From: Muribaculaceae bacterium
Lineage (GTDB): Bacteria > Bacteroidota > Bacteroidia > Bacteroidales > Muribaculaceae
Direction of reading: 5' to 3'
NCBI GenBank assembly: GCA_017409345.1
Contig: JAFQSX010000024.1
Location: 1 to 49,956 of the forward strand
Length of the DNA: 49,956 nucleotides
Part shown: positions 1 through 49,956 of the stretch, one piece after another
Numbering within the stretch: position 1 is the first letter of the stretch
Layout of the letters: each line of letters begins with the position of its first letter
Translations under genes and position numbers: made by a program
Notes under the pieces: generated by a model
The model's input: the letters and a program-made list of their open reading frames with translations, nothing else
What the model was told of the DNA's origin: nothing
Databases searched by the model: none

Positions 1-35
1 AAATATCTGTTTCCGAAACGGTGGTTTCGCAACTG

Positions 36-66
36 CAAATATAATACACTTTTCTTATTCGGCAAA
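36..66 (-). promoter_or_regulatory. Bacteroidetes-type promoter firing left, out of the window
   Basis: Read on the minus strand there is TTTG (66-63), a 19-nt spacer, then TATATTTG (43-36), an exact match to the Bacteroidetes -33/-7 consensus with ideal spacing. It would start a transcript near position 28 that leaves the window to the left, so a separate gene probably begins beyond the edge. A small hairpin (CGAAAC at 14-19, GTTTCG at 24-29) would lie in its leader. Confidence 0.6.
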
Positions 67-102
67 ATTATGCAATAACAATTTGCAAAAGTAGAATAAT
101 TC

Positions 103-127
103 AACTCGTGAGTGTGGCTCACGAGTT
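103..127. terminator. Perfect hairpin with TGTGG loop, probable terminator
   Basis: Arms AACTCGTGAG (103-112) and CTCACGAGTT (118-127) are perfectly complementary around a 5-nt TGTGG loop. It lies just past the 3' end of the minus-strand antitoxin gene, so a terminator role is plausible, although no clean U-run follows. A sister hairpin with nearly the same arms is at 10568-10590, and another with the same loop is at 10519-10547. A weaker inverted repeat (TTCAGTTG 126-133, CAACTGAA 149-156) follows it. Confidence 0.5.
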
Positions 128-181
128 CAGTTGGCAACATTTTGTAGTCAACTGAAATAATTGCATCAACAGTCAAGAATT

Positions 182-502
182 TCAGATGACTGAATCCTGT
201 TCATACATCCCAGGTCGTCTGAGTTCGTTTTCCTCTTTCATTCTTTTGATCATCTCTGAGTTAGGAGGAACAATCTCATAAGTAGAACTATAAAGTTTTC
301 TATGCTTGTAATGCTCATTGAGTCTTTGGGTAACTTCCTCCATAGTAATCTCACCCTCAATTTGTTGTTGAGCAAGTTGAATCAGAAATTCAGACACGTT
401 AAGCCCATCTACATTCTGCAAGCCTATTGTTGCACCCCAATTGTTAGCTCTTTCTCTAACAGCCTTATCAGGATGATTCTTATATTCGTCAAACAATCCC
501 AT
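182..502 (-). CDS. VbhA-like antitoxin domain protein (orphan)
   Basis: The 106-aa protein resembles the VbhA antitoxin family, which inhibits Fic-domain AMP transferases by placing a glutamate in the Fic active site. Visible similarities are an N-terminal helix (FDEYKNHPDKAVRERANNW), a central segment reading GLQNVDGLNVSEFL, and a GEITMEEV segment typical of the helix-turn after the inhibitory motif. The C-terminal third is charged and unrecognised. No Fic domain is fused, and the 180 bases downstream (leftward) do not encode one: they hold hairpins and a new leftward promoter. It is therefore either an orphan antitoxin or its toxin lies beyond the window edge under separate control. The family call rests on motif recall only. 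Confidence 0.6.
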   Translation of the reverse strand: MGLFDEYKNHPDKAVRERANNWGATIGLQNVDGLNVSEFLIQLAQQQIEGEITMEEVTQRLNEHYKHRKLYSSTYEIVPPNSEMIKRMKEENELRRPGMYEQDSVI

Positions 503-594
503 GATTTTTCTTATAAAGTTACAAAAAAATATGGGGAATAGCCAATACCTTCACCTAAATAATTCTTATAACAACAATTATATAGTCCGTAAAG

Positions 595-625
595 TTTGCT
601 GTATGGAAAATAAAGTATAACTTTG
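595..625 (+). promoter_or_regulatory. Promoter of the type I RM transcription unit
   Basis: TTTG at 595-598, a 19-nt spacer and TAACTTTG at 618-625 match the Bacteroidetes promoter consensus exactly. Transcription would start near 630, about 28 nt before the XRE gene. Because the following genes are tightly spaced as far as 9.8 kb, this may drive the whole type I operon. Confidence 0.7.
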
Positions 626-657
626 TTCATAATTTAATGGATATAATTTGAATTAAG

Positions 658-873
658 ATGTCGAATAATCAACAAATAGTGATGAATAGAATAAAGGTTA
701 CACTTGTTGAAAAACAGAAAACCAATAGATGGTTAGCTGAGCAGATGGGTAAATCGGAGAACACTATTTCAAGATGGTGTTCCAATAAATCACAGCCCTC
801 GATTGCACAATTACAAGAAATCGCGAAACACTTAGATGTAGATGTAAGATTGCTGATTACACCTACAAAATAG
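658..873 (+). CDS. XRE-family helix-turn-helix regulator
   Basis: This is a 71-aa protein made almost entirely of one Cro/C1-type HTH domain. Residues about 11-66 show the pattern NRWLAEQMGKSENTISRWCS followed by QPSIAQLQEIAKHLDVDV, with the canonical Q/A-x3-G turn and the recognition helix ENTISRW. Such small XRE proteins often lead Bacteroidetes type I restriction operons and are presumed to time expression so that methylation precedes restriction; that role here is inferred from position only. The gene is first in the unit, directly behind the 595-625 promoter and 31 nt before the DUF2971 gene. Start: the only reasonable ATG, with an A-rich leader. Confidence 0.85.
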   Translation: MSNNQQIVMNRIKVTLVEKQKTNRWLAEQMGKSENTISRWCSNKSQPSIAQLQEIAKHLDVDVRLLITPTK

Positions 874-904
874 TTAGAATCTGGATTTTCTCAATAGAAT
901 ATTT

Positions 905-1681
905 ATGTTACGTCAAATGGAATCAATTAAACTATATAAATATTTAGATGCACAAGGAGGATTGGCGATGTTGTCTAATGGCAATATTCAATTTACTAAT
1001 GCGACGAAATTGAATGATCCGTTTGATTGTCATCCAAGCTTGATTGATTTTTCTCAAGTTCCTTCAGAGAGAACAAGAGTCTGGAGCAAAGAAGATATTA
1101 TAAATTTAGAATCAAATCGTTTTGAAAGACACAGGGATAATACATGGTTGTGTAGTCTTTCTAAAAACTATGATTCATTGTTAATGTGGAGCTATTATAA
1201 TTGCCATAAAGGTGTATGCATCGGAATAGATCTGGAAAAAGCGGATAAATACCTTTCTCGTATTTGGGGCTCAATAATATTAGGTTATTTAAAGTTTGAG
1301 GTAAGATACCGAGATATTATTGAGAAGCCAGACTTCTTTAAAAGAGAAGAAGATTTGTGGAGTTATCAGTTGTCAACCAAAGCAAAGGCCTGGGAACATG
1401 AACAGGAAGTACGTTTGGTGATTGTTGATCCTTCAAGAAAAACTCCACATTATATACCCTCTGCATTAGAAAATAAAGAAAGAATTGATTATAAGGAAAT
1501 AAGATTTACCCCTGAACTAGGAGGTGAATGTTATGATTCTGTTTATTTGGGTGTGAACATAGATGATGAAATGCGAAATGAAATTATAGAAGCAGCCAAG
1601 AACCGGAATCCAAACATCAAGATATACCAAATGAAAGCAAATGCTAATGCTTTTAAGTTACAAACTGAACAAATCATTTGA
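905..1681 (+). CDS. DUF2971 domain protein
   Basis: The 258-aa protein shows DUF2971 features: an N-terminal LYKYLDAQGGLAMLSNG strand, the FTNATKLNDPFDCHP segment (about residues 28-45), WLCSLSKNYDSLLMWSYY around 75-95, and a central segment ending AWEHEQEVRLVI (about 155-170). The family is common near restriction and defence genes, but its biochemical role is not established. The gene ends 7 nt before the hsdM start, pointing to translational coupling. An in-frame ATG at 917 is an alternative start, and the protein would lose only four residues. Base composition is A/T-richer than hsdM, typical of a movable accessory gene. Function is not assigned. Confidence 0.85.
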   Translation: MLRQMESIKLYKYLDAQGGLAMLSNGNIQFTNATKLNDPFDCHPSLIDFSQVPSERTRVWSKEDIINLESNRFERHRDNTWLCSLSKNYDSLLMWSYYNCHKGVCIGIDLEKADKYLSRIWGSIILGYLKFEVRYRDIIEKPDFFKREEDLWSYQLSTKAKAWEHEQEVRLVIVDPSRKTPHYIPSALENKERIDYKEIRFTPELGGECYDSVYLGVNIDDEMRNEIIEAAKNRNPNIKIYQMKANANAFKLQTEQII

Positions 1682-1688
1682 AAAGAAT

Positions 1689-3491
1689 ATGACCAATATA
1701 AAGAAACTCGAAGCCGAATTATGGGAGTCGGCCGATTTACTCCGACAGGGCAGTAAACTTACCAGCAGCCAGTATTGTATGCCGGTTCTTGCCTTGTTGT
1801 TCCTTCGCTATGCCTATAGCCGATTCAAGATGGTAGAAGCCGAAATCTTGCAAAACAGACCATCAAGAGGGGGAAGAGTGATGCCGGTTGAGCCTAGCGA
1901 CTTTGAAGCCAAGAGTGCTTTGTTCCTCCCACAAGAAGCTAAATATGACTATTTGGTAAATCTTCCTGCTAATATTGCTGATGCAGGCTTAAAAACCAAA
2001 GACGGACAGGATATTAATTCATTGGGCGAAGCAGTCAATTATGCTATGCAGTTGGTAGAAGAACAGAGCGAACAACTTACAGGCGTTCTTCCCAAAAGCT
2101 ACACCATGTTTGCCGATGACTTGTTGGCCGACTTGCTTCGTATCTTCAACAATCAGACAATTGATGAAGTAGGAGGTGATGTAATTGGCCGTATCTATGA
2201 ATATTTTTTGTCCAAGTTTGCCAAGGCTGTAGCCAGTGATGATGGCGTGTTCTTTACGCCCAAATCGTTGGTAAAAATTTTGGTTAATGTATTGGAGCCT
2301 ACATCGGGTATCATGCTAGACCCTGCTTGCGGTTCGGGTGGTATGTTTGTACAGACGGGCGATTTTGTAAATCAATCCAGTCTCAATGCCAATACACACA
2401 TGACATTCTACGGTCAGGAAAAGGTGGAATACAACGCTCAACTTTGTTTAATGAACATGGCAGTACATGGATTGAATGGCAAGATTGTATCGGGCGACGA
2501 AGCCAATTCATTCTATCACGATGCCCATAATTTGGAAGGCAAGTGCGATTATGTCATGGCTAATCCTCCGTTCAATGTCGATAAGGTAAAGAGCGAGTCG
2601 GCATGGGCAGCCGGTCGTTTGCCTTTTGGCTTGCCAGGTGTAAATGCCAAGAGTAAGGAGATTGGCAATGCCAACTACCTTTGGATAAGCTATTTCCATG
2701 CATACTTGAATGACCATGGTCGTGCTGGTTTTGTCATGGCAAGTTCGGCAACCGATAGTGCCAATAAAGACCGTGATATTCGTGAGAAACTTGTACGTAC
2801 AGGTGATGTGGATGTCATGGTAAGTGTCGGCAATAACTTCTTCTACACCCTTTCACTTCCTTGTTCGTTGTGGTTCTTCGATAAGGCAAAGCGTGCAGAA
2901 AATCGTGATAAGGTGCTCTTTATCGATGCTCGAAATTACTATACGGTGGTTGACCGTACACTCAATGAGTGGACCGAATGGCAGCTTCGCAATTTGCAAG
3001 CCATCGTACACCTATATCGTGGTGAAACAGAGAAATACCAAGCATTACTCAACGATTATAGACAAGTATTGGGCGATATTACGGTAGCATCTGCCCAAAC
3101 AGCACTCGACAAGCAGAAATCCGAAGCTAAGGAAGCCATTGCTAATGCCTCCCGCAAGGACAAGAAACGCATCGAGGCAGAAATGAAAGCCATTGAAGAT
3201 GCGTTAGAAGATACTTTGGAAACCGCACGCCAATACGAATGGCTGACCGAAAAATTTGGCGAAGGAGAATACAAGGATGTACTTGGCCTTTGTAAGATTG
3301 CCACTATTCAGGAGATAGAGGATAAGAACTATTCACTTACTCCAGGTGCTTATGTAGGCGTAGCGGAAGTCGAAGATGATGGCGTGGATTTCCACGAACG
3401 CATGAACGAAATTCATGCGGAATTGAAACGCTTGAACGACGAAGCCAATATATTGATGAGTGAAGTTTTGAAAAAATGGTCAAACATATAG
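1689..3491 (+). CDS. hsdM: Type I restriction-modification DNA methyltransferase subunit HsdM
   Basis: HsdM methylates adenine N6 at the sequence chosen by HsdS and is part of both the M2S methylase and the R2M2S nuclease. The 600-aa product has the N-terminal HsdM helical domain (KLEAELWESADLLRQG onward) and SAM-binding motif I DPACGSGGMF near residue 211. Catalytic motif IV NPPFN is near 292, and a long charged helical tail near 475-520 probably contacts HsdS. The start at 1689 is chosen because the family begins with a short lead into KLEAELW; an upstream ATG at 1641 would overlap the DUF2971 gene and add 16 unrelated residues. The gene is 15 nt from hsdS. All key motifs are intact, so it should be active. 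Confidence 0.97.
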   Translation: MTNIKKLEAELWESADLLRQGSKLTSSQYCMPVLALLFLRYAYSRFKMVEAEILQNRPSRGGRVMPVEPSDFEAKSALFLPQEAKYDYLVNLPANIADAGLKTKDGQDINSLGEAVNYAMQLVEEQSEQLTGVLPKSYTMFADDLLADLLRIFNNQTIDEVGGDVIGRIYEYFLSKFAKAVASDDGVFFTPKSLVKILVNVLEPTSGIMLDPACGSGGMFVQTGDFVNQSSLNANTHMTFYGQEKVEYNAQLCLMNMAVHGLNGKIVSGDEANSFYHDAHNLEGKCDYVMANPPFNVDKVKSESAWAAGRLPFGLPGVNAKSKEIGNANYLWISYFHAYLNDHGRAGFVMASSATDSANKDRDIREKLVRTGDVDVMVSVGNNFFYTLSLPCSLWFFDKAKRAENRDKVLFIDARNYYTVVDRTLNEWTEWQLRNLQAIVHLYRGETEKYQALLNDYRQVLGDITVASAQTALDKQKSEAKEAIANASRKDKKRIEAEMKAIEDALEDTLETARQYEWLTEKFGEGEYKDVLGLCKIATIQEIEDKNYSLTPGAYVGVAEVEDDGVDFHERMNEIHAELKRLNDEANILMSEVLKKWSNI

Positions 3492-3506
3492 GATACGAAT
3501 TACTGT

Positions 3507-4664
3507 ATGAGGGAAAAAGTTTGTATAGGTGATTTGGGAACCATAATAACAGGAAAGACTCCGTCAAAAACAAACAAGAGTTATTATGGCAACTATGTGG
3601 CGTTTATTAAACCTACTGATATTTCAGAGGATAGCAAGTTTACATATGAGACTGAGGAAATGTATTCAAAATTAGCTGCCGAGAAATATAAAAGCAGTTT
3701 AATCCCCAAAGGGGCGATATGTATACCTTGCATCGGTACTATCGGAACAAAAATGACTATGACTCATTGTGCATGCTATACTAACCAATCTATAAATACG
3801 ATTATTTGTAATGAAAATTACGACAACGAGTATGTCTATTACTTGATGAAAAATTTTCTACCTAATCTGAAATCTTACAATTTGGGTACAGCATCAGGTA
3901 GAGAATTTATATCAAAATCGAATTTTGAAAAAATAGAGATTGTAGCAGAACAGAATAAGAATATACAGAAAGAAATTGGTAAATTCTTGTCTCGTTACGA
4001 TTCCTTGATAGAAAACTATCAAAAGCAAATTAAGCTATTAGAGGAATCCGCTCAACGTCTTTATAAGGAATGGTTCATTGACCTCCGCTTTCCAGGCCAC
4101 GAAAACACTAAGATTGTCGATGGTGTACCAGAGGGGTGGGAGAAAAAGAAGGTAGGAAATTTGATATCAAAAGTTCTGAGAACAAAGCAGGTTTCAGCGA
4201 ATAATTATCTTTATTCAGGACGTTTCCCTGTTATTGATCAAAGTCGCAATTATATTGCTGGCTATACTAATGATATTGAAAGTTTGGTAAAGGTTACTAT
4301 ACCATATATTGTATTTGGAGATCATACAAGAGTCTTAAAGTATGTGCCGTTTTCTTTTGCAAAAGGAGCAGATGGAACACAATTGATAATGTCTAATGAT
4401 TTGGAAAGAATGCCTCAGAGCTTATTCTATAATAGCTTAATAGAGATAGATTTGTCTAACTATAGTTACGCTAGACATTTTAAATATCTAAAGGAGGAAT
4501 ATATTCTAGTACCATCTAAAGACATTGCACAAAGGTATGATAAAGTAGAATCTCTATATTTTCAAAGTATTCAGAAAAATAGGGAACAAATCCGTCACCT
4601 AACTGAAGCACGCGACCGTTTGCTTCCCAAGTTGATGAATGGAGAAATTAATGTGAATCGCTAA
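3507..4664 (+). CDS. hsdS: Type I restriction specificity subunit HsdS
   Basis: HsdS sets the bipartite target sequence of the type I complex. The 385-aa protein has the usual two-part layout. The first target-recognition domain covers about 1-160. A conserved coiled-coil spacer runs from SRYDSLIENYQKQIKLLEES to KEWFIDLRFPG at about 160-200. The second recognition domain, from VPEGWEKKKVG, covers about 205-345. A second coiled coil ends EARDRLLPKLMNGEINV. The recognition domains are A/T-rich compared with the spacer, as expected for exchanged parts. A second, degenerate copy of the extreme 3' end lies at 5250-5300 beyond an unrelated gene, suggesting past recombination at this end. The target sequence cannot be predicted by eye. 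Confidence 0.95.
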   Translation: MREKVCIGDLGTIITGKTPSKTNKSYYGNYVAFIKPTDISEDSKFTYETEEMYSKLAAEKYKSSLIPKGAICIPCIGTIGTKMTMTHCACYTNQSINTIICNENYDNEYVYYLMKNFLPNLKSYNLGTASGREFISKSNFEKIEIVAEQNKNIQKEIGKFLSRYDSLIENYQKQIKLLEESAQRLYKEWFIDLRFPGHENTKIVDGVPEGWEKKKVGNLISKVLRTKQVSANNYLYSGRFPVIDQSRNYIAGYTNDIESLVKVTIPYIVFGDHTRVLKYVPFSFAKGADGTQLIMSNDLERMPQSLFYNSLIEIDLSNYSYARHFKYLKEEYILVPSKDIAQRYDKVESLYFQSIQKNREQIRHLTEARDRLLPKLMNGEINVNR

Positions 4665-4682
4665 ATACTTATATAGTTAATT

Positions 4683-5237
4683 ATGGGAAATATTGTGAAA
4701 CTGATTGAAGATTTCTTGTTGAAGAATGTATGGGGTGTTATTATTGCAGGAGTAATAGCCTCCATACTTGGATCGTTTTTATGCTACATATTTAGGAAAA
4801 TAGTTGATTATCTACGGGAGAAACTTCAAATAAGAAAGAAAAAACATAACACTATAAAATATGCTTTAAGCTTTTATAGGGGAGCAGCTGCAGAATATTC
4901 CAAATACTCATCATATCGTCAAATATTATTAGTGGGTGATATCATTATGGATGCTCTTTATGTAGGATTAAAGATCGTCGTATATTTATTGATTGCTATT
5001 ATTTTTATTAATTTATTGAACGATGTTTTCTTGGATTTGACCATTATAGCTATAGTTTCATTTATGATATATCCACAATTGTCTAAATTCAAGGACATAA
5101 GAAAGGCCTACGAACTGACTTATGACCACATATTTGGGAAAGATTTTACTAAGAAGTGTATTGATGGCGCCTTTGAAACTCTGGAGAAGGAACAAAAAGA
5201 AAAGGACGATGTACCGAATGAAAAATCGGTAAAATAG
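4683..5237 (+). CDS. Unknown membrane protein inside the type I RM operon
   Basis: I do not recognise this 184-aa protein. It has one hydrophobic segment near the N terminus (about residues 17-37, VWGVIIAGVIASILGSFLCY). A basic, charged stretch (REKLQIRKKKHN) and a soluble loop follow. A hydrophobic hairpin at about 85-130 is probably two more membrane spans, and the C-terminal tail is highly charged. It sits 18 nt after hsdS in the same direction and is followed by a remnant of an hsdS 3' end, so it appears to have been inserted at, or carried with, an hsdS recombination junction. A membrane effector or immunity role is conceivable but unsupported by any motif. Its A/T-rich composition supports a transferred origin. 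Confidence 0.75.
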   Translation: MGNIVKLIEDFLLKNVWGVIIAGVIASILGSFLCYIFRKIVDYLREKLQIRKKKHNTIKYALSFYRGAAAEYSKYSSYRQILLVGDIIMDALYVGLKIVVYLLIAIIFINLLNDVFLDLTIIAIVSFMIYPQLSKFKDIRKAYELTYDHIFGKDFTKKCIDGAFETLEKEQKEKDDVPNEKSVK

Positions 5238-5249
5238 GTTGACATATAG

Positions 5250-5300
5250 TACGACCGCTTGCTTCCCAAGCTAATGAGTGGAGGGATAGAAGTTTTTTAA
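5250..5300 (+). pseudogene. Remnant of an hsdS 3' end
   Basis: Translation of this 51-bp stretch gives YDRLLPKLMSGGIEVF and a stop, closely matching the last codons of the intact hsdS (RDRLLPKLMNGEINV near 4614-4658). No start or upstream hsdS sequence is attached, because the membrane-protein gene ends 12 nt before it. The similarity also holds at the DNA level. This is best read as the cut-off tail of a second or former hsdS gene, and together with the intact copy it forms a direct repeat around the 184-aa membrane gene. Confidence 0.8.
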
Positions 5301-5315
5301 ATTATATATAATATT

Positions 5316-5834
5316 ATGGAAGATAAGCTAAAACAAATTATTGATGCAAGCGCTGGCCAGGCTGACAAAATACAAGCCAGGATAAATACTTTTATTGAAC
5401 GTGTTAATGAGTTCTATTATAAAGTAGATAACGAATGGTTAGATGGTTGTTACAATGAAGTCTTTACGACAAACTTGAGCTCAATGACTATAACAGAAGA
5501 GTCTTTAGGAACTTATGAGGTAAATAAAAAGAATCTTAGAATTGGTTCTTATTTTTTAGAGTTCGAACCTATTGGTACAGTATTAATAGGATCTGATGCT
5601 CGTATAGACTTAAAATATTTAAATGAATCCGTAAAGTTTGTAAGAGTTGGTAATAATTTTGAGAATTTTCGGGATTTGATTGAAATACGTGTTAATGGAC
5701 GTATTGAAAAAGAACGCAAAGAACCTGGAGAAATAGTTTGGAAATTTGTAAATCCCCAAAATAGTAAATTAATAAAGGTTACATCGACTTCTCTTCAGAA
5801 CCTAATAGCAGATTTGATAAATGCGAAAAATTAA
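5316..5834 (+). CDS. Unknown protein, probable partner of the HEPN protein
   Basis: I do not recognise this 172-aa protein. The first 45 residues look helical (IDASAGQADKIQARINTFIERVNEFY), and the rest alternates hydrophobic and polar residues as in a beta-rich fold (LRIGSYFLEFEPIGTVLIG, IDLKYLNESVKFVRVG). It has no signal peptide or membrane span. Its last 14 bases overlap the start of the HEPN-type gene, the tight coupling typical of two-component modules such as toxin-antitoxin or effector-sensor pairs. It follows the hsdS remnant and precedes hsdR. The nucleotidyltransferase signature of MNT antitoxins is absent, so it is not an obvious MNT partner. Function is open. Confidence 0.75.
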   Translation: MEDKLKQIIDASAGQADKIQARINTFIERVNEFYYKVDNEWLDGCYNEVFTTNLSSMTITEESLGTYEVNKKNLRIGSYFLEFEPIGTVLIGSDARIDLKYLNESVKFVRVGNNFENFRDLIEIRVNGRIEKERKEPGEIVWKFVNPQNSKLIKVTSTSLQNLIADLINAKN

Positions 5835-6393
5835 GTTCCAATTTTCTGAAAATATTCAGTCTATTGAGGAAATAGAATCATTTTATAATAAGATGAAAAA
5901 ATCTTTAGAATCACAATATAATTCAAGTCAGAATCCCAATTATGATTCAGACTTTTTATTCATGACTGATTCTGAAATTCGGAAAGAATGTCAATTTTGC
6001 CTTGAAGAATTATCTCGTGAAGCTTCTTTTTCGTTATTATCTCTAATAGAAGCTGAATTTCGAAAAGACTTTGTGTATAGAACAGAATTAAAAAAACATG
6101 ATAAATTGTCAAATATATATCGAAGTACATATAACCCTGCAAAAAAAGTATACCAATATGCCTATGTTGATGTTGTGTTAAATGGTTGGAAACAATATAG
6201 ACCAGAGTGTGGTGATTTGATTAATAGAATTATTGATGCAAATAATTATAGAAATTGGATAGCACATGGTAGATATTGGGTATTTAAAGATAATGTTAAA
6301 AAATATGATTTCAATGATAATTTAACATTGGCGAAAATTGTAAAAGCAACTTTTGGTCCAGAGTATTTATTCAATAAGATCAAGAAAGCTTAA
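5821..6393 (+). CDS. HEPN-domain-like protein, candidate ribonuclease
   Basis: The 190-aa, largely helical protein contains RNWIAHGRYW near residues 144-153. This fits the HEPN ribonuclease motif R-x4-H (Arg144, His149), preceded by polar residues in a long helix (LINRIIDANNYRN) as in the RiboL-PSP/MAE_28990-like groups of HEPN proteins. HEPN enzymes are metal-independent RNases used as toxins or abortive-infection effectors. The gene overlaps its upstream neighbour by 14 nt and lies between hsdS and hsdR. That position recalls PrrC, an anticodon nuclease encoded within a type I locus and silenced by the restriction complex. Catalysis and the silencing analogy are inference: the sequence directly shows only the motif, the size and the context. 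Confidence 0.65.
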   Translation: MRKIKFQFSENIQSIEEIESFYNKMKKSLESQYNSSQNPNYDSDFLFMTDSEIRKECQFCLEELSREASFSLLSLIEAEFRKDFVYRTELKKHDKLSNIYRSTYNPAKKVYQYAYVDVVLNGWKQYRPECGDLINRIIDANNYRNWIAHGRYWVFKDNVKKYDFNDNLTLAKIVKATFGPEYLFNKIKKA

Positions 6394-6443
6394 TAGTTTT
6401 AGTTTTGCAAATCGATACACGATAAATTTGATTTATAATATTT

Positions 6444-9400
6444 ATGTCAAAAGACTACAGCGAAGACCAATTGATACAGAAAAGTGCAGCCGATTTGTTG
6501 GAAAACGAACTCGGTTGGACCAGTGTGATGGCATGGGATGCAGAGGTACTTGGCGAAACAGGAACCTTGGGCAGAAAGAGCTATCACGAAGTATTGCTTG
6601 TGCGTCATTTCTGCAAGGCACTGAAGGCTCTGAATCCGTGGATGACGGAGAAGCAGTTGGCCGAAGCGGTAGAGCGGATGACAGAACGCATGAGCAGCCA
6701 GACCTTGATGCAAATCAACGAACAGAAATACCAATACATCAAGGATGGCATACCTGTAACACGCACCAAACCGAATGGTGAAACGGAAGAGGTGAAAGCC
6801 AAAGTGATAGACTTTGCCTCACCGGATAAGAACGAGTTTATGTGTGTGCGTGAGCTATGGGTATATGGTTCGCTGTATAGAAGAAGAGCCGATATTGTAG
6901 GCTTTGTCAATGGTATTCCGTTGCTGTTTATGGAGTTGAAAAACCACGACGTGGAAGTAGTGGATGCCTTTAACAATAATTATAGAGATTATTTAGATAC
7001 CATTTCACAGTTGTTCTATCACAATGCATTCATCATATTCAGTAATGGACTGGAAGCACGAGCAGGTACCATTGATTCGAAATGGGAATTCTTCCACGAA
7101 TGGAAGCGACTAAACGAATTAGAGGCTGGAAGCATAGAACTGCCTACCATGTTGCGAGGAATCTGTAAAAAAGAGAACTTCCTTGATTTGTTGGAGAACT
7201 TTATTCTTTACGACCACTCGGATGGTCACACGGTAAAGATTATGGCACGTAACCACCAATACTTGGGTGTAAACCAAGCCGTAGAAATGTATAAGAACCG
7301 TGAGTATATAAATGGAAAACTTGGTGTATTTTGGCATACACAAGGTAGTGGAAAAAGTTACTCCATGTTATTCTTAGCACAGAAAATACGTCGTAAGTTT
7401 GCCGGTTCGCCTACCATTGTGGTATTGACCGACCGTGAGGAACTGAACAAGCAGATTAGTGATACCTTCGAAAATTGCGGGATGCTAGGAAAAGTAAAGG
7501 CTTCCAAGTTTATCGCCCAAAGTGGTGAAGACTTGATAACTAAGCTTAAGGGAAATCCTTCGTTTATCTTCTCGCTGATACAGAAGTTCAACAAGCCAGA
7601 TGCAGAACCCATATATCCAGACCATGATATTGTGGTAATCAGTGACGAGGCGCATCGCACTCAGAACGGTATCTTTGCCGATAACTTGATGCATTTGTTG
7701 CCTACGGCCAATCGTATTGGTTTTACTGGAACTCCGTTGCTTTCAAATGACAATATTACGGCTCGTACATTTGGTGGTTATGTAAGTATCTATGACTTTA
7801 AACGCGCAGTAGAAGATAAGGCGACTGTTCCATTGTATTACGAAAACCGCGGTGAACGATTGCAAGATTTGCAGAATCCTAAAATCAATGAAGAAATAGC
7901 AACTACCCTAGAACAGGCTGGAGATATGGATGCATCGCAGTTAGCAAAACTGGAAAGAGAGTTTGCTAAGGAGGTACATTTATTGACTGCCCAAAAGCGT
8001 TTGCGCATTGTGGCAAAGGATTTTGTACGTCATTATAGTGATTTGTGGACCTCTGGAAAAGCTATGGTGGTAAGCTACAACAAAGTGACTTGCATACGGA
8101 TGTATGAGTATGTACAGGTATATTGGCAGAAGGAAATAGCTTCATTGGAAGGACAGATTGCGAAGTCTACTTCCCAACAAGAAGTGCAGGAACTGAACCG
8201 TAAACTCAAGTGGATGCAAGAGACGGAAATGGCGGTGGTAGTTTCGCAAGAACAAAACGAAATACAAACTTTCCAGAAATGGGGATTGGATATACTTCCA
8301 CACCGTGCCATGATGGAAAAGAGGGAACTGGATAAGGAATTCAAGGACAAAGATAACAAACTGAGAGTAGTGTTTGTCTGTGCTATGTGGCTTACAGGTT
8401 TTGATGTAAAGACACTTTCATGCTTATATATTGATAAACCGATGAAAGCACATACGTTGATGCAAACCATCGCTCGTGCCAACCGTGTAGCAGAAGGGAA
8501 AACCAATGGATTAATTATTGATTATATTGGAATCGTCAAAGCTCTTCGTCAAGCGTTGGCCGACTATACAGCAAATCCTGAAGGAGAAGGTGGAAATGAT
8601 CCAACGATAGATAAAAAAGAACTCATCAACCATGTTTATGAAACAATAGCAACGGCTACGGCATTTTTGAATGAGCATGAATTTGAGTTGATAAATTTGA
8701 TAGAAGCTGATAGTTTCTTTAAACTATCTTTATTGAAAGAAGCTGCCAATGCTATGTGTGCAACAGCAGAAATTAGAAAGATATATTGCACCTATGCAAC
8801 TACATTGCTAAAGTTATGGAAATACTTAGATCGTGAAGATATCACCCCAGAACTAAAACAGCAGAAAGATGCCATAGAAGCTATTTATAAGGAATTGCAA
8901 AAGAAACGTAAGCATGCCGACATTACAGATTTGAGCGTGGCTATTAATGAAATCGTGAACGAACATCTGCAAATTGATACTACCATTGTGGCAGAACCTG
9001 GTGTATCTCGTCAATTCGATATCAGTGGCATCAATTTCGATATATTAAGACGAGAGTTCGCCAAGAGTAAAGAGAAGAACTTAATCTTGAAAGATATCCA
9101 AGAGTTGTTGCAAGAGCGTATCGCGCAAATGTTGTCTCAGAATCCAATACGTGTCAATTTTTATGAAAGGTATCAAGAGATAATACATGAATATAATCAA
9201 GAGCAAAATCAAGTAAATATTGAACAGACTTTTGAGGATTTGATGCAACTTTCTACTCAGTTGACAGAAGAGGAGAAACGATATGTTCGAGAAGGTTTCG
9301 AGAATGATGAGCAACTTTCTATGTATGATGTACTGATGAAAGAAAATCTTTCAAAAGAGGATATTAAAAAACTAAAAAAGGTAGCTGTTGATTTATTGGC

Positions 9401-9590
9401 AAAAATTAAAGATTTAATAAAAACAATGGATCATCCTTTTGATAAGCGAGAAACAAAAGCAACTATAATTATTGCTATTCGTGATACATTGTGGAGTGAA
9501 CTGCCCGAAAGCTATTCAGATGAGAGCATTAACTATTATAAAGATGCTGTTTATAATTATGTTAGTCAACGATATGGTATGATGGCATAA
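6444..9590 (+). CDS. hsdR: Type I restriction endonuclease subunit HsdR
   Basis: HsdR is the ATP-driven translocase and nuclease of the type I complex, cutting DNA far from the recognition site. The 1048-aa product has the N-terminal PD-(D/E)xK nuclease (ADIVG with Asp near 150, then MELK near 163-166). The SF2 helicase motifs follow: Walker A TQGSGKS near 300, DEAH near 400, FTGTPL near 430, and QTIARANRV near 675. A helical C-terminal domain for HsdM/HsdS contact completes it. Length and motif order are normal and no frameshift is seen. It starts 50 nt after the HEPN-type gene. The C-terminal 250 residues have an A/T-richer code than the motor, a common pattern in this family. Confidence 0.97.
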   Translation: MSKDYSEDQLIQKSAADLLENELGWTSVMAWDAEVLGETGTLGRKSYHEVLLVRHFCKALKALNPWMTEKQLAEAVERMTERMSSQTLMQINEQKYQYIKDGIPVTRTKPNGETEEVKAKVIDFASPDKNEFMCVRELWVYGSLYRRRADIVGFVNGIPLLFMELKNHDVEVVDAFNNNYRDYLDTISQLFYHNAFIIFSNGLEARAGTIDSKWEFFHEWKRLNELEAGSIELPTMLRGICKKENFLDLLENFILYDHSDGHTVKIMARNHQYLGVNQAVEMYKNREYINGKLGVFWHTQGSGKSYSMLFLAQKIRRKFAGSPTIVVLTDREELNKQISDTFENCGMLGKVKASKFIAQSGEDLITKLKGNPSFIFSLIQKFNKPDAEPIYPDHDIVVISDEAHRTQNGIFADNLMHLLPTANRIGFTGTPLLSNDNITARTFGGYVSIYDFKRAVEDKATVPLYYENRGERLQDLQNPKINEEIATTLEQAGDMDASQLAKLEREFAKEVHLLTAQKRLRIVAKDFVRHYSDLWTSGKAMVVSYNKVTCIRMYEYVQVYWQKEIASLEGQIAKSTSQQEVQELNRKLKWMQETEMAVVVSQEQNEIQTFQKWGLDILPHRAMMEKRELDKEFKDKDNKLRVVFVCAMWLTGFDVKTLSCLYIDKPMKAHTLMQTIARANRVAEGKTNGLIIDYIGIVKALRQALADYTANPEGEGGNDPTIDKKELINHVYETIATATAFLNEHEFELINLIEADSFFKLSLLKEAANAMCATAEIRKIYCTYATTLLKLWKYLDREDITPELKQQKDAIEAIYKELQKKRKHADITDLSVAINEIVNEHLQIDTTIVAEPGVSRQFDISGINFDILRREFAKSKEKNLILKDIQELLQERIAQMLSQNPIRVNFYERYQEIIHEYNQEQNQVNIEQTFEDLMQLSTQLTEEEKRYVREGFENDEQLSMYDVLMKENLSKEDIKKLKKVAVDLLAKIKDLIKTMDHPFDKRETKATIIIAIRDTLWSELPESYSDESINYYKDAVYNYVSQRYGMMA

Positions 9591-9613
9591 AATAATATTG
9601 ATATATCTATATT

Positions 9614-9919
9614 ATGAATAAAGATAATAACACCCCAGAACTGCAATCCCCTTTCGAGCAGCTACGAACAGTGGATTCGGATGGCAAGGAATGGTGGAAC
9701 TCGCGTAAGTTGGCGCGAGTGATGGGCTATGGGAAGTATTGGAACTTCGAGCGTGTGATGGCAAAGGCTCAGGCTTGGGTAACACAGAAGGGTTATCATC
9801 TTGGAGAACACTTTATTTAATTTACTGAAATGGCTGAGTTATTTAAAATGACGTAGCAAAACATAAGTGATCATTTACAACTGATTGATGAGAGCGGACA
9901 AATGGGGCTCACATTCTAA
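9614..9919 (+). pseudogene. Broken dinD/rhuM-like gene
   Basis: The first 68 codons read like the start of DNA-damage-inducible protein D/BRO-type proteins: FEQLRTVDSDGKEWWNSRKLARVMGYGKYWNFE. The frame stops at TAA (9818-9820). Reading through in the same frame gives FTEMAELFKMT, a TAG stop, then QNISDHLQLIDESG, which resembles the HTH segment of RhuM-family proteins, before another stop at 9917-9919. Two in-frame stops and loss of everything downstream mark it as a decayed gene. DinD and RhuM genes are frequent passengers of Bacteroidetes type I restriction loci, which fits its place 23 nt after hsdR. Whether the 68-aa piece is still made is unknown. Confidence 0.65.
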
Positions 9920-9933
9920 GGTTACTTTAACCG

Positions 9934-10057
9934 CTACACATCAATCTCTTTCAGCGGTGCTCCATAGTTGCAGTGGCGTCCCATGAAGCCGCGTTTTATG
10001 CAAGGAAGGTTGAGCGTTTGGTAATACTTGTAGTCATCATCTTCGGTGCAGAGGTAT
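9934..10057 (-). pseudogene. Orphan 3' coding fragment, unidentified
   Basis: On the minus strand about 40 open codons end at TAG (9936-9934) and read YYQTLNLPCIKRGFMGRHC and NYGAPLKEIDV. The stretch looks protein-like but has no plausible start, and an in-frame stop lies upstream. I do not recognise the family. It may be the tail of a gene destroyed when the neighbouring islands were inserted, or chance. Confidence 0.25.
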
Positions 10058-10170
10058 TAAAATAGCACTCTTTATGAATGCTATTTTAATCAGTTATGAT
10101 TGATTTAAGCATTTATAATCAATGGCTTACTTTCCGATGCAGAAAGTAAACCTATCTGGTAATCAGATAG
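10057..10170. repeat. Run of four hairpins around the left att copy
   Basis: Four perfect inverted repeats lie within 114 bp: TTAAAATAGCA (10057-10067) with 10079-10089; ATTGATT (10099-10105) with 10117-10123; TTACTTTC (10127-10134) with GAAAGTAA (10142-10149); and CTATCTG (10152-10158) with 10164-10170. The third contains the mnmE-derived att core. The others could be recombinase or accessory-protein binding sites, or stems of a transcript; the sequence does not decide. Confidence 0.55.
10127..10144 (+). other. attL: Left att repeat (copy of the mnmE 3' end)
   Basis: TTACTTTCCGATGCAGAA matches the mnmE 3' terminus at 18488-18505 at 17 of 18 positions and in the same orientation. Read on the minus strand it spells the last MnmE codons, Phe-Cys-Ile-Gly-Lys-stop, with a synonymous Gly codon. 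There is no mnmE coding sequence beyond it, so it is an isolated att duplicate rather than a gene end. Together with the downstream 5 bases it forms 8-bp inverted arms around a 7-bp centre, the geometry of a tyrosine-recombinase core site. The left/right naming is arbitrary. Confidence 0.8.
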
Positions 10171-10444
10171 TTACAGACTTGTGGGTAAAATAAGGGAATC
10201 AATTGAGCCTTGCAATTGTGACTAATGGCGACTTCTCGTTTTTGCCACTTGGCGCCCTGATTCTGACACAAAGATAGTAATTTTTCATAGAAAATACGAG
10301 TTAAATTTTAGATAAATAATAACATAGCCCCCAAGACCATTTCACTTGTGGTCGATATGGTTATTGAGGGTTGTGAATGTCCACTTTCTATTGTAGAATG
10401 TTAACTTGTATACAGATTGAATACAACTGATTTTGAGAAAATGC

Positions 10445-10590
10445 AGTTGACTACAAATTGTAGTCAACTTGATAAAATTAGTAGTCGGTTAGCGAGACTA
10501 ACCAACAGACTGTTTTACCGAAGTGGTTAGTGTGGCTAACCACTTCGAAGGAGGCTATAAAAGAACAACTCGTGAGGTTCGCTCACGAGT
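10445..10590. repeat. Cluster of four palindromes related to the 103-156 repeats
   Basis: The elements are AGTTGACTACAA (10445-10456) with its complement at 10458-10469; GGTTAG (10487-10492) with CTAACC (10498-10503); CGAAGTGGTTAG (10519-10530) with 10536-10547 around a TGTGG loop; and ACTCGTGAG (10568-10576) with CTCACGAGT (10582-10590). The first shares 12 bases with 142-153, the third shares its loop with the 103-127 hairpin, and the last shares its arms with that hairpin. They look like copies of a small REP-like palindromic family, some possibly acting as terminators. Confidence 0.6.
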
Positions 10591-10631
10591 CGCTGAATTT
10601 AAGAGGTGTTATTTTAATTTGCCACTTTGTA

Positions 10632-10684
10632 TTTTGATTCTTTACAAGTCTTCTGGTTAAAATGTTCCTTGACAAGAATCAAAA
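10632..10684 (-). terminator. Inverted repeat downstream of the rloAB operon
   Basis: Arms TTTTGATTCTT (10632-10642) and AAGAATCAAAA (10674-10684) are perfect complements, with a shorter CAAG/CTTG stem inside. It lies about 45 nt beyond the stop of the last gene of the leftward operon and may end that transcript. No strong U-run follows on the minus strand, so the terminator call is tentative. Confidence 0.4.
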
Positions 10685-10727
10685 GGAGTTACCTAAACAG
10701 AGTACAATATTAGTAGGGTTGTTCGAA

Positions 10728-10964
10728 TTATAATAAGGTTTCAACTCCTAACTGGGTAAAATGCCAACCAGCAATTTTGCCATTATTGCAATCTTCAAAC
10801 GTAAGAAAACCTCGTTCCGCCAAATCATTCAGTAGTTCAGTTGCTTGCATCGGTGATATTTGAAGAACACAAGCCACCTGTTGTGGCATAATTATATCCC
10901 CGACATGTACCTCGTGATCAGTGCCCACACATGATAAAATTTCTTTTTCCATAAAATAAATCAT
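10728..10964 (-). CDS. Small winged-helix-like protein, third gene of the rloAB operon
   Basis: The 78-aa protein has a segment that reads like a winged helix: IIMPQQVACVLQISPMQATELLNDLAERGFLTFED, that is, a first helix, a turn, a recognition-like helix and the start of a wing, with GWHFTQLGVETLL as the tail. It begins 11 nt after the rloB-like gene and is probably co-transcribed. A role as operon regulator or DNA-sensing component is possible but not shown. Start: the ATG at 10964 has AGGA nine bases upstream; an in-frame ATG at 10952 is the alternative. I do not recognise a named family. Confidence 0.65.
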   Translation of the reverse strand: MIYFMEKEILSCVGTDHEVHVGDIIMPQQVACVLQISPMQATELLNDLAERGFLTFEDCNNGKIAGWHFTQLGVETLL

Positions 10965-10975
10965 TAACTAGTATC

Positions 10976-11689
10976 CTATTTAAAAATCTTATATACGAAT
11001 GAATAAGACTGGTTGTTTAATGTCTCATCTTTAATGGCATTTTTAATGTTAGTTTCGGCTCGTTGTATTGCTAATAATAATTTTTCATCCGCAATTAAAT
11101 TCTTAACCCATGTGGCATCTTTAAGATATTTCTCTCCCTTCAATAATTTCTTTAATTTAATTGTAGATATAGGAAAACATTTTTTAATATATGGGGCTAA
11201 ATGAGTTGATACCTTAGGATAGTTCTTTAATAAATCTGTGTAATTTTCAAAGTGTAAAAGAAACCAATATTCTATACATGGCATACTTTGGCAAATAATC
11301 ACTATTTCCTTAGATATCTCGCTTTTGAATTTATCTATAAAATCCTTATGTTTGCTTATTCTTGTTTTGTTCCCATATATTGTATCCCAATCAAATACAC
11401 AAAATATCTTAGCATCCGAATTGGCGGACAAAATTTCATTAATTCTTCTTGGGAAGGCATTAGTGTAATCTGATTCATCCGCAAAATACTCAGGTTTTAA
11501 ATTGAACTTGTACTCGGTTAGACTATTTATATGTTTGAAGTACCAACGTTCTGTATTTGATCCACCAGATATGATAAATGGGTGTAATGTCCCCATTTCT
11601 CTTGTGCCAACCTCTATGTCTGTTTGTGGATGAGGTGTATTCTCAAAATAACGTTGCTCAATAGGAGTTTCTAATTCTCGTGTCTTCAT
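10976..11689 (-). CDS. RloB-like protein (Toprim-type putative nuclease)
   Basis: The 237-aa protein fits the RloB family, a Toprim-like group named from genes linked to type I restriction loci in Campylobacter. It shows the strand-loop IISGGSNTERWYF near residues 38-50, an acidic pair in IFCVFDWDTIYGN near 94-106, and the family hallmark QSMPCIEYWFLLHFENY near 133-149. In the family the first loop usually carries a Toprim glutamate (EG-x-x-TE); here the first Glu is replaced by Gly and only the TE glutamate remains, which may weaken or shift the metal site. The start codon is 2 nt from the stop of the upstream ATPase gene, as in two-gene ATPase/Toprim defence modules. A defence role is inferred. 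Confidence 0.8.
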   Translation of the reverse strand: MKTRELETPIEQRYFENTPHPQTDIEVGTREMGTLHPFIISGGSNTERWYFKHINSLTEYKFNLKPEYFADESDYTNAFPRRINEILSANSDAKIFCVFDWDTIYGNKTRISKHKDFIDKFKSEISKEIVIICQSMPCIEYWFLLHFENYTDLLKNYPKVSTHLAPYIKKCFPISTIKLKKLLKGEKYLKDATWVKNLIADEKLLLAIQRAETNIKNAIKDETLNNQSYSFVYKIFK

Positions 11690-11691
11690 AA

Positions 11692-12981
11692 TTACTTCAT
11701 AGTTGCACCAAAACGCTTGTTCCTATATGCCTCCCTAATAGAAGATAGTCTATTTACCCCCCTGAAATCAGTTAGTTTATATATATCTGTAATACCATTC
11801 TCTTGCTTTTCGGTAAACCAAATAGAGTCTTTTCTTATTAAATCATCCGTTAGATCCAACAAACCATCGTCGTGAGTAGCAATTATTATTTGAGATCTTA
11901 TAGGAGTCTTAAGATACTCGTATAATACTTTTTCTAGTAACTTTGGGTGCAAGGAGGTTTCTATTTCATCAATAGGTAGAATGCCATTAATTTTCAAAAC
12001 AGAAAATAAAGCAGCCTCTAATCCAAAAATCCTCATTGTACCCCTAGATTCATCTTTTCCCAAAAAGGAGTATATTTCTTCTCCATTTTCATTTTTAACG
12101 GTATGTTGAAATAATGTTCTAAGTTGCTTCAACGTCTTTTCTTTCTTTATGCGCTCTTTCTCTTCTTTCGGGATGTCGTCATCTTCAAGAAGAACTTTAA
12201 TAGTGTCATCGGAGATGTGCTTGTCAACAATATCGGTAGAAATATTGGTCACATTAAAATCTGCCTCTTTAAGGAAAGTTAGTATATGGCCGACCAAATT
12301 AGAATCTGTAGATATTTTGCGCTGTGCATAATTTGTTAATCCAGTAGATGGGGTTATGGTTTGCATTATATTATTCCTTAACCAATCTTTTGCTGCATCT
12401 ATTAATGGTAAGCTAACATTCACTTGATTACGTGCAACAAAAAAAGATAGATTCTTCAAGCATTTGACATTGATTTCATCTCGTGCCGCATTGCTGACCA
12501 CATCTGCGTCTTTGTGAGTTGAATTAAAATGCACAATGGATTGTCCATCTTTTATAATTCTCTCAAAAAGCATTATTGGCTGAATACTTTTATAGTATGA
12601 AAGTTTTTCAAAATGGACCGATTGGCTATCTAGTTTTAACTGATATAGATATTTTACATTTCCCACATAAAATATAATATCAAAACAAGATAAATTGGTG
12701 TTTGATACTTGATCTAGTTTAAATGGGATCACTCCAGTACCTTCATCTAAATCTTCTGGCTTGTAGCTCCAAAATTGAGATAAGAAACTGAATACACTTA
12801 ATAAATTGGTTTTACCAGACGCATTATATCCATACAAAATAGCATACCGGAGTAATCTTGTATTTTCATTGATTTGTATTACCTGGCAATCTTCTGCAAA
12901 TTTGTCATTTGATGCCTCAAAACTAAATGTTACCTCATCTTTAAAAGATAGAAAGTTTTTTATTTTAATTTCCTGTATCAT
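11692..12981 (-). CDS. AAA/ABC-type ATPase, RloA-like (AAA_21)
   Basis: The 429-aa ATPase has the SMC/RecF-like N terminus IQEIKIKNFLSFKDEVTFSF, Walker A YGYNASGKTNLL near residues 50-61, and Walker B GILPIDEIETSLHP near 335-349. An H-loop-like histidine lies in IIIATHDDGLL. This is the AAA_21 group that pairs with Toprim or RloB effectors in OLD, PARIS and RloAB-type systems, where the ATPase senses a phage product and releases the nuclease. It is the first gene of a leftward operon with rloB and the small winged-helix gene. A -7-like TATATTTG (minus strand, 13010-13003) lies 22 nt upstream. The exact phage trigger cannot be inferred. Confidence 0.88.
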   Translation of the reverse strand: MIQEIKIKNFLSFKDEVTFSFEASNDKFAEDCQVIQINENTRLLRYAILYGYNASGKTNLLSVFSFLSQFWSYKPEDLDEGTGVIPFKLDQVSNTNLSCFDIIFYVGNVKYLYQLKLDSQSVHFEKLSYYKSIQPIMLFERIIKDGQSIVHFNSTHKDADVVSNAARDEINVKCLKNLSFFVARNQVNVSLPLIDAAKDWLRNNIMQTITPSTGLTNYAQRKISTDSNLVGHILTFLKEADFNVTNISTDIVDKHISDDTIKVLLEDDDIPKEEKERIKKEKTLKQLRTLFQHTVKNENGEEIYSFLGKDESRGTMRIFGLEAALFSVLKINGILPIDEIETSLHPKLLEKVLYEYLKTPIRSQIIIATHDDGLLDLTDDLIRKDSIWFTEKQENGITDIYKLTDFRGVNRLSSIREAYRNKRFGATMK

Positions 12982-13002
12982 ATGTTATATATTTTGCTTG
13001 TG

Positions 13003-13010
13003 CAAATATA
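13003..13010 (-). promoter_or_regulatory. -7 element upstream of the rloAB operon
   Basis: On the minus strand TATATTTG matches the Bacteroidetes -7 box and would start transcription only about 15 nt before the ATPase ATG. No good TTTG -33 box is found at the usual 19-21 nt distance, so the promoter may be weak or regulated. Confidence 0.4.
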
Positions 13011-13101
13011 GTAAATAAAATCTATTTAATTCTAATATTTTGCAATTATTATGCAAATTGGCGATATAAAACATAATTAACCATGTTTTTAATTCAATAA
13101 T

Positions 13102-13122
13102 TCACACCATTTCATGGTATGA
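13102..13122. promoter_or_regulatory. Operator-like palindrome between divergent operons
   Basis: TCACACCAT (13102-13110) and ATGGTATGA (13114-13122) are complementary at 8 of 9 positions around TTC. It lies between the leftward rloAB operon and the rightward type II RM operon, 25 bp upstream of a -7-like box, a plausible site for a dimeric regulator. Which protein would bind is unknown. Confidence 0.35.
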
Positions 13123-13146
13123 TATCCATTATTGCAAAATATTTAC

Positions 13147-13248
13147 TATCTTTGAGCAGCAAAACGAACTAAAAACCGATAAACAAGACAAAAAGCACAA
13201 GAAGAATAGTATAACATACATATATAAAATAAGTTAGTATTAACTTTG
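13147..13248 (+). promoter_or_regulatory. Two candidate promoters of the type II RM operon
   Basis: TATCTTTG (13147-13154) and TAACTTTG (13241-13248) both match the TAnnTTTG -7 consensus; the second is identical to the -7 box of the type I operon. Neither has an ideal TTTG -33 box. Use of the second would start the RNA close to 13254, exactly where the long nested hairpin begins. Use of the first adds about 95 nt of A-rich leader. Confidence 0.45.
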
Positions 13249-13255
13249 GTTCTCG

Positions 13256-13452
13256 CTTACTGAAACCTAGGAAATTTCAAATTTAGCGAAGGGAATAAAA
13301 GTTGGTGCTCACGCTTTATGGCGTGGGCTTTTATTCCATTTATTCGCTAAAGGCTTTCCTAGGGCCGCAGTAAGATAAATTCGAATAAGTCCGCGCTTTT
13401 TTGTGCCCTTATTCGAACGCATAGTCGAAGTTAATCTATCCCAAACTTCGAC
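13256..13452 (+). ncRNA. Highly structured leader of the type II RM operon
   Basis: Three consecutive hairpins fill the space before the methyltransferase ATG. The first is a nested stem from 13256 to 13374. Its five helices pair 13256-13262 with 13368-13374, 13266-13274 with 13355-13363, 13282-13290 with 13343-13351, 13292-13301 with 13328-13337, and 13310-13314 with 13321-13325. Each is perfect, and together they give about 40 bp. Its tip alone (GCTCACGC, loop, GCGTGGGC, TTTTATT) looks like an intrinsic terminator. The second pairs TTCGAATAAG (13380-13389) with 13408-13417. The third pairs GTCGAAGTT (13424-13432) with AACTTCGAC (13444-13452), ending 3 nt before the ATG. An attenuator or translational switch is inferred; no known riboswitch class is recognised. 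Confidence 0.6.
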
Positions 13453-13455
13453 AAT

Positions 13456-14493
13456 ATGCAAGACTCCAAATACACATTCATAGATCTTTTCTCCGGTTGT
13501 GGAGGGCTGTCGCTCGGATTCGAGATGGCTGGTTATAAGTCGCTATTGGCGATTGATAACTGGCAAGATGCTCTTGATACATACAAGCATAACAACCCTG
13601 ATGCTCGCACTCTCTGTGGCGATCTATCTAAAATTAATCCCGAAGATATTAAGCGAGAATATAACATCGACCGAGTGAGCGCCATTATTGGTGGCCCTCC
13701 GTGTCAAGGCTTCTCAATTGCAGGTAAGCGCATCATTGATGATGAACGAAACAAACTTTACAAATCATTTGTCAGCTTTGTTAGATGCTTTATGCCAGAT
13801 GCCTTTGTGATGGAGAATGTGCCAAACATTCTCTCTATTGGCGATGGCGTTGTTAAGGAATCAATCATCAAGGATTTTAGTGATATAGGTTATAATGTTA
13901 ACTACAAGATCTTGCTTGCCTCAGACTATGGCGTTCCACAAAATCGCCGAAGAGCCGTATTCGTGGGGTTGAAGAATGGCTGCTTCTCATTCCCAACGCC
14001 CACAAGTACCACTCCTATAACTACTGAAGAAGCGTTGTCAGACTTGCCTGATAATAGTGTAGCTGATGGCGAAGCATATCCGTTGCCAGCACAAAGCGCT
14101 TACCAACAGATGATGCGCAGAGGTGTCGAGACCTTGCATAACCATCAAGCGACAATCCACACCGAGCAGACAGCACGCATTATTGCGATGGTGCCAGATG
14201 GAGGTAACTATAAAGATTTACCTAAAGAACTTCAACAAACCCGCAAGGTAAATATTGCATGGACTCGCCTAAATAGCAAGAAACCAAGCATTACTATTGA
14301 TACTGGACATAACCATCATTTTCATTATTTGTATAATCGTGTTCCTACTGCTCGTGAGAGCGCTCGACTGCAATCATTTCCGGATTCATTTGTATTTACG
14401 CATGGCAAAACCAGTCAATTAAAACAGATTGGTAATGCTGTCCCTCCATTGATGGCTATGGAGATTGCAAAACAATTAAAGATACAGATATGA
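13456..14493 (+). CDS. DNA (cytosine-5)-methyltransferase, first of two
   Basis: The 345-aa enzyme transfers methyl groups to C5 of cytosine. The ordered C5 motifs are visible: I FIDLFSGCGGLSLG near residues 8-21, IV GGPPCQGFS near 78-86 with the catalytic Cys, and VI MENV near 118-121. Motif VIII QNRRR is near 161, and IX/X RLQSFPD then GNAVPP are near 310 and 325. The target-recognition region between VIII and IX is short. The gene leads a three-gene type II restriction-modification operon: its TGA overlaps the endonuclease ATG by 4 nt. Translation may be controlled by the hairpin ending 3 nt before its ATG. Two methyltransferases in one system suggest an asymmetric target needing one enzyme per strand; this is inference. 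Confidence 0.95.
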   Translation: MQDSKYTFIDLFSGCGGLSLGFEMAGYKSLLAIDNWQDALDTYKHNNPDARTLCGDLSKINPEDIKREYNIDRVSAIIGGPPCQGFSIAGKRIIDDERNKLYKSFVSFVRCFMPDAFVMENVPNILSIGDGVVKESIIKDFSDIGYNVNYKILLASDYGVPQNRRRAVFVGLKNGCFSFPTPTSTTPITTEEALSDLPDNSVADGEAYPLPAQSAYQQMMRRGVETLHNHQATIHTEQTARIIAMVPDGGNYKDLPKELQQTRKVNIAWTRLNSKKPSITIDTGHNHHFHYLYNRVPTARESARLQSFPDSFVFTHGKTSQLKQIGNAVPPLMAMEIAKQLKIQI

Positions 14494-15911
14494 GCTACAA
14501 CCCAGACAACCAATACCGATGTACTATAATTAGAGGTAAAAGTCAAACACAAATGGAAGACTTATTACCTCTGTACGCCAATATGGTACATAGATTATGT
14601 CCTTGCACAGAAAATGAATTTAATGAGCGAGGCAATAAGTTCCTATCAAAAGCTTTATTCGGTACTGACTGCTATGAGATACTACCTAATAGCAATCAAA
14701 AGACTGTAAGGAATCACCTTACGGAAATTGCTGGAACTTTGCTCGCATTATATCGCATTGATCTGGATGGCTATGTATATGAGACAGAGTTGTGTTCATA
14801 TCTACTTGATAAGAACGATTTTCCCGCATTCTTCCGCAATATATGTTTAAATTTTCAATTCCCAAATGGAACGAAGAAATCTAATTTTGTATTGCAAGAT
14901 GTAGCCAATAGAATAAATATAAAGCCTTTTTGTTTTGTTGTTTCGTTACTCTACTATGCTCAACAACAGCCACACAAACATCTTCTAACAAAACAAGAGA
15001 TTGGGTATTATGTTCTTAATAATTTAGAAGTGCTACAAGGTAGAGTCAGTGTTGAAACTGTGTATCATAAAATAATCGAAGATAGAGTAAATGGAGCGCA
15101 TAAACCTCAGTTGTCAGGCTCTCACGATTGGCAACATATTAAAGAGCAGTTTAACTTATTAGAGTTAGCAAATATAGTACATACAGATAGAACATATATT
15201 TGGCTTAACAAAGAAGAGGCATTGTCGATAGAGGTGTTTGTTAGATCTCTGAATGAATCTACATTTGATGTATATGCCTATAATCTGTCTTCTCTTGATG
15301 GAAGAAAACAATTTTACGCCGATTGGGAAGAGTATTATGGCAGATTGAATCCTGATTTGGCGATGCTACCTACTAAATTCCAGAACGCAACAGAGATTGT
15401 TATTGCCGACAGAGTGGAACAAACTGCTCAACGAGGAGCTGTTGGTGCGACTACAATAGAGGTGGGAGATAAGGGTGAAGCATTAGTGTACAATCTCGAA
15501 AAAGAACGAGTTGGGAACTACAAAGCAAGGTTAGTTAACAAGGTCCTATTGTTAGGCAAAACAAAGGGCCTTGGATATGACATTAGTTCAATCGAGGCTG
15601 ATGAGAATCCCGACAAACCTGAATTTGCACGATATATTGAGGTTAAATCTACCACGCGAGTTACAGAGCCGTCATTTGATGATAACTGGACCGATTCGCT
15701 CAATTTAACATCCAAAGAGTGGGTGGCTGCGGAACAGTATAAAGAGTACTATAACATATACAGAGTATACTTTACAAAACAGAGAACTTTTGTTGTAAGA
15801 ATCAAGAATCCATATGAGTTGGCAACACAAGATTTAATCGAGGTATATCCAACAACTTATCAAATGAATTTTAATGACAAAGTAATAGAACATCGTTATG
15901 CCGGAGAATAA
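14490..15911 (+). CDS. Putative type II restriction endonuclease with DUF3883 domain
   Basis: The 473-aa protein lies between two C5 methyltransferases and overlaps both (4 and 14 nt), the position of the cognate nuclease. The C-terminal 150 residues match DUF3883, a PD-(D/E)xK-type fold: VGDKGEALVYNLEKERVG (Glu in the first helix), LGYDISSIE near 360-368, then RYIEVKSTTR near 380-389, giving the D-x(n)-ExK active site. The N-terminal 300 residues (EIAGTLLALYRIDLDGYV, LNFQFPNGTKKSN) probably recognise DNA; I do not match them to a named enzyme, although the QFP-containing segment faintly recalls AlwI-like enzymes. The recognition sequence cannot be read from the sequence. Confidence 0.85.
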   Translation: MSYNPDNQYRCTIIRGKSQTQMEDLLPLYANMVHRLCPCTENEFNERGNKFLSKALFGTDCYEILPNSNQKTVRNHLTEIAGTLLALYRIDLDGYVYETELCSYLLDKNDFPAFFRNICLNFQFPNGTKKSNFVLQDVANRINIKPFCFVVSLLYYAQQQPHKHLLTKQEIGYYVLNNLEVLQGRVSVETVYHKIIEDRVNGAHKPQLSGSHDWQHIKEQFNLLELANIVHTDRTYIWLNKEEALSIEVFVRSLNESTFDVYAYNLSSLDGRKQFYADWEEYYGRLNPDLAMLPTKFQNATEIVIADRVEQTAQRGAVGATTIEVGDKGEALVYNLEKERVGNYKARLVNKVLLLGKTKGLGYDISSIEADENPDKPEFARYIEVKSTTRVTEPSFDDNWTDSLNLTSKEWVAAEQYKEYYNIYRVYFTKQRTFVVRIKNPYELATQDLIEVYPTTYQMNFNDKVIEHRYAGE

Positions 15912-16860
15912 AATAAGGGTTGCCTCGCTCTTTTGTGGTTGTGGTGGTTCGGATTTAGGTTTATTAGGAGGTTTTAAGTATCTTGGCAAACACTATAAAA
16001 GATTGCCATTTGAGATTGTGTACGCAATCGACAACGACAAATATGCAGTTGAAACATATAATGCTAATTTCGAGCATCCTGCCGTATGTGAAGATATAAC
16101 GAAAGTGGACTTTGCAGATGTCCCCGATGTTGATATGATGATTGGGGGCTTCCCATGTCAATCGTTTAGCACTGTGAATCCAACTAAAGATACTAACGAT
16201 GCTCGTGCAAACTTGTATAAAGAGATTGTTCGTTTCTTGCAAGAAAAACAACCGAAGTATTTTATCTGCGAGAATGTAAAGGGCTTGCTAACCCTGCAGA
16301 AGGGGGCTATTATTCAAAAGATAGTAAAGGAGTTCACAGAGTGTGGGTATAATATTCAATATAAACTTATCAAGGCTGTCGAGTATGGTATACCTCAAAG
16401 ACGAGAACGAGTTATTATTGTCGGAATCAGAAAAGACATTAATTTAAGCTACTTGTTCCCTGATTCTATATGCACAGAAAATAATGCAGTACCATTGCGA
16501 AAAGTTATTGATAGACTCGATATTGAAGAACAAAAGTATTATTTTTCTCAAAAGGCAGTTCAGGGCGTAAAAAATGCTAAAAACAATATGAAGAGAGGTC
16601 TTTGGCAAGATCTAAATGCTCCTTGCTTAACTTTAACTTCCCATTTGGCAAAGGTTAGTATGAACTCTCGCGATCCGATTTTATTGGTCGATGCTAATGA
16701 GGAGTTGTATCGACGCTTTACTCCTCGTGAGGCAGCACGTATCCAATCTTTCCCAGATACATTTAAGTTGCATCCATCAGAGGCAAAGTCGTATAAACAA
16801 ATTGGCAACGCAATCCCTCCTGTTATGATGTGGTATATAGCACGCAACTTGATAAAATAG
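15898..16860 (+). CDS. DNA (cytosine-5)-methyltransferase, second of two
   Basis: The 320-aa enzyme carries the C5 motifs: I VASLFCGCGGSDLG near residues 8-21, IV GGFPCQSFS near 83-91 with catalytic Cys, VI ENVKG near 124, VIII QRRER near 163, IX RIQSFPD near 280, and X GNAIPP near 302. It is not a recent copy of the first methyltransferase, because motif I and the target region differ clearly. Its start overlaps the endonuclease gene by 14 nt, so the three proteins are translationally coupled. The usual reading is that each methyltransferase protects one strand of an asymmetric target. A strong terminator follows 15 nt after the stop. Confidence 0.95.
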   Translation: MPENKIRVASLFCGCGGSDLGLLGGFKYLGKHYKRLPFEIVYAIDNDKYAVETYNANFEHPAVCEDITKVDFADVPDVDMMIGGFPCQSFSTVNPTKDTNDARANLYKEIVRFLQEKQPKYFICENVKGLLTLQKGAIIQKIVKEFTECGYNIQYKLIKAVEYGIPQRRERVIIVGIRKDINLSYLFPDSICTENNAVPLRKVIDRLDIEEQKYYFSQKAVQGVKNAKNNMKRGLWQDLNAPCLTLTSHLAKVSMNSRDPILLVDANEELYRRFTPREAARIQSFPDTFKLHPSEAKSYKQIGNAIPPVMMWYIARNLIK

Positions 16861-16875
16861 CAGAGAGATATTATA

Positions 16876-16905
16876 ATAGAGTCCGCTGTGTTCAGCGGAC
16901 TCTAT
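16876..16905. terminator. Terminator of the type II RM operon
   Basis: A 13-bp perfect stem pairs ATAGAGTCCGCTG (16876-16888) with 16893-16905 around a 4-nt loop, followed by a moderately T-rich stretch. It closes the rightward operon and, from the other side, could also stop the leftward small-gene operon ending at 16920. Confidence 0.75.
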
Positions 16906-16919
16906 CGTTGCGTTTTCTA

Positions 16920-17141
16920 TTATCCCTTTGGAGGATAAGGATCGTTGCCATAGCTATGCTTATCTCGAATCTGACCATCTCTTCCGTGTATGAGAAGTTC
17001 GGATTTTTGATTAATTGCTATCTCTCTTGCTCGATTAATCGCAGCCCGCTGCGTATCGAAATTCTGGGTGTTGCGAGTATTGTTCTCACCTCGTACACCC
17101 CAACCATCTTTGGTTTTAACCACATGCTGATTTTTGCCCAT
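16920..17141 (-). CDS. DUF2188 domain protein
   Basis: The 73-aa protein fits DUF2188: QHVVKTKDGWGVRGENN at the start, FDTQRAAINRAREIAINQ in the middle, and LLIHGRDGQIRDKHSYGNDP at the end, with the YPPKG tail. The family is small and its function is unknown. The ATG at 17141 is chosen because the conserved domain begins three residues later; a longer frame from 17180 would overlap the upstream gene and add 13 unrelated residues. The ATG lies directly beside the stop of the Cys-rich gene upstream, so the two are probably one transcript. Confidence 0.85.
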   Translation of the reverse strand: MGKNQHVVKTKDGWGVRGENNTRNTQNFDTQRAAINRAREIAINQKSELLIHGRDGQIRDKHSYGNDPYPPKG

Positions 17142-17143
17142 AG

Positions 17144-17350
17144 TTACTTCTTGTGGCAGGCAGGGCAGCAGTAAGCACAACCATCAACATTGTAATAATG
17201 CTTTCTAGCCTCTTTTACTGCATCTGCACAATTGTTAAACACTCCTAAATATCTTCTATTCTCCATAGAGGGTAGAAAAATACACGTTGAGGTGTGGACC
17301 TCATGCTCTCCACTTGGTTGAGCATTTTTATTTACATAATATGTTGCCAT
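17144..17350 (-). CDS. Small Cys-rich hypothetical protein paired with DUF2188
   Basis: This 68-aa protein begins MATYYVNKNAQPSGEHEVH and ends with a cluster of cysteines (GCAYCCPACHKK), plus one Cys in STCIFLP and one in NNCADAV. The CxxC-like arrangement could bind a metal. I recall similar small proteins next to DUF2188 genes in mobile regions, but no function is known to me. It is the first gene of a two-gene leftward unit. Confidence 0.65.
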   Translation of the reverse strand: MATYYVNKNAQPSGEHEVHTSTCIFLPSMENRRYLGVFNNCADAVKEARKHYYNVDGCAYCCPACHKK

Positions 17351-17403
17351 ACTTTATATTGTTTTAATGATGGCTTGTGCGGCATAAAACTTGTACCACG
17401 ATG

Positions 17404-17700
17404 TTGTGGATTTTGAGACGAATTGCTATATTTGCACCGCTAAAATGAAACATATGTGTTATTTCACACCCCATAGCCATCGTTTTTCAGGGTTTGGCAA
17501 TCCGCCATCTCTTTAATCATTGTCAAGTTATCTCATAAGCATCACCTCCATTCTATATACAATTAATAAATAAGCGATTTCTGTATACACAATAGGTGTG
17601 CCAGTGGGTATTTTTAGGACAAATTGAAGATTTTGGCAGTCTTTAGATGCAAATAACTGACACAATGGCAGAAGAGCTAGGATAACCTAGCTCTTTTTTG
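17404..17700 (+). ncRNA. Candidate small RNA between minus-strand genes
   Basis: On the + strand a promoter-like pair (TTG near 17404-17406, 20-nt gap, TATATTTG at 17427-17434) is followed about 240 nt later by a textbook intrinsic terminator at 17672-17699. The neighbouring genes on both sides point the other way, so neither signal serves them. No substantial reading frame lies between; the best is a 23-codon frame at 17445-17516 with no recognisable content. A transcript of about 255 nt is predicted. Confidence 0.4.
17672..17699 (+). terminator. Intrinsic terminator, + strand
   Basis: AAGAGCTAGG (17672-17681) and CCTAGCTCTT (17686-17695) form a perfect 10-bp stem with a 4-nt loop and run into a six-T tract. 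No + strand gene precedes it, which is the reason to suspect an RNA gene upstream. Confidence 0.8.
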
Positions 17701-17716
17701 TCATTATCAACAAAGA

Positions 17717-17740
17717 AAAAGGCGACCGAAGTCGCCTTTT
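17717..17740 (-). terminator. Terminator of the HTH gene
   Basis: AAAAGGCGAC and GTCGCCTTTT pair around a 4-nt tetraloop. Read on the minus strand the stem is followed by a T-run, placing a strong intrinsic terminator about 30 nt beyond the stop of the leftward HTH gene. Confidence 0.85.
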
Positions 17741-17771
17741 CAATCTTAGTCTAATTCATCAAACCGCTTTA

Positions 17772-18155
17772 CTATCGTCGATTTCGGTAGCGCCACGGAT
17801 CGGGAGTCATAAACTTTTCGAACTCTTCCATATTGGTGATACACTCGATATTTTGTTTCTTTTCGAGCCATTTCTTGATGGTTGGTCGATCGAAATACAA
17901 TCGGTTACCCTGGCGGATAAACGGAATGTCGTGACACCTCACCGTTCGGTACACTGCAGATTTGGATTTACCAAGCAGCTTGCAAACATCCTCCACGCTC
18001 ATCAGCTCCCCTTCGAGTGGCTGTGGTTGCTGCTTCTCGCGAACTGTCTTTTCGAGTACTTCAATTCTCTCTACCAGATTTTGAATGAGCTCTGGCATCT
18101 GCTCAAATGATACAACTTTAGCTTCCATTTTGTTATTGTTTTTAAGTGAATTCAT
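17772..18155 (-). CDS. Excisionase-like helix-turn-helix (HTH_17) protein
   Basis: The 127-aa protein has an N-terminal coiled-coil-like helix (PELIQNLVERIEVLEKTVRE, about residues 20-39). A MerR/excisionase-type HTH follows at about 50-95: LMSVEDVCKLLGKSKSAVYR, then a wing DIPFIRQGNRLYFDRPTIKKWLEKK. Such proteins are usual in Bacteroidetes mobile elements, where they direct excision or control element genes. It is the last gene before the mnmE junction, and five phased 10-bp repeats lie 130-180 bp upstream of it, a natural binding target. The start could also be the ATG at 18128, which has a typical A-rich leader. No integrase is next to it, so its recombinase partner must be elsewhere. Confidence 0.8.
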   Translation of the reverse strand: MNSLKNNNKMEAKVVSFEQMPELIQNLVERIEVLEKTVREKQQPQPLEGELMSVEDVCKLLGKSKSAVYRTVRCHDIPFIRQGNRLYFDRPTIKKWLEKKQNIECITNMEEFEKFMTPDPWRYRNRR

Positions 18156-18288
18156 ATTAAGAGTAGAGGGGGAGTTAGTAATAAGGTTTATGAATTAGTG
18201 ATTTTTTTGCAAAAAAAAGTTGTTAACGACTTTCGTCGCCGACAACCATTGCCTTTTTAGTAGAAAGTACAATTCTCTTCGCCCTGTT

Positions 18289-18338
18289 ATTGCAGCTCGT
18301 TGCACTCCATTGCACCTCATTGCACACCATTGCAAACT
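18289..18338 (+). repeat. Five tandem 10-bp repeats (TTGCA iterons)
   Basis: Five consecutive 10-bp units begin at 18289, 18299, 18309, 18319 and 18329. All contain TTGCA at the same place, and the middle units read GTTGCACTCC, ATTGCACCTC and ATTGCACACC. The 10-bp period puts every copy on the same face of the helix, as expected for cooperative binding of a small protein such as an excisionase. Confidence 0.75.
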
Positions 18339-18376
18339 TGGCGAGATATTTTTATTGAAGACATTAAGGCATAGAA

Positions 18377-18410
18377 AAATCCCGAAAGTCGAGTCTAACT
18401 TTCGGGATTT
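18377..18410. terminator. Bidirectional terminator downstream of mnmE
   Basis: A perfect 13-bp stem pairs AAATCCCGAAAGT (18377-18389) with 18398-18410, flanked by A-rich and T-rich tracts on either side. It would end the leftward mnmE transcript about 80 nt past its stop. Confidence 0.75.
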
Positions 18411-18450
18411 ATTCGTCTATTTTTGTAGGATTTTCTGTTGCTTTTTGTGA

Positions 18451-18487
18451 GCGTTAGCGTTTAGTAGTGTGCATTAGAGGGCGTTAG
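18451..18487 (+). repeat. Spaced GCGTTAG repeats beside the right att copy
   Basis: GCGTTAG occurs at 18451-18457 and 18481-18487, with GCATTAG at 18471-18477 and a partial copy at 18457. The spacings of 20 and 10 bp are again helical. The last copy directly abuts the att repeat, so these may be recombinase or accessory-protein sites. Confidence 0.4.
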
Positions 18488-18505
18488 TTACTTCCCGATG
18501 CAGAA
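18488..18505 (+). other. attR: Right att repeat inside the mnmE 3' end
   Basis: TTACTTCCCGATGCAGAA is the reverse complement of the last six codons of mnmE (Phe-Cys-Ile-Gly-Lys-stop). It repeats the sequence at 10127-10144 with one mismatch and in the same orientation. The 3' end of mnmE (trmE) is the known insertion site of SGI1-family islands in Enterobacteriaceae, which makes an attachment site the best explanation. Confidence 0.8.
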
Positions 18506-19879
18506 GCGGGAGAATATTGAGGTGAGGATATCTTGGGTGGTGATGGTGCCGGTGATTTCGCCGAGGTGGTGGAGGGTTTCGCGTACGTCTTGGGCTATGA
18601 AGTCGCCAGAAATGCCCATGTTTATTCCGTCGATGGCGCGTGCTATCGATTCGCCGGCGCGTGTGAGTGCTTGATAGTGGCGTGCGTTGGTTACCATCAC
18701 TTCGCCGGGGGCTATGTCGGCACTGCCCGATGCGTTGATGAGGTGTTGTTGCAGTGCGTCAATCTCGTCGCCTCGTTGTGCCGAAATTGGAGCTACAATG
18801 GCTCCTTCGGGGAGTATTCCCATAAGTGCCGACTGCAATGCTTCGACGTTCTCGGCGTTGATGTCGATTTTGTTGAGTGCCACGATGATTGTTTGGTCGG
18901 GCGAGGTGTGAGGTAATACGCGTTGAGCCACCGATGAGAGTTGGCCTGGTGTGGTTGCACTATCGATCACCCACAACACTATGCGAGCGTCGGTGAGTTT
19001 GCTAATGGTGCGTTCGATGCCGAGCGATTCAATCACGTCGGTTGTTTCGCGTAGTCCGGCAGTGTCGATGAAGCGGAAAAGAGTGTCGCCAATTTCGATA
19101 GTGTCTTCAATCACGTCGCGAGTGGTGCCGTGAATGTCGCTAACGATTGCACGTTCTTCGTGAAGCAGTCGGTTGAGCAAGGTTGATTTGCCGGCATTTG
19201 TTTCGCCCACGATAGCCACAGGCACACCGTCTTTGATGGCTGCTCCGGTGGCAAAGGTTGATGCCAATCGGGTAACGACCGAGTGAATTTCTTGTGCTAT
19301 CTCAAGGAGTTTCTGACGAGAGGCAAACTCCACATCCTCTTCCGAGAAATCAAGCTCAAGCTCAAGCAAAGAGGCGAGGTTGAGCAGTTGGTCGTGAAGG
19401 TCGGTCAATCGGCGTGAGAAGTCGCCACGCATCTGGCTCATGGCAATGCGATGAGCGGCACGCGATGATGATGCGATTACGTCGGCCACGGCTTCGGCTT
19501 CGGCAAGGTCCATGCGACCATTGGCAAAGGCACGACGTGTAAACTCGCCGGCATCGGCAATGCGACAGCCGGTGCGTACGAGCAGGTTAATAAGTTCGCG
19601 TTGCACCCAACGAGAGCCATGCACGGCAATCTCTACCACATTTTCGCCGGTAAATGAGTGGGGGTTGCGAAACACCGTTGCCACGGCTTGGTCAATGGCT
19701 TCGCCTTGCTCGTCGACGATGGTGCCGAGGTGGGCAGTGTGCGAATCGGCATTGGATAGCGATTTCCCTTTCCATATTTTATCAACAAGCGTGATGGCGT
19801 CTTTTCCACTCACACGAGCCACGGCAATGCCTCCCACACCGGCAGGAGTGGAGATGGCGCATATAGTATCATCGGTCAT
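18488..19879 (-). CDS. mnmE: tRNA uridine-5-carboxymethylaminomethyl modification GTPase MnmE
   Basis: MnmE works with MnmG to build the cmnm5 group on wobble uridine 34 of several tRNAs. The product of about 463 aa has the N-terminal folate-binding domain (TICAISTPAGVGGIAVARVSG). A helical domain follows, then a G domain with GETNAGKST near 225, the switch region GTTRDVIED, DTAGLRE and NKID, and the terminal FCIGK whose Cys is conserved in the family. The ATG at 19879 gives the usual MTDDTICA start; one two codons upstream is possible. Its 3' end doubles as the right border of the adjacent island, and the gene remains intact. A TATCTTTG -7-like box lies on the minus strand at 19946-19939. 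Confidence 0.97.
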   Translation of the reverse strand: MTDDTICAISTPAGVGGIAVARVSGKDAITLVDKIWKGKSLSNADSHTAHLGTIVDEQGEAIDQAVATVFRNPHSFTGENVVEIAVHGSRWVQRELINLLVRTGCRIADAGEFTRRAFANGRMDLAEAEAVADVIASSSRAAHRIAMSQMRGDFSRRLTDLHDQLLNLASLLELELDFSEEDVEFASRQKLLEIAQEIHSVVTRLASTFATGAAIKDGVPVAIVGETNAGKSTLLNRLLHEERAIVSDIHGTTRDVIEDTIEIGDTLFRFIDTAGLRETTDVIESLGIERTISKLTDARIVLWVIDSATTPGQLSSVAQRVLPHTSPDQTIIVALNKIDINAENVEALQSALMGILPEGAIVAPISAQRGDEIDALQQHLINASGSADIAPGEVMVTNARHYQALTRAGESIARAIDGINMGISGDFIAQDVRETLHHLGEITGTITTQDILTSIFSRFCIGK

Positions 19880-19885
19880 TATCAT

Positions 19886-20215
19886 CGTTGTAGAGCGTTT
19901 TTTGTTGGCAAAAATGAGCCAACAGATATATTATAGTGCAAAGATACATAATTATAATTCATAATGCATAATTCATAATGCATAATTCATTCGGTCAAGC
20001 CTCGTTTAGCCCTTCGGGGTTCGCAATTCATAATCATAATTAATGCGGAGTGCGGAATGTTGACCACCTCCGGCTTTGCCGTACTCCTCCTAAAAATTAC
20101 TTGGTAATTTTCAAGATGAGAGTTGCAACTTCTCAACTCTCAACTGCTTCGGTCAAGCCTCGTTTAGCCCTTCGGGGTTCATAATGTATAATTAGTGCGG
20201 AATGTGGAGTGAGAT
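19886..20215. repeat. Intergenic region built from short repeats
   Basis: This 330-bp gap between mnmE and the nuclease gene contains 2.5 copies of a 14-bp A/T-rich unit (AATTCATAATGCAT, 19956-19990). A 33-bp sequence is present twice without a mismatch (19990-20022 and 20148-20180). One member of a longer dispersed repeat lies at 20063-20113, with a relative at 49818-49876. No gene is seen. Such clusters of short non-coding repeats between core genes are typical of this lineage's genomes as I recall them. Confidence 0.75.
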
Positions 20216-21085
20216 TTATTTCTTCTTTTTGAGTGTGCTCCAGTAGTGGAAGCGACATTGTGATTCCACTTCGTTTTCGATTTCGTCGGGGAGTGAAGAG
20301 AAGAAATCGAGGCCGGTGATGCGTTCCACTTCGTCGATGCTCACAGCCGATGCTTGCATGCCTCCGGGCACTTTGCCGTTGGGCATAATGAAGCCAATGC
20401 CACGAGGCGAGTCAACATAAGGGGATAGTATCACTTTGAAAAATCGTTGAGGTACGGCTACGCGTGAGTCGCCGATAAATTCTTCAATAGGGTCGGTGAG
20501 AATCGGTCCACACACGATAATGATTGCACTATCGATTTCGGCCCATTGACGGCATTTTTCTTCAAGGCGTTTCCATGCTCCGGTGTTGAGAGTTTTGGCT
20601 TGTGGACACATATTTGTCATGAAGAATGATTCATCCATTGCTTTCTTGCTCCATTTCATGTCGCCAGCAGGAGCCATGTGACCACGGTCATATCCCGAAT
20701 AAGAATAGTCCCATTGTTCGGCCGACCCCATAACGTTATCATCGCTACGGAAATTGTCTTTGCGAGGTTCGGTGCCGTTGGTTTCCTTGCCGGTGAGTTC
20801 CCATGCAACCCAGTTGGGGATGTGCATTTTACTATTGAATGATAAAGAATATCCTTCGTAATTTACCACTTGGCTTGGCGTTGATTCGGGTGTCGTAACA
20901 TCTTCGAGATTACCCCATTTGCCATGATTTGCAGTAGATTCTCCGCTTGTGGCCGATATGTAACCGCTGAAATAGGCTCCTCCTAGGATGATGACTGCAA
21001 TGGTGATGCTCCATGTTAGTCGTTGTACGAACTTGTTTTTTGTGCTTTTGCGTTGCTTTTTCTTTGTTTTGCGAGTTTTAGCCAT
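20216..21085 (-). CDS. Membrane-anchored DNA/RNA non-specific endonuclease
   Basis: This 289-aa protein is of the NucA/NucM (beta-beta-alpha-metal) family, which cuts DNA and RNA without sequence preference. A very basic N terminus (KTRKTKKKQRKSTKNK) is followed by one hydrophobic segment (SITIAVIILGGAYFSGY, about 25-42). The catalytic domain therefore probably sits outside the cytoplasm, anchored to the inner membrane or exported. The active-site motif DRGHMAPAGDMKW begins near residue 129, with the catalytic His in DRGH and a metal-ligand Asn in the following FMTNMCPQ. It lies 28 nt after cysK in the same direction, so the two are probably co-transcribed. Nucleotide scavenging or surface DNA clearance is the likely role. 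Confidence 0.9.
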   Translation of the reverse strand: MAKTRKTKKKQRKSTKNKFVQRLTWSITIAVIILGGAYFSGYISATSGESTANHGKWGNLEDVTTPESTPSQVVNYEGYSLSFNSKMHIPNWVAWELTGKETNGTEPRKDNFRSDDNVMGSAEQWDYSYSGYDRGHMAPAGDMKWSKKAMDESFFMTNMCPQAKTLNTGAWKRLEEKCRQWAEIDSAIIIVCGPILTDPIEEFIGDSRVAVPQRFFKVILSPYVDSPRGIGFIMPNGKVPGGMQASAVSIDEVERITGLDFFSSLPDEIENEVESQCRFHYWSTLKKKK

Positions 21086-21113
21086 AGTGATTGATGTTTA
21101 GATAAAAAGAACG

Positions 21114-22043
21114 TTATTTTATCAATTCGGTAGAAAGATATCTCTCACCGGTGTCGGGGAGAAGCACGACGATGGTTTTTCCACTGTTTTCGGGGCGTTG
21201 AGCAATGGAGATAGCTGCATGCAAGGCTGCTCCCGATGAAATGCCGGCAAAGATGCCTTCACGAGTGGCGAGGATGCGTGCTGTGGCTATTGCGTCATCG
21301 CCTTTGACGGTTATGACTTCGTCAACAACCGATGCGTCGTAGTTTTGAGGAATGAAGTTGGCTCCGATACCTTGTATCTTATGAGGACCGGGATCTCCAC
21401 CCGAAATAATTGGCGATTCGGCTGGCTCGACAGCAATGGCTTGAATCTGTGGATTGCGTTTTTTTAGCCCATGTGCAGTGCCACAAAGGGTACCACCTGT
21501 TCCCACTCCGGCAACAAAAAAGTCAACAGTGCCATAAGTGTCGCGCCATATCTCTTGTGCTGTGGTTGAGGTGTGGGCTGCGGGGTTTGCTGGATTTTCA
21601 AATTGTCCAATAATAATCGATCCGGGATTTTTGTCGCGAAGTTGTTCGGCACGACGAATGGCTCCGGCCATTCCTTCGGCTCCGGGCGTGAGAACGATTT
21701 CGGCACCGAGAGCCTTGAGAAGTTTTTGGCGTTCAACGCTCATCGTTTCGGGCATGGTAAGGACTACTTTATATCCTTTGAGTGTTGCTATCCATGCAAG
21801 TCCCACTCCGGTGTTGCCGCTTGTTGGCTCAATGATGAGCGCACCGGGCGAAAGCAACCCTTTCTTCTCGGCATCTTCAATCATCGATAGAGCAGCACGA
21901 TCTTTTACGCTTCCGCCGGGGTTGAAAGATTCAACCTTCGCGATGAGTCGGGCTTTGAGATCAAAATCGCGCATGATATTATTGAGTTGCACAAGAGGCG
22001 TATTGCCTATTAATTGAGTGAGGTCTTGATAGATTCGTTCCAT
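21114..22043 (-). CDS. cysK: Cysteine synthase A
   Basis: O-acetylserine sulfhydrylase makes cysteine from O-acetylserine and sulfide using PLP. The 309-aa product has the N-terminal LIGNTPLVQLN and the PLP lysine in NPGGSVKDRAA (about Lys47). The substrate loop PTSGNTGVGLAW is near 73-84, and GTGGTLCG binds the cofactor phosphate near 180. The terminal half ISSGAA is also family-typical. Length is normal. A TTTG-N20-TAATTTTG promoter lies upstream on the minus strand (22103-22072), with an expected start about 20 nt before the ATG. The nuclease gene follows in the same unit. Confidence 0.97.
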   Translation of the reverse strand: MERIYQDLTQLIGNTPLVQLNNIMRDFDLKARLIAKVESFNPGGSVKDRAALSMIEDAEKKGLLSPGALIIEPTSGNTGVGLAWIATLKGYKVVLTMPETMSVERQKLLKALGAEIVLTPGAEGMAGAIRRAEQLRDKNPGSIIIGQFENPANPAAHTSTTAQEIWRDTYGTVDFFVAGVGTGGTLCGTAHGLKKRNPQIQAIAVEPAESPIISGGDPGPHKIQGIGANFIPQNYDASVVDEVITVKGDDAIATARILATREGIFAGISSGAALHAAISIAQRPENSGKTIVVLLPDTGERYLSTELIK

Positions 22044-22071
22044 AATATTTTTTCAAAATTTTAATTAGAAA

Positions 22072-22103
22072 CAAAATTAGGTGTAATTAGTGAGTTTTGC
22101 AAA
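22072..22103 (-). promoter_or_regulatory. Promoter of cysK
   Basis: On the minus strand TTTG (22103-22100), a 20-nt gap and TAATTTTG (22079-22072) match the Bacteroidetes consensus, placed 28 nt before the cysK ATG. Confidence 0.65.
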
Positions 22104-22261
22104 TTGCGATGGCTAGATTTTGGATAACAATTCTTAAGTAAGTGGAAACAAGACTGATTTCTGTTTTTCAAAGAGATGTGTGGAGGTGGTTGAGATATGT
22201 ATTCAATTCGTGCATAAAATATAAAAATGAGGTTGTATTTTTTTATTCCGTTGATTTTGTG

Positions 22262-22269
22262 TAATTTTG
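22262..22269 (+). promoter_or_regulatory. -7 element upstream of pepT
   Basis: TAATTTTG matches TAnnTTTG and lies 50 nt before the pepT ATG in a T-rich region. The matching -33 box is not clear. Confidence 0.45.
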
Positions 22270-22319
22270 TACATTAATTTACAAAACTTATAAATTGCAA
22301 CCTTGAATTTCTTACGACA

Positions 22320-23543
22320 ATGAATGTAGTAGATAGATTTCTTGAATATGTTAAGTTTGACACTCAAAGTGATGAATTGACTAATCTTACCCCTTCAACT
22401 CCGGGGCAAATGGTGTTTGCTCAATATCTTGAAGAAAAACTCAATGAATTGGGTTTGAAAGATGTGTCGCTTGACGAAAATGGTTATCTTATGGCAACAC
22501 TTCCCGGTAATACAACCGCCGAAGTGCCAACAATAGGATTTATTGCACACTTGGATACATCTCCCGATATGTCGGGACGTCATGTTAATCCTCGCATTGT
22601 CAAAAGTTATGATGGTAGTGATATTGTGCTCAATGCCGAAAAAGAAATTATATTGTCGCCCAATCAATTCCCTGAGTTGTTGCATTACACAGGCCAAGAT
22701 TTGATTGTTACTGATGGAAATACACTTCTTGGTGCAGATGATAAAGCCGGTATCGCAGAGATTATAACAGCAGTAGAATATCTCATGGATCATCCTGAAA
22801 TCAAGCATGGAGATATTCGCATTGCATTTAATCCTGATGAAGAAATCGGTCTTGGCGCACATAAATTTGATGTTGAGAAATTTGGTGCCGATTGGGCTTA
22901 CACAATGGATGGTGGTGAGATAGGCGAACTTGAATATGAGAACTTTAACGCAGCCGTAGCAAAGGTTACATTCAAAGGTCGCAATGTTCACCCCGGATAT
23001 GCTAAGCATAAAATGATTAACTCATTGCGTGTGGCTACTCAGTTTGCTATTATGTTGCCACGTTGGGAAACTCCCGAACACACCGAAGGTTATGAAGGAT
23101 TCTATCACTTGATAGGAATTGAGGGTGATGTGGAAAAAACAGTGTTGACATATATCATTCGTGACCATGATCGTGATCGCTTTGAACGTCGTAAGAAAGA
23201 GTTTGAACACTTGACACGCAAAATAAATAAGGAATTCCCCGATTGCGCTTCACTTGAATTGAAAGACCAATATTATAATATGCGCGAAAAGATTGAACCG
23301 GTGATGCATGTGATTGAAATTGCCGAACAAGCGATGCGCAATGCCGATGTTACGCCTAAAGTAGTGCCTATTCGTGGTGGAACTGACGGTGCTCAACTTT
23401 CGTTCAAGGGACTTCCTTGTCCAAACATCTTTGCCGGAGGATTGAATTTCCATGGACGTTATGAATTTGTTCCCATTCCATCAATGGAAAAGGCTACAAA
23501 AGTAATTGTTGAAATAGCAAAACTCGTTGCAGAACGTAAATAA
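22320..23543 (+). CDS. pepT: Peptidase T (tripeptide aminopeptidase)
   Basis: This M20-family zinc peptidase releases the N-terminal residue of tripeptides in the cytoplasm. The 407-aa product shows the first metal site [13 protein letters not shown] near residue 76, the bridging aspartate in [11 protein letters not shown] near 139-149, and the catalytic/metal glutamates in [12 protein letters not shown] near 171. The dimerisation-domain His is in [14 protein letters not shown], and the C-terminal metal His in [17 protein letters not shown]. Length matches the family. The stop overlaps the start of miaA by 17 nt, so the two genes are translationally linked. Confidence 0.96.
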
Positions 23544-24441
23544 AAATAAGACTTTAATCGTTGTCACCGGTCCAACAGGATCGGGTAAGACTGATTTAGC
23601 AATAAAATTGGCACTCCACTACGGGTGCCATATTTTATCGGCTGACTCGCGTCAACTTTATCGAGATATTCCCATTGGTACGGCTGCCCCTACTCCCGAA
23701 CAATTGGCCTTGGTGCCTCATCATTTTGTGGGAATCCTTTCGCTTGAAGATTATTATAGCGCAGCGCAATATGAGGAAGATGTGTTGCAACTGTTGCCCC
23801 GGTTGTGGAAAGAGAACGACTATGTCGTGATGTGTGGAGGCTCAATGATGTATGTTGATGCCGTGACAAAGGGGATTGATGAACTGCCAACAATTACTCC
23901 CGAAATTAGAGAGAAGGCTATGGCGATATATCGCGAAGGTGGCATAGAGCAACTTCGGAGTACATTGCTTGAACTTGATCCGATATATTATAATCAAGTA
24001 GATTTAAATAATCACAAACGACTGGTTCATGCTATAGAGATAACTATGCAAGCCGGTGTGCCATATTCGTCATTGCGAACAGGTGAGAGTAAAAAAAGAC
24101 CGTTCCGTATAGTGAAAATGGCTTTGGATTATGATCGTGAGGTGTTGTTTAATCGCATTAATCGTCGTGTAGATGCCATGATGGTAGCCGGACTTGAACA
24201 AGAGGCACGCAATGTTTATCATTTGCGACACCTAAATTCGTTGAATACGGTGGGATATAAAGAGATGTTTGCCTATTTTGAAGGGGTGATGGATTATGAG
24301 ACGGCAGTGGCTCGAATAGGGAAGAATACACGAGTATATGCCAAGAAACAACTCACATGGAATAAGCGCGATGGAGAGTTGCATTTGCTCAATCCGGATA
24401 CAGCATTTGAGCAAGCGATAGCCTTAATCAAGGAAGATTAA
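23527..24441 (+). CDS. miaA: tRNA dimethylallyltransferase
   Basis: MiaA adds a dimethylallyl group to adenosine 37 of tRNAs reading codons that start with U. The 304-aa product has the P-loop [14 protein letters not shown] near residues 12-25, the conserved [11 protein letters not shown] near 34-44, [14 protein letters not shown], and the C-terminal [12 protein letters not shown]. No ATG precedes the P-loop in frame; the only suitable start is TTG at 23527, inside the last codons of pepT. A TTG start coupled to the upstream stop is thus the best model. The last 4 bases overlap the convergent PAP2 gene. Confidence 0.93.
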
Positions 24442-25151
24442 AACCAAGCAAAAAAAGAATAGGTGGCGATTGATATTGTTATAATCAATCCGGTGGCAAT
24501 TGTTATATCAGATAGTTGATATGTAATTGCTGAATTTCCCATCGATAATTGTGCATAGAAATGGTGTTGTTCCAAGTCGCGAGTCGTAGAGAAGTGTTGT
24601 GCGATGTTTTTAGCAATTATATACCCAACGAAACCTATTGATGCCCCAATAATGCCTCCAATAACCAAGTCTCCGGGGTAATGAACTCCAAGATATAGTC
24701 GTGAGTATGAGTTTATAAACGCCCAAATGAGAATAAATATAGTAAATCTACGCTTTGCAAATAATAATGCAACGAATGTTGCGAGAGCAAAAGAATTGGA
24801 TGCATGGCAAGAGGGGAAACCATATTTTCCCCCACGATATCCGTCAACCATGTGTACGAGGGCGTTGATGGGGTTGTCGATATGGGTGGGTCGAAGACGC
24901 TCTACATAAGGACGAATTGCAGAGGAGCACAATTGATCGGCACACATAATGACAAGTGGTATAGCAAGGGTGTAGCATAATGCCACTTTCCATCCAAATC
25001 GACGAAATATAATATAAAGAAGTGTGGCATACATAGGAACCCAAATAATTTTTCCTGTAAACGCCTTCATGAAATAGTCAAAAAATGGGAGATGAAGACT
25101 ATTGAAAAATAGGAAAATTTGGGTGTCAATATCAATTAAAAAGTCAAGCAC
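24438..25151 (-). CDS. PAP2-family membrane phosphatase
   Basis: The 237-aa integral membrane protein has about six hydrophobic segments and the three PAP2 motifs: basic motif RPYVERLRP near 80-88, a second motif reading PSCHASN near 112-118 (Cys in place of the usual Gly), and SRLYLGVHYPGD near 150-161 with the catalytic His. Family members remove phosphate from lipid substrates such as undecaprenyl pyrophosphate or phosphatidylglycerol phosphate; the exact substrate here is not determined. The gene converges on miaA with a 4-nt overlap, and no terminator is visible between them. Confidence 0.9.
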   Translation of the reverse strand: MLDFLIDIDTQIFLFFNSLHLPFFDYFMKAFTGKIIWVPMYATLLYIIFRRFGWKVALCYTLAIPLVIMCADQLCSSAIRPYVERLRPTHIDNPINALVHMVDGYRGGKYGFPSCHASNSFALATFVALLFAKRRFTIFILIWAFINSYSRLYLGVHYPGDLVIGGIIGASIGFVGYIIAKNIAQHFSTTRDLEQHHFYAQLSMGNSAITYQLSDITIATGLIITISIATYSFFAWF

Positions 25152-25311
25152 GATGTAATAGTTTAGTAATTGTCTTAATTGTCCACAAAGTTACTCCAAA
25201 TTTCGTTATATTGAGCATTTATGTAGAAAAAAGTGTTCAAATTAGGATAATTTGTCTCAAGATAATTCTAAACTTGAAAGGGAAAGAATGTGTAAATAAG
25301 AGATTATTCAT

Positions 25312-25319
25312 TATATTTG
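25312..25319 (+). promoter_or_regulatory. -7 element upstream of the LOG-family gene
   Basis: TATATTTG lies 26 nt before the ATG at 25346 and fits the -7 consensus; a -33 box is weak. It probably drives the LOG-family gene and the thioredoxin lipoprotein gene behind it. Confidence 0.5.
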
Positions 25320-25345
25320 TGCTGTAAATTGATTGATTTTTGATA

Positions 25346-26440
25346 ATGGCACAGCGATATAAAGAGATTGAAACAATAGACCAACTGCTTGAGGAAACAA
25401 AGGTAAATGGTCGATTGGAGTATTGTGCTTTTCAAGATCTAGATTTTACCAAGGTTGAAGAAGGGGCGCTTTCGTCAATAAAATTTGAATATTGCATATT
25501 TATGGGGTGTAATATTAAAGGATTATTGTCAAATATCGGTGATAGTTGTGTTTGCTTTCCTTCGATTGAAAAACCTTATAATTTATTTAAATCAAGGCTA
25601 TATTCTCCATCCGAATTATATGGTATGGTTGATGAAAAACGCCGATTTGACGATGTGGTGTATCAGCATTATCTTCAGAAAGGAAAATTCTCTGAAGACA
25701 TAAGTGAGACATTGGCTCGTTCGTTGCATGACCATTCAATACTTAATGCATTGCGTGATTTTTTATCGCAATATGATGAAAAAGATGTAGTAGCAATAAT
25801 GGGAGGGCATGCAATGTTGCGTACTGAACCCGATTATTGCAAAGTTGTATTTATTGCAAAGCGGTTGACTGAAGTAGGAAAATTGCTTGTGAGTGGAGGA
25901 GGTCCTGGAGCGATGGAGGCAACACATTTGGGTGCATGGATGGCGGGTCGTGACGATTGTGAAGTGCAAGATGCCCTTCGGTTATTGTCGGTAGCGCCAA
26001 CGTATAAGGATGAGCAATGGTTTCAATCGGCATTGGCCGTTATAGAAAAATACCCACAAACGAAATATAAAAGTTTAGGAATTCCTACATGGTTGTATGG
26101 TCATGAGCCATCAACGCCTTTTGCAACACATATTGCAAAATTATTTGAAAATGCATTACGAGAAGATGAATTGCTCACAATAGCAAAAGGTGGGATTGTC
26201 TATTCGCCGGGAAGTGCCGGGACGATGCAAGAAATATTTCAAGATGCAGTGCAGAATCATTATCTTACATTTGGTTATGCAAGTCCAATGGTTTTTCTTG
26301 GAGTAGAGTATTGGTCGCAAACAATGCCGGTGTATAAATTGTTGAAAGCATTGTCGGAGCAACAACGATATAAAAATTTGTTGCTATCATTGACCGATGA
26401 TGTTGATGATGTAGTTGCAATCTTATGTGATTATTATTAA
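25346..26440 (+). CDS. LOG-family (lysine-decarboxylase-like) nucleotide-processing protein
   Basis: The 364-aa protein has a C-terminal Rossmann-like LOG domain: VVAIMGGHAML near 152, LLVSGGGPGAMEATHLGAWMAG near 188-210, and SPGSAGTMQEIFQ near 290. The last is a variant of the usual PGGxGTxxE motif, with the glutamate kept. LOG proteins cleave nucleoside monophosphates to base and ribose phosphate, as in cytokinin activation or PpnN. The first 100 residues are not LOG-like: CAFQDLDFTKVEEGALSSIK and FEYCIFMGCNIKG vaguely recall pentapeptide repeats. Start: ATG at 25346, since only a TTG lies earlier in frame. A thioredoxin lipoprotein gene follows 18 nt downstream. Confidence 0.85.
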   Translation: MAQRYKEIETIDQLLEETKVNGRLEYCAFQDLDFTKVEEGALSSIKFEYCIFMGCNIKGLLSNIGDSCVCFPSIEKPYNLFKSRLYSPSELYGMVDEKRRFDDVVYQHYLQKGKFSEDISETLARSLHDHSILNALRDFLSQYDEKDVVAIMGGHAMLRTEPDYCKVVFIAKRLTEVGKLLVSGGGPGAMEATHLGAWMAGRDDCEVQDALRLLSVAPTYKDEQWFQSALAVIEKYPQTKYKSLGIPTWLYGHEPSTPFATHIAKLFENALREDELLTIAKGGIVYSPGSAGTMQEIFQDAVQNHYLTFGYASPMVFLGVEYWSQTMPVYKLLKALSEQQRYKNLLLSLTDDVDDVVAILCDYY

Positions 26441-26458
26441 TTAAAATTTTATATAGTT

Positions 26459-26920
26459 ATGAAGAAAGTTATTTTAATGTCAATCTTTTCAGTAGCCGTG
26501 TTGTGTGGCTGTGTAAATGGTAATTCTGATAAAAAAGATGCGCAAGAGGCTGATAGCGTTACAGTAGAGAAAACGCAACCACAATCGGCTCAGTTAGCAA
26601 CACACGGAGGTAGTGTTAAGGTGCTTGAATCAGTGGATCAATTGAAAGCGACAGAAAAACCTGTAATTATTGATTTTAATGCAACTTGGTGTGGCCCATG
26701 TAAAGAGTTTGCCCCTCATTTTGAGTCAGTATCAGTGAAGATGGGCGATAAAGCCGAGTTTATATCAGTTGATGTAGATAAATGGCAGGATGTCGCAATG
26801 GAATTCGGAGCACAATCAATACCTATGATTGTGATTGTAAAACCAAATGGCGAAAAAGTCTCAACTGTAGGGTATATGACAGAAGAGCAATTTGAAGAAT
26901 TTGTGAATAAAAATATATAA
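26459..26920 (+). CDS. Thioredoxin-fold lipoprotein
   Basis: The 153-aa protein has a lipoprotein signal peptide (MKKVILMSIFSVAVLCGC, lipidated Cys at about 18), a polar linker of about 35 residues, and one thioredoxin domain with active site WCGPC near residues 77-81 and the cis-proline region SIPMIVIVKPNG near 119. It would act on the periplasmic face as a disulfide reductase or oxidase. It is 18 nt behind the LOG-family gene and probably co-transcribed, though no functional link is evident. Confidence 0.92.
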   Translation: MKKVILMSIFSVAVLCGCVNGNSDKKDAQEADSVTVEKTQPQSAQLATHGGSVKVLESVDQLKATEKPVIIDFNATWCGPCKEFAPHFESVSVKMGDKAEFISVDVDKWQDVAMEFGAQSIPMIVIVKPNGEKVSTVGYMTEEQFEEFVNKNI

Positions 26921-27049
26921 TGTGTAATCAAGAAGTATAATAAGTGACGATAGATTGGGCAAAAATGATGCAAATAGGAGCCAAAAACAATTAAATAGGC
27001 TTTTATGCCACAAAATTAAATCAAATTGTTATTTTTTTCTTGAATTTAT

Positions 27050-27080
27050 TTTGTTATTATGCACAATTATAATATCTTTG
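27050..27080 (+). promoter_or_regulatory. Strong promoter of the OmpA-like porin gene
   Basis: TTTG (27050-27053), a 19-nt gap and TATCTTTG (27073-27080) match the Bacteroidetes consensus perfectly, giving a leader of about 33 nt. This fits the strong codon bias of the gene. Confidence 0.75.
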
Positions 27081-27119
27081 TGCTGAAATTAAACTAATTT
27101 TTATTAAACTATACACAAG

Positions 27120-28289
27120 ATGAAAAAAATTATTCTTTTGGCTGCTGTAGCACTTGGTGCAATGTCAGCTCAAGCTCAACAAGCTGTTGAAGTTCCTAAA
27201 TTTTTTGACAATTGGTCTGTGTCTTTAGTAGGTGGTGGTACAACTCCTATTGAAAATGCCGCTTTCTGGGGCGATATGCGTGGTATCGTAGGTATTGAAA
27301 TCGAAAAACAAGTTACTCCTATTTTTGCTCTTGGTGTTGAAGGTAACTGGGGTATCAACACTTCTTATGGTGAAGGTGTTAATGTTTTTGATGATCAATA
27401 TGTAGGTGCTTATGGTGCTATCAACCTTAACAAACTTTTCGGTGCTTGCAAAAGCAAAACTCAACTTTTTGAAGTAGAAGCAGTCGCTGGTGCTGGTTGG
27501 GGTCGTTATTATGACAAAAACTGGAATGATGAAAACTGGGCTACCGGTTATGCAGCAGACCACAACTTCTTCGCAACTAAAGCAGGTCTTAACTTGAACT
27601 TTAATGTTTGCAAAGCTATTACAGTTTCTTTGAAACCATCTGTAACTTGGAACATGAGTGATGCAACTCAAGGTAGCCTTCGTGAAATCAATGGCTCATC
27701 AGCAAGTGCTTCTTATGATGCAAGTTATGCTAAATTCAACCTTATGGCTGGTGTAACTTACCACATCGGTGCTAAAGGTTTCAAATGTGTTAAACCTTAC
27801 GACCAAGCAGAAGTTGATGCTCTTAACGCTCAAATCAACGACCTTCGTGCACAAAACGATGCTTGCAATGGTAAAGTAAAAGCTCTTGCTGCTGAAAATG
27901 CTGCTCTTGCTGCAGAACTCGCTGCTTGCAAAAACCGCAAACCTGAAGTAAAAGAAGTAAAAGTTGACAACACTTCAAGCGTACGTTATGTATACTTCAA
28001 CCAAGGTTCTTCTAAAATCTCTGCTTCTCAAAAACCAAATGTAGCAATGGTTGCTGATTTCCTTAAGAACAATCCTGATTCTAAAGTAGAAATCAAAGGT
28101 TACGCTTCTCCAGAAGGTAGCAAAGAATTGAACGAAAAACTTGCTGCTGCTCGTGCTGAAGCTGTTAAAACTATGCTCGTTAAAACTTACAAAATCGACG
28201 CTAGCCGTATCGACGCTAAAGGTCAAGGTATTGGCAAAATGTTCAAAGAAAACTCTTGGAACCGCGTTAGTATCTGTACTCTTGACTAA
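27120..28289 (+). CDS. OmpA-family outer-membrane porin
   Basis: This 389-aa protein anchors the outer membrane to peptidoglycan and may form a pore. It has a signal peptide (about 1-19, cut after AQA), a beta-barrel region at about 22-225 rich in aromatic strands, and a short coiled linker (ALNAQINDLRAQNDACNGK, then AAENAALAAELAACKN). A C-terminal OmpA/MotB domain at about 285-389 contains the peptidoglycan-binding segments VEIKGYASPEGSKELNEKLA and ARAEAVKTML. Codon use is strikingly uniform (GCT, GGT, GTT, CTT), a sign of very high expression, and both a consensus promoter and a strong terminator bracket the gene. In this order such proteins are among the most abundant surface proteins. Confidence 0.95.
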   Translation: MKKIILLAAVALGAMSAQAQQAVEVPKFFDNWSVSLVGGGTTPIENAAFWGDMRGIVGIEIEKQVTPIFALGVEGNWGINTSYGEGVNVFDDQYVGAYGAINLNKLFGACKSKTQLFEVEAVAGAGWGRYYDKNWNDENWATGYAADHNFFATKAGLNLNFNVCKAITVSLKPSVTWNMSDATQGSLREINGSSASASYDASYAKFNLMAGVTYHIGAKGFKCVKPYDQAEVDALNAQINDLRAQNDACNGKVKALAAENAALAAELAACKNRKPEVKEVKVDNTSSVRYVYFNQGSSKISASQKPNVAMVADFLKNNPDSKVEIKGYASPEGSKELNEKLAAARAEAVKTMLVKTYKIDASRIDAKGQGIGKMFKENSWNRVSICTLD

Positions 28290-28329
28290 TCAATAGATAA
28301 GTCTTAATATAGATAAGAAATAAAAATTC

Positions 28330-28360
28330 AACCCCGAGTCATTTGGCTCGGGGTTGTTTT
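28330..28360 (+). terminator. Terminator of the OmpA-like gene
   Basis: AACCCCGAG (28330-28338) pairs with CTCGGGGTT (28347-28355) and is followed by a T-rich run, about 40 nt past the stop codon. Confidence 0.85.
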
Positions 28361-28379
28361 TATATATAAGAGATATTTA

Positions 28380-28671
28380 TATTGCGAAGTAATAAAATCC
28401 TAAATACATTTTGGCTACATTTTAGAGAGGAGAAACGTAGTAGTATTATCTAGGACACAGAGCAAATCCGATACGTCTTATTGAAGTAATGAAACAAACC
28501 GTACTATGGTATGGTTTGAACGATTTTTTTATTTATTTTGATAAAAACATATAAGCATAGCATATTATTCACGTTGGAATATATTATACAATTAATGTCT
28601 CCTGACCCAGACACTTGCAATAAGCCCAATATTGAGAAGAAGCACTCAAATGAAATTTTATGGGCATAAAA
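28380..28671. other. Intergenic stretch without a recognisable gene
   Basis: Between the porin terminator and the nagB terminator there is no convincing reading frame. A partial inverted repeat (CAAACC near 28495-28500 and GGTTTG near 28513-28518) is the only structure noticed. A 73-codon frame on the minus strand runs through here and the nagB terminator but looks spurious. Confidence 0.5.
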
Positions 28672-28704
28672 AATAGAGCAACTGCATTCAGCAATTGCTC
28701 TATT
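28672..28704 (-). terminator. Terminator of nagB
   Basis: AATAGAGCAA (28672-28681) pairs with TTGCTCTATT (28695-28704). Read on the minus strand the stem is followed by a run of six T, about 40 nt beyond the nagB stop. Confidence 0.85.
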
Positions 28705-28744
28705 GTTATTTGGGTGCCACGTCATGTGGCATGTTGGTCAAGAA

Positions 28745-29554
28745 TTAGAGAAGTGTGTCGGGGTTGAGGTTGGCTCCTTCGATATCTTTGAAGTATTTGT
28801 AAGTGCCTACTTTCAATTCAGCACAAGCATCTTCATCGGCGATAATGATTGCTTTAGGGTGCATTTGAAGAGCAGAGATAGTCCACATTTGGCTGATGCC
28901 ACCTTCAACACCATGACGCAATGCACGAGCCTTGTTGTAGCCGTTAACAATGAGCATAACGCTTTTTGCAGCCATTACGGTGCCGACACCAACTGTTAAT
29001 GCAGTTTTGGGTACTTGGTTTACATCGTTGTTGAAGAAACGAGAGTTGGCAATGATAGTATCTTGAGTAAGAGTTTTCATGCGAGTTTTAGAAGTCAATG
29101 CCGAACCAGGTTCGTTAAATGCGATGTGACCATCAGGACCTACGCCACCCATGAAAAGGTCAATGCCACCATAAGATGCGATCTTATCTTCAAATCGTTG
29201 ACATTCAGCGATAGGATCTTCTGCATTGCCATTAAGGATGTTTACATTTTCAGGGAGAATATCAATGTGGTTAAAGAAGTTGGTCCACATGAATGTGTGG
29301 TAACTTTGTTCGTGGTCTTGAGGAATACCACAATATTCATCCATATTAAATGTAACTACATTTTTGAATGAAACTTTACCTTCTTTATTAAGTTTGATAA
29401 GGTTTTTGTACATGCCAAGAGGAGAACCTCCGGTAGGACAACCAAGTACAAATGGTTTGTCGGCAGTTGGATTAGCGGCATTGATACGAGATGCTACATA
29501 ATTAGCAGCCCAGCGAGATACTTCCTCGTAATTAGGTTCAATAATTAGTCTCAT
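28745..29554 (-). CDS. nagB: Glucosamine-6-phosphate deaminase
   Basis: NagB converts glucosamine-6-phosphate to fructose-6-phosphate and ammonia, feeding amino sugars into glycolysis. The 269-aa product has the phosphate loop [14 protein letters not shown] near 35-48, the catalytic Asp in [10 protein letters not shown] near 67-76, [18 protein letters not shown] near 134-151 with the ring-opening His, and TVGVGTVM further on. Length is typical of the single-domain enzyme. It is transcribed alone, with TATTTTTG-type -7 boxes at 29612-29627 on the minus strand and a terminator downstream. It probably serves growth on host mucin sugars; that is inference. Confidence 0.97.
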
Positions 29555-29949
29555 TGATAAAAAGTTTTATGTATTGATAATAATTTGATTTACGAAAATT
29601 GATATTTTATGCAAAAATACAAAAATATAGTGCAATATCATAATTGTTGCTTGATTATATTAATCAATAGGGCGTTTTTTTGCGCATTTGTGTGTTATAA
29701 AATATTAATTCTTATAGATGTTAATTGTGATGTGTGATTTTATTAGTAAGTTTGTATATGCATTTATATTAAATGTAAAGAGAAAGGATTATAAATAAGT
29801 GAATCATAGGATTGGATAGGCTGCTTGTGAAAGTAGGCTATTCTTTTTTTTGTGAATGTGGGTCGCCGTTAGTAAAAATTAGTATCATTGGGCAGATATA
29901 TTGCCCCATGGGATGCTTACATTTGTAACATAATTAAAAGGAGATAGTT
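29555..29949. other. A/T-rich intergenic region with promoter-like elements
   Basis: The 395 bp between nagB and the small 85-aa gene hold overlapping nagB -7-like boxes near 29612-29627 (minus strand), TAAGTTTG at 29747-29754 and TACATTTG at 29918-29925 on the + strand, and a T-run near 29845. The last -7 box is 24 nt before the small gene and is its likely promoter. No further gene is seen. Confidence 0.45.
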
Positions 29950-30207
29950 ATGGCTACAATAGATTTACAAGATGAAGTTTTCGCAACATTGACCCAACGA
30001 GGTAATATTATTGCGTCAGTACGATTAATTGGAGTTAATTCAATCTCAAACATTTTGCAACAACTAAGGCTGTTGGCTTCAAAATGTGTAGGGTTGGTGA
30101 CTTTGAAGATTCGCAATCGTACACAAGGTTGGTTGCAATGTCGACAAATAATGTTGTCTTTACCTCGTGAAGAGAATAGTGCAACGACTCAACTAACGCT
30201 GTTTTAA
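29950..30207 (+). CDS. Small hypothetical protein
   Basis: This 85-aa protein begins MATIDLQDEVFATLTQRGNI and contains a helix LQQLRLLASKCVGLVTLKIR. It has no signal peptide or membrane span, and I do not recognise a named family. Support for a real gene comes from a strong AAAGGAGAT Shine-Dalgarno site 6 nt before the ATG (uncommon in this phylum) and a TACATTTG -7-like box at 29918-29925. The start-to-stop frame is clean in an otherwise gene-poor gap. The fold could resemble the regular alternation of a small regulatory protein, but nothing specific can be said. Confidence 0.6.
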   Translation: MATIDLQDEVFATLTQRGNIIASVRLIGVNSISNILQQLRLLASKCVGLVTLKIRNRTQGWLQCRQIMLSLPREENSATTQLTLF

Positions 30208-30222
30208 ATGGTTGAGATGATT

Positions 30223-31350
30223 TTATGGTTGATAATTGTTAATGATTGTGGCAATTTCGTGGGCATCTTGCATTGAAGTACATCGGGTAATCGGTAGGCT
30301 CACGATTTCATCACAAATTTTCTCTGAAATAGGTAAGTTTAGGTTGTTATATTCGCAATAGCATTGTTGTTTGTGAAGAGGAATGGGATAATGAATTGCT
30401 GTCTCAACTCTATTTTCAAGCATGTAATTTCTGAATTGATTGCGATTGGCAACTCTAATTACATATTGATGCCATACAACCTCATTTTCGATACGTTTTA
30501 AAGGTTTTATAATTGCAGCATTTGAGATTTCAGAATCATAAATATCGGCAATAGATTGTCGATATTTATTTTCTTCTTTTAAGAAAGGTAATTTTACATT
30601 TATAATGGCCGCTTGAACTGGATCAAGCCTGCAATTTAGGCCTTTAAAAGAGTTATGGTATTGTTGATTGCTGCCATAGTTACGCAATGCGGCTACAACA
30701 TGAGCCAGATCTTTGTCGTGGGTGACAATCGCACCGGCATCGCCCATTGCACCGATGTTTTTTGTGGGATAAAAACTAATTGCCGCGGCATCTCCAAGTG
30801 AGCCTGTTGCACGAGAATTATAAAGGCCATCGTGTAGTGATGTCGCTCCTAATGCTTGAGCATTATCTTCAATGACTTTTAGGTGATGTTTTTTTGCTAT
30901 GTGGACAATTTTTTCGTTCCAAGCAACGCGACCATATAAATGTACGGGCATAATTGCCTTTGTGTTTGGAGTGATTATTTCTTCTAAATAGTCGCCATTG
31001 ATATTATATGAAACTATATTGGGGTCAACAAAAATGGGCTTAAGTTGATTGTCGGTTATGGCAAGTGCCGAAGCAATAAATGTGTTGGCAGGAACGATTA
31101 TCTCGTCTCCTTGCTTCATTATGCCAAGTTCAATATATCCACGCAAAATTAATCTTAATGCATCTAATCCGGTGCTAACACCAATGCAATGTGGAGTGTT
31201 GCATATTGTGCTCAAATTCTTTTCAAAGGCATTAACTTCGTCCCCTCCGATATATGTACCACTATCGATGACTCGATTTACTGCATCTTTGATGGCACTA
31301 TTGTATTGTTGATTGATTGTTGCTAAATTTAGGAATGTATAATGCTTCAT
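30223..31350 (-). CDS. DegT/DnrJ/EryC1/StrS-type sugar aminotransferase
   Basis: This 375-aa PLP enzyme transfers an amino group to a keto-deoxysugar nucleotide. Features are VIDSGTYIGGDEVNAFEK near 27-44, the cofactor-binding STGLDALRLIL near 59-69, VIEDNAQALGA near 159-169, and the PLP lysine in SFYPTKNIGAMGDAG (Lys197). It is the last gene of a five-gene leftward operon behind rmlB, rmlA and two FdtA/QdtA-type cupins. The order predicts a dTDP-3-amino-3,6-dideoxyhexose (Fuc3N or Qui3N type) for a surface glycan. The acetyltransferase that usually completes the N-acetyl sugar is not in the window. Confidence 0.92.
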   Translation of the reverse strand: MKHYTFLNLATINQQYNSAIKDAVNRVIDSGTYIGGDEVNAFEKNLSTICNTPHCIGVSTGLDALRLILRGYIELGIMKQGDEIIVPANTFIASALAITDNQLKPIFVDPNIVSYNINGDYLEEIITPNTKAIMPVHLYGRVAWNEKIVHIAKKHHLKVIEDNAQALGATSLHDGLYNSRATGSLGDAAAISFYPTKNIGAMGDAGAIVTHDKDLAHVVAALRNYGSNQQYHNSFKGLNCRLDPVQAAIINVKLPFLKEENKYRQSIADIYDSEISNAAIIKPLKRIENEVVWHQYVIRVANRNQFRNYMLENRVETAIHYPIPLHKQQCYCEYNNLNLPISEKICDEIVSLPITRCTSMQDAHEIATIINNYQP

Positions 31351-31361
31351 AATGAGTGTCT

Positions 31362-31805
31362 TTATTTGCGCTTCGCTTCGGTTAGATGTAGAAACTCGTC
31401 ATAATCGCGAACATAGTCGTCTTCGGAGTATATCTCTGAAGTAAGGACTAAACAAACCGACCCTGACGAGAACTCATTAATCTCCCTCCATAATCCTGCC
31501 GGGACATATAGTGCTTTATATGGGCGATTTAGGATGAATGATTTTGTTGCTTTTCCATCATTTAGGGTTACAGTAAAGCATCCACTTACAGCAATAATAA
31601 GAGATTGATTGTCACAATGTGCATGACCTCCACGCTCGGCATCGCCTGGAATGTCGTAAAGATAATAAATTCTCTTTGTAGTGAAAGGGATATCCTCATT
31701 GTTTTCGATAACTGACAATGCTCCGTTTCTGTGGGTGTTGCGCATAAGTTCAATTATACGACAATCCTCAATCGTAGATTTTGCAAAAATTTCGTGTTTA
31801 TCCAT
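31362..31805 (-). CDS. dTDP-4-keto-6-deoxyglucose ketoisomerase-like cupin (FdtA/QdtA family), copy 1
   Basis: The 147-aa cupin matches the FdtA/QdtA (WxcM-like) group, which moves the keto group of dTDP-4-keto-6-deoxyglucose from C4 to C3. The active-site motif ERGGHAH gives both expected histidines (His61 and His63), followed by LIIAVSGCFTVTLNDG and VPAGLWREI. It overlaps the second cupin gene upstream by 8 nt and is 11 nt before the aminotransferase. Because it keeps the full HxH motif, it is the better candidate for the active ketoisomerase in this operon. Whether the product is galacto or gluco configured cannot be told by eye. Confidence 0.88.
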   Translation of the reverse strand: MDKHEIFAKSTIEDCRIIELMRNTHRNGALSVIENNEDIPFTTKRIYYLYDIPGDAERGGHAHCDNQSLIIAVSGCFTVTLNDGKATKSFILNRPYKALYVPAGLWREINEFSSGSVCLVLTSEIYSEDDYVRDYDEFLHLTEAKRK

Positions 31806-32211
31806 TTTTGTTCACAATCGTTTTGTATAACTCAAAATCACGAATGTAATCATTGGGGGCGTATAATGTTGATGAAAGGACAAGAGCAACCGAATTGGTT
31901 GAAAAATTATCAATCGAACGCCATGTCATAGGTGGGACATAAAGTCCATAATATGAGCGAGCCATGTGGATGCGACGCTCTTGATTGCCATCGCTTAAGA
32001 CTACGTCAAAACTGCCTGATAGGGCAACAATGAATTCATGTTGTTGGCGGAAAGCATGACCATCGCGAAACATCCCACCGGGGACATCGTAAATCCAATA
32101 TACACGTTTAATGTCAAACGGAATTTGATCGTTATTTTGTATAAACGATAAATTCCCTCTGGGGTCTGTTACCTTTGGCAGGTCAATTATATGTGCTTTA
32201 TCTAATGCCAC
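31798..32211 (-). CDS. FdtA/QdtA-family cupin, copy 2 with altered active-site motif
   Basis: The 137-aa cupin is related to its downstream neighbour over the whole length ([39 protein letters not shown]). The HxH pair is changed: [12 protein letters not shown] has His52, but Phe54 where copy 1 has His63, and an extra His58 nearby. It may be catalytically altered or inactive, have a different sugar preference, or act as a partner subunit. It overlaps rmlA by 14 nt and copy 1 by 8 nt, so all are translated together. Tandem cupins of this kind would suit a pathway branching to two epimers, but this is inference. Confidence 0.85.
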
Positions 32212-33079
32212 TTTCTGCTAATCTGATTAAGTATTGACCATATTCGTTGGCTTTCATCGGCTCGGCAAGGGTGCGTAACTGTTGAGCATCAATAAACCCA
32301 CGACGGAATGCAATCTCTTCAAGAGCGGCAACTCTCAATCCTTGACGTTTTTCAATCGCTTCGATGAAATTAGAAGCCTCCATTAAAGAGTCAATCGTGC
32401 CTGTGTCAAGCCAAGCAAAACCACGACCAAAGCACTTTACATTTAGTCGTCCCTCTTTCATGTAAATTTCGTTTACGCTAGTGATTTCAAGTTCGCCACG
32501 TGCTGATGGTTTTATTTTTTTTGCGGTTTGAATTACATCGTTTGGATAGAAATATAGACCGACAACCGCTTTGTCTGATTTGGGATTTGTTGGCTTTTCT
32601 TCAATGTCAATGGCTTTTCCATTTTCATCAAGAGTGACAACTCCATATCTTTGAGGGTCAAGTACGGGATATGCAAATACGGTGGCTTCATTCTTTGAAG
32701 CAATATTTAGCGCATCAACCAGCATTGCTGTAAAACCTTGTCCATAAAAAATATTATCGCCAAGAACAAGACACACATCGTCGTTGCCTATAAATTGCTC
32801 GCCGATTAAGAATGCTTGAGCAAGCCCTTCGGGACGAGGTTGTTCGGCATATTCAAACTTCACCCCAAGGTCGCTGCCATCACCAAGTAAACGTTGGAAC
32901 ATAGGCAAGTCGGTGGGAGTAGAGATGATGAGGATTTCTCTAATGCCGGCAAGCATGAGTACTGAAATGGGATAATATACCATGGGCTTATCATAAACAG
33001 GAATCAATTGTTTTGATATCCCTTTGGTGATAGGGTATAGGCGTGTGCCTGATCCCCCGGCTAATACAATTCCTTTCAT
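32198..33079 (-). CDS. rfbA: Glucose-1-phosphate thymidylyltransferase
   Basis: RmlA/RfbA joins dTTP and glucose-1-phosphate to make dTDP-glucose, the entry step to deoxysugars. The 293-aa product has the nucleotidyltransferase signature [11 protein letters not shown] at about 8-18, the metal and substrate residues in [12 protein letters not shown] near 103-114, [18 protein letters not shown] near 160-177, and the terminal domain typical of RmlA. It lies 11 nt behind rmlB and overlaps the cupin gene behind it by 14 nt. Confidence 0.97.
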
Positions 33080-33090
33080 CTATATTTGAT

Positions 33091-34293
33091 TTATTGACGA
33101 TTGTGATACATTTGTTCGTAATATCGTTGATAATCTCCCGATGTAACACTCTCAACCCATGATTGATTGTCAAGATACCAACGAATAGTTTTTTCAATTC
33201 CAATATTGAATGGTGTTTCGGGATACCAACCGAGTTCGACAGCAATCTTTGTAGGGTCAATAGCATATCGCATATCGTGTCCCGGGCGATCTGCTACAAA
33301 ACTAATCAAGTCATTGTTGATGTCCTCTACTTTACAAGTTAAGAGCGATTGATATTGAGGCTCTTCATTCATGATGCGAGCGATAGTGGCAATAACGGTT
33401 TTTACAATGTTTATGTTTTGCTCTTCATTGAAGCCTCCAACATTGTAAACCTCTCCAAGTTTTCCTTGGCGCAACACCATGTCTATAGCCTTTGCATGAT
33501 CTTCAACATATAGCCAATCGCGTACATTTTCCCCCTTACCATATACCGGTAGTTTTTTACCTTCAAGGATGTTCTTGATGATTAGCGGTATGAGTTTTTC
33601 GGGGAAATGATATGGACCATAATTATTACTGCAACGAGTGATATTTATGGGCATCCCATAGGTCTCATGATAAGCAAGGACTATGAGGTCGGCACCGGTC
33701 TTTGCTGCAGAATAAGGTGAACGAGGAGCCAATGGTGTGTCCTCAGTAAAGAATTTAGTGCCAAAAGTTTTTAAATCGTCTCTTCCTTCAATAACACGTT
33801 TCACTTCATCGCTTACTAGTAGAGGTTGGGCATCATCAAAGTCTTTAGATAGTGAACCATATACCTCATCGGTGCTTATTTGAAGGAATCGGCAACCATC
33901 TTTATATTTGTTTTTACCATTATTGTCTTTCCCCTCAAACCAAGCATTTCGGGCACAATCAAGAAGGTTTTGTGTGCCAAGAATGTTGGTCTCAAGAAAG
34001 AGACGAGGATTGGTAATGCTTCGATCTACGTGTGATTCGGCAGCGAAGTTTACGATATAATGAGGGTCATATTTGGCAATAATATCAGTTACAAGGTCTC
34101 GATTGCCTATATCCCCCTTTATAAAAGTCACATTGTCTTGCTCTATCTCATTTTTTATCGTCATGAGATTACCGGCATAGGTCAAATCGTCAAGAATAAC
34201 AACTTCAACATTGTTGTTCCATTTTTTTAGGATATATTTTACAAAGTTGGCACCGATAAATCCGGCGGCACCTGTAACGAGATATTTCTTCAT
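33091..34293 (-). CDS. rfbB: dTDP-glucose 4,6-dehydratase
   Basis: RmlB/RfbB converts dTDP-glucose to dTDP-4-keto-6-deoxyglucose. The 400-aa short-chain dehydrogenase-type enzyme has the NAD-binding GAAGFIGANFVK near the N terminus, the catalytic STDEVYGSL, the YSAAKTGADL Tyr-Lys pair, and RCSNNYGPYHFPEKLIPL with the substrate-binding loop. The ATG at 34293 gives the usual MKKYLVTGAAGF start; a longer frame would add three residues. It is about 45 residues longer than typical RmlB (near 350), owing to an insertion around KDNNGKNKYKDGCRF and the segment before DTPLAPRSPY, which is common in Bacteroidetes. It is first in the operon. Confidence 0.97.
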   Translation of the reverse strand: MKKYLVTGAAGFIGANFVKYILKKWNNNVEVVILDDLTYAGNLMTIKNEIEQDNVTFIKGDIGNRDLVTDIIAKYDPHYIVNFAAESHVDRSITNPRLFLETNILGTQNLLDCARNAWFEGKDNNGKNKYKDGCRFLQISTDEVYGSLSKDFDDAQPLLVSDEVKRVIEGRDDLKTFGTKFFTEDTPLAPRSPYSAAKTGADLIVLAYHETYGMPINITRCSNNYGPYHFPEKLIPLIIKNILEGKKLPVYGKGENVRDWLYVEDHAKAIDMVLRQGKLGEVYNVGGFNEEQNINIVKTVIATIARIMNEEPQYQSLLTCKVEDINNDLISFVADRPGHDMRYAIDPTKIAVELGWYPETPFNIGIEKTIRWYLDNQSWVESVTSGDYQRYYEQMYHNRQ

Positions 34294-34386
34294 TTTATGC
34301 AATTATCTGAAATTTGTTGCAATTTACGATATTTTCTTGAGATAGCCAACATTCATAAGGATATCGGCTATATAGATAACGAAAAA

Positions 34387-34420
34387 ATAGCCGAAACCTA
34401 TATATGTAGATTCCGGCTAT
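34387..34420. terminator. Terminator downstream of the acyl-CoA synthetase gene
   Basis: ATAGCCG (34387-34393) pairs with CGGCTAT (34414-34420), and the inner bases extend the stem with wobble pairs. On the minus strand a run of six T follows, so it ends the leftward synthetase transcript about 20 nt past its stop. The other side is also T-rich, so it may work both ways. Confidence 0.75.
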
Positions 34421-34442
34421 CATATTTTTTTATGCACGTTTA

Positions 34443-36110
34443 TTATGCGTTGTATAGATATCGCTTAATTGAGCGTTTGGGCGTTTTTTCAAATTCGTTG
34501 GCGATGAGTTGAATTTTTTCAATTTTTTCATAAGGCGCAACTAATTTGTTAAGATCTTTGCGCACTTGTTCCATCACCTCTCTCAATTGGTATGCCCCAA
34601 TGCCATTAACGTCCATTGCTTCGTAATCGGGATAAACAAGTGCTACAAGTCGGCTATTGCGTTCCACAACAAGGCTTTCGGCAACGTATGGCATGTTGTT
34701 AAGTTTTGATTCAATCTCTTCGGGATAAATGTTTTGACCATTGGCCGAGAGTATCATTGTTTTAGAACGACCTTTGATAAAGATAGTGCCATCGGATGAT
34801 CGAGTTCCCATGTCGCCGGTGTGTAGCCATCCATCTTTATCAAGAACCAAGTCGGTAGCCTCTTGATTTTTGTAATAACCTTGCATACGATTCTGACCTC
34901 TTACACATATCTCACCGGGAATGTTTTCCGGATCTTCACTGAGGATTTTTGATTCCATAATGCCCGGAAGTGTGCGACCTGATGAAGTGGGGATGAATTC
35001 ACGCCAAGGAGTGTGGCTGATAAGTGGTCCACATTCTGTCATGCCATAGCCCACGGTGAATGGGAATTTTATCTTGTGAAGGAAGTCTTCAACCTCTTTG
35101 TTTAGAGGTGCTCCACCTACGATTACTTCCTCAAAATTACCACCAAATGCTTCAATTAATTTTTTGCGTATTTGAGAATATATGGCAGTGTCAATAAATG
35201 GGATTGCAAGGGCCCAACGGATTGTTTGTTTGGTAATCATGGGTACAATCTGTTTGCGATAAATCTTTTCAAGGATTAATGGAACACAAATAACCAAGTT
35301 GGGACGAATTTCGCTCATTGCTTTAATCAAAATTTTAGGAGAAGGTAACTTTCCTAATAATGTGATGTGTGTGCCTATTGCCAACGGTACAAGCATGTCA
35401 AAAGCGCAACCATAGGCATGAGCAAGAGGAAGGAATGAAACGCAACGTGAGCCTCGGAAGTGCAGATTTGCATTGAGCCCATAGATTACATTACCACAAA
35501 GATTGTTATAAGAAAGCATTACTCCTTTAGAAAATCCGGTGGTGCCCGAGGTGTAGTTGATTACAGCAAGTGCATTGGGGTCAACATCGGGGTAGGAGAT
35601 ATCTTCGCGACGGAATCCATTAGGATATTTTGCGTTGAAAATGCTTGAAAGATTGCGCATTGCATTGATTACATTTCCTTCTGACTCTTCGCTTTCGGCA
35701 AGGAGTTCGTTGTTATCAAGCGAAAATACGGCTTTAACTTTTGGAAGTCTATCGTATTCAATCGATTCCCAAATGTATTGAGAAACAAACAATAATACCG
35801 AGTCGGAATGGTTTACGATGTGTTGCGCATCTTGAGGATTGAAGTCGTTTAATACAGGTACGATTACTGCTCCGTAGGTAATTGTGGCAAAAAATATTTG
35901 AATCCATTCGGGCGTATTCTTACCTAATAGTGCAATCTTGTCACCTTTTTTGATGCCACATTCTTTAAAAAGGAGGTGATAGCGTGCTATTGATTTGGCA
36001 AATTCACCGTAAGTAATTGTCTTTTTTGAAATATAGTTGCTTAGTGCCGGTAATTCCCAGTTATCTTTGAAACTTTGAGCATAAATCTCAAGTAATTTTT
36101 CCTGCATCAT
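34443..36110 (-). CDS. Long-chain acyl-CoA synthetase (AMP-forming)
   Basis: The 555-aa enzyme activates fatty acids through an acyl-adenylate. It contains the AMP-binding signature VINYTSGTTGFSKGV near 188-202 and the second motif VGYGMTECGPLIS near 350. The GWLHTGDMG motif is near 430, and GRSKTMILSANGQNIYPEEI near 450 carries the hinge to the C-terminal domain. No signal peptide is present. Such enzymes feed exogenous fatty acids into phospholipids. It is transcribed alone, with a terminator about 20 nt downstream. Substrate chain length is not readable. Confidence 0.92.
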   Translation of the reverse strand: MMQEKLLEIYAQSFKDNWELPALSNYISKKTITYGEFAKSIARYHLLFKECGIKKGDKIALLGKNTPEWIQIFFATITYGAVIVPVLNDFNPQDAQHIVNHSDSVLLFVSQYIWESIEYDRLPKVKAVFSLDNNELLAESEESEGNVINAMRNLSSIFNAKYPNGFRREDISYPDVDPNALAVINYTSGTTGFSKGVMLSYNNLCGNVIYGLNANLHFRGSRCVSFLPLAHAYGCAFDMLVPLAIGTHITLLGKLPSPKILIKAMSEIRPNLVICVPLILEKIYRKQIVPMITKQTIRWALAIPFIDTAIYSQIRKKLIEAFGGNFEEVIVGGAPLNKEVEDFLHKIKFPFTVGYGMTECGPLISHTPWREFIPTSSGRTLPGIMESKILSEDPENIPGEICVRGQNRMQGYYKNQEATDLVLDKDGWLHTGDMGTRSSDGTIFIKGRSKTMILSANGQNIYPEEIESKLNNMPYVAESLVVERNSRLVALVYPDYEAMDVNGIGAYQLREVMEQVRKDLNKLVAPYEKIEKIQLIANEFEKTPKRSIKRYLYNA

Positions 36111-36220
36111 GATATAGATTATTAGAAATAATTTGTTTGTTATGCAAAGGAAATAAATTTAACTAAAATATGCAATTTTTTGACCTTTTTGTTGTGTGAA
36201 CATTCTTTAACGAGGCAAAA

Positions 36221-36251
36221 AAAACATCGACAATTTTTTTGCCGATGTTTT
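36221..36251 (-). terminator. Terminator of the ABC transporter/GntR operon
   Basis: AAAACATCG (36221-36229) pairs with CGATGTTTT (36243-36251); read leftward it is followed by a run of eight T. It lies about 20 nt beyond the GntR stop codon. Confidence 0.85.
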
Positions 36252-36269
36252 ATAAAAAGTATATAGTTG

Positions 36270-36626
36270 CTATTTCCGGTTGTTATAATGTTCAATAATG
36301 TCATTAATTGAGATTTGTAATCGATCCATCTCGTTAAATACCTCATTGAGGGTAGTCTCATAAAATTCTTCTCGGCGAGCAGTGTTTACTCGCGATAATG
36401 CATCAGTAGCCAAGAAGAAACCAAGTCCTCTTTTAGCATAGATTATCTCTTCATCTTGAAGATATTCATACGCTTTCAACACGGTGTGGGTGTTGACCGA
36501 TAGTTCCAAGGCAAGTTCTCTCACCGATGGCACTTTGGCGTCTTCGCTCCACTCTTGCGCCAAGACTTTGTTGAAACAATAGTCAATGATTTGTTGATAT
36601 ATAGGTTTGTTCGTTTTGAGATCCAT
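36270..36626 (-). CDS. GntR-family transcriptional regulator (YtrA type)
   Basis: The 118-aa protein has the short GntR layout of the YtrA subfamily: a winged HTH (PIYQQIIDYCFNKVLAQEW, VPSVRELALELSVNTHTVLK, IIYAKRGLGFFLA) and only a brief helical tail, with no ligand domain. YtrA regulators usually control the ABC transporter genes beside them. Here the gene is the last of a leftward operon, 11 nt behind the permease gene, so autoregulation of the transporter is the natural inference. Inducer unknown. Confidence 0.93.
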   Translation of the reverse strand: MDLKTNKPIYQQIIDYCFNKVLAQEWSEDAKVPSVRELALELSVNTHTVLKAYEYLQDEEIIYAKRGLGFFLATDALSRVNTARREEFYETTLNEVFNEMDRLQISINDIIEHYNNRK

Positions 36627-36637
36627 AGTACGGGTTG

Positions 36638-37414
36638 TTATAATTGGCGATGTTTAATTGCTTTAATAGTATAATAAGTCGCAATCGAAACGATGATGAG
36701 AGTAAATATAGTGGAAATATTTAATGTGACGCTAAATGTAGATTCAAAATCAAGGTCGTGAATTCCGGCAATTACTCCAATAATCCCCGCAATTGTGCCA
36801 CTGATAAATGAGAAGCCAAGCGACATGATAATTGCCATCAATGCTTTACTCTTTTTAAATCGACACACGGCAAAAAGCGCAATTGATATCATGAGGAAAG
36901 TGATTATTACAAGAGATAGCAAATAGGCTAAACCGATGTTGGCTGATTCGATTATATTAAGCAATTTTTGTGGCAAGTTTAAACTGATTACATTATTTAT
37001 CAATTCTCGTGAATCGGGAAATATATACATAAGTGCAACTCCTAAAGCAGTGGGAATGAGAACCGACGCCGGAATTATCACATAAGTGTAAATGAAATAG
37101 TATGCAACCTTCTCATTGCCCGATACGGGTAAAGTCGTTTCAATTAGTTGGAAATCTCTGCGAGTGAAAATCAATGGACTCCAATATGTCATATAGGAAA
37201 TGACGAAGTGAGCTAAGATGCCCCATAATACATTACTTGAATTGATTGTTACCAAGAAAATTAATAGCACGGTAAAGAAGAATGAGATGCCTGAATATGC
37301 TATTATTTGTTTTCGTGTAGTGGGTGCATAAAAATTGGCAAGCATCTTTACACGTTTCCATGAAAAACCATTGTCTAAAATGGGGGAGCATATAGTGTTG
37401 TCAGTGTAAGTCAT
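36638..37414 (-). CDS. ABC transporter permease (ABC-2 type)
   Basis: The 258-aa membrane protein has about six hydrophobic segments (for example SGISFFFTVLLIFLVTI near 45, LAYLLSLVIITFLMISIALF near 160, and FTLIIVSIATYYTI near 240). It has no ATPase motifs. It lies 18 nt behind the ATPase gene and 11 nt ahead of the GntR gene, so the three make one exporter module. Bacteroidetes modules of this type are often linked to bacitracin or lantibiotic stress in related Gram-positive systems, but the substrate here is not known. Confidence 0.85.
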   Translation of the reverse strand: MTYTDNTICSPILDNGFSWKRVKMLANFYAPTTRKQIIAYSGISFFFTVLLIFLVTINSSNVLWGILAHFVISYMTYWSPLIFTRRDFQLIETTLPVSGNEKVAYYFIYTYVIIPASVLIPTALGVALMYIFPDSRELINNVISLNLPQKLLNIIESANIGLAYLLSLVIITFLMISIALFAVCRFKKSKALMAIIMSLGFSFISGTIAGIIGVIAGIHDLDFESTFSVTLNISTIFTLIIVSIATYYTIKAIKHRQL

Positions 37415-37432
37415 AAATCTAAAGTTTAGAGG

Positions 37433-38260
37433 TTATTTTAATGCGTCTAATACGTCTTGAGCCACTTCGCTCATTAATGCACTGTATATTAGTGCAAAGT
37501 TTATTTCGGTTTCTTTATTGTCGATGTTTTTTTCAATAGACTTGAAACCGGTCATATCATGCTCTAAATATAATGCATTTGGATTAGGAGTTGTTGATGC
37601 AACAAATGCGAGTTTACTGCAAATCTCATCGGTGCTCATTGATAATACAAGTTCCCCACGACGAAGCATCATCACACTTTCAAACAAGTTTTTCAAATCC
37701 CACACAGTGTGAGTGGAAATAATTACGGTTTGTTGCTCGTTAAGGCTGCTAACCATAATCTTTAATAATTCTTTCTTGGCATTGATGTCAAGACCATTGG
37801 TAGGTTCATCGAGTAGAAGGACATCAGTGCCAAGGGCCATTACATAAGCAAGGTTGGCTTTCTTGCGATTTCCTAATGATAGTGCAGCGAAAGGTTCGTT
37901 GCCCGAAAGATGGAATATTTCAAGATTTTTGCGGAATGTATCTTCGTTAAACGTTGGATAGAACTGAGAGTGTATCTTTGCAAATTCATTAATGCTCTTT
38001 GCGGGATATGTGATGTCTTCGGGCATGAAAAATACTTTGCTCATATCACATGGGCGACGTTTTGATATGTCGTTGCCATCAATTTCGCATAGACCCTCTT
38101 TGGCGTATAAAAGTCCGGCAATGACATGGAGTAGGGTAGTTTTTCCTGCTCCGTTCTCTCCGAGTAATAAATGTATTCCCGGCCCTATTTGGGTGTTGAT
38201 ATTATCAAGGGCATTGTATCCCTTGTAATAACTGTAGGTAAGGTTATTAATATTAATCAT
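37433..38260 (-). CDS. ABC transporter ATP-binding protein
   Basis: This 275-aa ATPase is the motor of the exporter. It has Walker A GENGAGKTT at 34-42, a Q-loop region (FFMPEDITYPAK), the signature LSLGNRKKANLAY near 127, Walker B VLLLDEPTNGLD near 148-159, and the H-loop IISTHTVWDL near 180. The last 60 residues are a variable extension. It is the first gene of the transporter/GntR operon. Confidence 0.95.
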   Translation of the reverse strand: MININNLTYSYYKGYNALDNINTQIGPGIHLLLGENGAGKTTLLHVIAGLLYAKEGLCEIDGNDISKRRPCDMSKVFFMPEDITYPAKSINEFAKIHSQFYPTFNEDTFRKNLEIFHLSGNEPFAALSLGNRKKANLAYVMALGTDVLLLDEPTNGLDINAKKELLKIMVSSLNEQQTVIISTHTVWDLKNLFESVMMLRRGELVLSMSTDEICSKLAFVASTTPNPNALYLEHDMTGFKSIEKNIDNKETEINFALIYSALMSEVAQDVLDALK

Positions 38261-38315
38261 AATGATAAATAAGTTTAGTTGGTTAATGTTTATAATGAGT
38301 TTAGTTGATGTTATA

Positions 38316-39194
38316 TTATTTTACAGGAGTAATAGTGTAGCCTGCTTGACGGAGAAGATTGAGCAATCCTTTTTCGCCGGGGAGGTGTCCGGATCCAACG
38401 CAAATGAATACAGATTTATTAGGTAGGATTGTAGCGAGTTGTTTTGCCCAATTTTCGTTGCGGTCAGTGAGCATTTCTTTCTCATCTTCAGGCTCCATTC
38501 CCATGTCGGGATCCAACATTAATTCATGTAATTTTTCGATCTCTTGGTTCATGTAGGCATGATAAAGATCAATGCTGAATTTAGCCATCTTTCCCTCTTT
38601 GCGAATTGCATCAAGAAGATCTTCGGCTTGTTCGGCAATAGGTTCTCCAAATAACATATTTAATTGAAAATCTACAGTTTCAAATCCGTTAACCTCTTTG
38701 CCATTTTGAGACCCCAACAATTGTACTTGAGTGTCAAGTTGTTGAGTGGGATTGAACCCGGGAATCGCTTGCATAGTCATAAGTAAAGCAATTTGTTGGC
38801 TAACGAATGCCGGTTTCATTTGCTCGAACATGTTTAGCGTGGCCTGTCCGCCTGTATATTTTTTTAATACATTGTCAATCGAATCGAATTGTTCTTTAGT
38901 GAATACTTTTGATAATGTACTATCGGCAGGTGCCATTGCGATTGCCATCATTTTTTGTTGAGTGGCTTGCGAATTCATTTCGCTTTGTTCGATTTCTCCA
39001 TAAACGGCATCGACACTTTTTAATGCATTCTCAAATCCTTCAATAGAGTCAAGGATTGATAGTGGAGCGAGGTGATGAGTCCCCATCACATAAGAGTCCC
39101 CTTTAATGTTGTTGCCACTTACTTTGTAAAGGATTTGGGCATTGCTACTTAGTGCAGCAAATAAAACTACAAATGATAAAATAAATTCTTTCAT
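38316..39194 (-). CDS. TraB/GumN-family protein, exported
   Basis: The 292-aa protein starts with a signal peptide (MKEFILSFVVLFAALSSNA, cut near 19) and shows the TraB/GumN pattern: SYVMGTHHLAPLS with the GxxH motif near 35-47, a glutamate-bearing VYGEIEQSEM near 64, and the C-terminal FICVGSGHLPGEKGLLNLL with a second GxxH near 270. The family is thought to include Tiki-like metal-dependent proteases, but its bacterial role is not established. A good promoter lies upstream, with a leader of about 90 nt. Confidence 0.9.
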   Translation of the reverse strand: MKEFILSFVVLFAALSSNAQILYKVSGNNIKGDSYVMGTHHLAPLSILDSIEGFENALKSVDAVYGEIEQSEMNSQATQQKMMAIAMAPADSTLSKVFTKEQFDSIDNVLKKYTGGQATLNMFEQMKPAFVSQQIALLMTMQAIPGFNPTQQLDTQVQLLGSQNGKEVNGFETVDFQLNMLFGEPIAEQAEDLLDAIRKEGKMAKFSIDLYHAYMNQEIEKLHELMLDPDMGMEPEDEKEMLTDRNENWAKQLATILPNKSVFICVGSGHLPGEKGLLNLLRQAGYTITPVK

Positions 39195-39293
39195 ATTATT
39201 TTGATTTTAGTGATTAATAATTCTGATAATAATTTATTGTGGTTATAGATGAATTTTTTGCCCGTTGGGGTGTGTTAGTTATCTACAACACTG

Positions 39294-39326
39294 CAAAGGT
39301 AAGGACATTTTTTTATATCTTCCAAA
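39294..39326 (-). promoter_or_regulatory. Promoter of the TraB/GumN gene
   Basis: On the minus strand TTTG (39326-39323), a 21-nt gap and TACCTTTG (39301-39294) match the Bacteroidetes consensus, about 100 nt before the ATG. Confidence 0.55.
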
Positions 39327-39482
39327 TTTTTTTACAAAAAAATGCAATTTTAATAGGATATTTTTTGAACTTAAAATGAACAATAAAACAATTTAGTTGG
39401 TTTTTATAAGTGGGGATATGGAGTGATAATGAGTTGAAAATATGAGATTTGAATGATAATTTGATTATAAAAAATTATATTT

Positions 39483-40004
39483 ATGGAAACGGTTTATTTG
39501 AAAGGAAAAGAATGTCACACAATGGGAACTTTTCCTATGATTGGAGATAAAGCATGTAGTTTTACACTTACAACATCAACATTTCATGAAATAGACTTAA
39601 GCGATTATAGGGGTAGGTGTGTTGTGCTAAATATTTTTCCAAGTTTGGATACTGATGTATGTGCAATGAGTGTTCGTCGGTTTAATGAAATGGCAACAAC
39701 TCTTGATAATGTAGTTGTATTGTGTGTTTCAAAAGATTTGCCATTTGCGGCATCGCGATTTTGTGTAGCAGAAGGAATTGAAAATGTCGAAGTGGTATCT
39801 GCATTCCGTTCGTTGTTATTTGGTCGCCAATATGGTGTTGAACTGATTGATGGTACTCTAGCCGGCTTGTTTGCGCGAGGAGTGGTAGTAATAGATGGTA
39901 ATCGACGAGTGATATATTCTCAACTTGTTAATGAGATTACCGAAGAACCCGACTACAAGAAATGTTATGATGCAATAAAAATGATCGATTCTTATGGATT
40001 GTAA
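39483..40004 (+). CDS. tpx: Thiol peroxidase (Tpx-type peroxiredoxin)
   Basis: Tpx reduces hydrogen and alkyl peroxides using thioredoxin. The 173-aa product has the peroxidatic cysteine in FPSLDTDVCAMSVRRF (Cys60) and the resolving cysteine in AASRFC (Cys94), the same spacing as atypical 2-Cys Tpx enzymes, plus the family start YLKGKECHTMGTFPMIGDKA. Length is normal. It converges on the TPR gene with a 13-nt overlap. Confidence 0.95.
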   Translation: METVYLKGKECHTMGTFPMIGDKACSFTLTTSTFHEIDLSDYRGRCVVLNIFPSLDTDVCAMSVRRFNEMATTLDNVVVLCVSKDLPFAASRFCVAEGIENVEVVSAFRSLLFGRQYGVELIDGTLAGLFARGVVVIDGNRRVIYSQLVNEITEEPDYKKCYDAIKMIDSYGL

Positions 40005-40264
40005 AGGTCGGGATTAAAAAACGAAATTACATCGCGAGCATTATCAAGGGCTATGCGAGCAGGACTTAGAGGATTGATATCTACGGCATGTTCATAGTCG
40101 GTAATGGCTTGCGATTTATTGCCAAGTCTCCAATTAATTTTCCCTCGTTGGAAATATAATTGGTCGTTATTTTTCTCTATTGTTATCTCATTATTTAACA
40201 ATAATAGGGCTTCTTCAAGCCTATTTTCGTTAATTAACTCTTCAATTTTTTGAAAAACGCTCAT
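39992..40264 (-). CDS. Small tetratricopeptide-repeat protein
   Basis: The 90-aa protein consists of about two TPR units: RLEEALLLLNNEITIEKNND and LYFQRGKINWRLGNKSQAIT followed by DYEHAVDINPLSPARIAL. No signal peptide is present. It probably mediates a protein contact; no partner is evident. The gene overlaps tpx tail to tail by 13 nt, and its start region lies close to the divergent phosphatase promoter. Confidence 0.8.
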   Translation of the reverse strand: MSVFQKIEELINENRLEEALLLLNNEITIEKNNDQLYFQRGKINWRLGNKSQAITDYEHAVDINPLSPARIALDNARDVISFFNPDLYNP

Positions 40265-40271
40265 ATTTTAG

Positions 40272-40279
40272 TACTTTTG
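40272..40279 (+). promoter_or_regulatory. -7 element of the phosphatase gene
   Basis: TACTTTTG fits TAnnTTTG and lies 27 nt before the ATG at 40307. This supports that start over the upstream ATG at 40250, which would precede the promoter. Confidence 0.5.
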
Positions 40280-40306
40280 ACTTCAAATATAAAACAAATT
40301 GTTGAT

Positions 40307-41575
40307 ATGCGAAGTCTTTTTTGTATTTCTTTATCGTTATTAATTGCAATAACCTCTTTTGCGACCGACCCTACGGCTACAAAATATTCAGCGGCCGATT
40401 GCCAAGGTAGTCTTAAACCTTATACGATACCGGCAAAGGAGTATGCTTATCCTGATTCACTTGCTCCGGTATTTATTAACCATGTGGGACGACATGGTAG
40501 CCGTTTCCCGGCATCTGCAACTCACTGTAAGCAAATGTTAGAGGCATTAGAATCGGCAAAAACTCAAGGCACTATTACTGCACGAGGCAAGGAACTGCTT
40601 GCGTTAGTGCAATCGGTAATTGAAGTTGCCGATGGTCAGTGGGGAGCACTTGACCAACTTGGTATTGATGAGCAGAGAGGCATTGCCGCACGCATGTATA
40701 GTCGTTATCCTTCATTGTTTAAAGAAAAACGTGTTGAGGCTATCTCGTCATATTCTCCTCGTTGCGTGATGAGTATGTATTCGTTTACACATCAACTCAC
40801 TCGCATGAATAACACGATAGAATTATCAGTGGCATCGGGTAGAGGTAAATCTTTATTGATGCGACCATTTGATGTGGAAATGTCATATAAAGATTTTATT
40901 GAATTGGGGACATGGAAGGAGCCATATCAGCAACATGTTGATCGAGTTGTTACGACCTCGGCATTGGAGCGTGTGCTTGGGAAAGACTTTAACTATGGAG
41001 AAATCAATCCTAAGGATTTGGCGATAGTGGAATATTATGTGATCGCCGGAATGAGTGCAATGCAGATGGAATGTGATGCATCGCGTTACTTTACAACTGA
41101 AGAATATAATGCGCTATGGTCATGTTTTAATTTGCGTCAATATTTGCAACGCACATCATCTACGCTTTCATCGGTGCCGGCCGATATAGCATCTCCATTG
41201 CTTTGTGATATTATTGAATCAACCGACTCGGTGGTGGCGCATAAAGGGAACACTATTGTGTCGGTAAAACTCCGTTTTGGACATGCTGAAACACTTATGC
41301 CACTGCAATCGTTGATGCGCTTGAAAGGATGTTACTATAAGACAAATTATTTTGATACAGTAGCCAAGAATTGGCAAGACTTTAATGTTGTGCCCATGTC
41401 GGCTAATATTCAATTCGTATTGTTCAAGACAAAAGGTGGTAACTTCTATCTACGCATTGATCGTAACGAAGAACCTATCGCATTTATCCCAGGTAGCACC
41501 GAAATATATGTGCCTTGGGAAAAAGCACGCGAATATCTCAGCAACTGCGTGCCATTGTATTATCAAACCTGGTAA
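40307..41575 (+). CDS. Histidine-type acid phosphatase, MINPP-like
   Basis: The 422-aa exported protein belongs to the histidine phosphatase clan 2. After a signal peptide (MRSLFCISLSLLIAITSFA) it has the catalytic motif NHVGRHGSRFP near 58-68 (RHGxR) and the proton-donor motif GHAETL near 328-333 (HAE). HAE rather than HD is typical of multiple inositol polyphosphate phosphatases (MINPP), enzymes known from gut Bacteroides that degrade phytate, so phytate or a related phosphate ester is the likely substrate. The start at 40307 gives the clean signal peptide; a longer frame from 40250 would overlap the TPR gene. Confidence 0.88.
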   Translation: MRSLFCISLSLLIAITSFATDPTATKYSAADCQGSLKPYTIPAKEYAYPDSLAPVFINHVGRHGSRFPASATHCKQMLEALESAKTQGTITARGKELLALVQSVIEVADGQWGALDQLGIDEQRGIAARMYSRYPSLFKEKRVEAISSYSPRCVMSMYSFTHQLTRMNNTIELSVASGRGKSLLMRPFDVEMSYKDFIELGTWKEPYQQHVDRVVTTSALERVLGKDFNYGEINPKDLAIVEYYVIAGMSAMQMECDASRYFTTEEYNALWSCFNLRQYLQRTSSTLSSVPADIASPLLCDIIESTDSVVAHKGNTIVSVKLRFGHAETLMPLQSLMRLKGCYYKTNYFDTVAKNWQDFNVVPMSANIQFVLFKTKGGNFYLRIDRNEEPIAFIPGSTEIYVPWEKAREYLSNCVPLYYQTW

Positions 41576-41597
41576 CAACGATAGTCATATAACAGCA

Positions 41598-41641
41598 GAG
41601 GCTGTGCCAATGAATTTTGGCATAGCCTCAATCTTTTTTTC
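41598..41641 (+). terminator. Terminator of the phosphatase gene
   Basis: GAGGCT (41598-41603) and AGCCTC (41624-41629) close a long stem, with inner TGCCAA/TTGGCA pairing, followed by a run of eight T. Confidence 0.9.
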
Positions 41642-41766
41642 TATGTGAATTCTATTGCGATTTGTTGAACGACTTCGTTTTATGCGCAAAAAAATCAGCG
41701 ATAAAAGCTGAATAAAAATTTTGATAATTATATACCGAGGGCACATGAATATATTTTTTAACTATG

Positions 41767-42081
41767 CTATTTCCCCTGTTCTGCGAGTTGGTCGCCTTTG
41801 AGTTTTAGGAGTTTGGCCTTTCTATGATATTCTTGATATTTCTGTCGGCACATTCTTATGTGCTGTTCTCGTTGTTTTATCTCTTGCTGTATATGAGGAT
41901 CGTCATTTAGCATGCATTGCAGTTGAGCAATCTCTGCTTCGTGATATCTCTCTTCATCTTCATATTGTTTCGCCATCTTTTGATATAGTGCAACTTGCTC
42001 ATAGTATTGTTTGGAACTTTCTGCCAAAGCAGTTGTGCAAAGTCCTAGAATAAACAATATAATTATGTAGAATCGTTTCAT
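41767..42081 (-). CDS. Small exported coiled-coil protein
   Basis: The 104-aa protein has a signal peptide (MKRFYIIILFILGLCTTALA, cut near 20), and the rest is almost entirely charged helix (YQKMAKQYEDEERYHEAEIA, HIRMCRQKYQEYHRKAKLLK). No family is recognised. It lies 8 nt behind the metallophosphatase gene and is probably co-transcribed. A periplasmic structural or chaperone-like role is conceivable but unsupported. Confidence 0.7.
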   Translation of the reverse strand: MKRFYIIILFILGLCTTALAESSKQYYEQVALYQKMAKQYEDEERYHEAEIAQLQCMLNDDPHIQQEIKQREQHIRMCRQKYQEYHRKAKLLKLKGDQLAEQGK

Positions 42082-42089
42082 GGTAGTAG

Positions 42090-42794
42090 TTATTTGATGT
42101 TTTTTACTACAAATTTGCCATCGGTGATGGTGAGGTATTGATTAGGGAGATTGTCGCAAAGCCAAATAGTGCATCGATGCTCTAAATTATAATCGTTATA
42201 TCTAACTTCGGCAGTTGAAATGTGATGAGTGGGAGTGTGTCCCACAATTTGGGTGTAATCGGGAATCGCACACTCGGCCAACGTGACAGGGCGTATCCAA
42301 GTGGGAGGTTGGGTGGGTGATGAGCCGAAGTAATCACCCGGTCGGCTCGGCAGAAACCCAAAATGCTCGCATGGCTCCACATTGTTGATATCGTTTATTG
42401 ACTCAATATTGACTGTTTTCATCCATTCTTCCGACACTCCGGCATGAGAGAATAGTAGGTTGCCATCGACATATATCCATTGAGTTAATGATAGGAAACG
42501 GTCGCGTAATAGAATCATATGTTCCATTACCTTTGGGAATAGTCCACTGCAATGTGCCCAACTATAACCTAAATGTTGCATATCGTGGTTGCCACGGAGC
42601 AAAATAGTTGAGTCCATATTGATCTCTTTGTATGTCAGAATGTGTTCTAAATTGGTGATTTGACTATGTTCATCAATATCATCATGGGTTGAAACATAAT
42701 CCCCCAAGAATATTACTTTGTCGGGCGATTCTTGTCGGATTACATCAATCCAACAATCGCGACCATGTATATCTCCCAAAATTAGTGTTTTCAT
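42090..42794 (-). CDS. Calcineurin-like metallophosphatase
   Basis: The 234-aa protein has the full metallophosphatase motif set: LGDIHGR near 7-13, FLGDYVSTHDD near 29-39, LRGNHDMQHLG near 65-75, LLFSHAGVSEEW near 113-124, and IVGHTPTHH near 187-195. The arrangement resembles serine/threonine or diadenosine-tetraphosphate phosphatases, but the substrate is not determined. No signal peptide. It is first in a two-gene leftward unit with the coiled-coil gene; TACTTTTG at 42873-42866 (minus) may be its -7 box. Confidence 0.88.
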   Translation of the reverse strand: MKTLILGDIHGRDCWIDVIRQESPDKVIFLGDYVSTHDDIDEHSQITNLEHILTYKEINMDSTILLRGNHDMQHLGYSWAHCSGLFPKVMEHMILLRDRFLSLTQWIYVDGNLLFSHAGVSEEWMKTVNIESINDINNVEPCEHFGFLPSRPGDYFGSSPTQPPTWIRPVTLAECAIPDYTQIVGHTPTHHISTAEVRYNDYNLEHRCTIWLCDNLPNQYLTITDGKFVVKNIK

Positions 42795-42875
42795 ATTGTT
42801 GTCAAATAAAAGTTTAAATAATTACTGAGTTGATATGATTGATTTTATACTTTTGAGGAAAGTTGCAAAAGTAGG

Positions 42876-43880
42876 TTATGAAAGTTTATCCCAAGTTCGT
42901 TTGCTACGGAGGTAATAGTCAATTAGAATGTTGCGTTGACAGTCTTTGCGAGTGCGAAGCAAGTCAATGTTGGGGTGAGAGGTATATGCTTTGCGCATTT
43001 TTTTGAAGTCGCGATGGGCTTTCAGTATAGCATTTGCGTTCTTAAAGTCAAATGTAGCCATGAATTTGGCCCAAGCAATGGTGTCAAGTAATCGGCGTAC
43101 AAAAAGTGTTTTACCTCGAGTGGAGTCGGGGAGATTCTTGTGCAACATCAGCAAGTTATTTCTAAAGTTGAGGTAGGTCTTGCGAGGATTTGACGCAGGG
43201 AGACTTCCACCTCCGAGATGAAATACCATTGATTGTGGCACAGCGACTATGTCATATCCTTCAAGCAAAATTCGCCAACAGAGGTCGATTTCTTCCATGT
43301 GAGCAAAGAAATCTTTGTCAAGTCCGCCCACTTTAAGGTATAGTTCAGAACGTACCATGAGCGCAGCACCGGTAGCCCAAAATATAGGCATCACACTATC
43401 ATATTGACCATTATCTTCCTCTACCGAGTCAAATATGCGTCCACGGCAATAAGGATACCCATTACGATCAATAAAACCACCTGCAGCACCTGCATACTCA
43501 AAGTGAGACATATTTGTATAAGCTCTTATTTTGGGCTGACAAGCGCCTACTTCGGGATGAGTTTCCATATATTCATATAGGTGGTTTACCCAACCCGGAG
43601 TGGTTGCTACATCGCTATTGAGTAGAATAGTATAAGGATAGTTAGTTTCTTTTATTGCTCGGTTGTACCCTTCGGCAAAACCATAGTTTTCGCTAAACTT
43701 AAGAAGCGTAACTTGAGGAAATTTGTCGCGAAGTAATTCTATAGAAGAGTCAGTGCTGCCATTATCGGCAACAATAATATCGGCAATAGATGTGTCGGTA
43801 GTTTCAATAACACTTGGAAGGTACTCGCGCAAGAGTTTTTCTCCATTCCAATTGAGGATTATGACAGCAACTTTATTCAT
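42876..43880 (-). CDS. Family 2 glycosyltransferase
   Basis: The 334-aa protein begins VAVIILNWNGEKLLREYLPS and carries the nucleotide-sugar aspartates in IIVADNGSTDSS near 34-45 and LLNSDVATTPGW near 84-95 (SDV in place of DxD). An acidic acceptor-side motif MEEIDLCWRILLEGY lies near 189-203. This GT2 type usually transfers rhamnose or related sugars in surface glycans. Its start overlaps the end of mtaB by 4 nt, an odd pairing of a tRNA modification gene with a glycan gene, but typical of dense Bacteroidetes packing. Confidence 0.92.
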   Translation of the reverse strand: MNKVAVIILNWNGEKLLREYLPSVIETTDTSIADIIVADNGSTDSSIELLRDKFPQVTLLKFSENYGFAEGYNRAIKETNYPYTILLNSDVATTPGWVNHLYEYMETHPEVGACQPKIRAYTNMSHFEYAGAAGGFIDRNGYPYCRGRIFDSVEEDNGQYDSVMPIFWATGAALMVRSELYLKVGGLDKDFFAHMEEIDLCWRILLEGYDIVAVPQSMVFHLGGGSLPASNPRKTYLNFRNNLLMLHKNLPDSTRGKTLFVRRLLDTIAWAKFMATFDFKNANAILKAHRDFKKMRKAYTSHPNIDLLRTRKDCQRNILIDYYLRSKRTWDKLS

Positions 43881-45196
43881 TGTTTAATTTCTCCTTTTAC
43901 TTCTTCTCCGTTATTGATTATTTCATTGAGTTTTACTGCTACAACGGTATTGTCAAGTGAGTTGTTGGCTGGGACCTCTACTTTGATATAGTTGTCGGTA
44001 AATCCACTCATTGGTTTGCCCGGTTTGGAGTGTTCTAATAATACCGGCCGAGTAGAGCCGATAAATCGCCGGGTAAAATTTAACAGTTTCTGTTCCGAGA
44101 GGTCAAGCATTATGCGAGTGCGACGATGTTTTTCGCGAGGGTCAACAGTGTAATTGATTTTTAGTGCTTGAGTTCCGGGACGCTCTGAATAGGTGAAGAC
44201 ATGAAGACGCGAAATATCGAGTGATTCAATAAACTGTCGTGACTGTTCAAATAATTCGGGAGTTTCGCCACGGGCACCCACAATGAGGTCAACACCAATG
44301 AACGCATCGGGAATAGTAGTGCGAATTTTTTCCATTTTAGAACGGAATAGTGCCGTATCATAGTGTCTATGCATGAGTTTTAAAACCTCATCGCTTCCAC
44401 TTTGCAATGGCACGTGAAAATGTGGCATAAATCGTTTTGATGATGCTACCCATTCAATAATCTCGTCGGTGAGAAGATTGGGCTCTATTGATGAGATGCG
44501 ATAACGCTCAATCCCGTCCACTTCGTCAAGTGCTTTAATGAGGTCAAAGAAGTTGTCTTCGCGACCTTTTCCGAAATCACCAATGTTTACTCCGGTAATA
44601 ACAATTTCTTTGCCACCATCGGAGGCTACTTGTTGTGCTTGAGCCACTAATTCCTCTATCGATCCCGACCGGCTACGTCCACGAGCCATGGGGATTGTGC
44701 AATAGGTACAATAATAGTCGCAACCATCTTGCACCTTAAGAAAGTATCGAGTGCGATCGCCACGAGAACATGATGGACAGAAGTTTCGCATTTCGCGAAT
44801 GGGGGTGACGATTGTTCGAGGCTCATGAGTTGTTGTAAATTCGTCAAGAAACTGAGTGAGAAGCAGTTTTTGGTCGCTTCCCGCAACGATTTTTACGCCT
44901 GGTATGGCTGCAATTTCTTCGCTTTTTAGTTGTGCATAGCATCCGGTGACAATTACGGTTGCTTGAGGGTATTTTTTTATATAAGAGCGAATGGCTTGAC
45001 GACATTTTTTGTCGGCAAGTTCTGTAACACTACAAGTGTTTACTACTACCACATCGGGAGTTTCTCCGGCTTGTGTGCGCCGGATCCCTTTATCGGCAAA
45101 CATTTGCGCTATGGTTGAGGTCTCGGCAAAATTAAGTTTGCAACCAAGAGTGTGAAACTTTGCAGTGCGAGTGCCAAATGTAGTGTTATCAATCAT
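43877..45196 (-). CDS. mtaB: tRNA t6A37 methylthiotransferase MtaB
   Basis: MtaB adds a methylthio group to t6A37 of tRNAs reading ANN codons. The 439-aa radical-SAM enzyme has the N-terminal UPF0004 cysteines (FHTLGCKLNFAET, VVNTCSVTELADKKC, VTGCYAQ) that hold one 4Fe-4S cluster and the radical-SAM motif DGCDYYCTYCTIP near 157-169 for the second. A C-terminal TRAM-like region follows. HTLGCKLN is typical of MtaB rather than MiaB. It overlaps the glycosyltransferase gene by 4 nt. Confidence 0.94.
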   Translation of the reverse strand: MIDNTTFGTRTAKFHTLGCKLNFAETSTIAQMFADKGIRRTQAGETPDVVVVNTCSVTELADKKCRQAIRSYIKKYPQATVIVTGCYAQLKSEEIAAIPGVKIVAGSDQKLLLTQFLDEFTTTHEPRTIVTPIREMRNFCPSCSRGDRTRYFLKVQDGCDYYCTYCTIPMARGRSRSGSIEELVAQAQQVASDGGKEIVITGVNIGDFGKGREDNFFDLIKALDEVDGIERYRISSIEPNLLTDEIIEWVASSKRFMPHFHVPLQSGSDEVLKLMHRHYDTALFRSKMEKIRTTIPDAFIGVDLIVGARGETPELFEQSRQFIESLDISRLHVFTYSERPGTQALKINYTVDPREKHRRTRIMLDLSEQKLLNFTRRFIGSTRPVLLEHSKPGKPMSGFTDNYIKVEVPANNSLDNTVVAVKLNEIINNGEEVKGEIKQ

Positions 45197-45223
45197 TGTC
45201 TATATGTGTAGAATAATTTGTCA

Positions 45224-45622
45224 TTAAAAAATGCTTACTAACTCAATCTCAAAAATTAAAGTTGAGTTGCGAGGGATGTCATCAACAGTCTTTGCTCCAT
45301 AACCCAATGACGCAGGAATAATTACTTCCCATTTATCTCCCACTTTCATGTGGGTTAATGCAATTTGCCATCCTTTGATTACTTCGTTGAGGCGAAATGG
45401 CTCGGGATAGGGTTGTGATGTGTTGTCATCAAATGTCCTACCATTGATGAGCCGTCCTTTATAATAAACCGATGCTACACTTGTAGGTGTAGGTGTGGCT
45501 CCATTGCCTGAGTTGATTACTTTATATAAAATACCTCCGGGCAATGTGTTGACATCGGGCTGCAACGCGGCATGAGCAATGAAGTCAATGTTGTGTTGTT
45601 TGTATTCTTCTTTGCGACTCAT
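45224..45622 (-). CDS. FKBP-type peptidyl-prolyl cis-trans isomerase
   Basis: The 132-aa protein is a single FKBP domain: VASVYYKGRLINGRTFDDN near 49-67, EVIKGWQIALTHMKVGDKWE near 80-99, IPASLGYGA, and STLIFEIELVSIF at the end. No signal peptide, so probably cytoplasmic. It assists folding at prolyl bonds. It lies 3 nt behind the DUF4831 gene in a leftward run of genes. Confidence 0.93.
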   Translation of the reverse strand: MSRKEEYKQHNIDFIAHAALQPDVNTLPGGILYKVINSGNGATPTPTSVASVYYKGRLINGRTFDDNTSQPYPEPFRLNEVIKGWQIALTHMKVGDKWEVIIPASLGYGAKTVDDIPRNSTLIFEIELVSIF

Positions 45623-45625
45623 GAT

Positions 45626-46714
45626 TTATAGATTGCTGACAGAGCCAAGTTCTTGAATTGCACCGGTTACTGGATCAAATAATAAATATGCGGGTGCTTT
45701 TTTGTCGCTAAACATTTTTGGGTCAATGCCAAATACCACTCCATGTTGAGCCGACGCAAAGATGTCGTCACTATATACTTTTCCTTGATAACTGATTTTT
45801 ATCTCGATTTTCCCGGGGATATTATAAGCAACTCCACCTTTTGGGAATGTTTTTGGCAAACCTTTTTCAGTCATTGGAAGTTCACCTTTTTCAATAACAT
45901 TGATGGAAATATATATAGGTTCTCCTGCGAGGTCGTTTGCTCCAATAACTCCATCGGAGTTAGAAATACGAGCAAGCACTTCATTCTCGATAGGTTCTCC
46001 GGGTGCATATGATAGAGTTTCAACTGAAGTTGAAGTTTGAGAGGTACCCATAAACATAGCAATCAACGCCGATTCTTGAGCCTGAATGTTATTAAGGACC
46101 AATTCCATCGCTTTTCCATCGGCAGGCATTTGGTCGGCTTCTCCATTGAGAATATCGGTGCGAGTTTGGCGCAAAGCATAAAGTTGAGCAGCCGCCAATT
46201 CAGCACGTTTTGCCGATGATTGACTTTGGGCAATTTCTCCACTTATGACTTGTTGCGCAGCCTCTGTCTCAAGAGGGGTAGGAGTGGCTGCTATTGGTTG
46301 TGGTAGAGCGATTTCTTTTGATTTTGGTAACTTTTCGGTGTTTATTGCTAAAGGCAAATTCTCTTCGTTGATAACCAAGAAGGGAGTGCTACCTGCTTTA
46401 AATTGCATTAAATATTGTTGATCCTTGTTTGCTACACCTCGAGGCGCTATTGTTATTGACTTGAGCGTTGTTGATTTGCTTTCGGTGGCAATAGCATTAT
46501 CGGCATTAAGGTATTTTTTTGCATAGCGATAAAACTCGCCCGGCTTTTTAACCGTTGTCTCTGTTTCAAGAGTGATGTCTATGACTGTAGTGGGCAATGA
46601 ATATATGATGCCAAACTCACTCGCTTTAGTCGCAGTAAGTTTTTGAGTTGTTTGTGCCGATAGACTTAACCCTATGCACATTGCAACTATGGCTGTTAAG
46701 CATGTTCTTCTCAT
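45626..46714 (-). CDS. DUF4831 family exported protein
   Basis: The 362-aa protein has a signal peptide (MRRTCLTAIVAMCIGLSLSA, about 1-20) and the DUF4831 pattern: GIIYSLPTTVIDITLETETT near 34-53 and PGEFYRYAKKYL near 58-69. A long middle region contains QVISGEIAQSQSSAKRAELA and AAQLYALRQTRTDILNGEAD, and GVVFGIDPKMFSDKKAPAYL lies near the end. The family is largely confined to Bacteroidetes and has no known role. It is coupled to the FKBP gene (3 nt). Confidence 0.9.
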   Translation of the reverse strand: MRRTCLTAIVAMCIGLSLSAQTTQKLTATKASEFGIIYSLPTTVIDITLETETTVKKPGEFYRYAKKYLNADNAIATESKSTTLKSITIAPRGVANKDQQYLMQFKAGSTPFLVINEENLPLAINTEKLPKSKEIALPQPIAATPTPLETEAAQQVISGEIAQSQSSAKRAELAAAQLYALRQTRTDILNGEADQMPADGKAMELVLNNIQAQESALIAMFMGTSQTSTSVETLSYAPGEPIENEVLARISNSDGVIGANDLAGEPIYISINVIEKGELPMTEKGLPKTFPKGGVAYNIPGKIEIKISYQGKVYSDDIFASAQHGVVFGIDPKMFSDKKAPAYLLFDPVTGAIQELGSVSNL

Positions 46715-46738
46715 TGTTATGCTTGTTTTTATTGGTTA

Positions 46739-48256
46739 TTAAGTTGTCATGATTTGTTTAATGGCACGACCGATGTTGTTGGCAATGTCTCCGGCCTTTA
46801 CACCAAAAATGCCATGCTCTTCGCTCGCAAGTTCGCCTGCTATTCCATGGATGTAAACGGCAATGAGAGAGGCGATTTCCGGGGCATATCCTTGAGCCAT
46901 GAAGCCGGCCATTAATCCGGTAAGGGTATCGCCGCTACCGGCAGTTGCCAATGATGCATTGCCCGAGGTGTTGAAATAGATGTGTTCATCGTAGCGCACC
47001 ACGGCCGTATATCGACCTTTTAATACGATAATGATTCCATATCGTTTTGCACGATCAATTGCTTTCTTGAGTCGTTCTTCGTCGCTTTTGTGATTCCCGA
47101 AGATGCGATCAAATTCCCCTACATGAGGTGTGATAATTGAGTTGCTGGGAATGTAATTGAGCAATGCCGGACGTAGCGCAATGCAATTTAACGCGTCGGC
47201 ATCAAGTATGACAGGTTGCTTTGTGTTCTTGAGGAATTTCTCAAGTGCTTGAATAGTCAATTCATGAGTGCCAATGCCGGGCCCCACTGCAATTGCGTTG
47301 TAGTGGTGTGACAAGTTGATATCGGTTGTGATGATATCGTGTTTGTCGGCAATAAACAACGCTTCGGGAACCGATGACTGAATGATGTTATATCCACAAC
47401 GTGGTGAATATACCGAAATTTTGCCGGCTCCTGATCTTGATGCGGCATTTGCTCCTAACACGGCAGCACCCATCATTCCATAACTTCCGGCGATTAATAG
47501 AGCCGAACCACAATCGGCTTTGCTTGCAAATATATCGCGTTTTCTTATTGCTTGTCGTATCTCCGATTTTTCCACAAGGAAATAGTTTGATGGACTATTA
47601 CGAATCGCATCAGCGTTTAATGCTATGTCAAGAACTTTCCATTCGCCTACAAGTTCGGCATTATCTCTTAATAGGAATGCCAATCGTGGGAATTGTATAG
47701 CGAGTGTGAGGTTGGCATGTATGATATTGCGATTAATAGGGTTGCTGTTCCAGTCACCAAGAAGTCCCGAAGGAACATCAATCGAAAGGATAGTGGCATT
47801 TGAATCATTGATATATCTGATGAGAGTCGTGAACCCTCCTGCAATAGGACGATTGAGCCCGGTGCCAAACAGCCCGTCAATAACTAAATGATTGGGTGAG
47901 ATTGCAGGCAGAGTGAAGTTTTCGGTAATCTCAAACAAATTGGCATTGCCCATCTCTATCAATCGGTCGCGACAAACTTTACATTCAGGACTTAATTGGT
48001 TTCCACCGATGTTAAATAGATATATTTCAGGGTTATATCCTTGCTCAATGAGTAGGCGAGCAACAGCAAGAGCATCGGCTCCATTATTCCCATTTCCTGC
48101 AAATATTGAGACCTTTTTGTTGGATCTCCATCGTGAGATGATTTCGCAAGTGATGGCTTCGGCAGCGCGCTCTACGAGTTCCAATGACGTAACGCCATCA
48201 ATCTCAATCGTAGCCTTGTCAATGGCTTTTATTGTAGTGTTGTTAAATATTTTCAT
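46739..48256 (-). CDS. nnr: Bifunctional NAD(P)H-hydrate repair enzyme
   Basis: The 505-aa protein joins the epimerase (YjeF_N) and ADP-dependent dehydratase (ribokinase-like) domains that repair damaged NAD(P)H hydrates. The N-terminal half has VSIFAGNGNNGADALAVARL near 46-65 and VIDGLFGTGLNRPIAGG; the C-terminal half has GPGIGTHE, VLDADALNCIA, IITPHVGEFDRIFG and the catalytic TAGSGDTLTGLMAGF near 440. The ATG at 48256 is preferred because it gives the usual MKIFNNTTIKAID start; a longer frame to 48316 adds 20 unlike residues. A TATTTTTG -7-like box lies at 48313-48306 on the minus strand. Confidence 0.95.
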   Translation of the reverse strand: MKIFNNTTIKAIDKATIEIDGVTSLELVERAAEAITCEIISRWRSNKKVSIFAGNGNNGADALAVARLLIEQGYNPEIYLFNIGGNQLSPECKVCRDRLIEMGNANLFEITENFTLPAISPNHLVIDGLFGTGLNRPIAGGFTTLIRYINDSNATILSIDVPSGLLGDWNSNPINRNIIHANLTLAIQFPRLAFLLRDNAELVGEWKVLDIALNADAIRNSPSNYFLVEKSEIRQAIRKRDIFASKADCGSALLIAGSYGMMGAAVLGANAASRSGAGKISVYSPRCGYNIIQSSVPEALFIADKHDIITTDINLSHHYNAIAVGPGIGTHELTIQALEKFLKNTKQPVILDADALNCIALRPALLNYIPSNSIITPHVGEFDRIFGNHKSDEERLKKAIDRAKRYGIIIVLKGRYTAVVRYDEHIYFNTSGNASLATAGSGDTLTGLMAGFMAQGYAPEIASLIAVYIHGIAGELASEEHGIFGVKAGDIANNIGRAIKQIMTT

Positions 48257-48384
48257 CAGAAATAATCTGTTTTTGTTTGTCGACTTTTGATAATGCTTTA
48301 ATCTACAAAAATACAAATTATATTCTGTTTTATAGTAGAAAAAGATATTAAAATCATAAAAATGGGTTATAAAATGAAGTGAGG

Positions 48385-48416
48385 TTTGGAGGAATGTTAA
48401 TAATTTTATAAATTTG
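48385..48416 (+). promoter_or_regulatory. Promoter of hpt
   Basis: TTTG (48385-48388), a 20-nt gap and TAAATTTG (48409-48416) match the Bacteroidetes consensus, with a leader of about 18 nt before the ATG at 48440. Confidence 0.65.
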
Positions 48417-48439
48417 CACTAATTTAGATAAGAATATCG

Positions 48440-48979
48440 ATGAAACAAGTGACTTATGGAGGACTGGATTTTGTTCCTTATATAAATAGAGAACAAATTG
48501 CTGCAAGAGTGCAGGAATTGGCACAAGAGATAAAGCGTGATTGTGGCGATGTTAATCCTTTGTTTGTGTGTGTGCTCAATGGGGCATTTGCATTTGCTAG
48601 TGACTTGTTCAGAGCGTATGAAAATGATGCCGAAATAGCATTTATCAGATTGAAAAGTTATGACGGCACAGGTACAACCGGTAACGTAAAGCAAATTCAT
48701 GGTTTGACCGAAGATATATCTAATCGCACTGTAATTGTGGTGGAAGATATTATTGATACCGGTTTTACAATGAAAAAGTTGGTCGCTGATTTGGAAGAAA
48801 AGAATCCTAAACAAGTAAAGGTTGCGTCGTTATTGTATAAACCCAATTCATTACAATGTGATGTGAAGATTGATTATGTGGGTTTCTCTATTCCATCTAA
48901 ATTTATTATTGGATATGGTCTTGATCTTGATGAACAAGCACGTAATCTTCCCGATATATATGTTTTGAAAGAAGACTAA
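48440..48979 (+). CDS. hpt: Hypoxanthine phosphoribosyltransferase
   Basis: The 179-aa enzyme salvages hypoxanthine (and guanine) with PRPP. The PRPP-binding motif VIVVEDIIDTGFTMKKL is near residues 98-114, preceded by the flexible-loop residues LKSYDGTGTTG and followed by VDYVGFSIPSKFIIGYGLD and DEQARNLPDIYVL. Length is normal. adk follows 88 nt downstream in the same direction, so both nucleotide-metabolism genes may share a transcript. Confidence 0.95.
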   Translation: MKQVTYGGLDFVPYINREQIAARVQELAQEIKRDCGDVNPLFVCVLNGAFAFASDLFRAYENDAEIAFIRLKSYDGTGTTGNVKQIHGLTEDISNRTVIVVEDIIDTGFTMKKLVADLEEKNPKQVKVASLLYKPNSLQCDVKIDYVGFSIPSKFIIGYGLDLDEQARNLPDIYVLKED

Positions 48980-49067
48980 ATGTCGGTTTAGGTCTATAAA
49001 GACTTGATAAAACGAATTATATAGAACTTATACACATAGGATTTATAAATATATTTTGAAAGAAAAA

Positions 49068-49649
49068 ATGGTCAATTTAGTGATTTTTGGCGCTCCCGGA
49101 AGTGGTAAAGGTACACAAAGTGAGCGACTTATTGAAGAATACGGATTATATCACATTTCTACCGGAGAAGTGTTGCGTGACCATATTGCTCGTGGCACTG
49201 AACTAGGAGTAATTGCCGATAGTTTCATTTCAAAAGGGCATTTGATTCCCGATGATTTGATGGTTTCGATTCTTGCTGATTTGCTTGATTCAAATCCCGA
49301 AACAAAGAAAGGTGTAATATTTGACGGATTCCCTCGCACTATAAATCAAGCCAAGGAATTAAAAAAGATGCTCGCCGATCGTGGAGCAAAATTGCTCGCT
49401 GTTATAGGGCTTGAAGTAGAAGATGAAGAGTTGATTGATCGTCTCATCAAGCGAGGCAAGGAATCAGGTCGTGCCGATGATAATCTTGAGACTATTAAAC
49501 AACGATTGAAAGTATATCATTCGCAAACATCACCACTTCGCGACTATTACATCAATGAAGATAAATATCTCTCAATAAAGGGTAGTGGTAGTGTAGATGA
49601 TATTTTTGACAATATCCGTCAAGCGGTAAACTACAAAATGGGAAAATAA
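49068..49649 (+). CDS. adk: Adenylate kinase
   Basis: Adk balances ATP, ADP and AMP. The 193-aa product has the P-loop FGAPGSGKGTQ near 6-16, the AMP-binding STGEVLRDHI near 32-41, the DGFPRT motif near 86-91, and RLIKRGKESGRADDN followed by IKQRLKVYHSQTSPLRDYY. The LID region is the short, zinc-free form. The ATG at 49068 is preferred; a TTG four codons upstream would add MKEK-type residues not typical of the family. A strong terminator follows. Confidence 0.96.
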   Translation: MVNLVIFGAPGSGKGTQSERLIEEYGLYHISTGEVLRDHIARGTELGVIADSFISKGHLIPDDLMVSILADLLDSNPETKKGVIFDGFPRTINQAKELKKMLADRGAKLLAVIGLEVEDEELIDRLIKRGKESGRADDNLETIKQRLKVYHSQTSPLRDYYINEDKYLSIKGSGSVDDIFDNIRQAVNYKMGK

Positions 49650-49672
49650 TAAAACACAATTCAACATATTGC

Positions 49673-49704
49673 AAGCGCCGTGACAACTTCTTGTCACGGC
49701 GCTT
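49673..49704 (+). terminator. Terminator of hpt-adk
   Basis: AAGCGCCGTGACAA (49673-49686) pairs perfectly with 49691-49704 around a 4-nt loop, followed by a short T-rich run, 23 nt after the adk stop. Confidence 0.88.
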
Positions 49705-49956
49705 ATTTGTGAATAGACTATGTGGTGATATGGCATGCCGTGACCGATTTAGACTGACCCCTCACGCTGAAAGCACCGAAATACGCAGAGTTTTTTAGAC
49801 AGAATGGGCAACTTTTTACCCCCTCCCGGCTACGCCGTACTCCCCCTAAATTTTACTACGCAAAATTCAGAGGGAGAGCTATTGATGCTTTTGCTAATGT
49901 AACTGTCCCCTTGTTTTTCACAGAAAAAGAGGGGGACGAGAATTGCAAATGCAATT
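49705..49956. repeat. Repeat-rich end of the window
   Basis: No gene is seen after the adk terminator. Positions 49818-49876 resemble the dispersed repeat at 20063-20113 (shared GCCGTACTCC core, then a T/A-rich inverted repeat). Here the unit can fold as a hairpin, with CTCCC near its start and GGGAG near its end. A further inverted repeat pairs GTCCCC (49905-49910) with GGGGAC (49932-49937). These are probably members of a lineage-specific non-coding repeat family. Confidence 0.55.

Follow-up and report, generated by a model that had tools for sequence, protein, structure and literature searches.

Integrase-less defence islands in a probable tandem array at the mnmE 3' end of a Muribaculaceae bacterium

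The mnmE gene (trmE, thdF) is an integration site in Gammaproteobacteria, where SGI1/trmE islands integrate in its last 18 bp, also use a secondary site and form tandem arrays, as described in PMC2297512, PMC5704250 and PMC8409611. Passages of PMC5704250 also describe CIMEs, in which the att sites are kept on both sides while the integration and transfer genes are gone, and in which one insertion after another at the same att builds up arrays; NBU/Tn4555-like IMEs are named there as well. For gut Bacteroidales, tandem ICEs with two elements at one site are described in parts of PMC8102008 and PMC6907783; in PMC8102008, a GA2b ICE and a second ICE are reported to share their site in tandem. Among the matches listed from open-licence articles, no Bacteroidota element was placed at mnmE, trmE or thdF.

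The DNA analysed here (the window) was an entire contig of 49,956 nucleotides from a Muribaculaceae bacterium. Two or more integrase-less defence islands are likely arrayed in tandem in the window at the 3' end of mnmE; an IME/ICE integrase would recombine their core, and they probably moved in trans. Island 1 resembles SGI1 in its insertion at the trmE/mnmE 3' end and differs from it in being without its own integrase. No SGI1 mobilisation or backbone genes were named among the family matches of island 1 genes, which were compared by family names, and the likely helpers here would be Bacteroidales HTH-Int IMEs and ICEs. The target shared with SGI1, which an earlier sequence-only reading of the window had pointed out, holds by the insertion at the mnmE 3' end, and kinship with SGI1 is not implied. 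As in CIMEs, island 1 is flanked by att copies, and no integration or transfer genes were found in it. An origin by ICE or IME deletion is supported by a scar for island 2, whereas for island 1 the HTH gene is the only hint. The differences from CIMEs are the Bacteroidales host, the mnmE target, the defence cargo and the recurrence of the integrase-less shell (like arms and an HTH gene) with different cargo. The best reading of the mnmE islands is a variation on CIME accretion. The tandem elements of gut Bacteroidales are ICEs, at tRNA genes in the passages of PMC8102008 concerned, whereas the present islands are integrase-less and lie at a protein gene. In contrast to the NBU/Tn4555 IMEs, the target here is mnmE, and an HTH_17 protein and the scar are all that the window islands retain. 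Neither the integrase nor the relaxase expected of an IME was found in the window islands, whereas the neighbour of mnmE in the relative G001 has both.

The repeated mnmE end and island 1

The intact target gene mnmE (18488..19885, minus strand, 465 aa) had strong matches in 132 of the 149 family genomes searched. Its 3'-terminal 18 bases, TTC TGC ATC GGG AAG TAA, are five codons and the stop (FCIGK stop). This mnmE-proximal att copy (TTCTGCATCGGGAAGTAA, 18488..18505, minus strand) was located by a degenerate 18-mer search and repeat statistics, and the same search located a second copy (TTCTGCATCGGAAAGTAA, 10127..10144, minus strand), which was read as the displaced mnmE end. The spacing between the copies was 8,343 bp. 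They were identical in 17 of 18 bases and equal in orientation, and the sole difference (GGG/GGA) was synonymous, which bore out the sequence-only reading far above chance. Two matches with up to 3 mismatches were present in the window, mnmE itself being one, versus 0.10 expected, and the Markov expectation at up to 1 mismatch was approximately 1e-4 per window and 0.004 per genome. A chance origin was rejected on these expected counts. The degenerate 18-mer at up to 1 mismatch gave 5 matches in the 2.09-Mb own assembly (G000) and 0 for the reversed control; three of the five were free of mismatches (10127, 18488 and C34:7196-7213). The repeat might also be regarded as a chance similarity or an artefact of the assembly, which is a draft of 38 contigs and 75% complete. 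This explanation is extremely improbable given the expectation per window; moreover, the proximal arm of island 1 also follows mnmE in G005, and the scar of island 2 recurs in another contig of the same assembly and in G001.

Island 1 (10145-18487) begins next to mnmE with a proximal arm containing a hairpin (18210..18487, minus strand). The arm was present in 5 of 397 genomes, own included, with matches of 87% in G005, two copies (88% and 84%) in G010, a 113-bp piece in G004 and a 77-bp piece in G050. In alignment, the arm agreed at 88-90% with the two G010 copies and with that of G005, where mnmE likewise precedes it. The adjoining gene (17772..18155, minus strand) encodes a protein of 127 aa with an HTH_17/'excise' domain (Pfam), a candidate directionality factor. 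Relatives of it adjoin the proximal arm type of island 1 at G010:C24 (98%) and in G010:C8 (conserved). A small ORF of 68 aa without a Pfam or PADLOC match (17144..17350, minus strand) and a DUF2188 protein (16920..17180, minus strand; Pfam, PADLOC candidate PDC-S16) lie beside a type II RM operon on the plus strand, which consists of C5 cytosine methyltransferase 1 (13456..14493; Pfam 2.5e-73, PADLOC MTase_II), a restriction endonuclease with BpuJI_N and NOV_C domains (14490..15911; Pfam 3e-53, PADLOC REase_II 2.3e-103) and C5 cytosine methyltransferase 2 (15898..16860; Pfam 3.1e-79). The minus strand further encodes an AbiLi-like AAA ATPase (11692..12981; PADLOC AbiLi 4.9e-65, Pfam AAA_21 1.1e-32), an AbiLii-like RloB (10976..11689; PADLOC AbiLii 3e-18, Pfam RloB 1.5e-21) and an ORF of 78 aa without a Pfam or PADLOC match (10728..10964). 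The distal arm (10145..10645, minus strand) had patchy similarity to the distal arms of G010:C8 (58% overall) and G004:C56 (61% overall), in which some blocks were nearly identical; local BLAST gave 81-83%.

The content named in the sequence-only reading, an AAA-ATPase/RloB module, a type II RM operon, small genes and an excisionase-like HTH gene, was matched by Pfam and PADLOC. Its claim that no integrase lies between the repeats also held. An integrase HMM built from mnmE-associated integrases found none in the six-frame translations of 10145-18487 or 1-10126 and detected the positive control, the G001 IME. No relaxase occurred among the Pfam and PADLOC families matched by island 1 ORFs. In the own genome (75% complete), the mnmE-associated integrase family was not found and a single distant tyrosine-recombinase match was obtained. 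The DNA of the RM operon had only partial matches of 66-70% in 7 of 396 other family genomes; hence, no recent transfer of the RM cargo was seen.

Island 2 to the left of base 10127

The insertion bounded by the repeat stood, whereas the single island at 10127..18505 in the sequence-only reading had missed a second, deleted-IME island bordering 10127. By sequence comparison, base 10127 is the start of this second island, which reads as the shell of a deleted IME. Its integrase-proximal arm (10059..10126, minus strand) is of the mnmE-IME type, as recognised by similarity to relatives, and carries a stem-loop; together with the att copy, it had about 80-83% similarity to the sequence following mnmE in G001, G007 and G008. 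The terminal gene of the IME is reduced to its final 40 codons (9935..10056, minus strand), which abut the arm, and this junction was assigned as a deletion scar by its recurrence: it was identical at three loci, namely the window, the own contig G000:C34 and G001:C19. The terminal gene is whole in G001:C18. The predicted cargo is a type I RM operon on the plus strand (1641..9590), with hsdM at 1641-3491, hsdS at 3507-4664, hsdR at 6444-9590 and further ORFs between (PADLOC MTase_I 4.2e-268, Specificity_I 4.4e-67, REase_I 2e-154). The alternative that the sequence left of 10127 is chromosome was rejected because the IME arm, the gene tail and the type I RM system lie there. Several known defence systems (AbiL, type II RM and type I RM, by family match) are predicted side by side, as in an anti-phage defence island. 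The cargo itself, with functions assigned by family, shows nothing unusual.

C34 was considered as a possible far flank of the array. In C34, the att copy, arm and tail are followed later by cydAB, but the cyd cluster of G001 is oriented opposite to a like att copy, and in G006 cydA is located 5' of mnmE. The genes that we take to be upp, uracil permease and cydAB (chromosomal neighbours) and transposases were named by reading of translations.

Use of the mnmE 3' end in relatives

Comparison with close relatives, which the sequence-only reading had proposed, showed that G001 and G004 (mnmE 99% identical as protein and 95-96% as DNA) are collinear with the window up to the 18-mer, where the alignment stops and unrelated DNA follows, an IME or a DRT3/helicase island. 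The genes of the G001 IME are Int, HTH_17, DUF3987, PG0870-related, MbpA-like and relaxase, an order like that of Bacteroidales IMEs of the NBU/Tn4555 kind. A deletion series of this mnmE-IME was found: it is whole in G001, G007 is without the integrase and has part of the relaxase and the terminal genes, and scars are left in the window, C34 and G001:C19. In G065 and G133, which belong to different genera, the chromosome lacks and an alternative contig carries the same 59-kb ICE at mnmE, and the core is duplicated upon insertion. Positions at which the sequences differ restrict the exchange to the 11-bp TTCTGCATCGG. On its far side from mnmE, the ICE is followed by a resident HTH-Int element; G065 has a truncated form of that element's integrase. 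ICE accretion in front of a resident element at mnmE, the core TTCTGCATCGG and the use of the site by IMEs and ICEs are evident from the loci compared.

The mnmE 3' end is a hotspot for mobile elements in Muribaculaceae. Of 44 Muribaculaceae mnmE ends followed by 3 kb or more of sequence, 28 had a tyrosine recombinase within 6 kb, a count that includes truncated integrases (fragments of 84, 227 and 262 aa). At 15 of these 44 ends, no member of either the integrase or the HTH family was found, and the window has the HTH gene only. The census comprised 94 mnmE ends after three loci were dropped (two duplicates and one that lacks the end of the gene). The 94 include the two alternative contigs of G065 and G133, and the census is non-random, since many contigs ending right after mnmE were left out. 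Contigs ended within 500 bp of mnmE in 25 of 64 cases on the 3' side versus 0 of 53 on the 5' side (Fisher p 2.2e-8). This count used 117 of 134 mnmE rows; 17 partial rows were left out, 16 of which stopped short of the C-terminus. Of the 17, the plus-strand rows G054 and G092 start inside mnmE at contig base 2, and their addition gave 2 of 55 on the 5' side (Fisher p 1.8e-6).

Among 555 GTDB relatives of the integrase, 59 of the best 80 lay 1.0-1.5 kb after mnmE, and this sample leans towards the query because the best matches were taken. With one plasmid-collection record counted too, mnmE lay upstream in 60 of 82 loci. The strict 11-bp core occurred at 54 of the 59 GTDB loci with mnmE upstream. 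The residues R-K-H-R-H-Y, which we take to be the catalytic motif, were invariant in 24 aligned rows of the integrase. The label Roseburia on one of the GTDB loci that have mnmE upstream may be a binning error. Of the 21 GTDB loci without mnmE upstream, 7 were inspected, and relaxed cores lay at the expected distance in some.

Recurring integrase-less units and proposed mechanism

Between two att-like copies, G010:C8 carries a unit with a proximal arm of the island 1 type, the HTH gene and different defence cargo; the distal arm of this unit is related to that of island 1, and no integrase was found in it. Together with the divergence of near-identical relatives at the 18-mer and the ICE that uses the same site with a duplicated core, this unit upholds the insertion at the mnmE 3' end that had been proposed from the window. 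In G010:C24, the proximal arm and the 98% HTH relative lie at a degenerate core without mnmE. G002 carries the same flank without the unit, and this comparison is one-sided because G010:C24 begins inside the HTH gene. For some att-like copies the core fit was poor, with 8 of 11 positions at G010:C24 and 9 of 11 for the distal copies in G010:C8 and G004:C56. Further distal arms (G004:C59 and G010:C8; C34 and G005:C159) end in core copies and then differ. The recurrence of shells with other cargo and the boundary at mnmE are evident in the compared contigs. The like ends and HTH gene with different cargo, again without an integrase in another species, look like an established integrase-less type, to which island 1 appears to belong; the earlier alternatives for island 1, mobilisation in trans or loss of the integrase, are thereby sharpened.

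By simple decay, island 1 would have come in with an integrase of its own, like any IME, and the loss of this integrase in the present lineage would have left it an immobile, classical CIME. The deletion series fits such a history, and decayed elements in tandem are described in part of PMC5704250; nevertheless, it is unlikely here, since G010 holds like ends and the HTH gene with other cargo and no integrase, both between att-like copies and at a degenerate core, and one recent integrase loss does not account for several such units. Cargo exchange by homologous recombination, with the conserved arms and mnmE as homology and no site-specific recombinase in the last events, could also shuffle cargo and agrees with conserved arms around differing interiors. 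However, the G010:C24 copy lies at a degenerate core without mnmE, and the ICE events at the mnmE site are precise in the core, so we judge this route improbable.

In the favoured account of a tandem array, the tyrosine recombinase of intact mnmE-site IMEs and ICEs would recombine the 11-bp core TTCTGCATCGG. A newcomer would enter between mnmE and the older element and restore the last codons of mnmE (FCIGK stop). Island 1 would represent a type with a conserved proximal arm, a small HTH_17 gene, a related distal arm and variable anti-phage cargo, in which no integrase or relaxase was found; it was probably moved by an integrase supplied in trans by an mnmE-specific IME or ICE, and the HTH protein probably serves in regulation or as a directionality factor. 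Island 2 would be the shell of an mnmE-targeting IME, with the mobility module deleted, the arm and terminal-gene tail left and the type I RM system as cargo. We lean slightly towards a broader reading, a Bacteroidales class of integrase-less shells (two arms, an 11-bp core and sometimes HTH_17) that would capture changing defence genes, move only on the integrases of mnmE-IMEs and ICEs and stack at mnmE, which would make mnmE, outside tRNA genes, a parasitic site for the shuffling of defence genes across the order. How gut Bacteroidales may stack and swap anti-phage systems thereby becomes checkable, on the basis of a fixed protein-gene target, a mapped core, an integrase family that follows mnmE in many Bacteroidales, and islands that are non-autonomous and change their cargo. 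The mnmE site could serve to delimit islands exactly and to find new defence genes.

The plasmid pBUN2 (B. uniformis) was considered as an excised circle and rejected; no close core preceded its HTH-Int pair where one would be expected. The left window end was considered as a possible further distal arm; palindromes there (102-153) were similar to 10444-10590, but such hairpins are common. The core-pattern search of 12 genus genomes gave 25 matches, which include G003:C13, G004:C63, G004:C74, G008:C17, G008:C27:353, G009:C118, G011:C88 and G000:C7.

Repeat of the mnmE end and content of island 1

The mnmE gene was located on the minus strand at 18488-19885, and its final 18 bases occurred a second time at 10127-10144 in the same orientation, with 17/18 bases equal and the sole base change synonymous. 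Two window matches were found at no more than three mismatches (mnmE itself being one) against 0.10 expected. Under a Markov model, a repeat with no more than one mismatch is expected about 1e-4 times in a window and 0.004 times in a genome, which bears out the repeat proposed in the sequence-only reading. A degenerate 18-mer gave five matches in the own assembly at no more than one mismatch, and its reversed control gave 0. Three of the five had zero mismatches, namely both window copies and 7196-7213 of C34, another contig of the same genome; the window itself takes up all of contig C20.

The two copies were separated by 8,343 bp (10145-18487, island 1). This interval contained an AbiLi-like ATPase and an AbiLii-like RloB (PADLOC, 4.9e-65 and 3e-18), a BpuJI_N/NOV_C endonuclease between two C5 methyltransferases, a DUF2188 gene with small ORFs and, adjoining mnmE, an HTH_17 'excise' protein. 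Pfam and PADLOC families matched the gene list first read from the sequence (AAA-ATPase/RloB, type II RM, small genes and excisionase-like HTH). The claim that no integrase lies between the repeats also held: an HMM built from mnmE-associated integrases found none in 10145-18487 or in 1-10126, and a control integrative mobilizable element (IME) was detected.

The mnmE 3' end as an integration site of IMEs and ICEs

At E <= 1e-100, mnmE was found in 132 of the 149 Muribaculaceae genomes searched. Of 64 minus-strand matches, 25 lay on contigs that ended within 500 bp of the mnmE 3' end; the corresponding count for the 5' end was 0 among 53 plus-strand matches (2/55 with two partial rows starting inside the gene). 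Altogether 94 mnmE ends were read, and 44 had at least 3 kb downstream. One integrase family, some copies of which were truncated, lay within 6 kb of the mnmE end in 28 of these 44, and neither this family nor the HTH family was present in 15. Residues R233, K261, H315, R318, H341 and Y350 were invariant in the family alignment (24 rows). The integrase was located 1.0-1.5 kb past mnmE, in the same orientation, in 59 of the best 80 GTDB relatives, and mnmE-linked records included Bacteroides, Parabacteroides, Alistipes, Segatella, Porphyromonas, Dysgonomonas, Marinifilum, Draconibacterium and others. One record labelled as a plasmid (NZ_OY725936.1, L200, Bacteroides finegoldii 'plasmid 34') carried floA, mnmE and an IME past mnmE, and therefore looks like a chromosomal piece or an alternative haplotype.

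Integrative conjugative elements (ICEs) used the same site. In genome G065 (genus g13), the chromosome at mnmE equalled contig C2 apart from a 59-kb insertion directly after the gene's 3' end, and in G133 (genus g6) the chromosome and contig C3 likewise differed by a 59-kb insert. Judging from the assemblies, the paired contigs would represent cells with and without the ICE. The 14 bases TTCTGCATCGGAAA were common to all junctions of G065. At base 12 in G133, the chromosome had C and the element A; the junction next to mnmE had A, and the outer junction had C. Based on the differing bases in both genomes, the exchange was therefore confined to TTCTGCATCGG. In both, a resident HTH-Int element was separated from mnmE by the ICE, and the resident integrase of G065 was truncated. 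The ICE thus accretes beside mnmE, and the old att is pushed outwards. By analogy, such accretion would explain the copy at 18488 as the newer and that at 10127 as the older. The inserted ICEs of G065 and G133 had 99.9-100% identity in the pieces compared (L070, L072, L155-L157, L161-L163). The same 59-kb ICE was thus present at mnmE of two genera, each beside an ICE-free chromosome version, which may be read as recent inter-genus transfer or activity.

Recurrence of integrase-less shells

The mnmE proteins of G001 and G004 had 99% identity to that of the window, and the DNA identity of 95-96% ended at the 18-mer. Past mnmE, G001 contained an IME with tyrosine recombinase, HTH protein, DUF3987, PG0870-related, MbpA-like and relaxase genes, which also coded a protein with four HTH_17 stretches, and G004 contained a helicase and a DRT3 pair, among others. 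Since all three diverged after the 18-mer, three near-identical mnmE genes had three different sequels.

The mnmE-proximal arm of island 1 (18210-18487), a conserved end sequence, was present in 5 of 397 family genomes, own counted. In G005, it stood past mnmE, and the next att-like copy followed 1.7 kb on, with one 384-aa gene between. Contig C8 of G010 carried a 9.8-kb unit with the proximal arm (88%) and the conserved HTH gene, ending in a distal arm and an att-like copy that fitted the 11-bp crossover core at 9/11 bases. Its cargo comprised a methyltransferase/HNH system, DUF5131 and Fic genes, and no integrase was found in the unit. Beyond it lay genes that we take, from their translations, to be ordinary chromosomal ones, together with one related to the nuclease gene found next to mnmE in the window; mnmE was not detected in G010 at E <= 1e-100 (assembly listed as 99% complete). 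The distal arms of G010 and G004:C56 were 78% identical, and that of the window was 58-61% identical to these, with near-identical blocks. Furthermore, the distal arms of G004:C59 and G010:C8 (92% over 178 bp) and of C34 and G005:C159 (88-91%) each matched up to a core copy and then differed. On contig C24 of G010, the arm stood at a degenerate core (8/11), next to an HTH protein of 98% identity. Up to this core its flank was 86% identical to that of G002, where the element was absent, an empty-site comparison that is one-sided because C24 starts inside the HTH gene.

Downstream of mnmE in G002 (C78:333-419), a stretch of 29 residues shared 93% identity with the C-terminal end of the window HTH protein, and the window's arm was absent there. 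On C34 (L066, 1029-11804), helicase-like, Fic and HNH genes and, judging by their similarity to G010:C8, DUF5131-type genes lay on either side of the third att copy, and all of these are additional candidate defence genes. What we take to be a cydAB cluster was near att-like copies and variable genes in C34, G001:C19 and G004:C59, in differing orientations.

The comparisons above establish the integration site and its core, their use by IMEs and ICEs, accretion, and that integrase-less shells recur. Island 1 is probably mobilised by an integrase supplied in trans, and its HTH protein probably acts as a directionality factor. Two results count against the trans model: a single distant match to tyrosine recombinases was all that the own genome (75% complete) gave, and excision of island 1 was not observed. 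SGI1 integrates in the final 18 bp of thdF, with a secondary site besides, and can build up tandem arrays (PMC2297512); it carries its own integrase, whereas island 1 is without one. PMC5704250 defines CIMEs and accretion with respect to ICE/IME remnants. In gut Bacteroidales, ICEs have been described either at tRNA genes or at loose sites, one pair of them in tandem (PMC8102008), and a two-ICE tandem is described in PMC6907783. Among the matches listed in the open-licence literature, no Bacteroidota element was placed at mnmE/trmE/thdF.

The deleted IME shell left of 10127

A 68-bp arm with a stem-loop adjoined the 10127 repeat and was like the arm past mnmE in G001, G007 and G008. The final 40 codons of the IME terminal gene were joined straight to this arm, and the junction recurred at C34:7196 and G001:C19:1053. 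The shell looks old because the two own copies (window and C34) were just 85% identical. G007, in which the integrase was absent and part of the relaxase gene and the terminal gene were retained, looks like an intermediate in IME deletion. The genes behind the shell varied: the window has a type I RM operon there, C34 has an HNH gene among others, and G001 has genes presumed from their translations to be transposase-like. The gene at window 905-1681, a match to PADLOC candidate PDC-S31, overlapped the first part of the type I methyltransferase gene. At window 49816-49920, 105 bases were the same as the right end of C34, in the same orientation, and this repeat probably ended both contigs.
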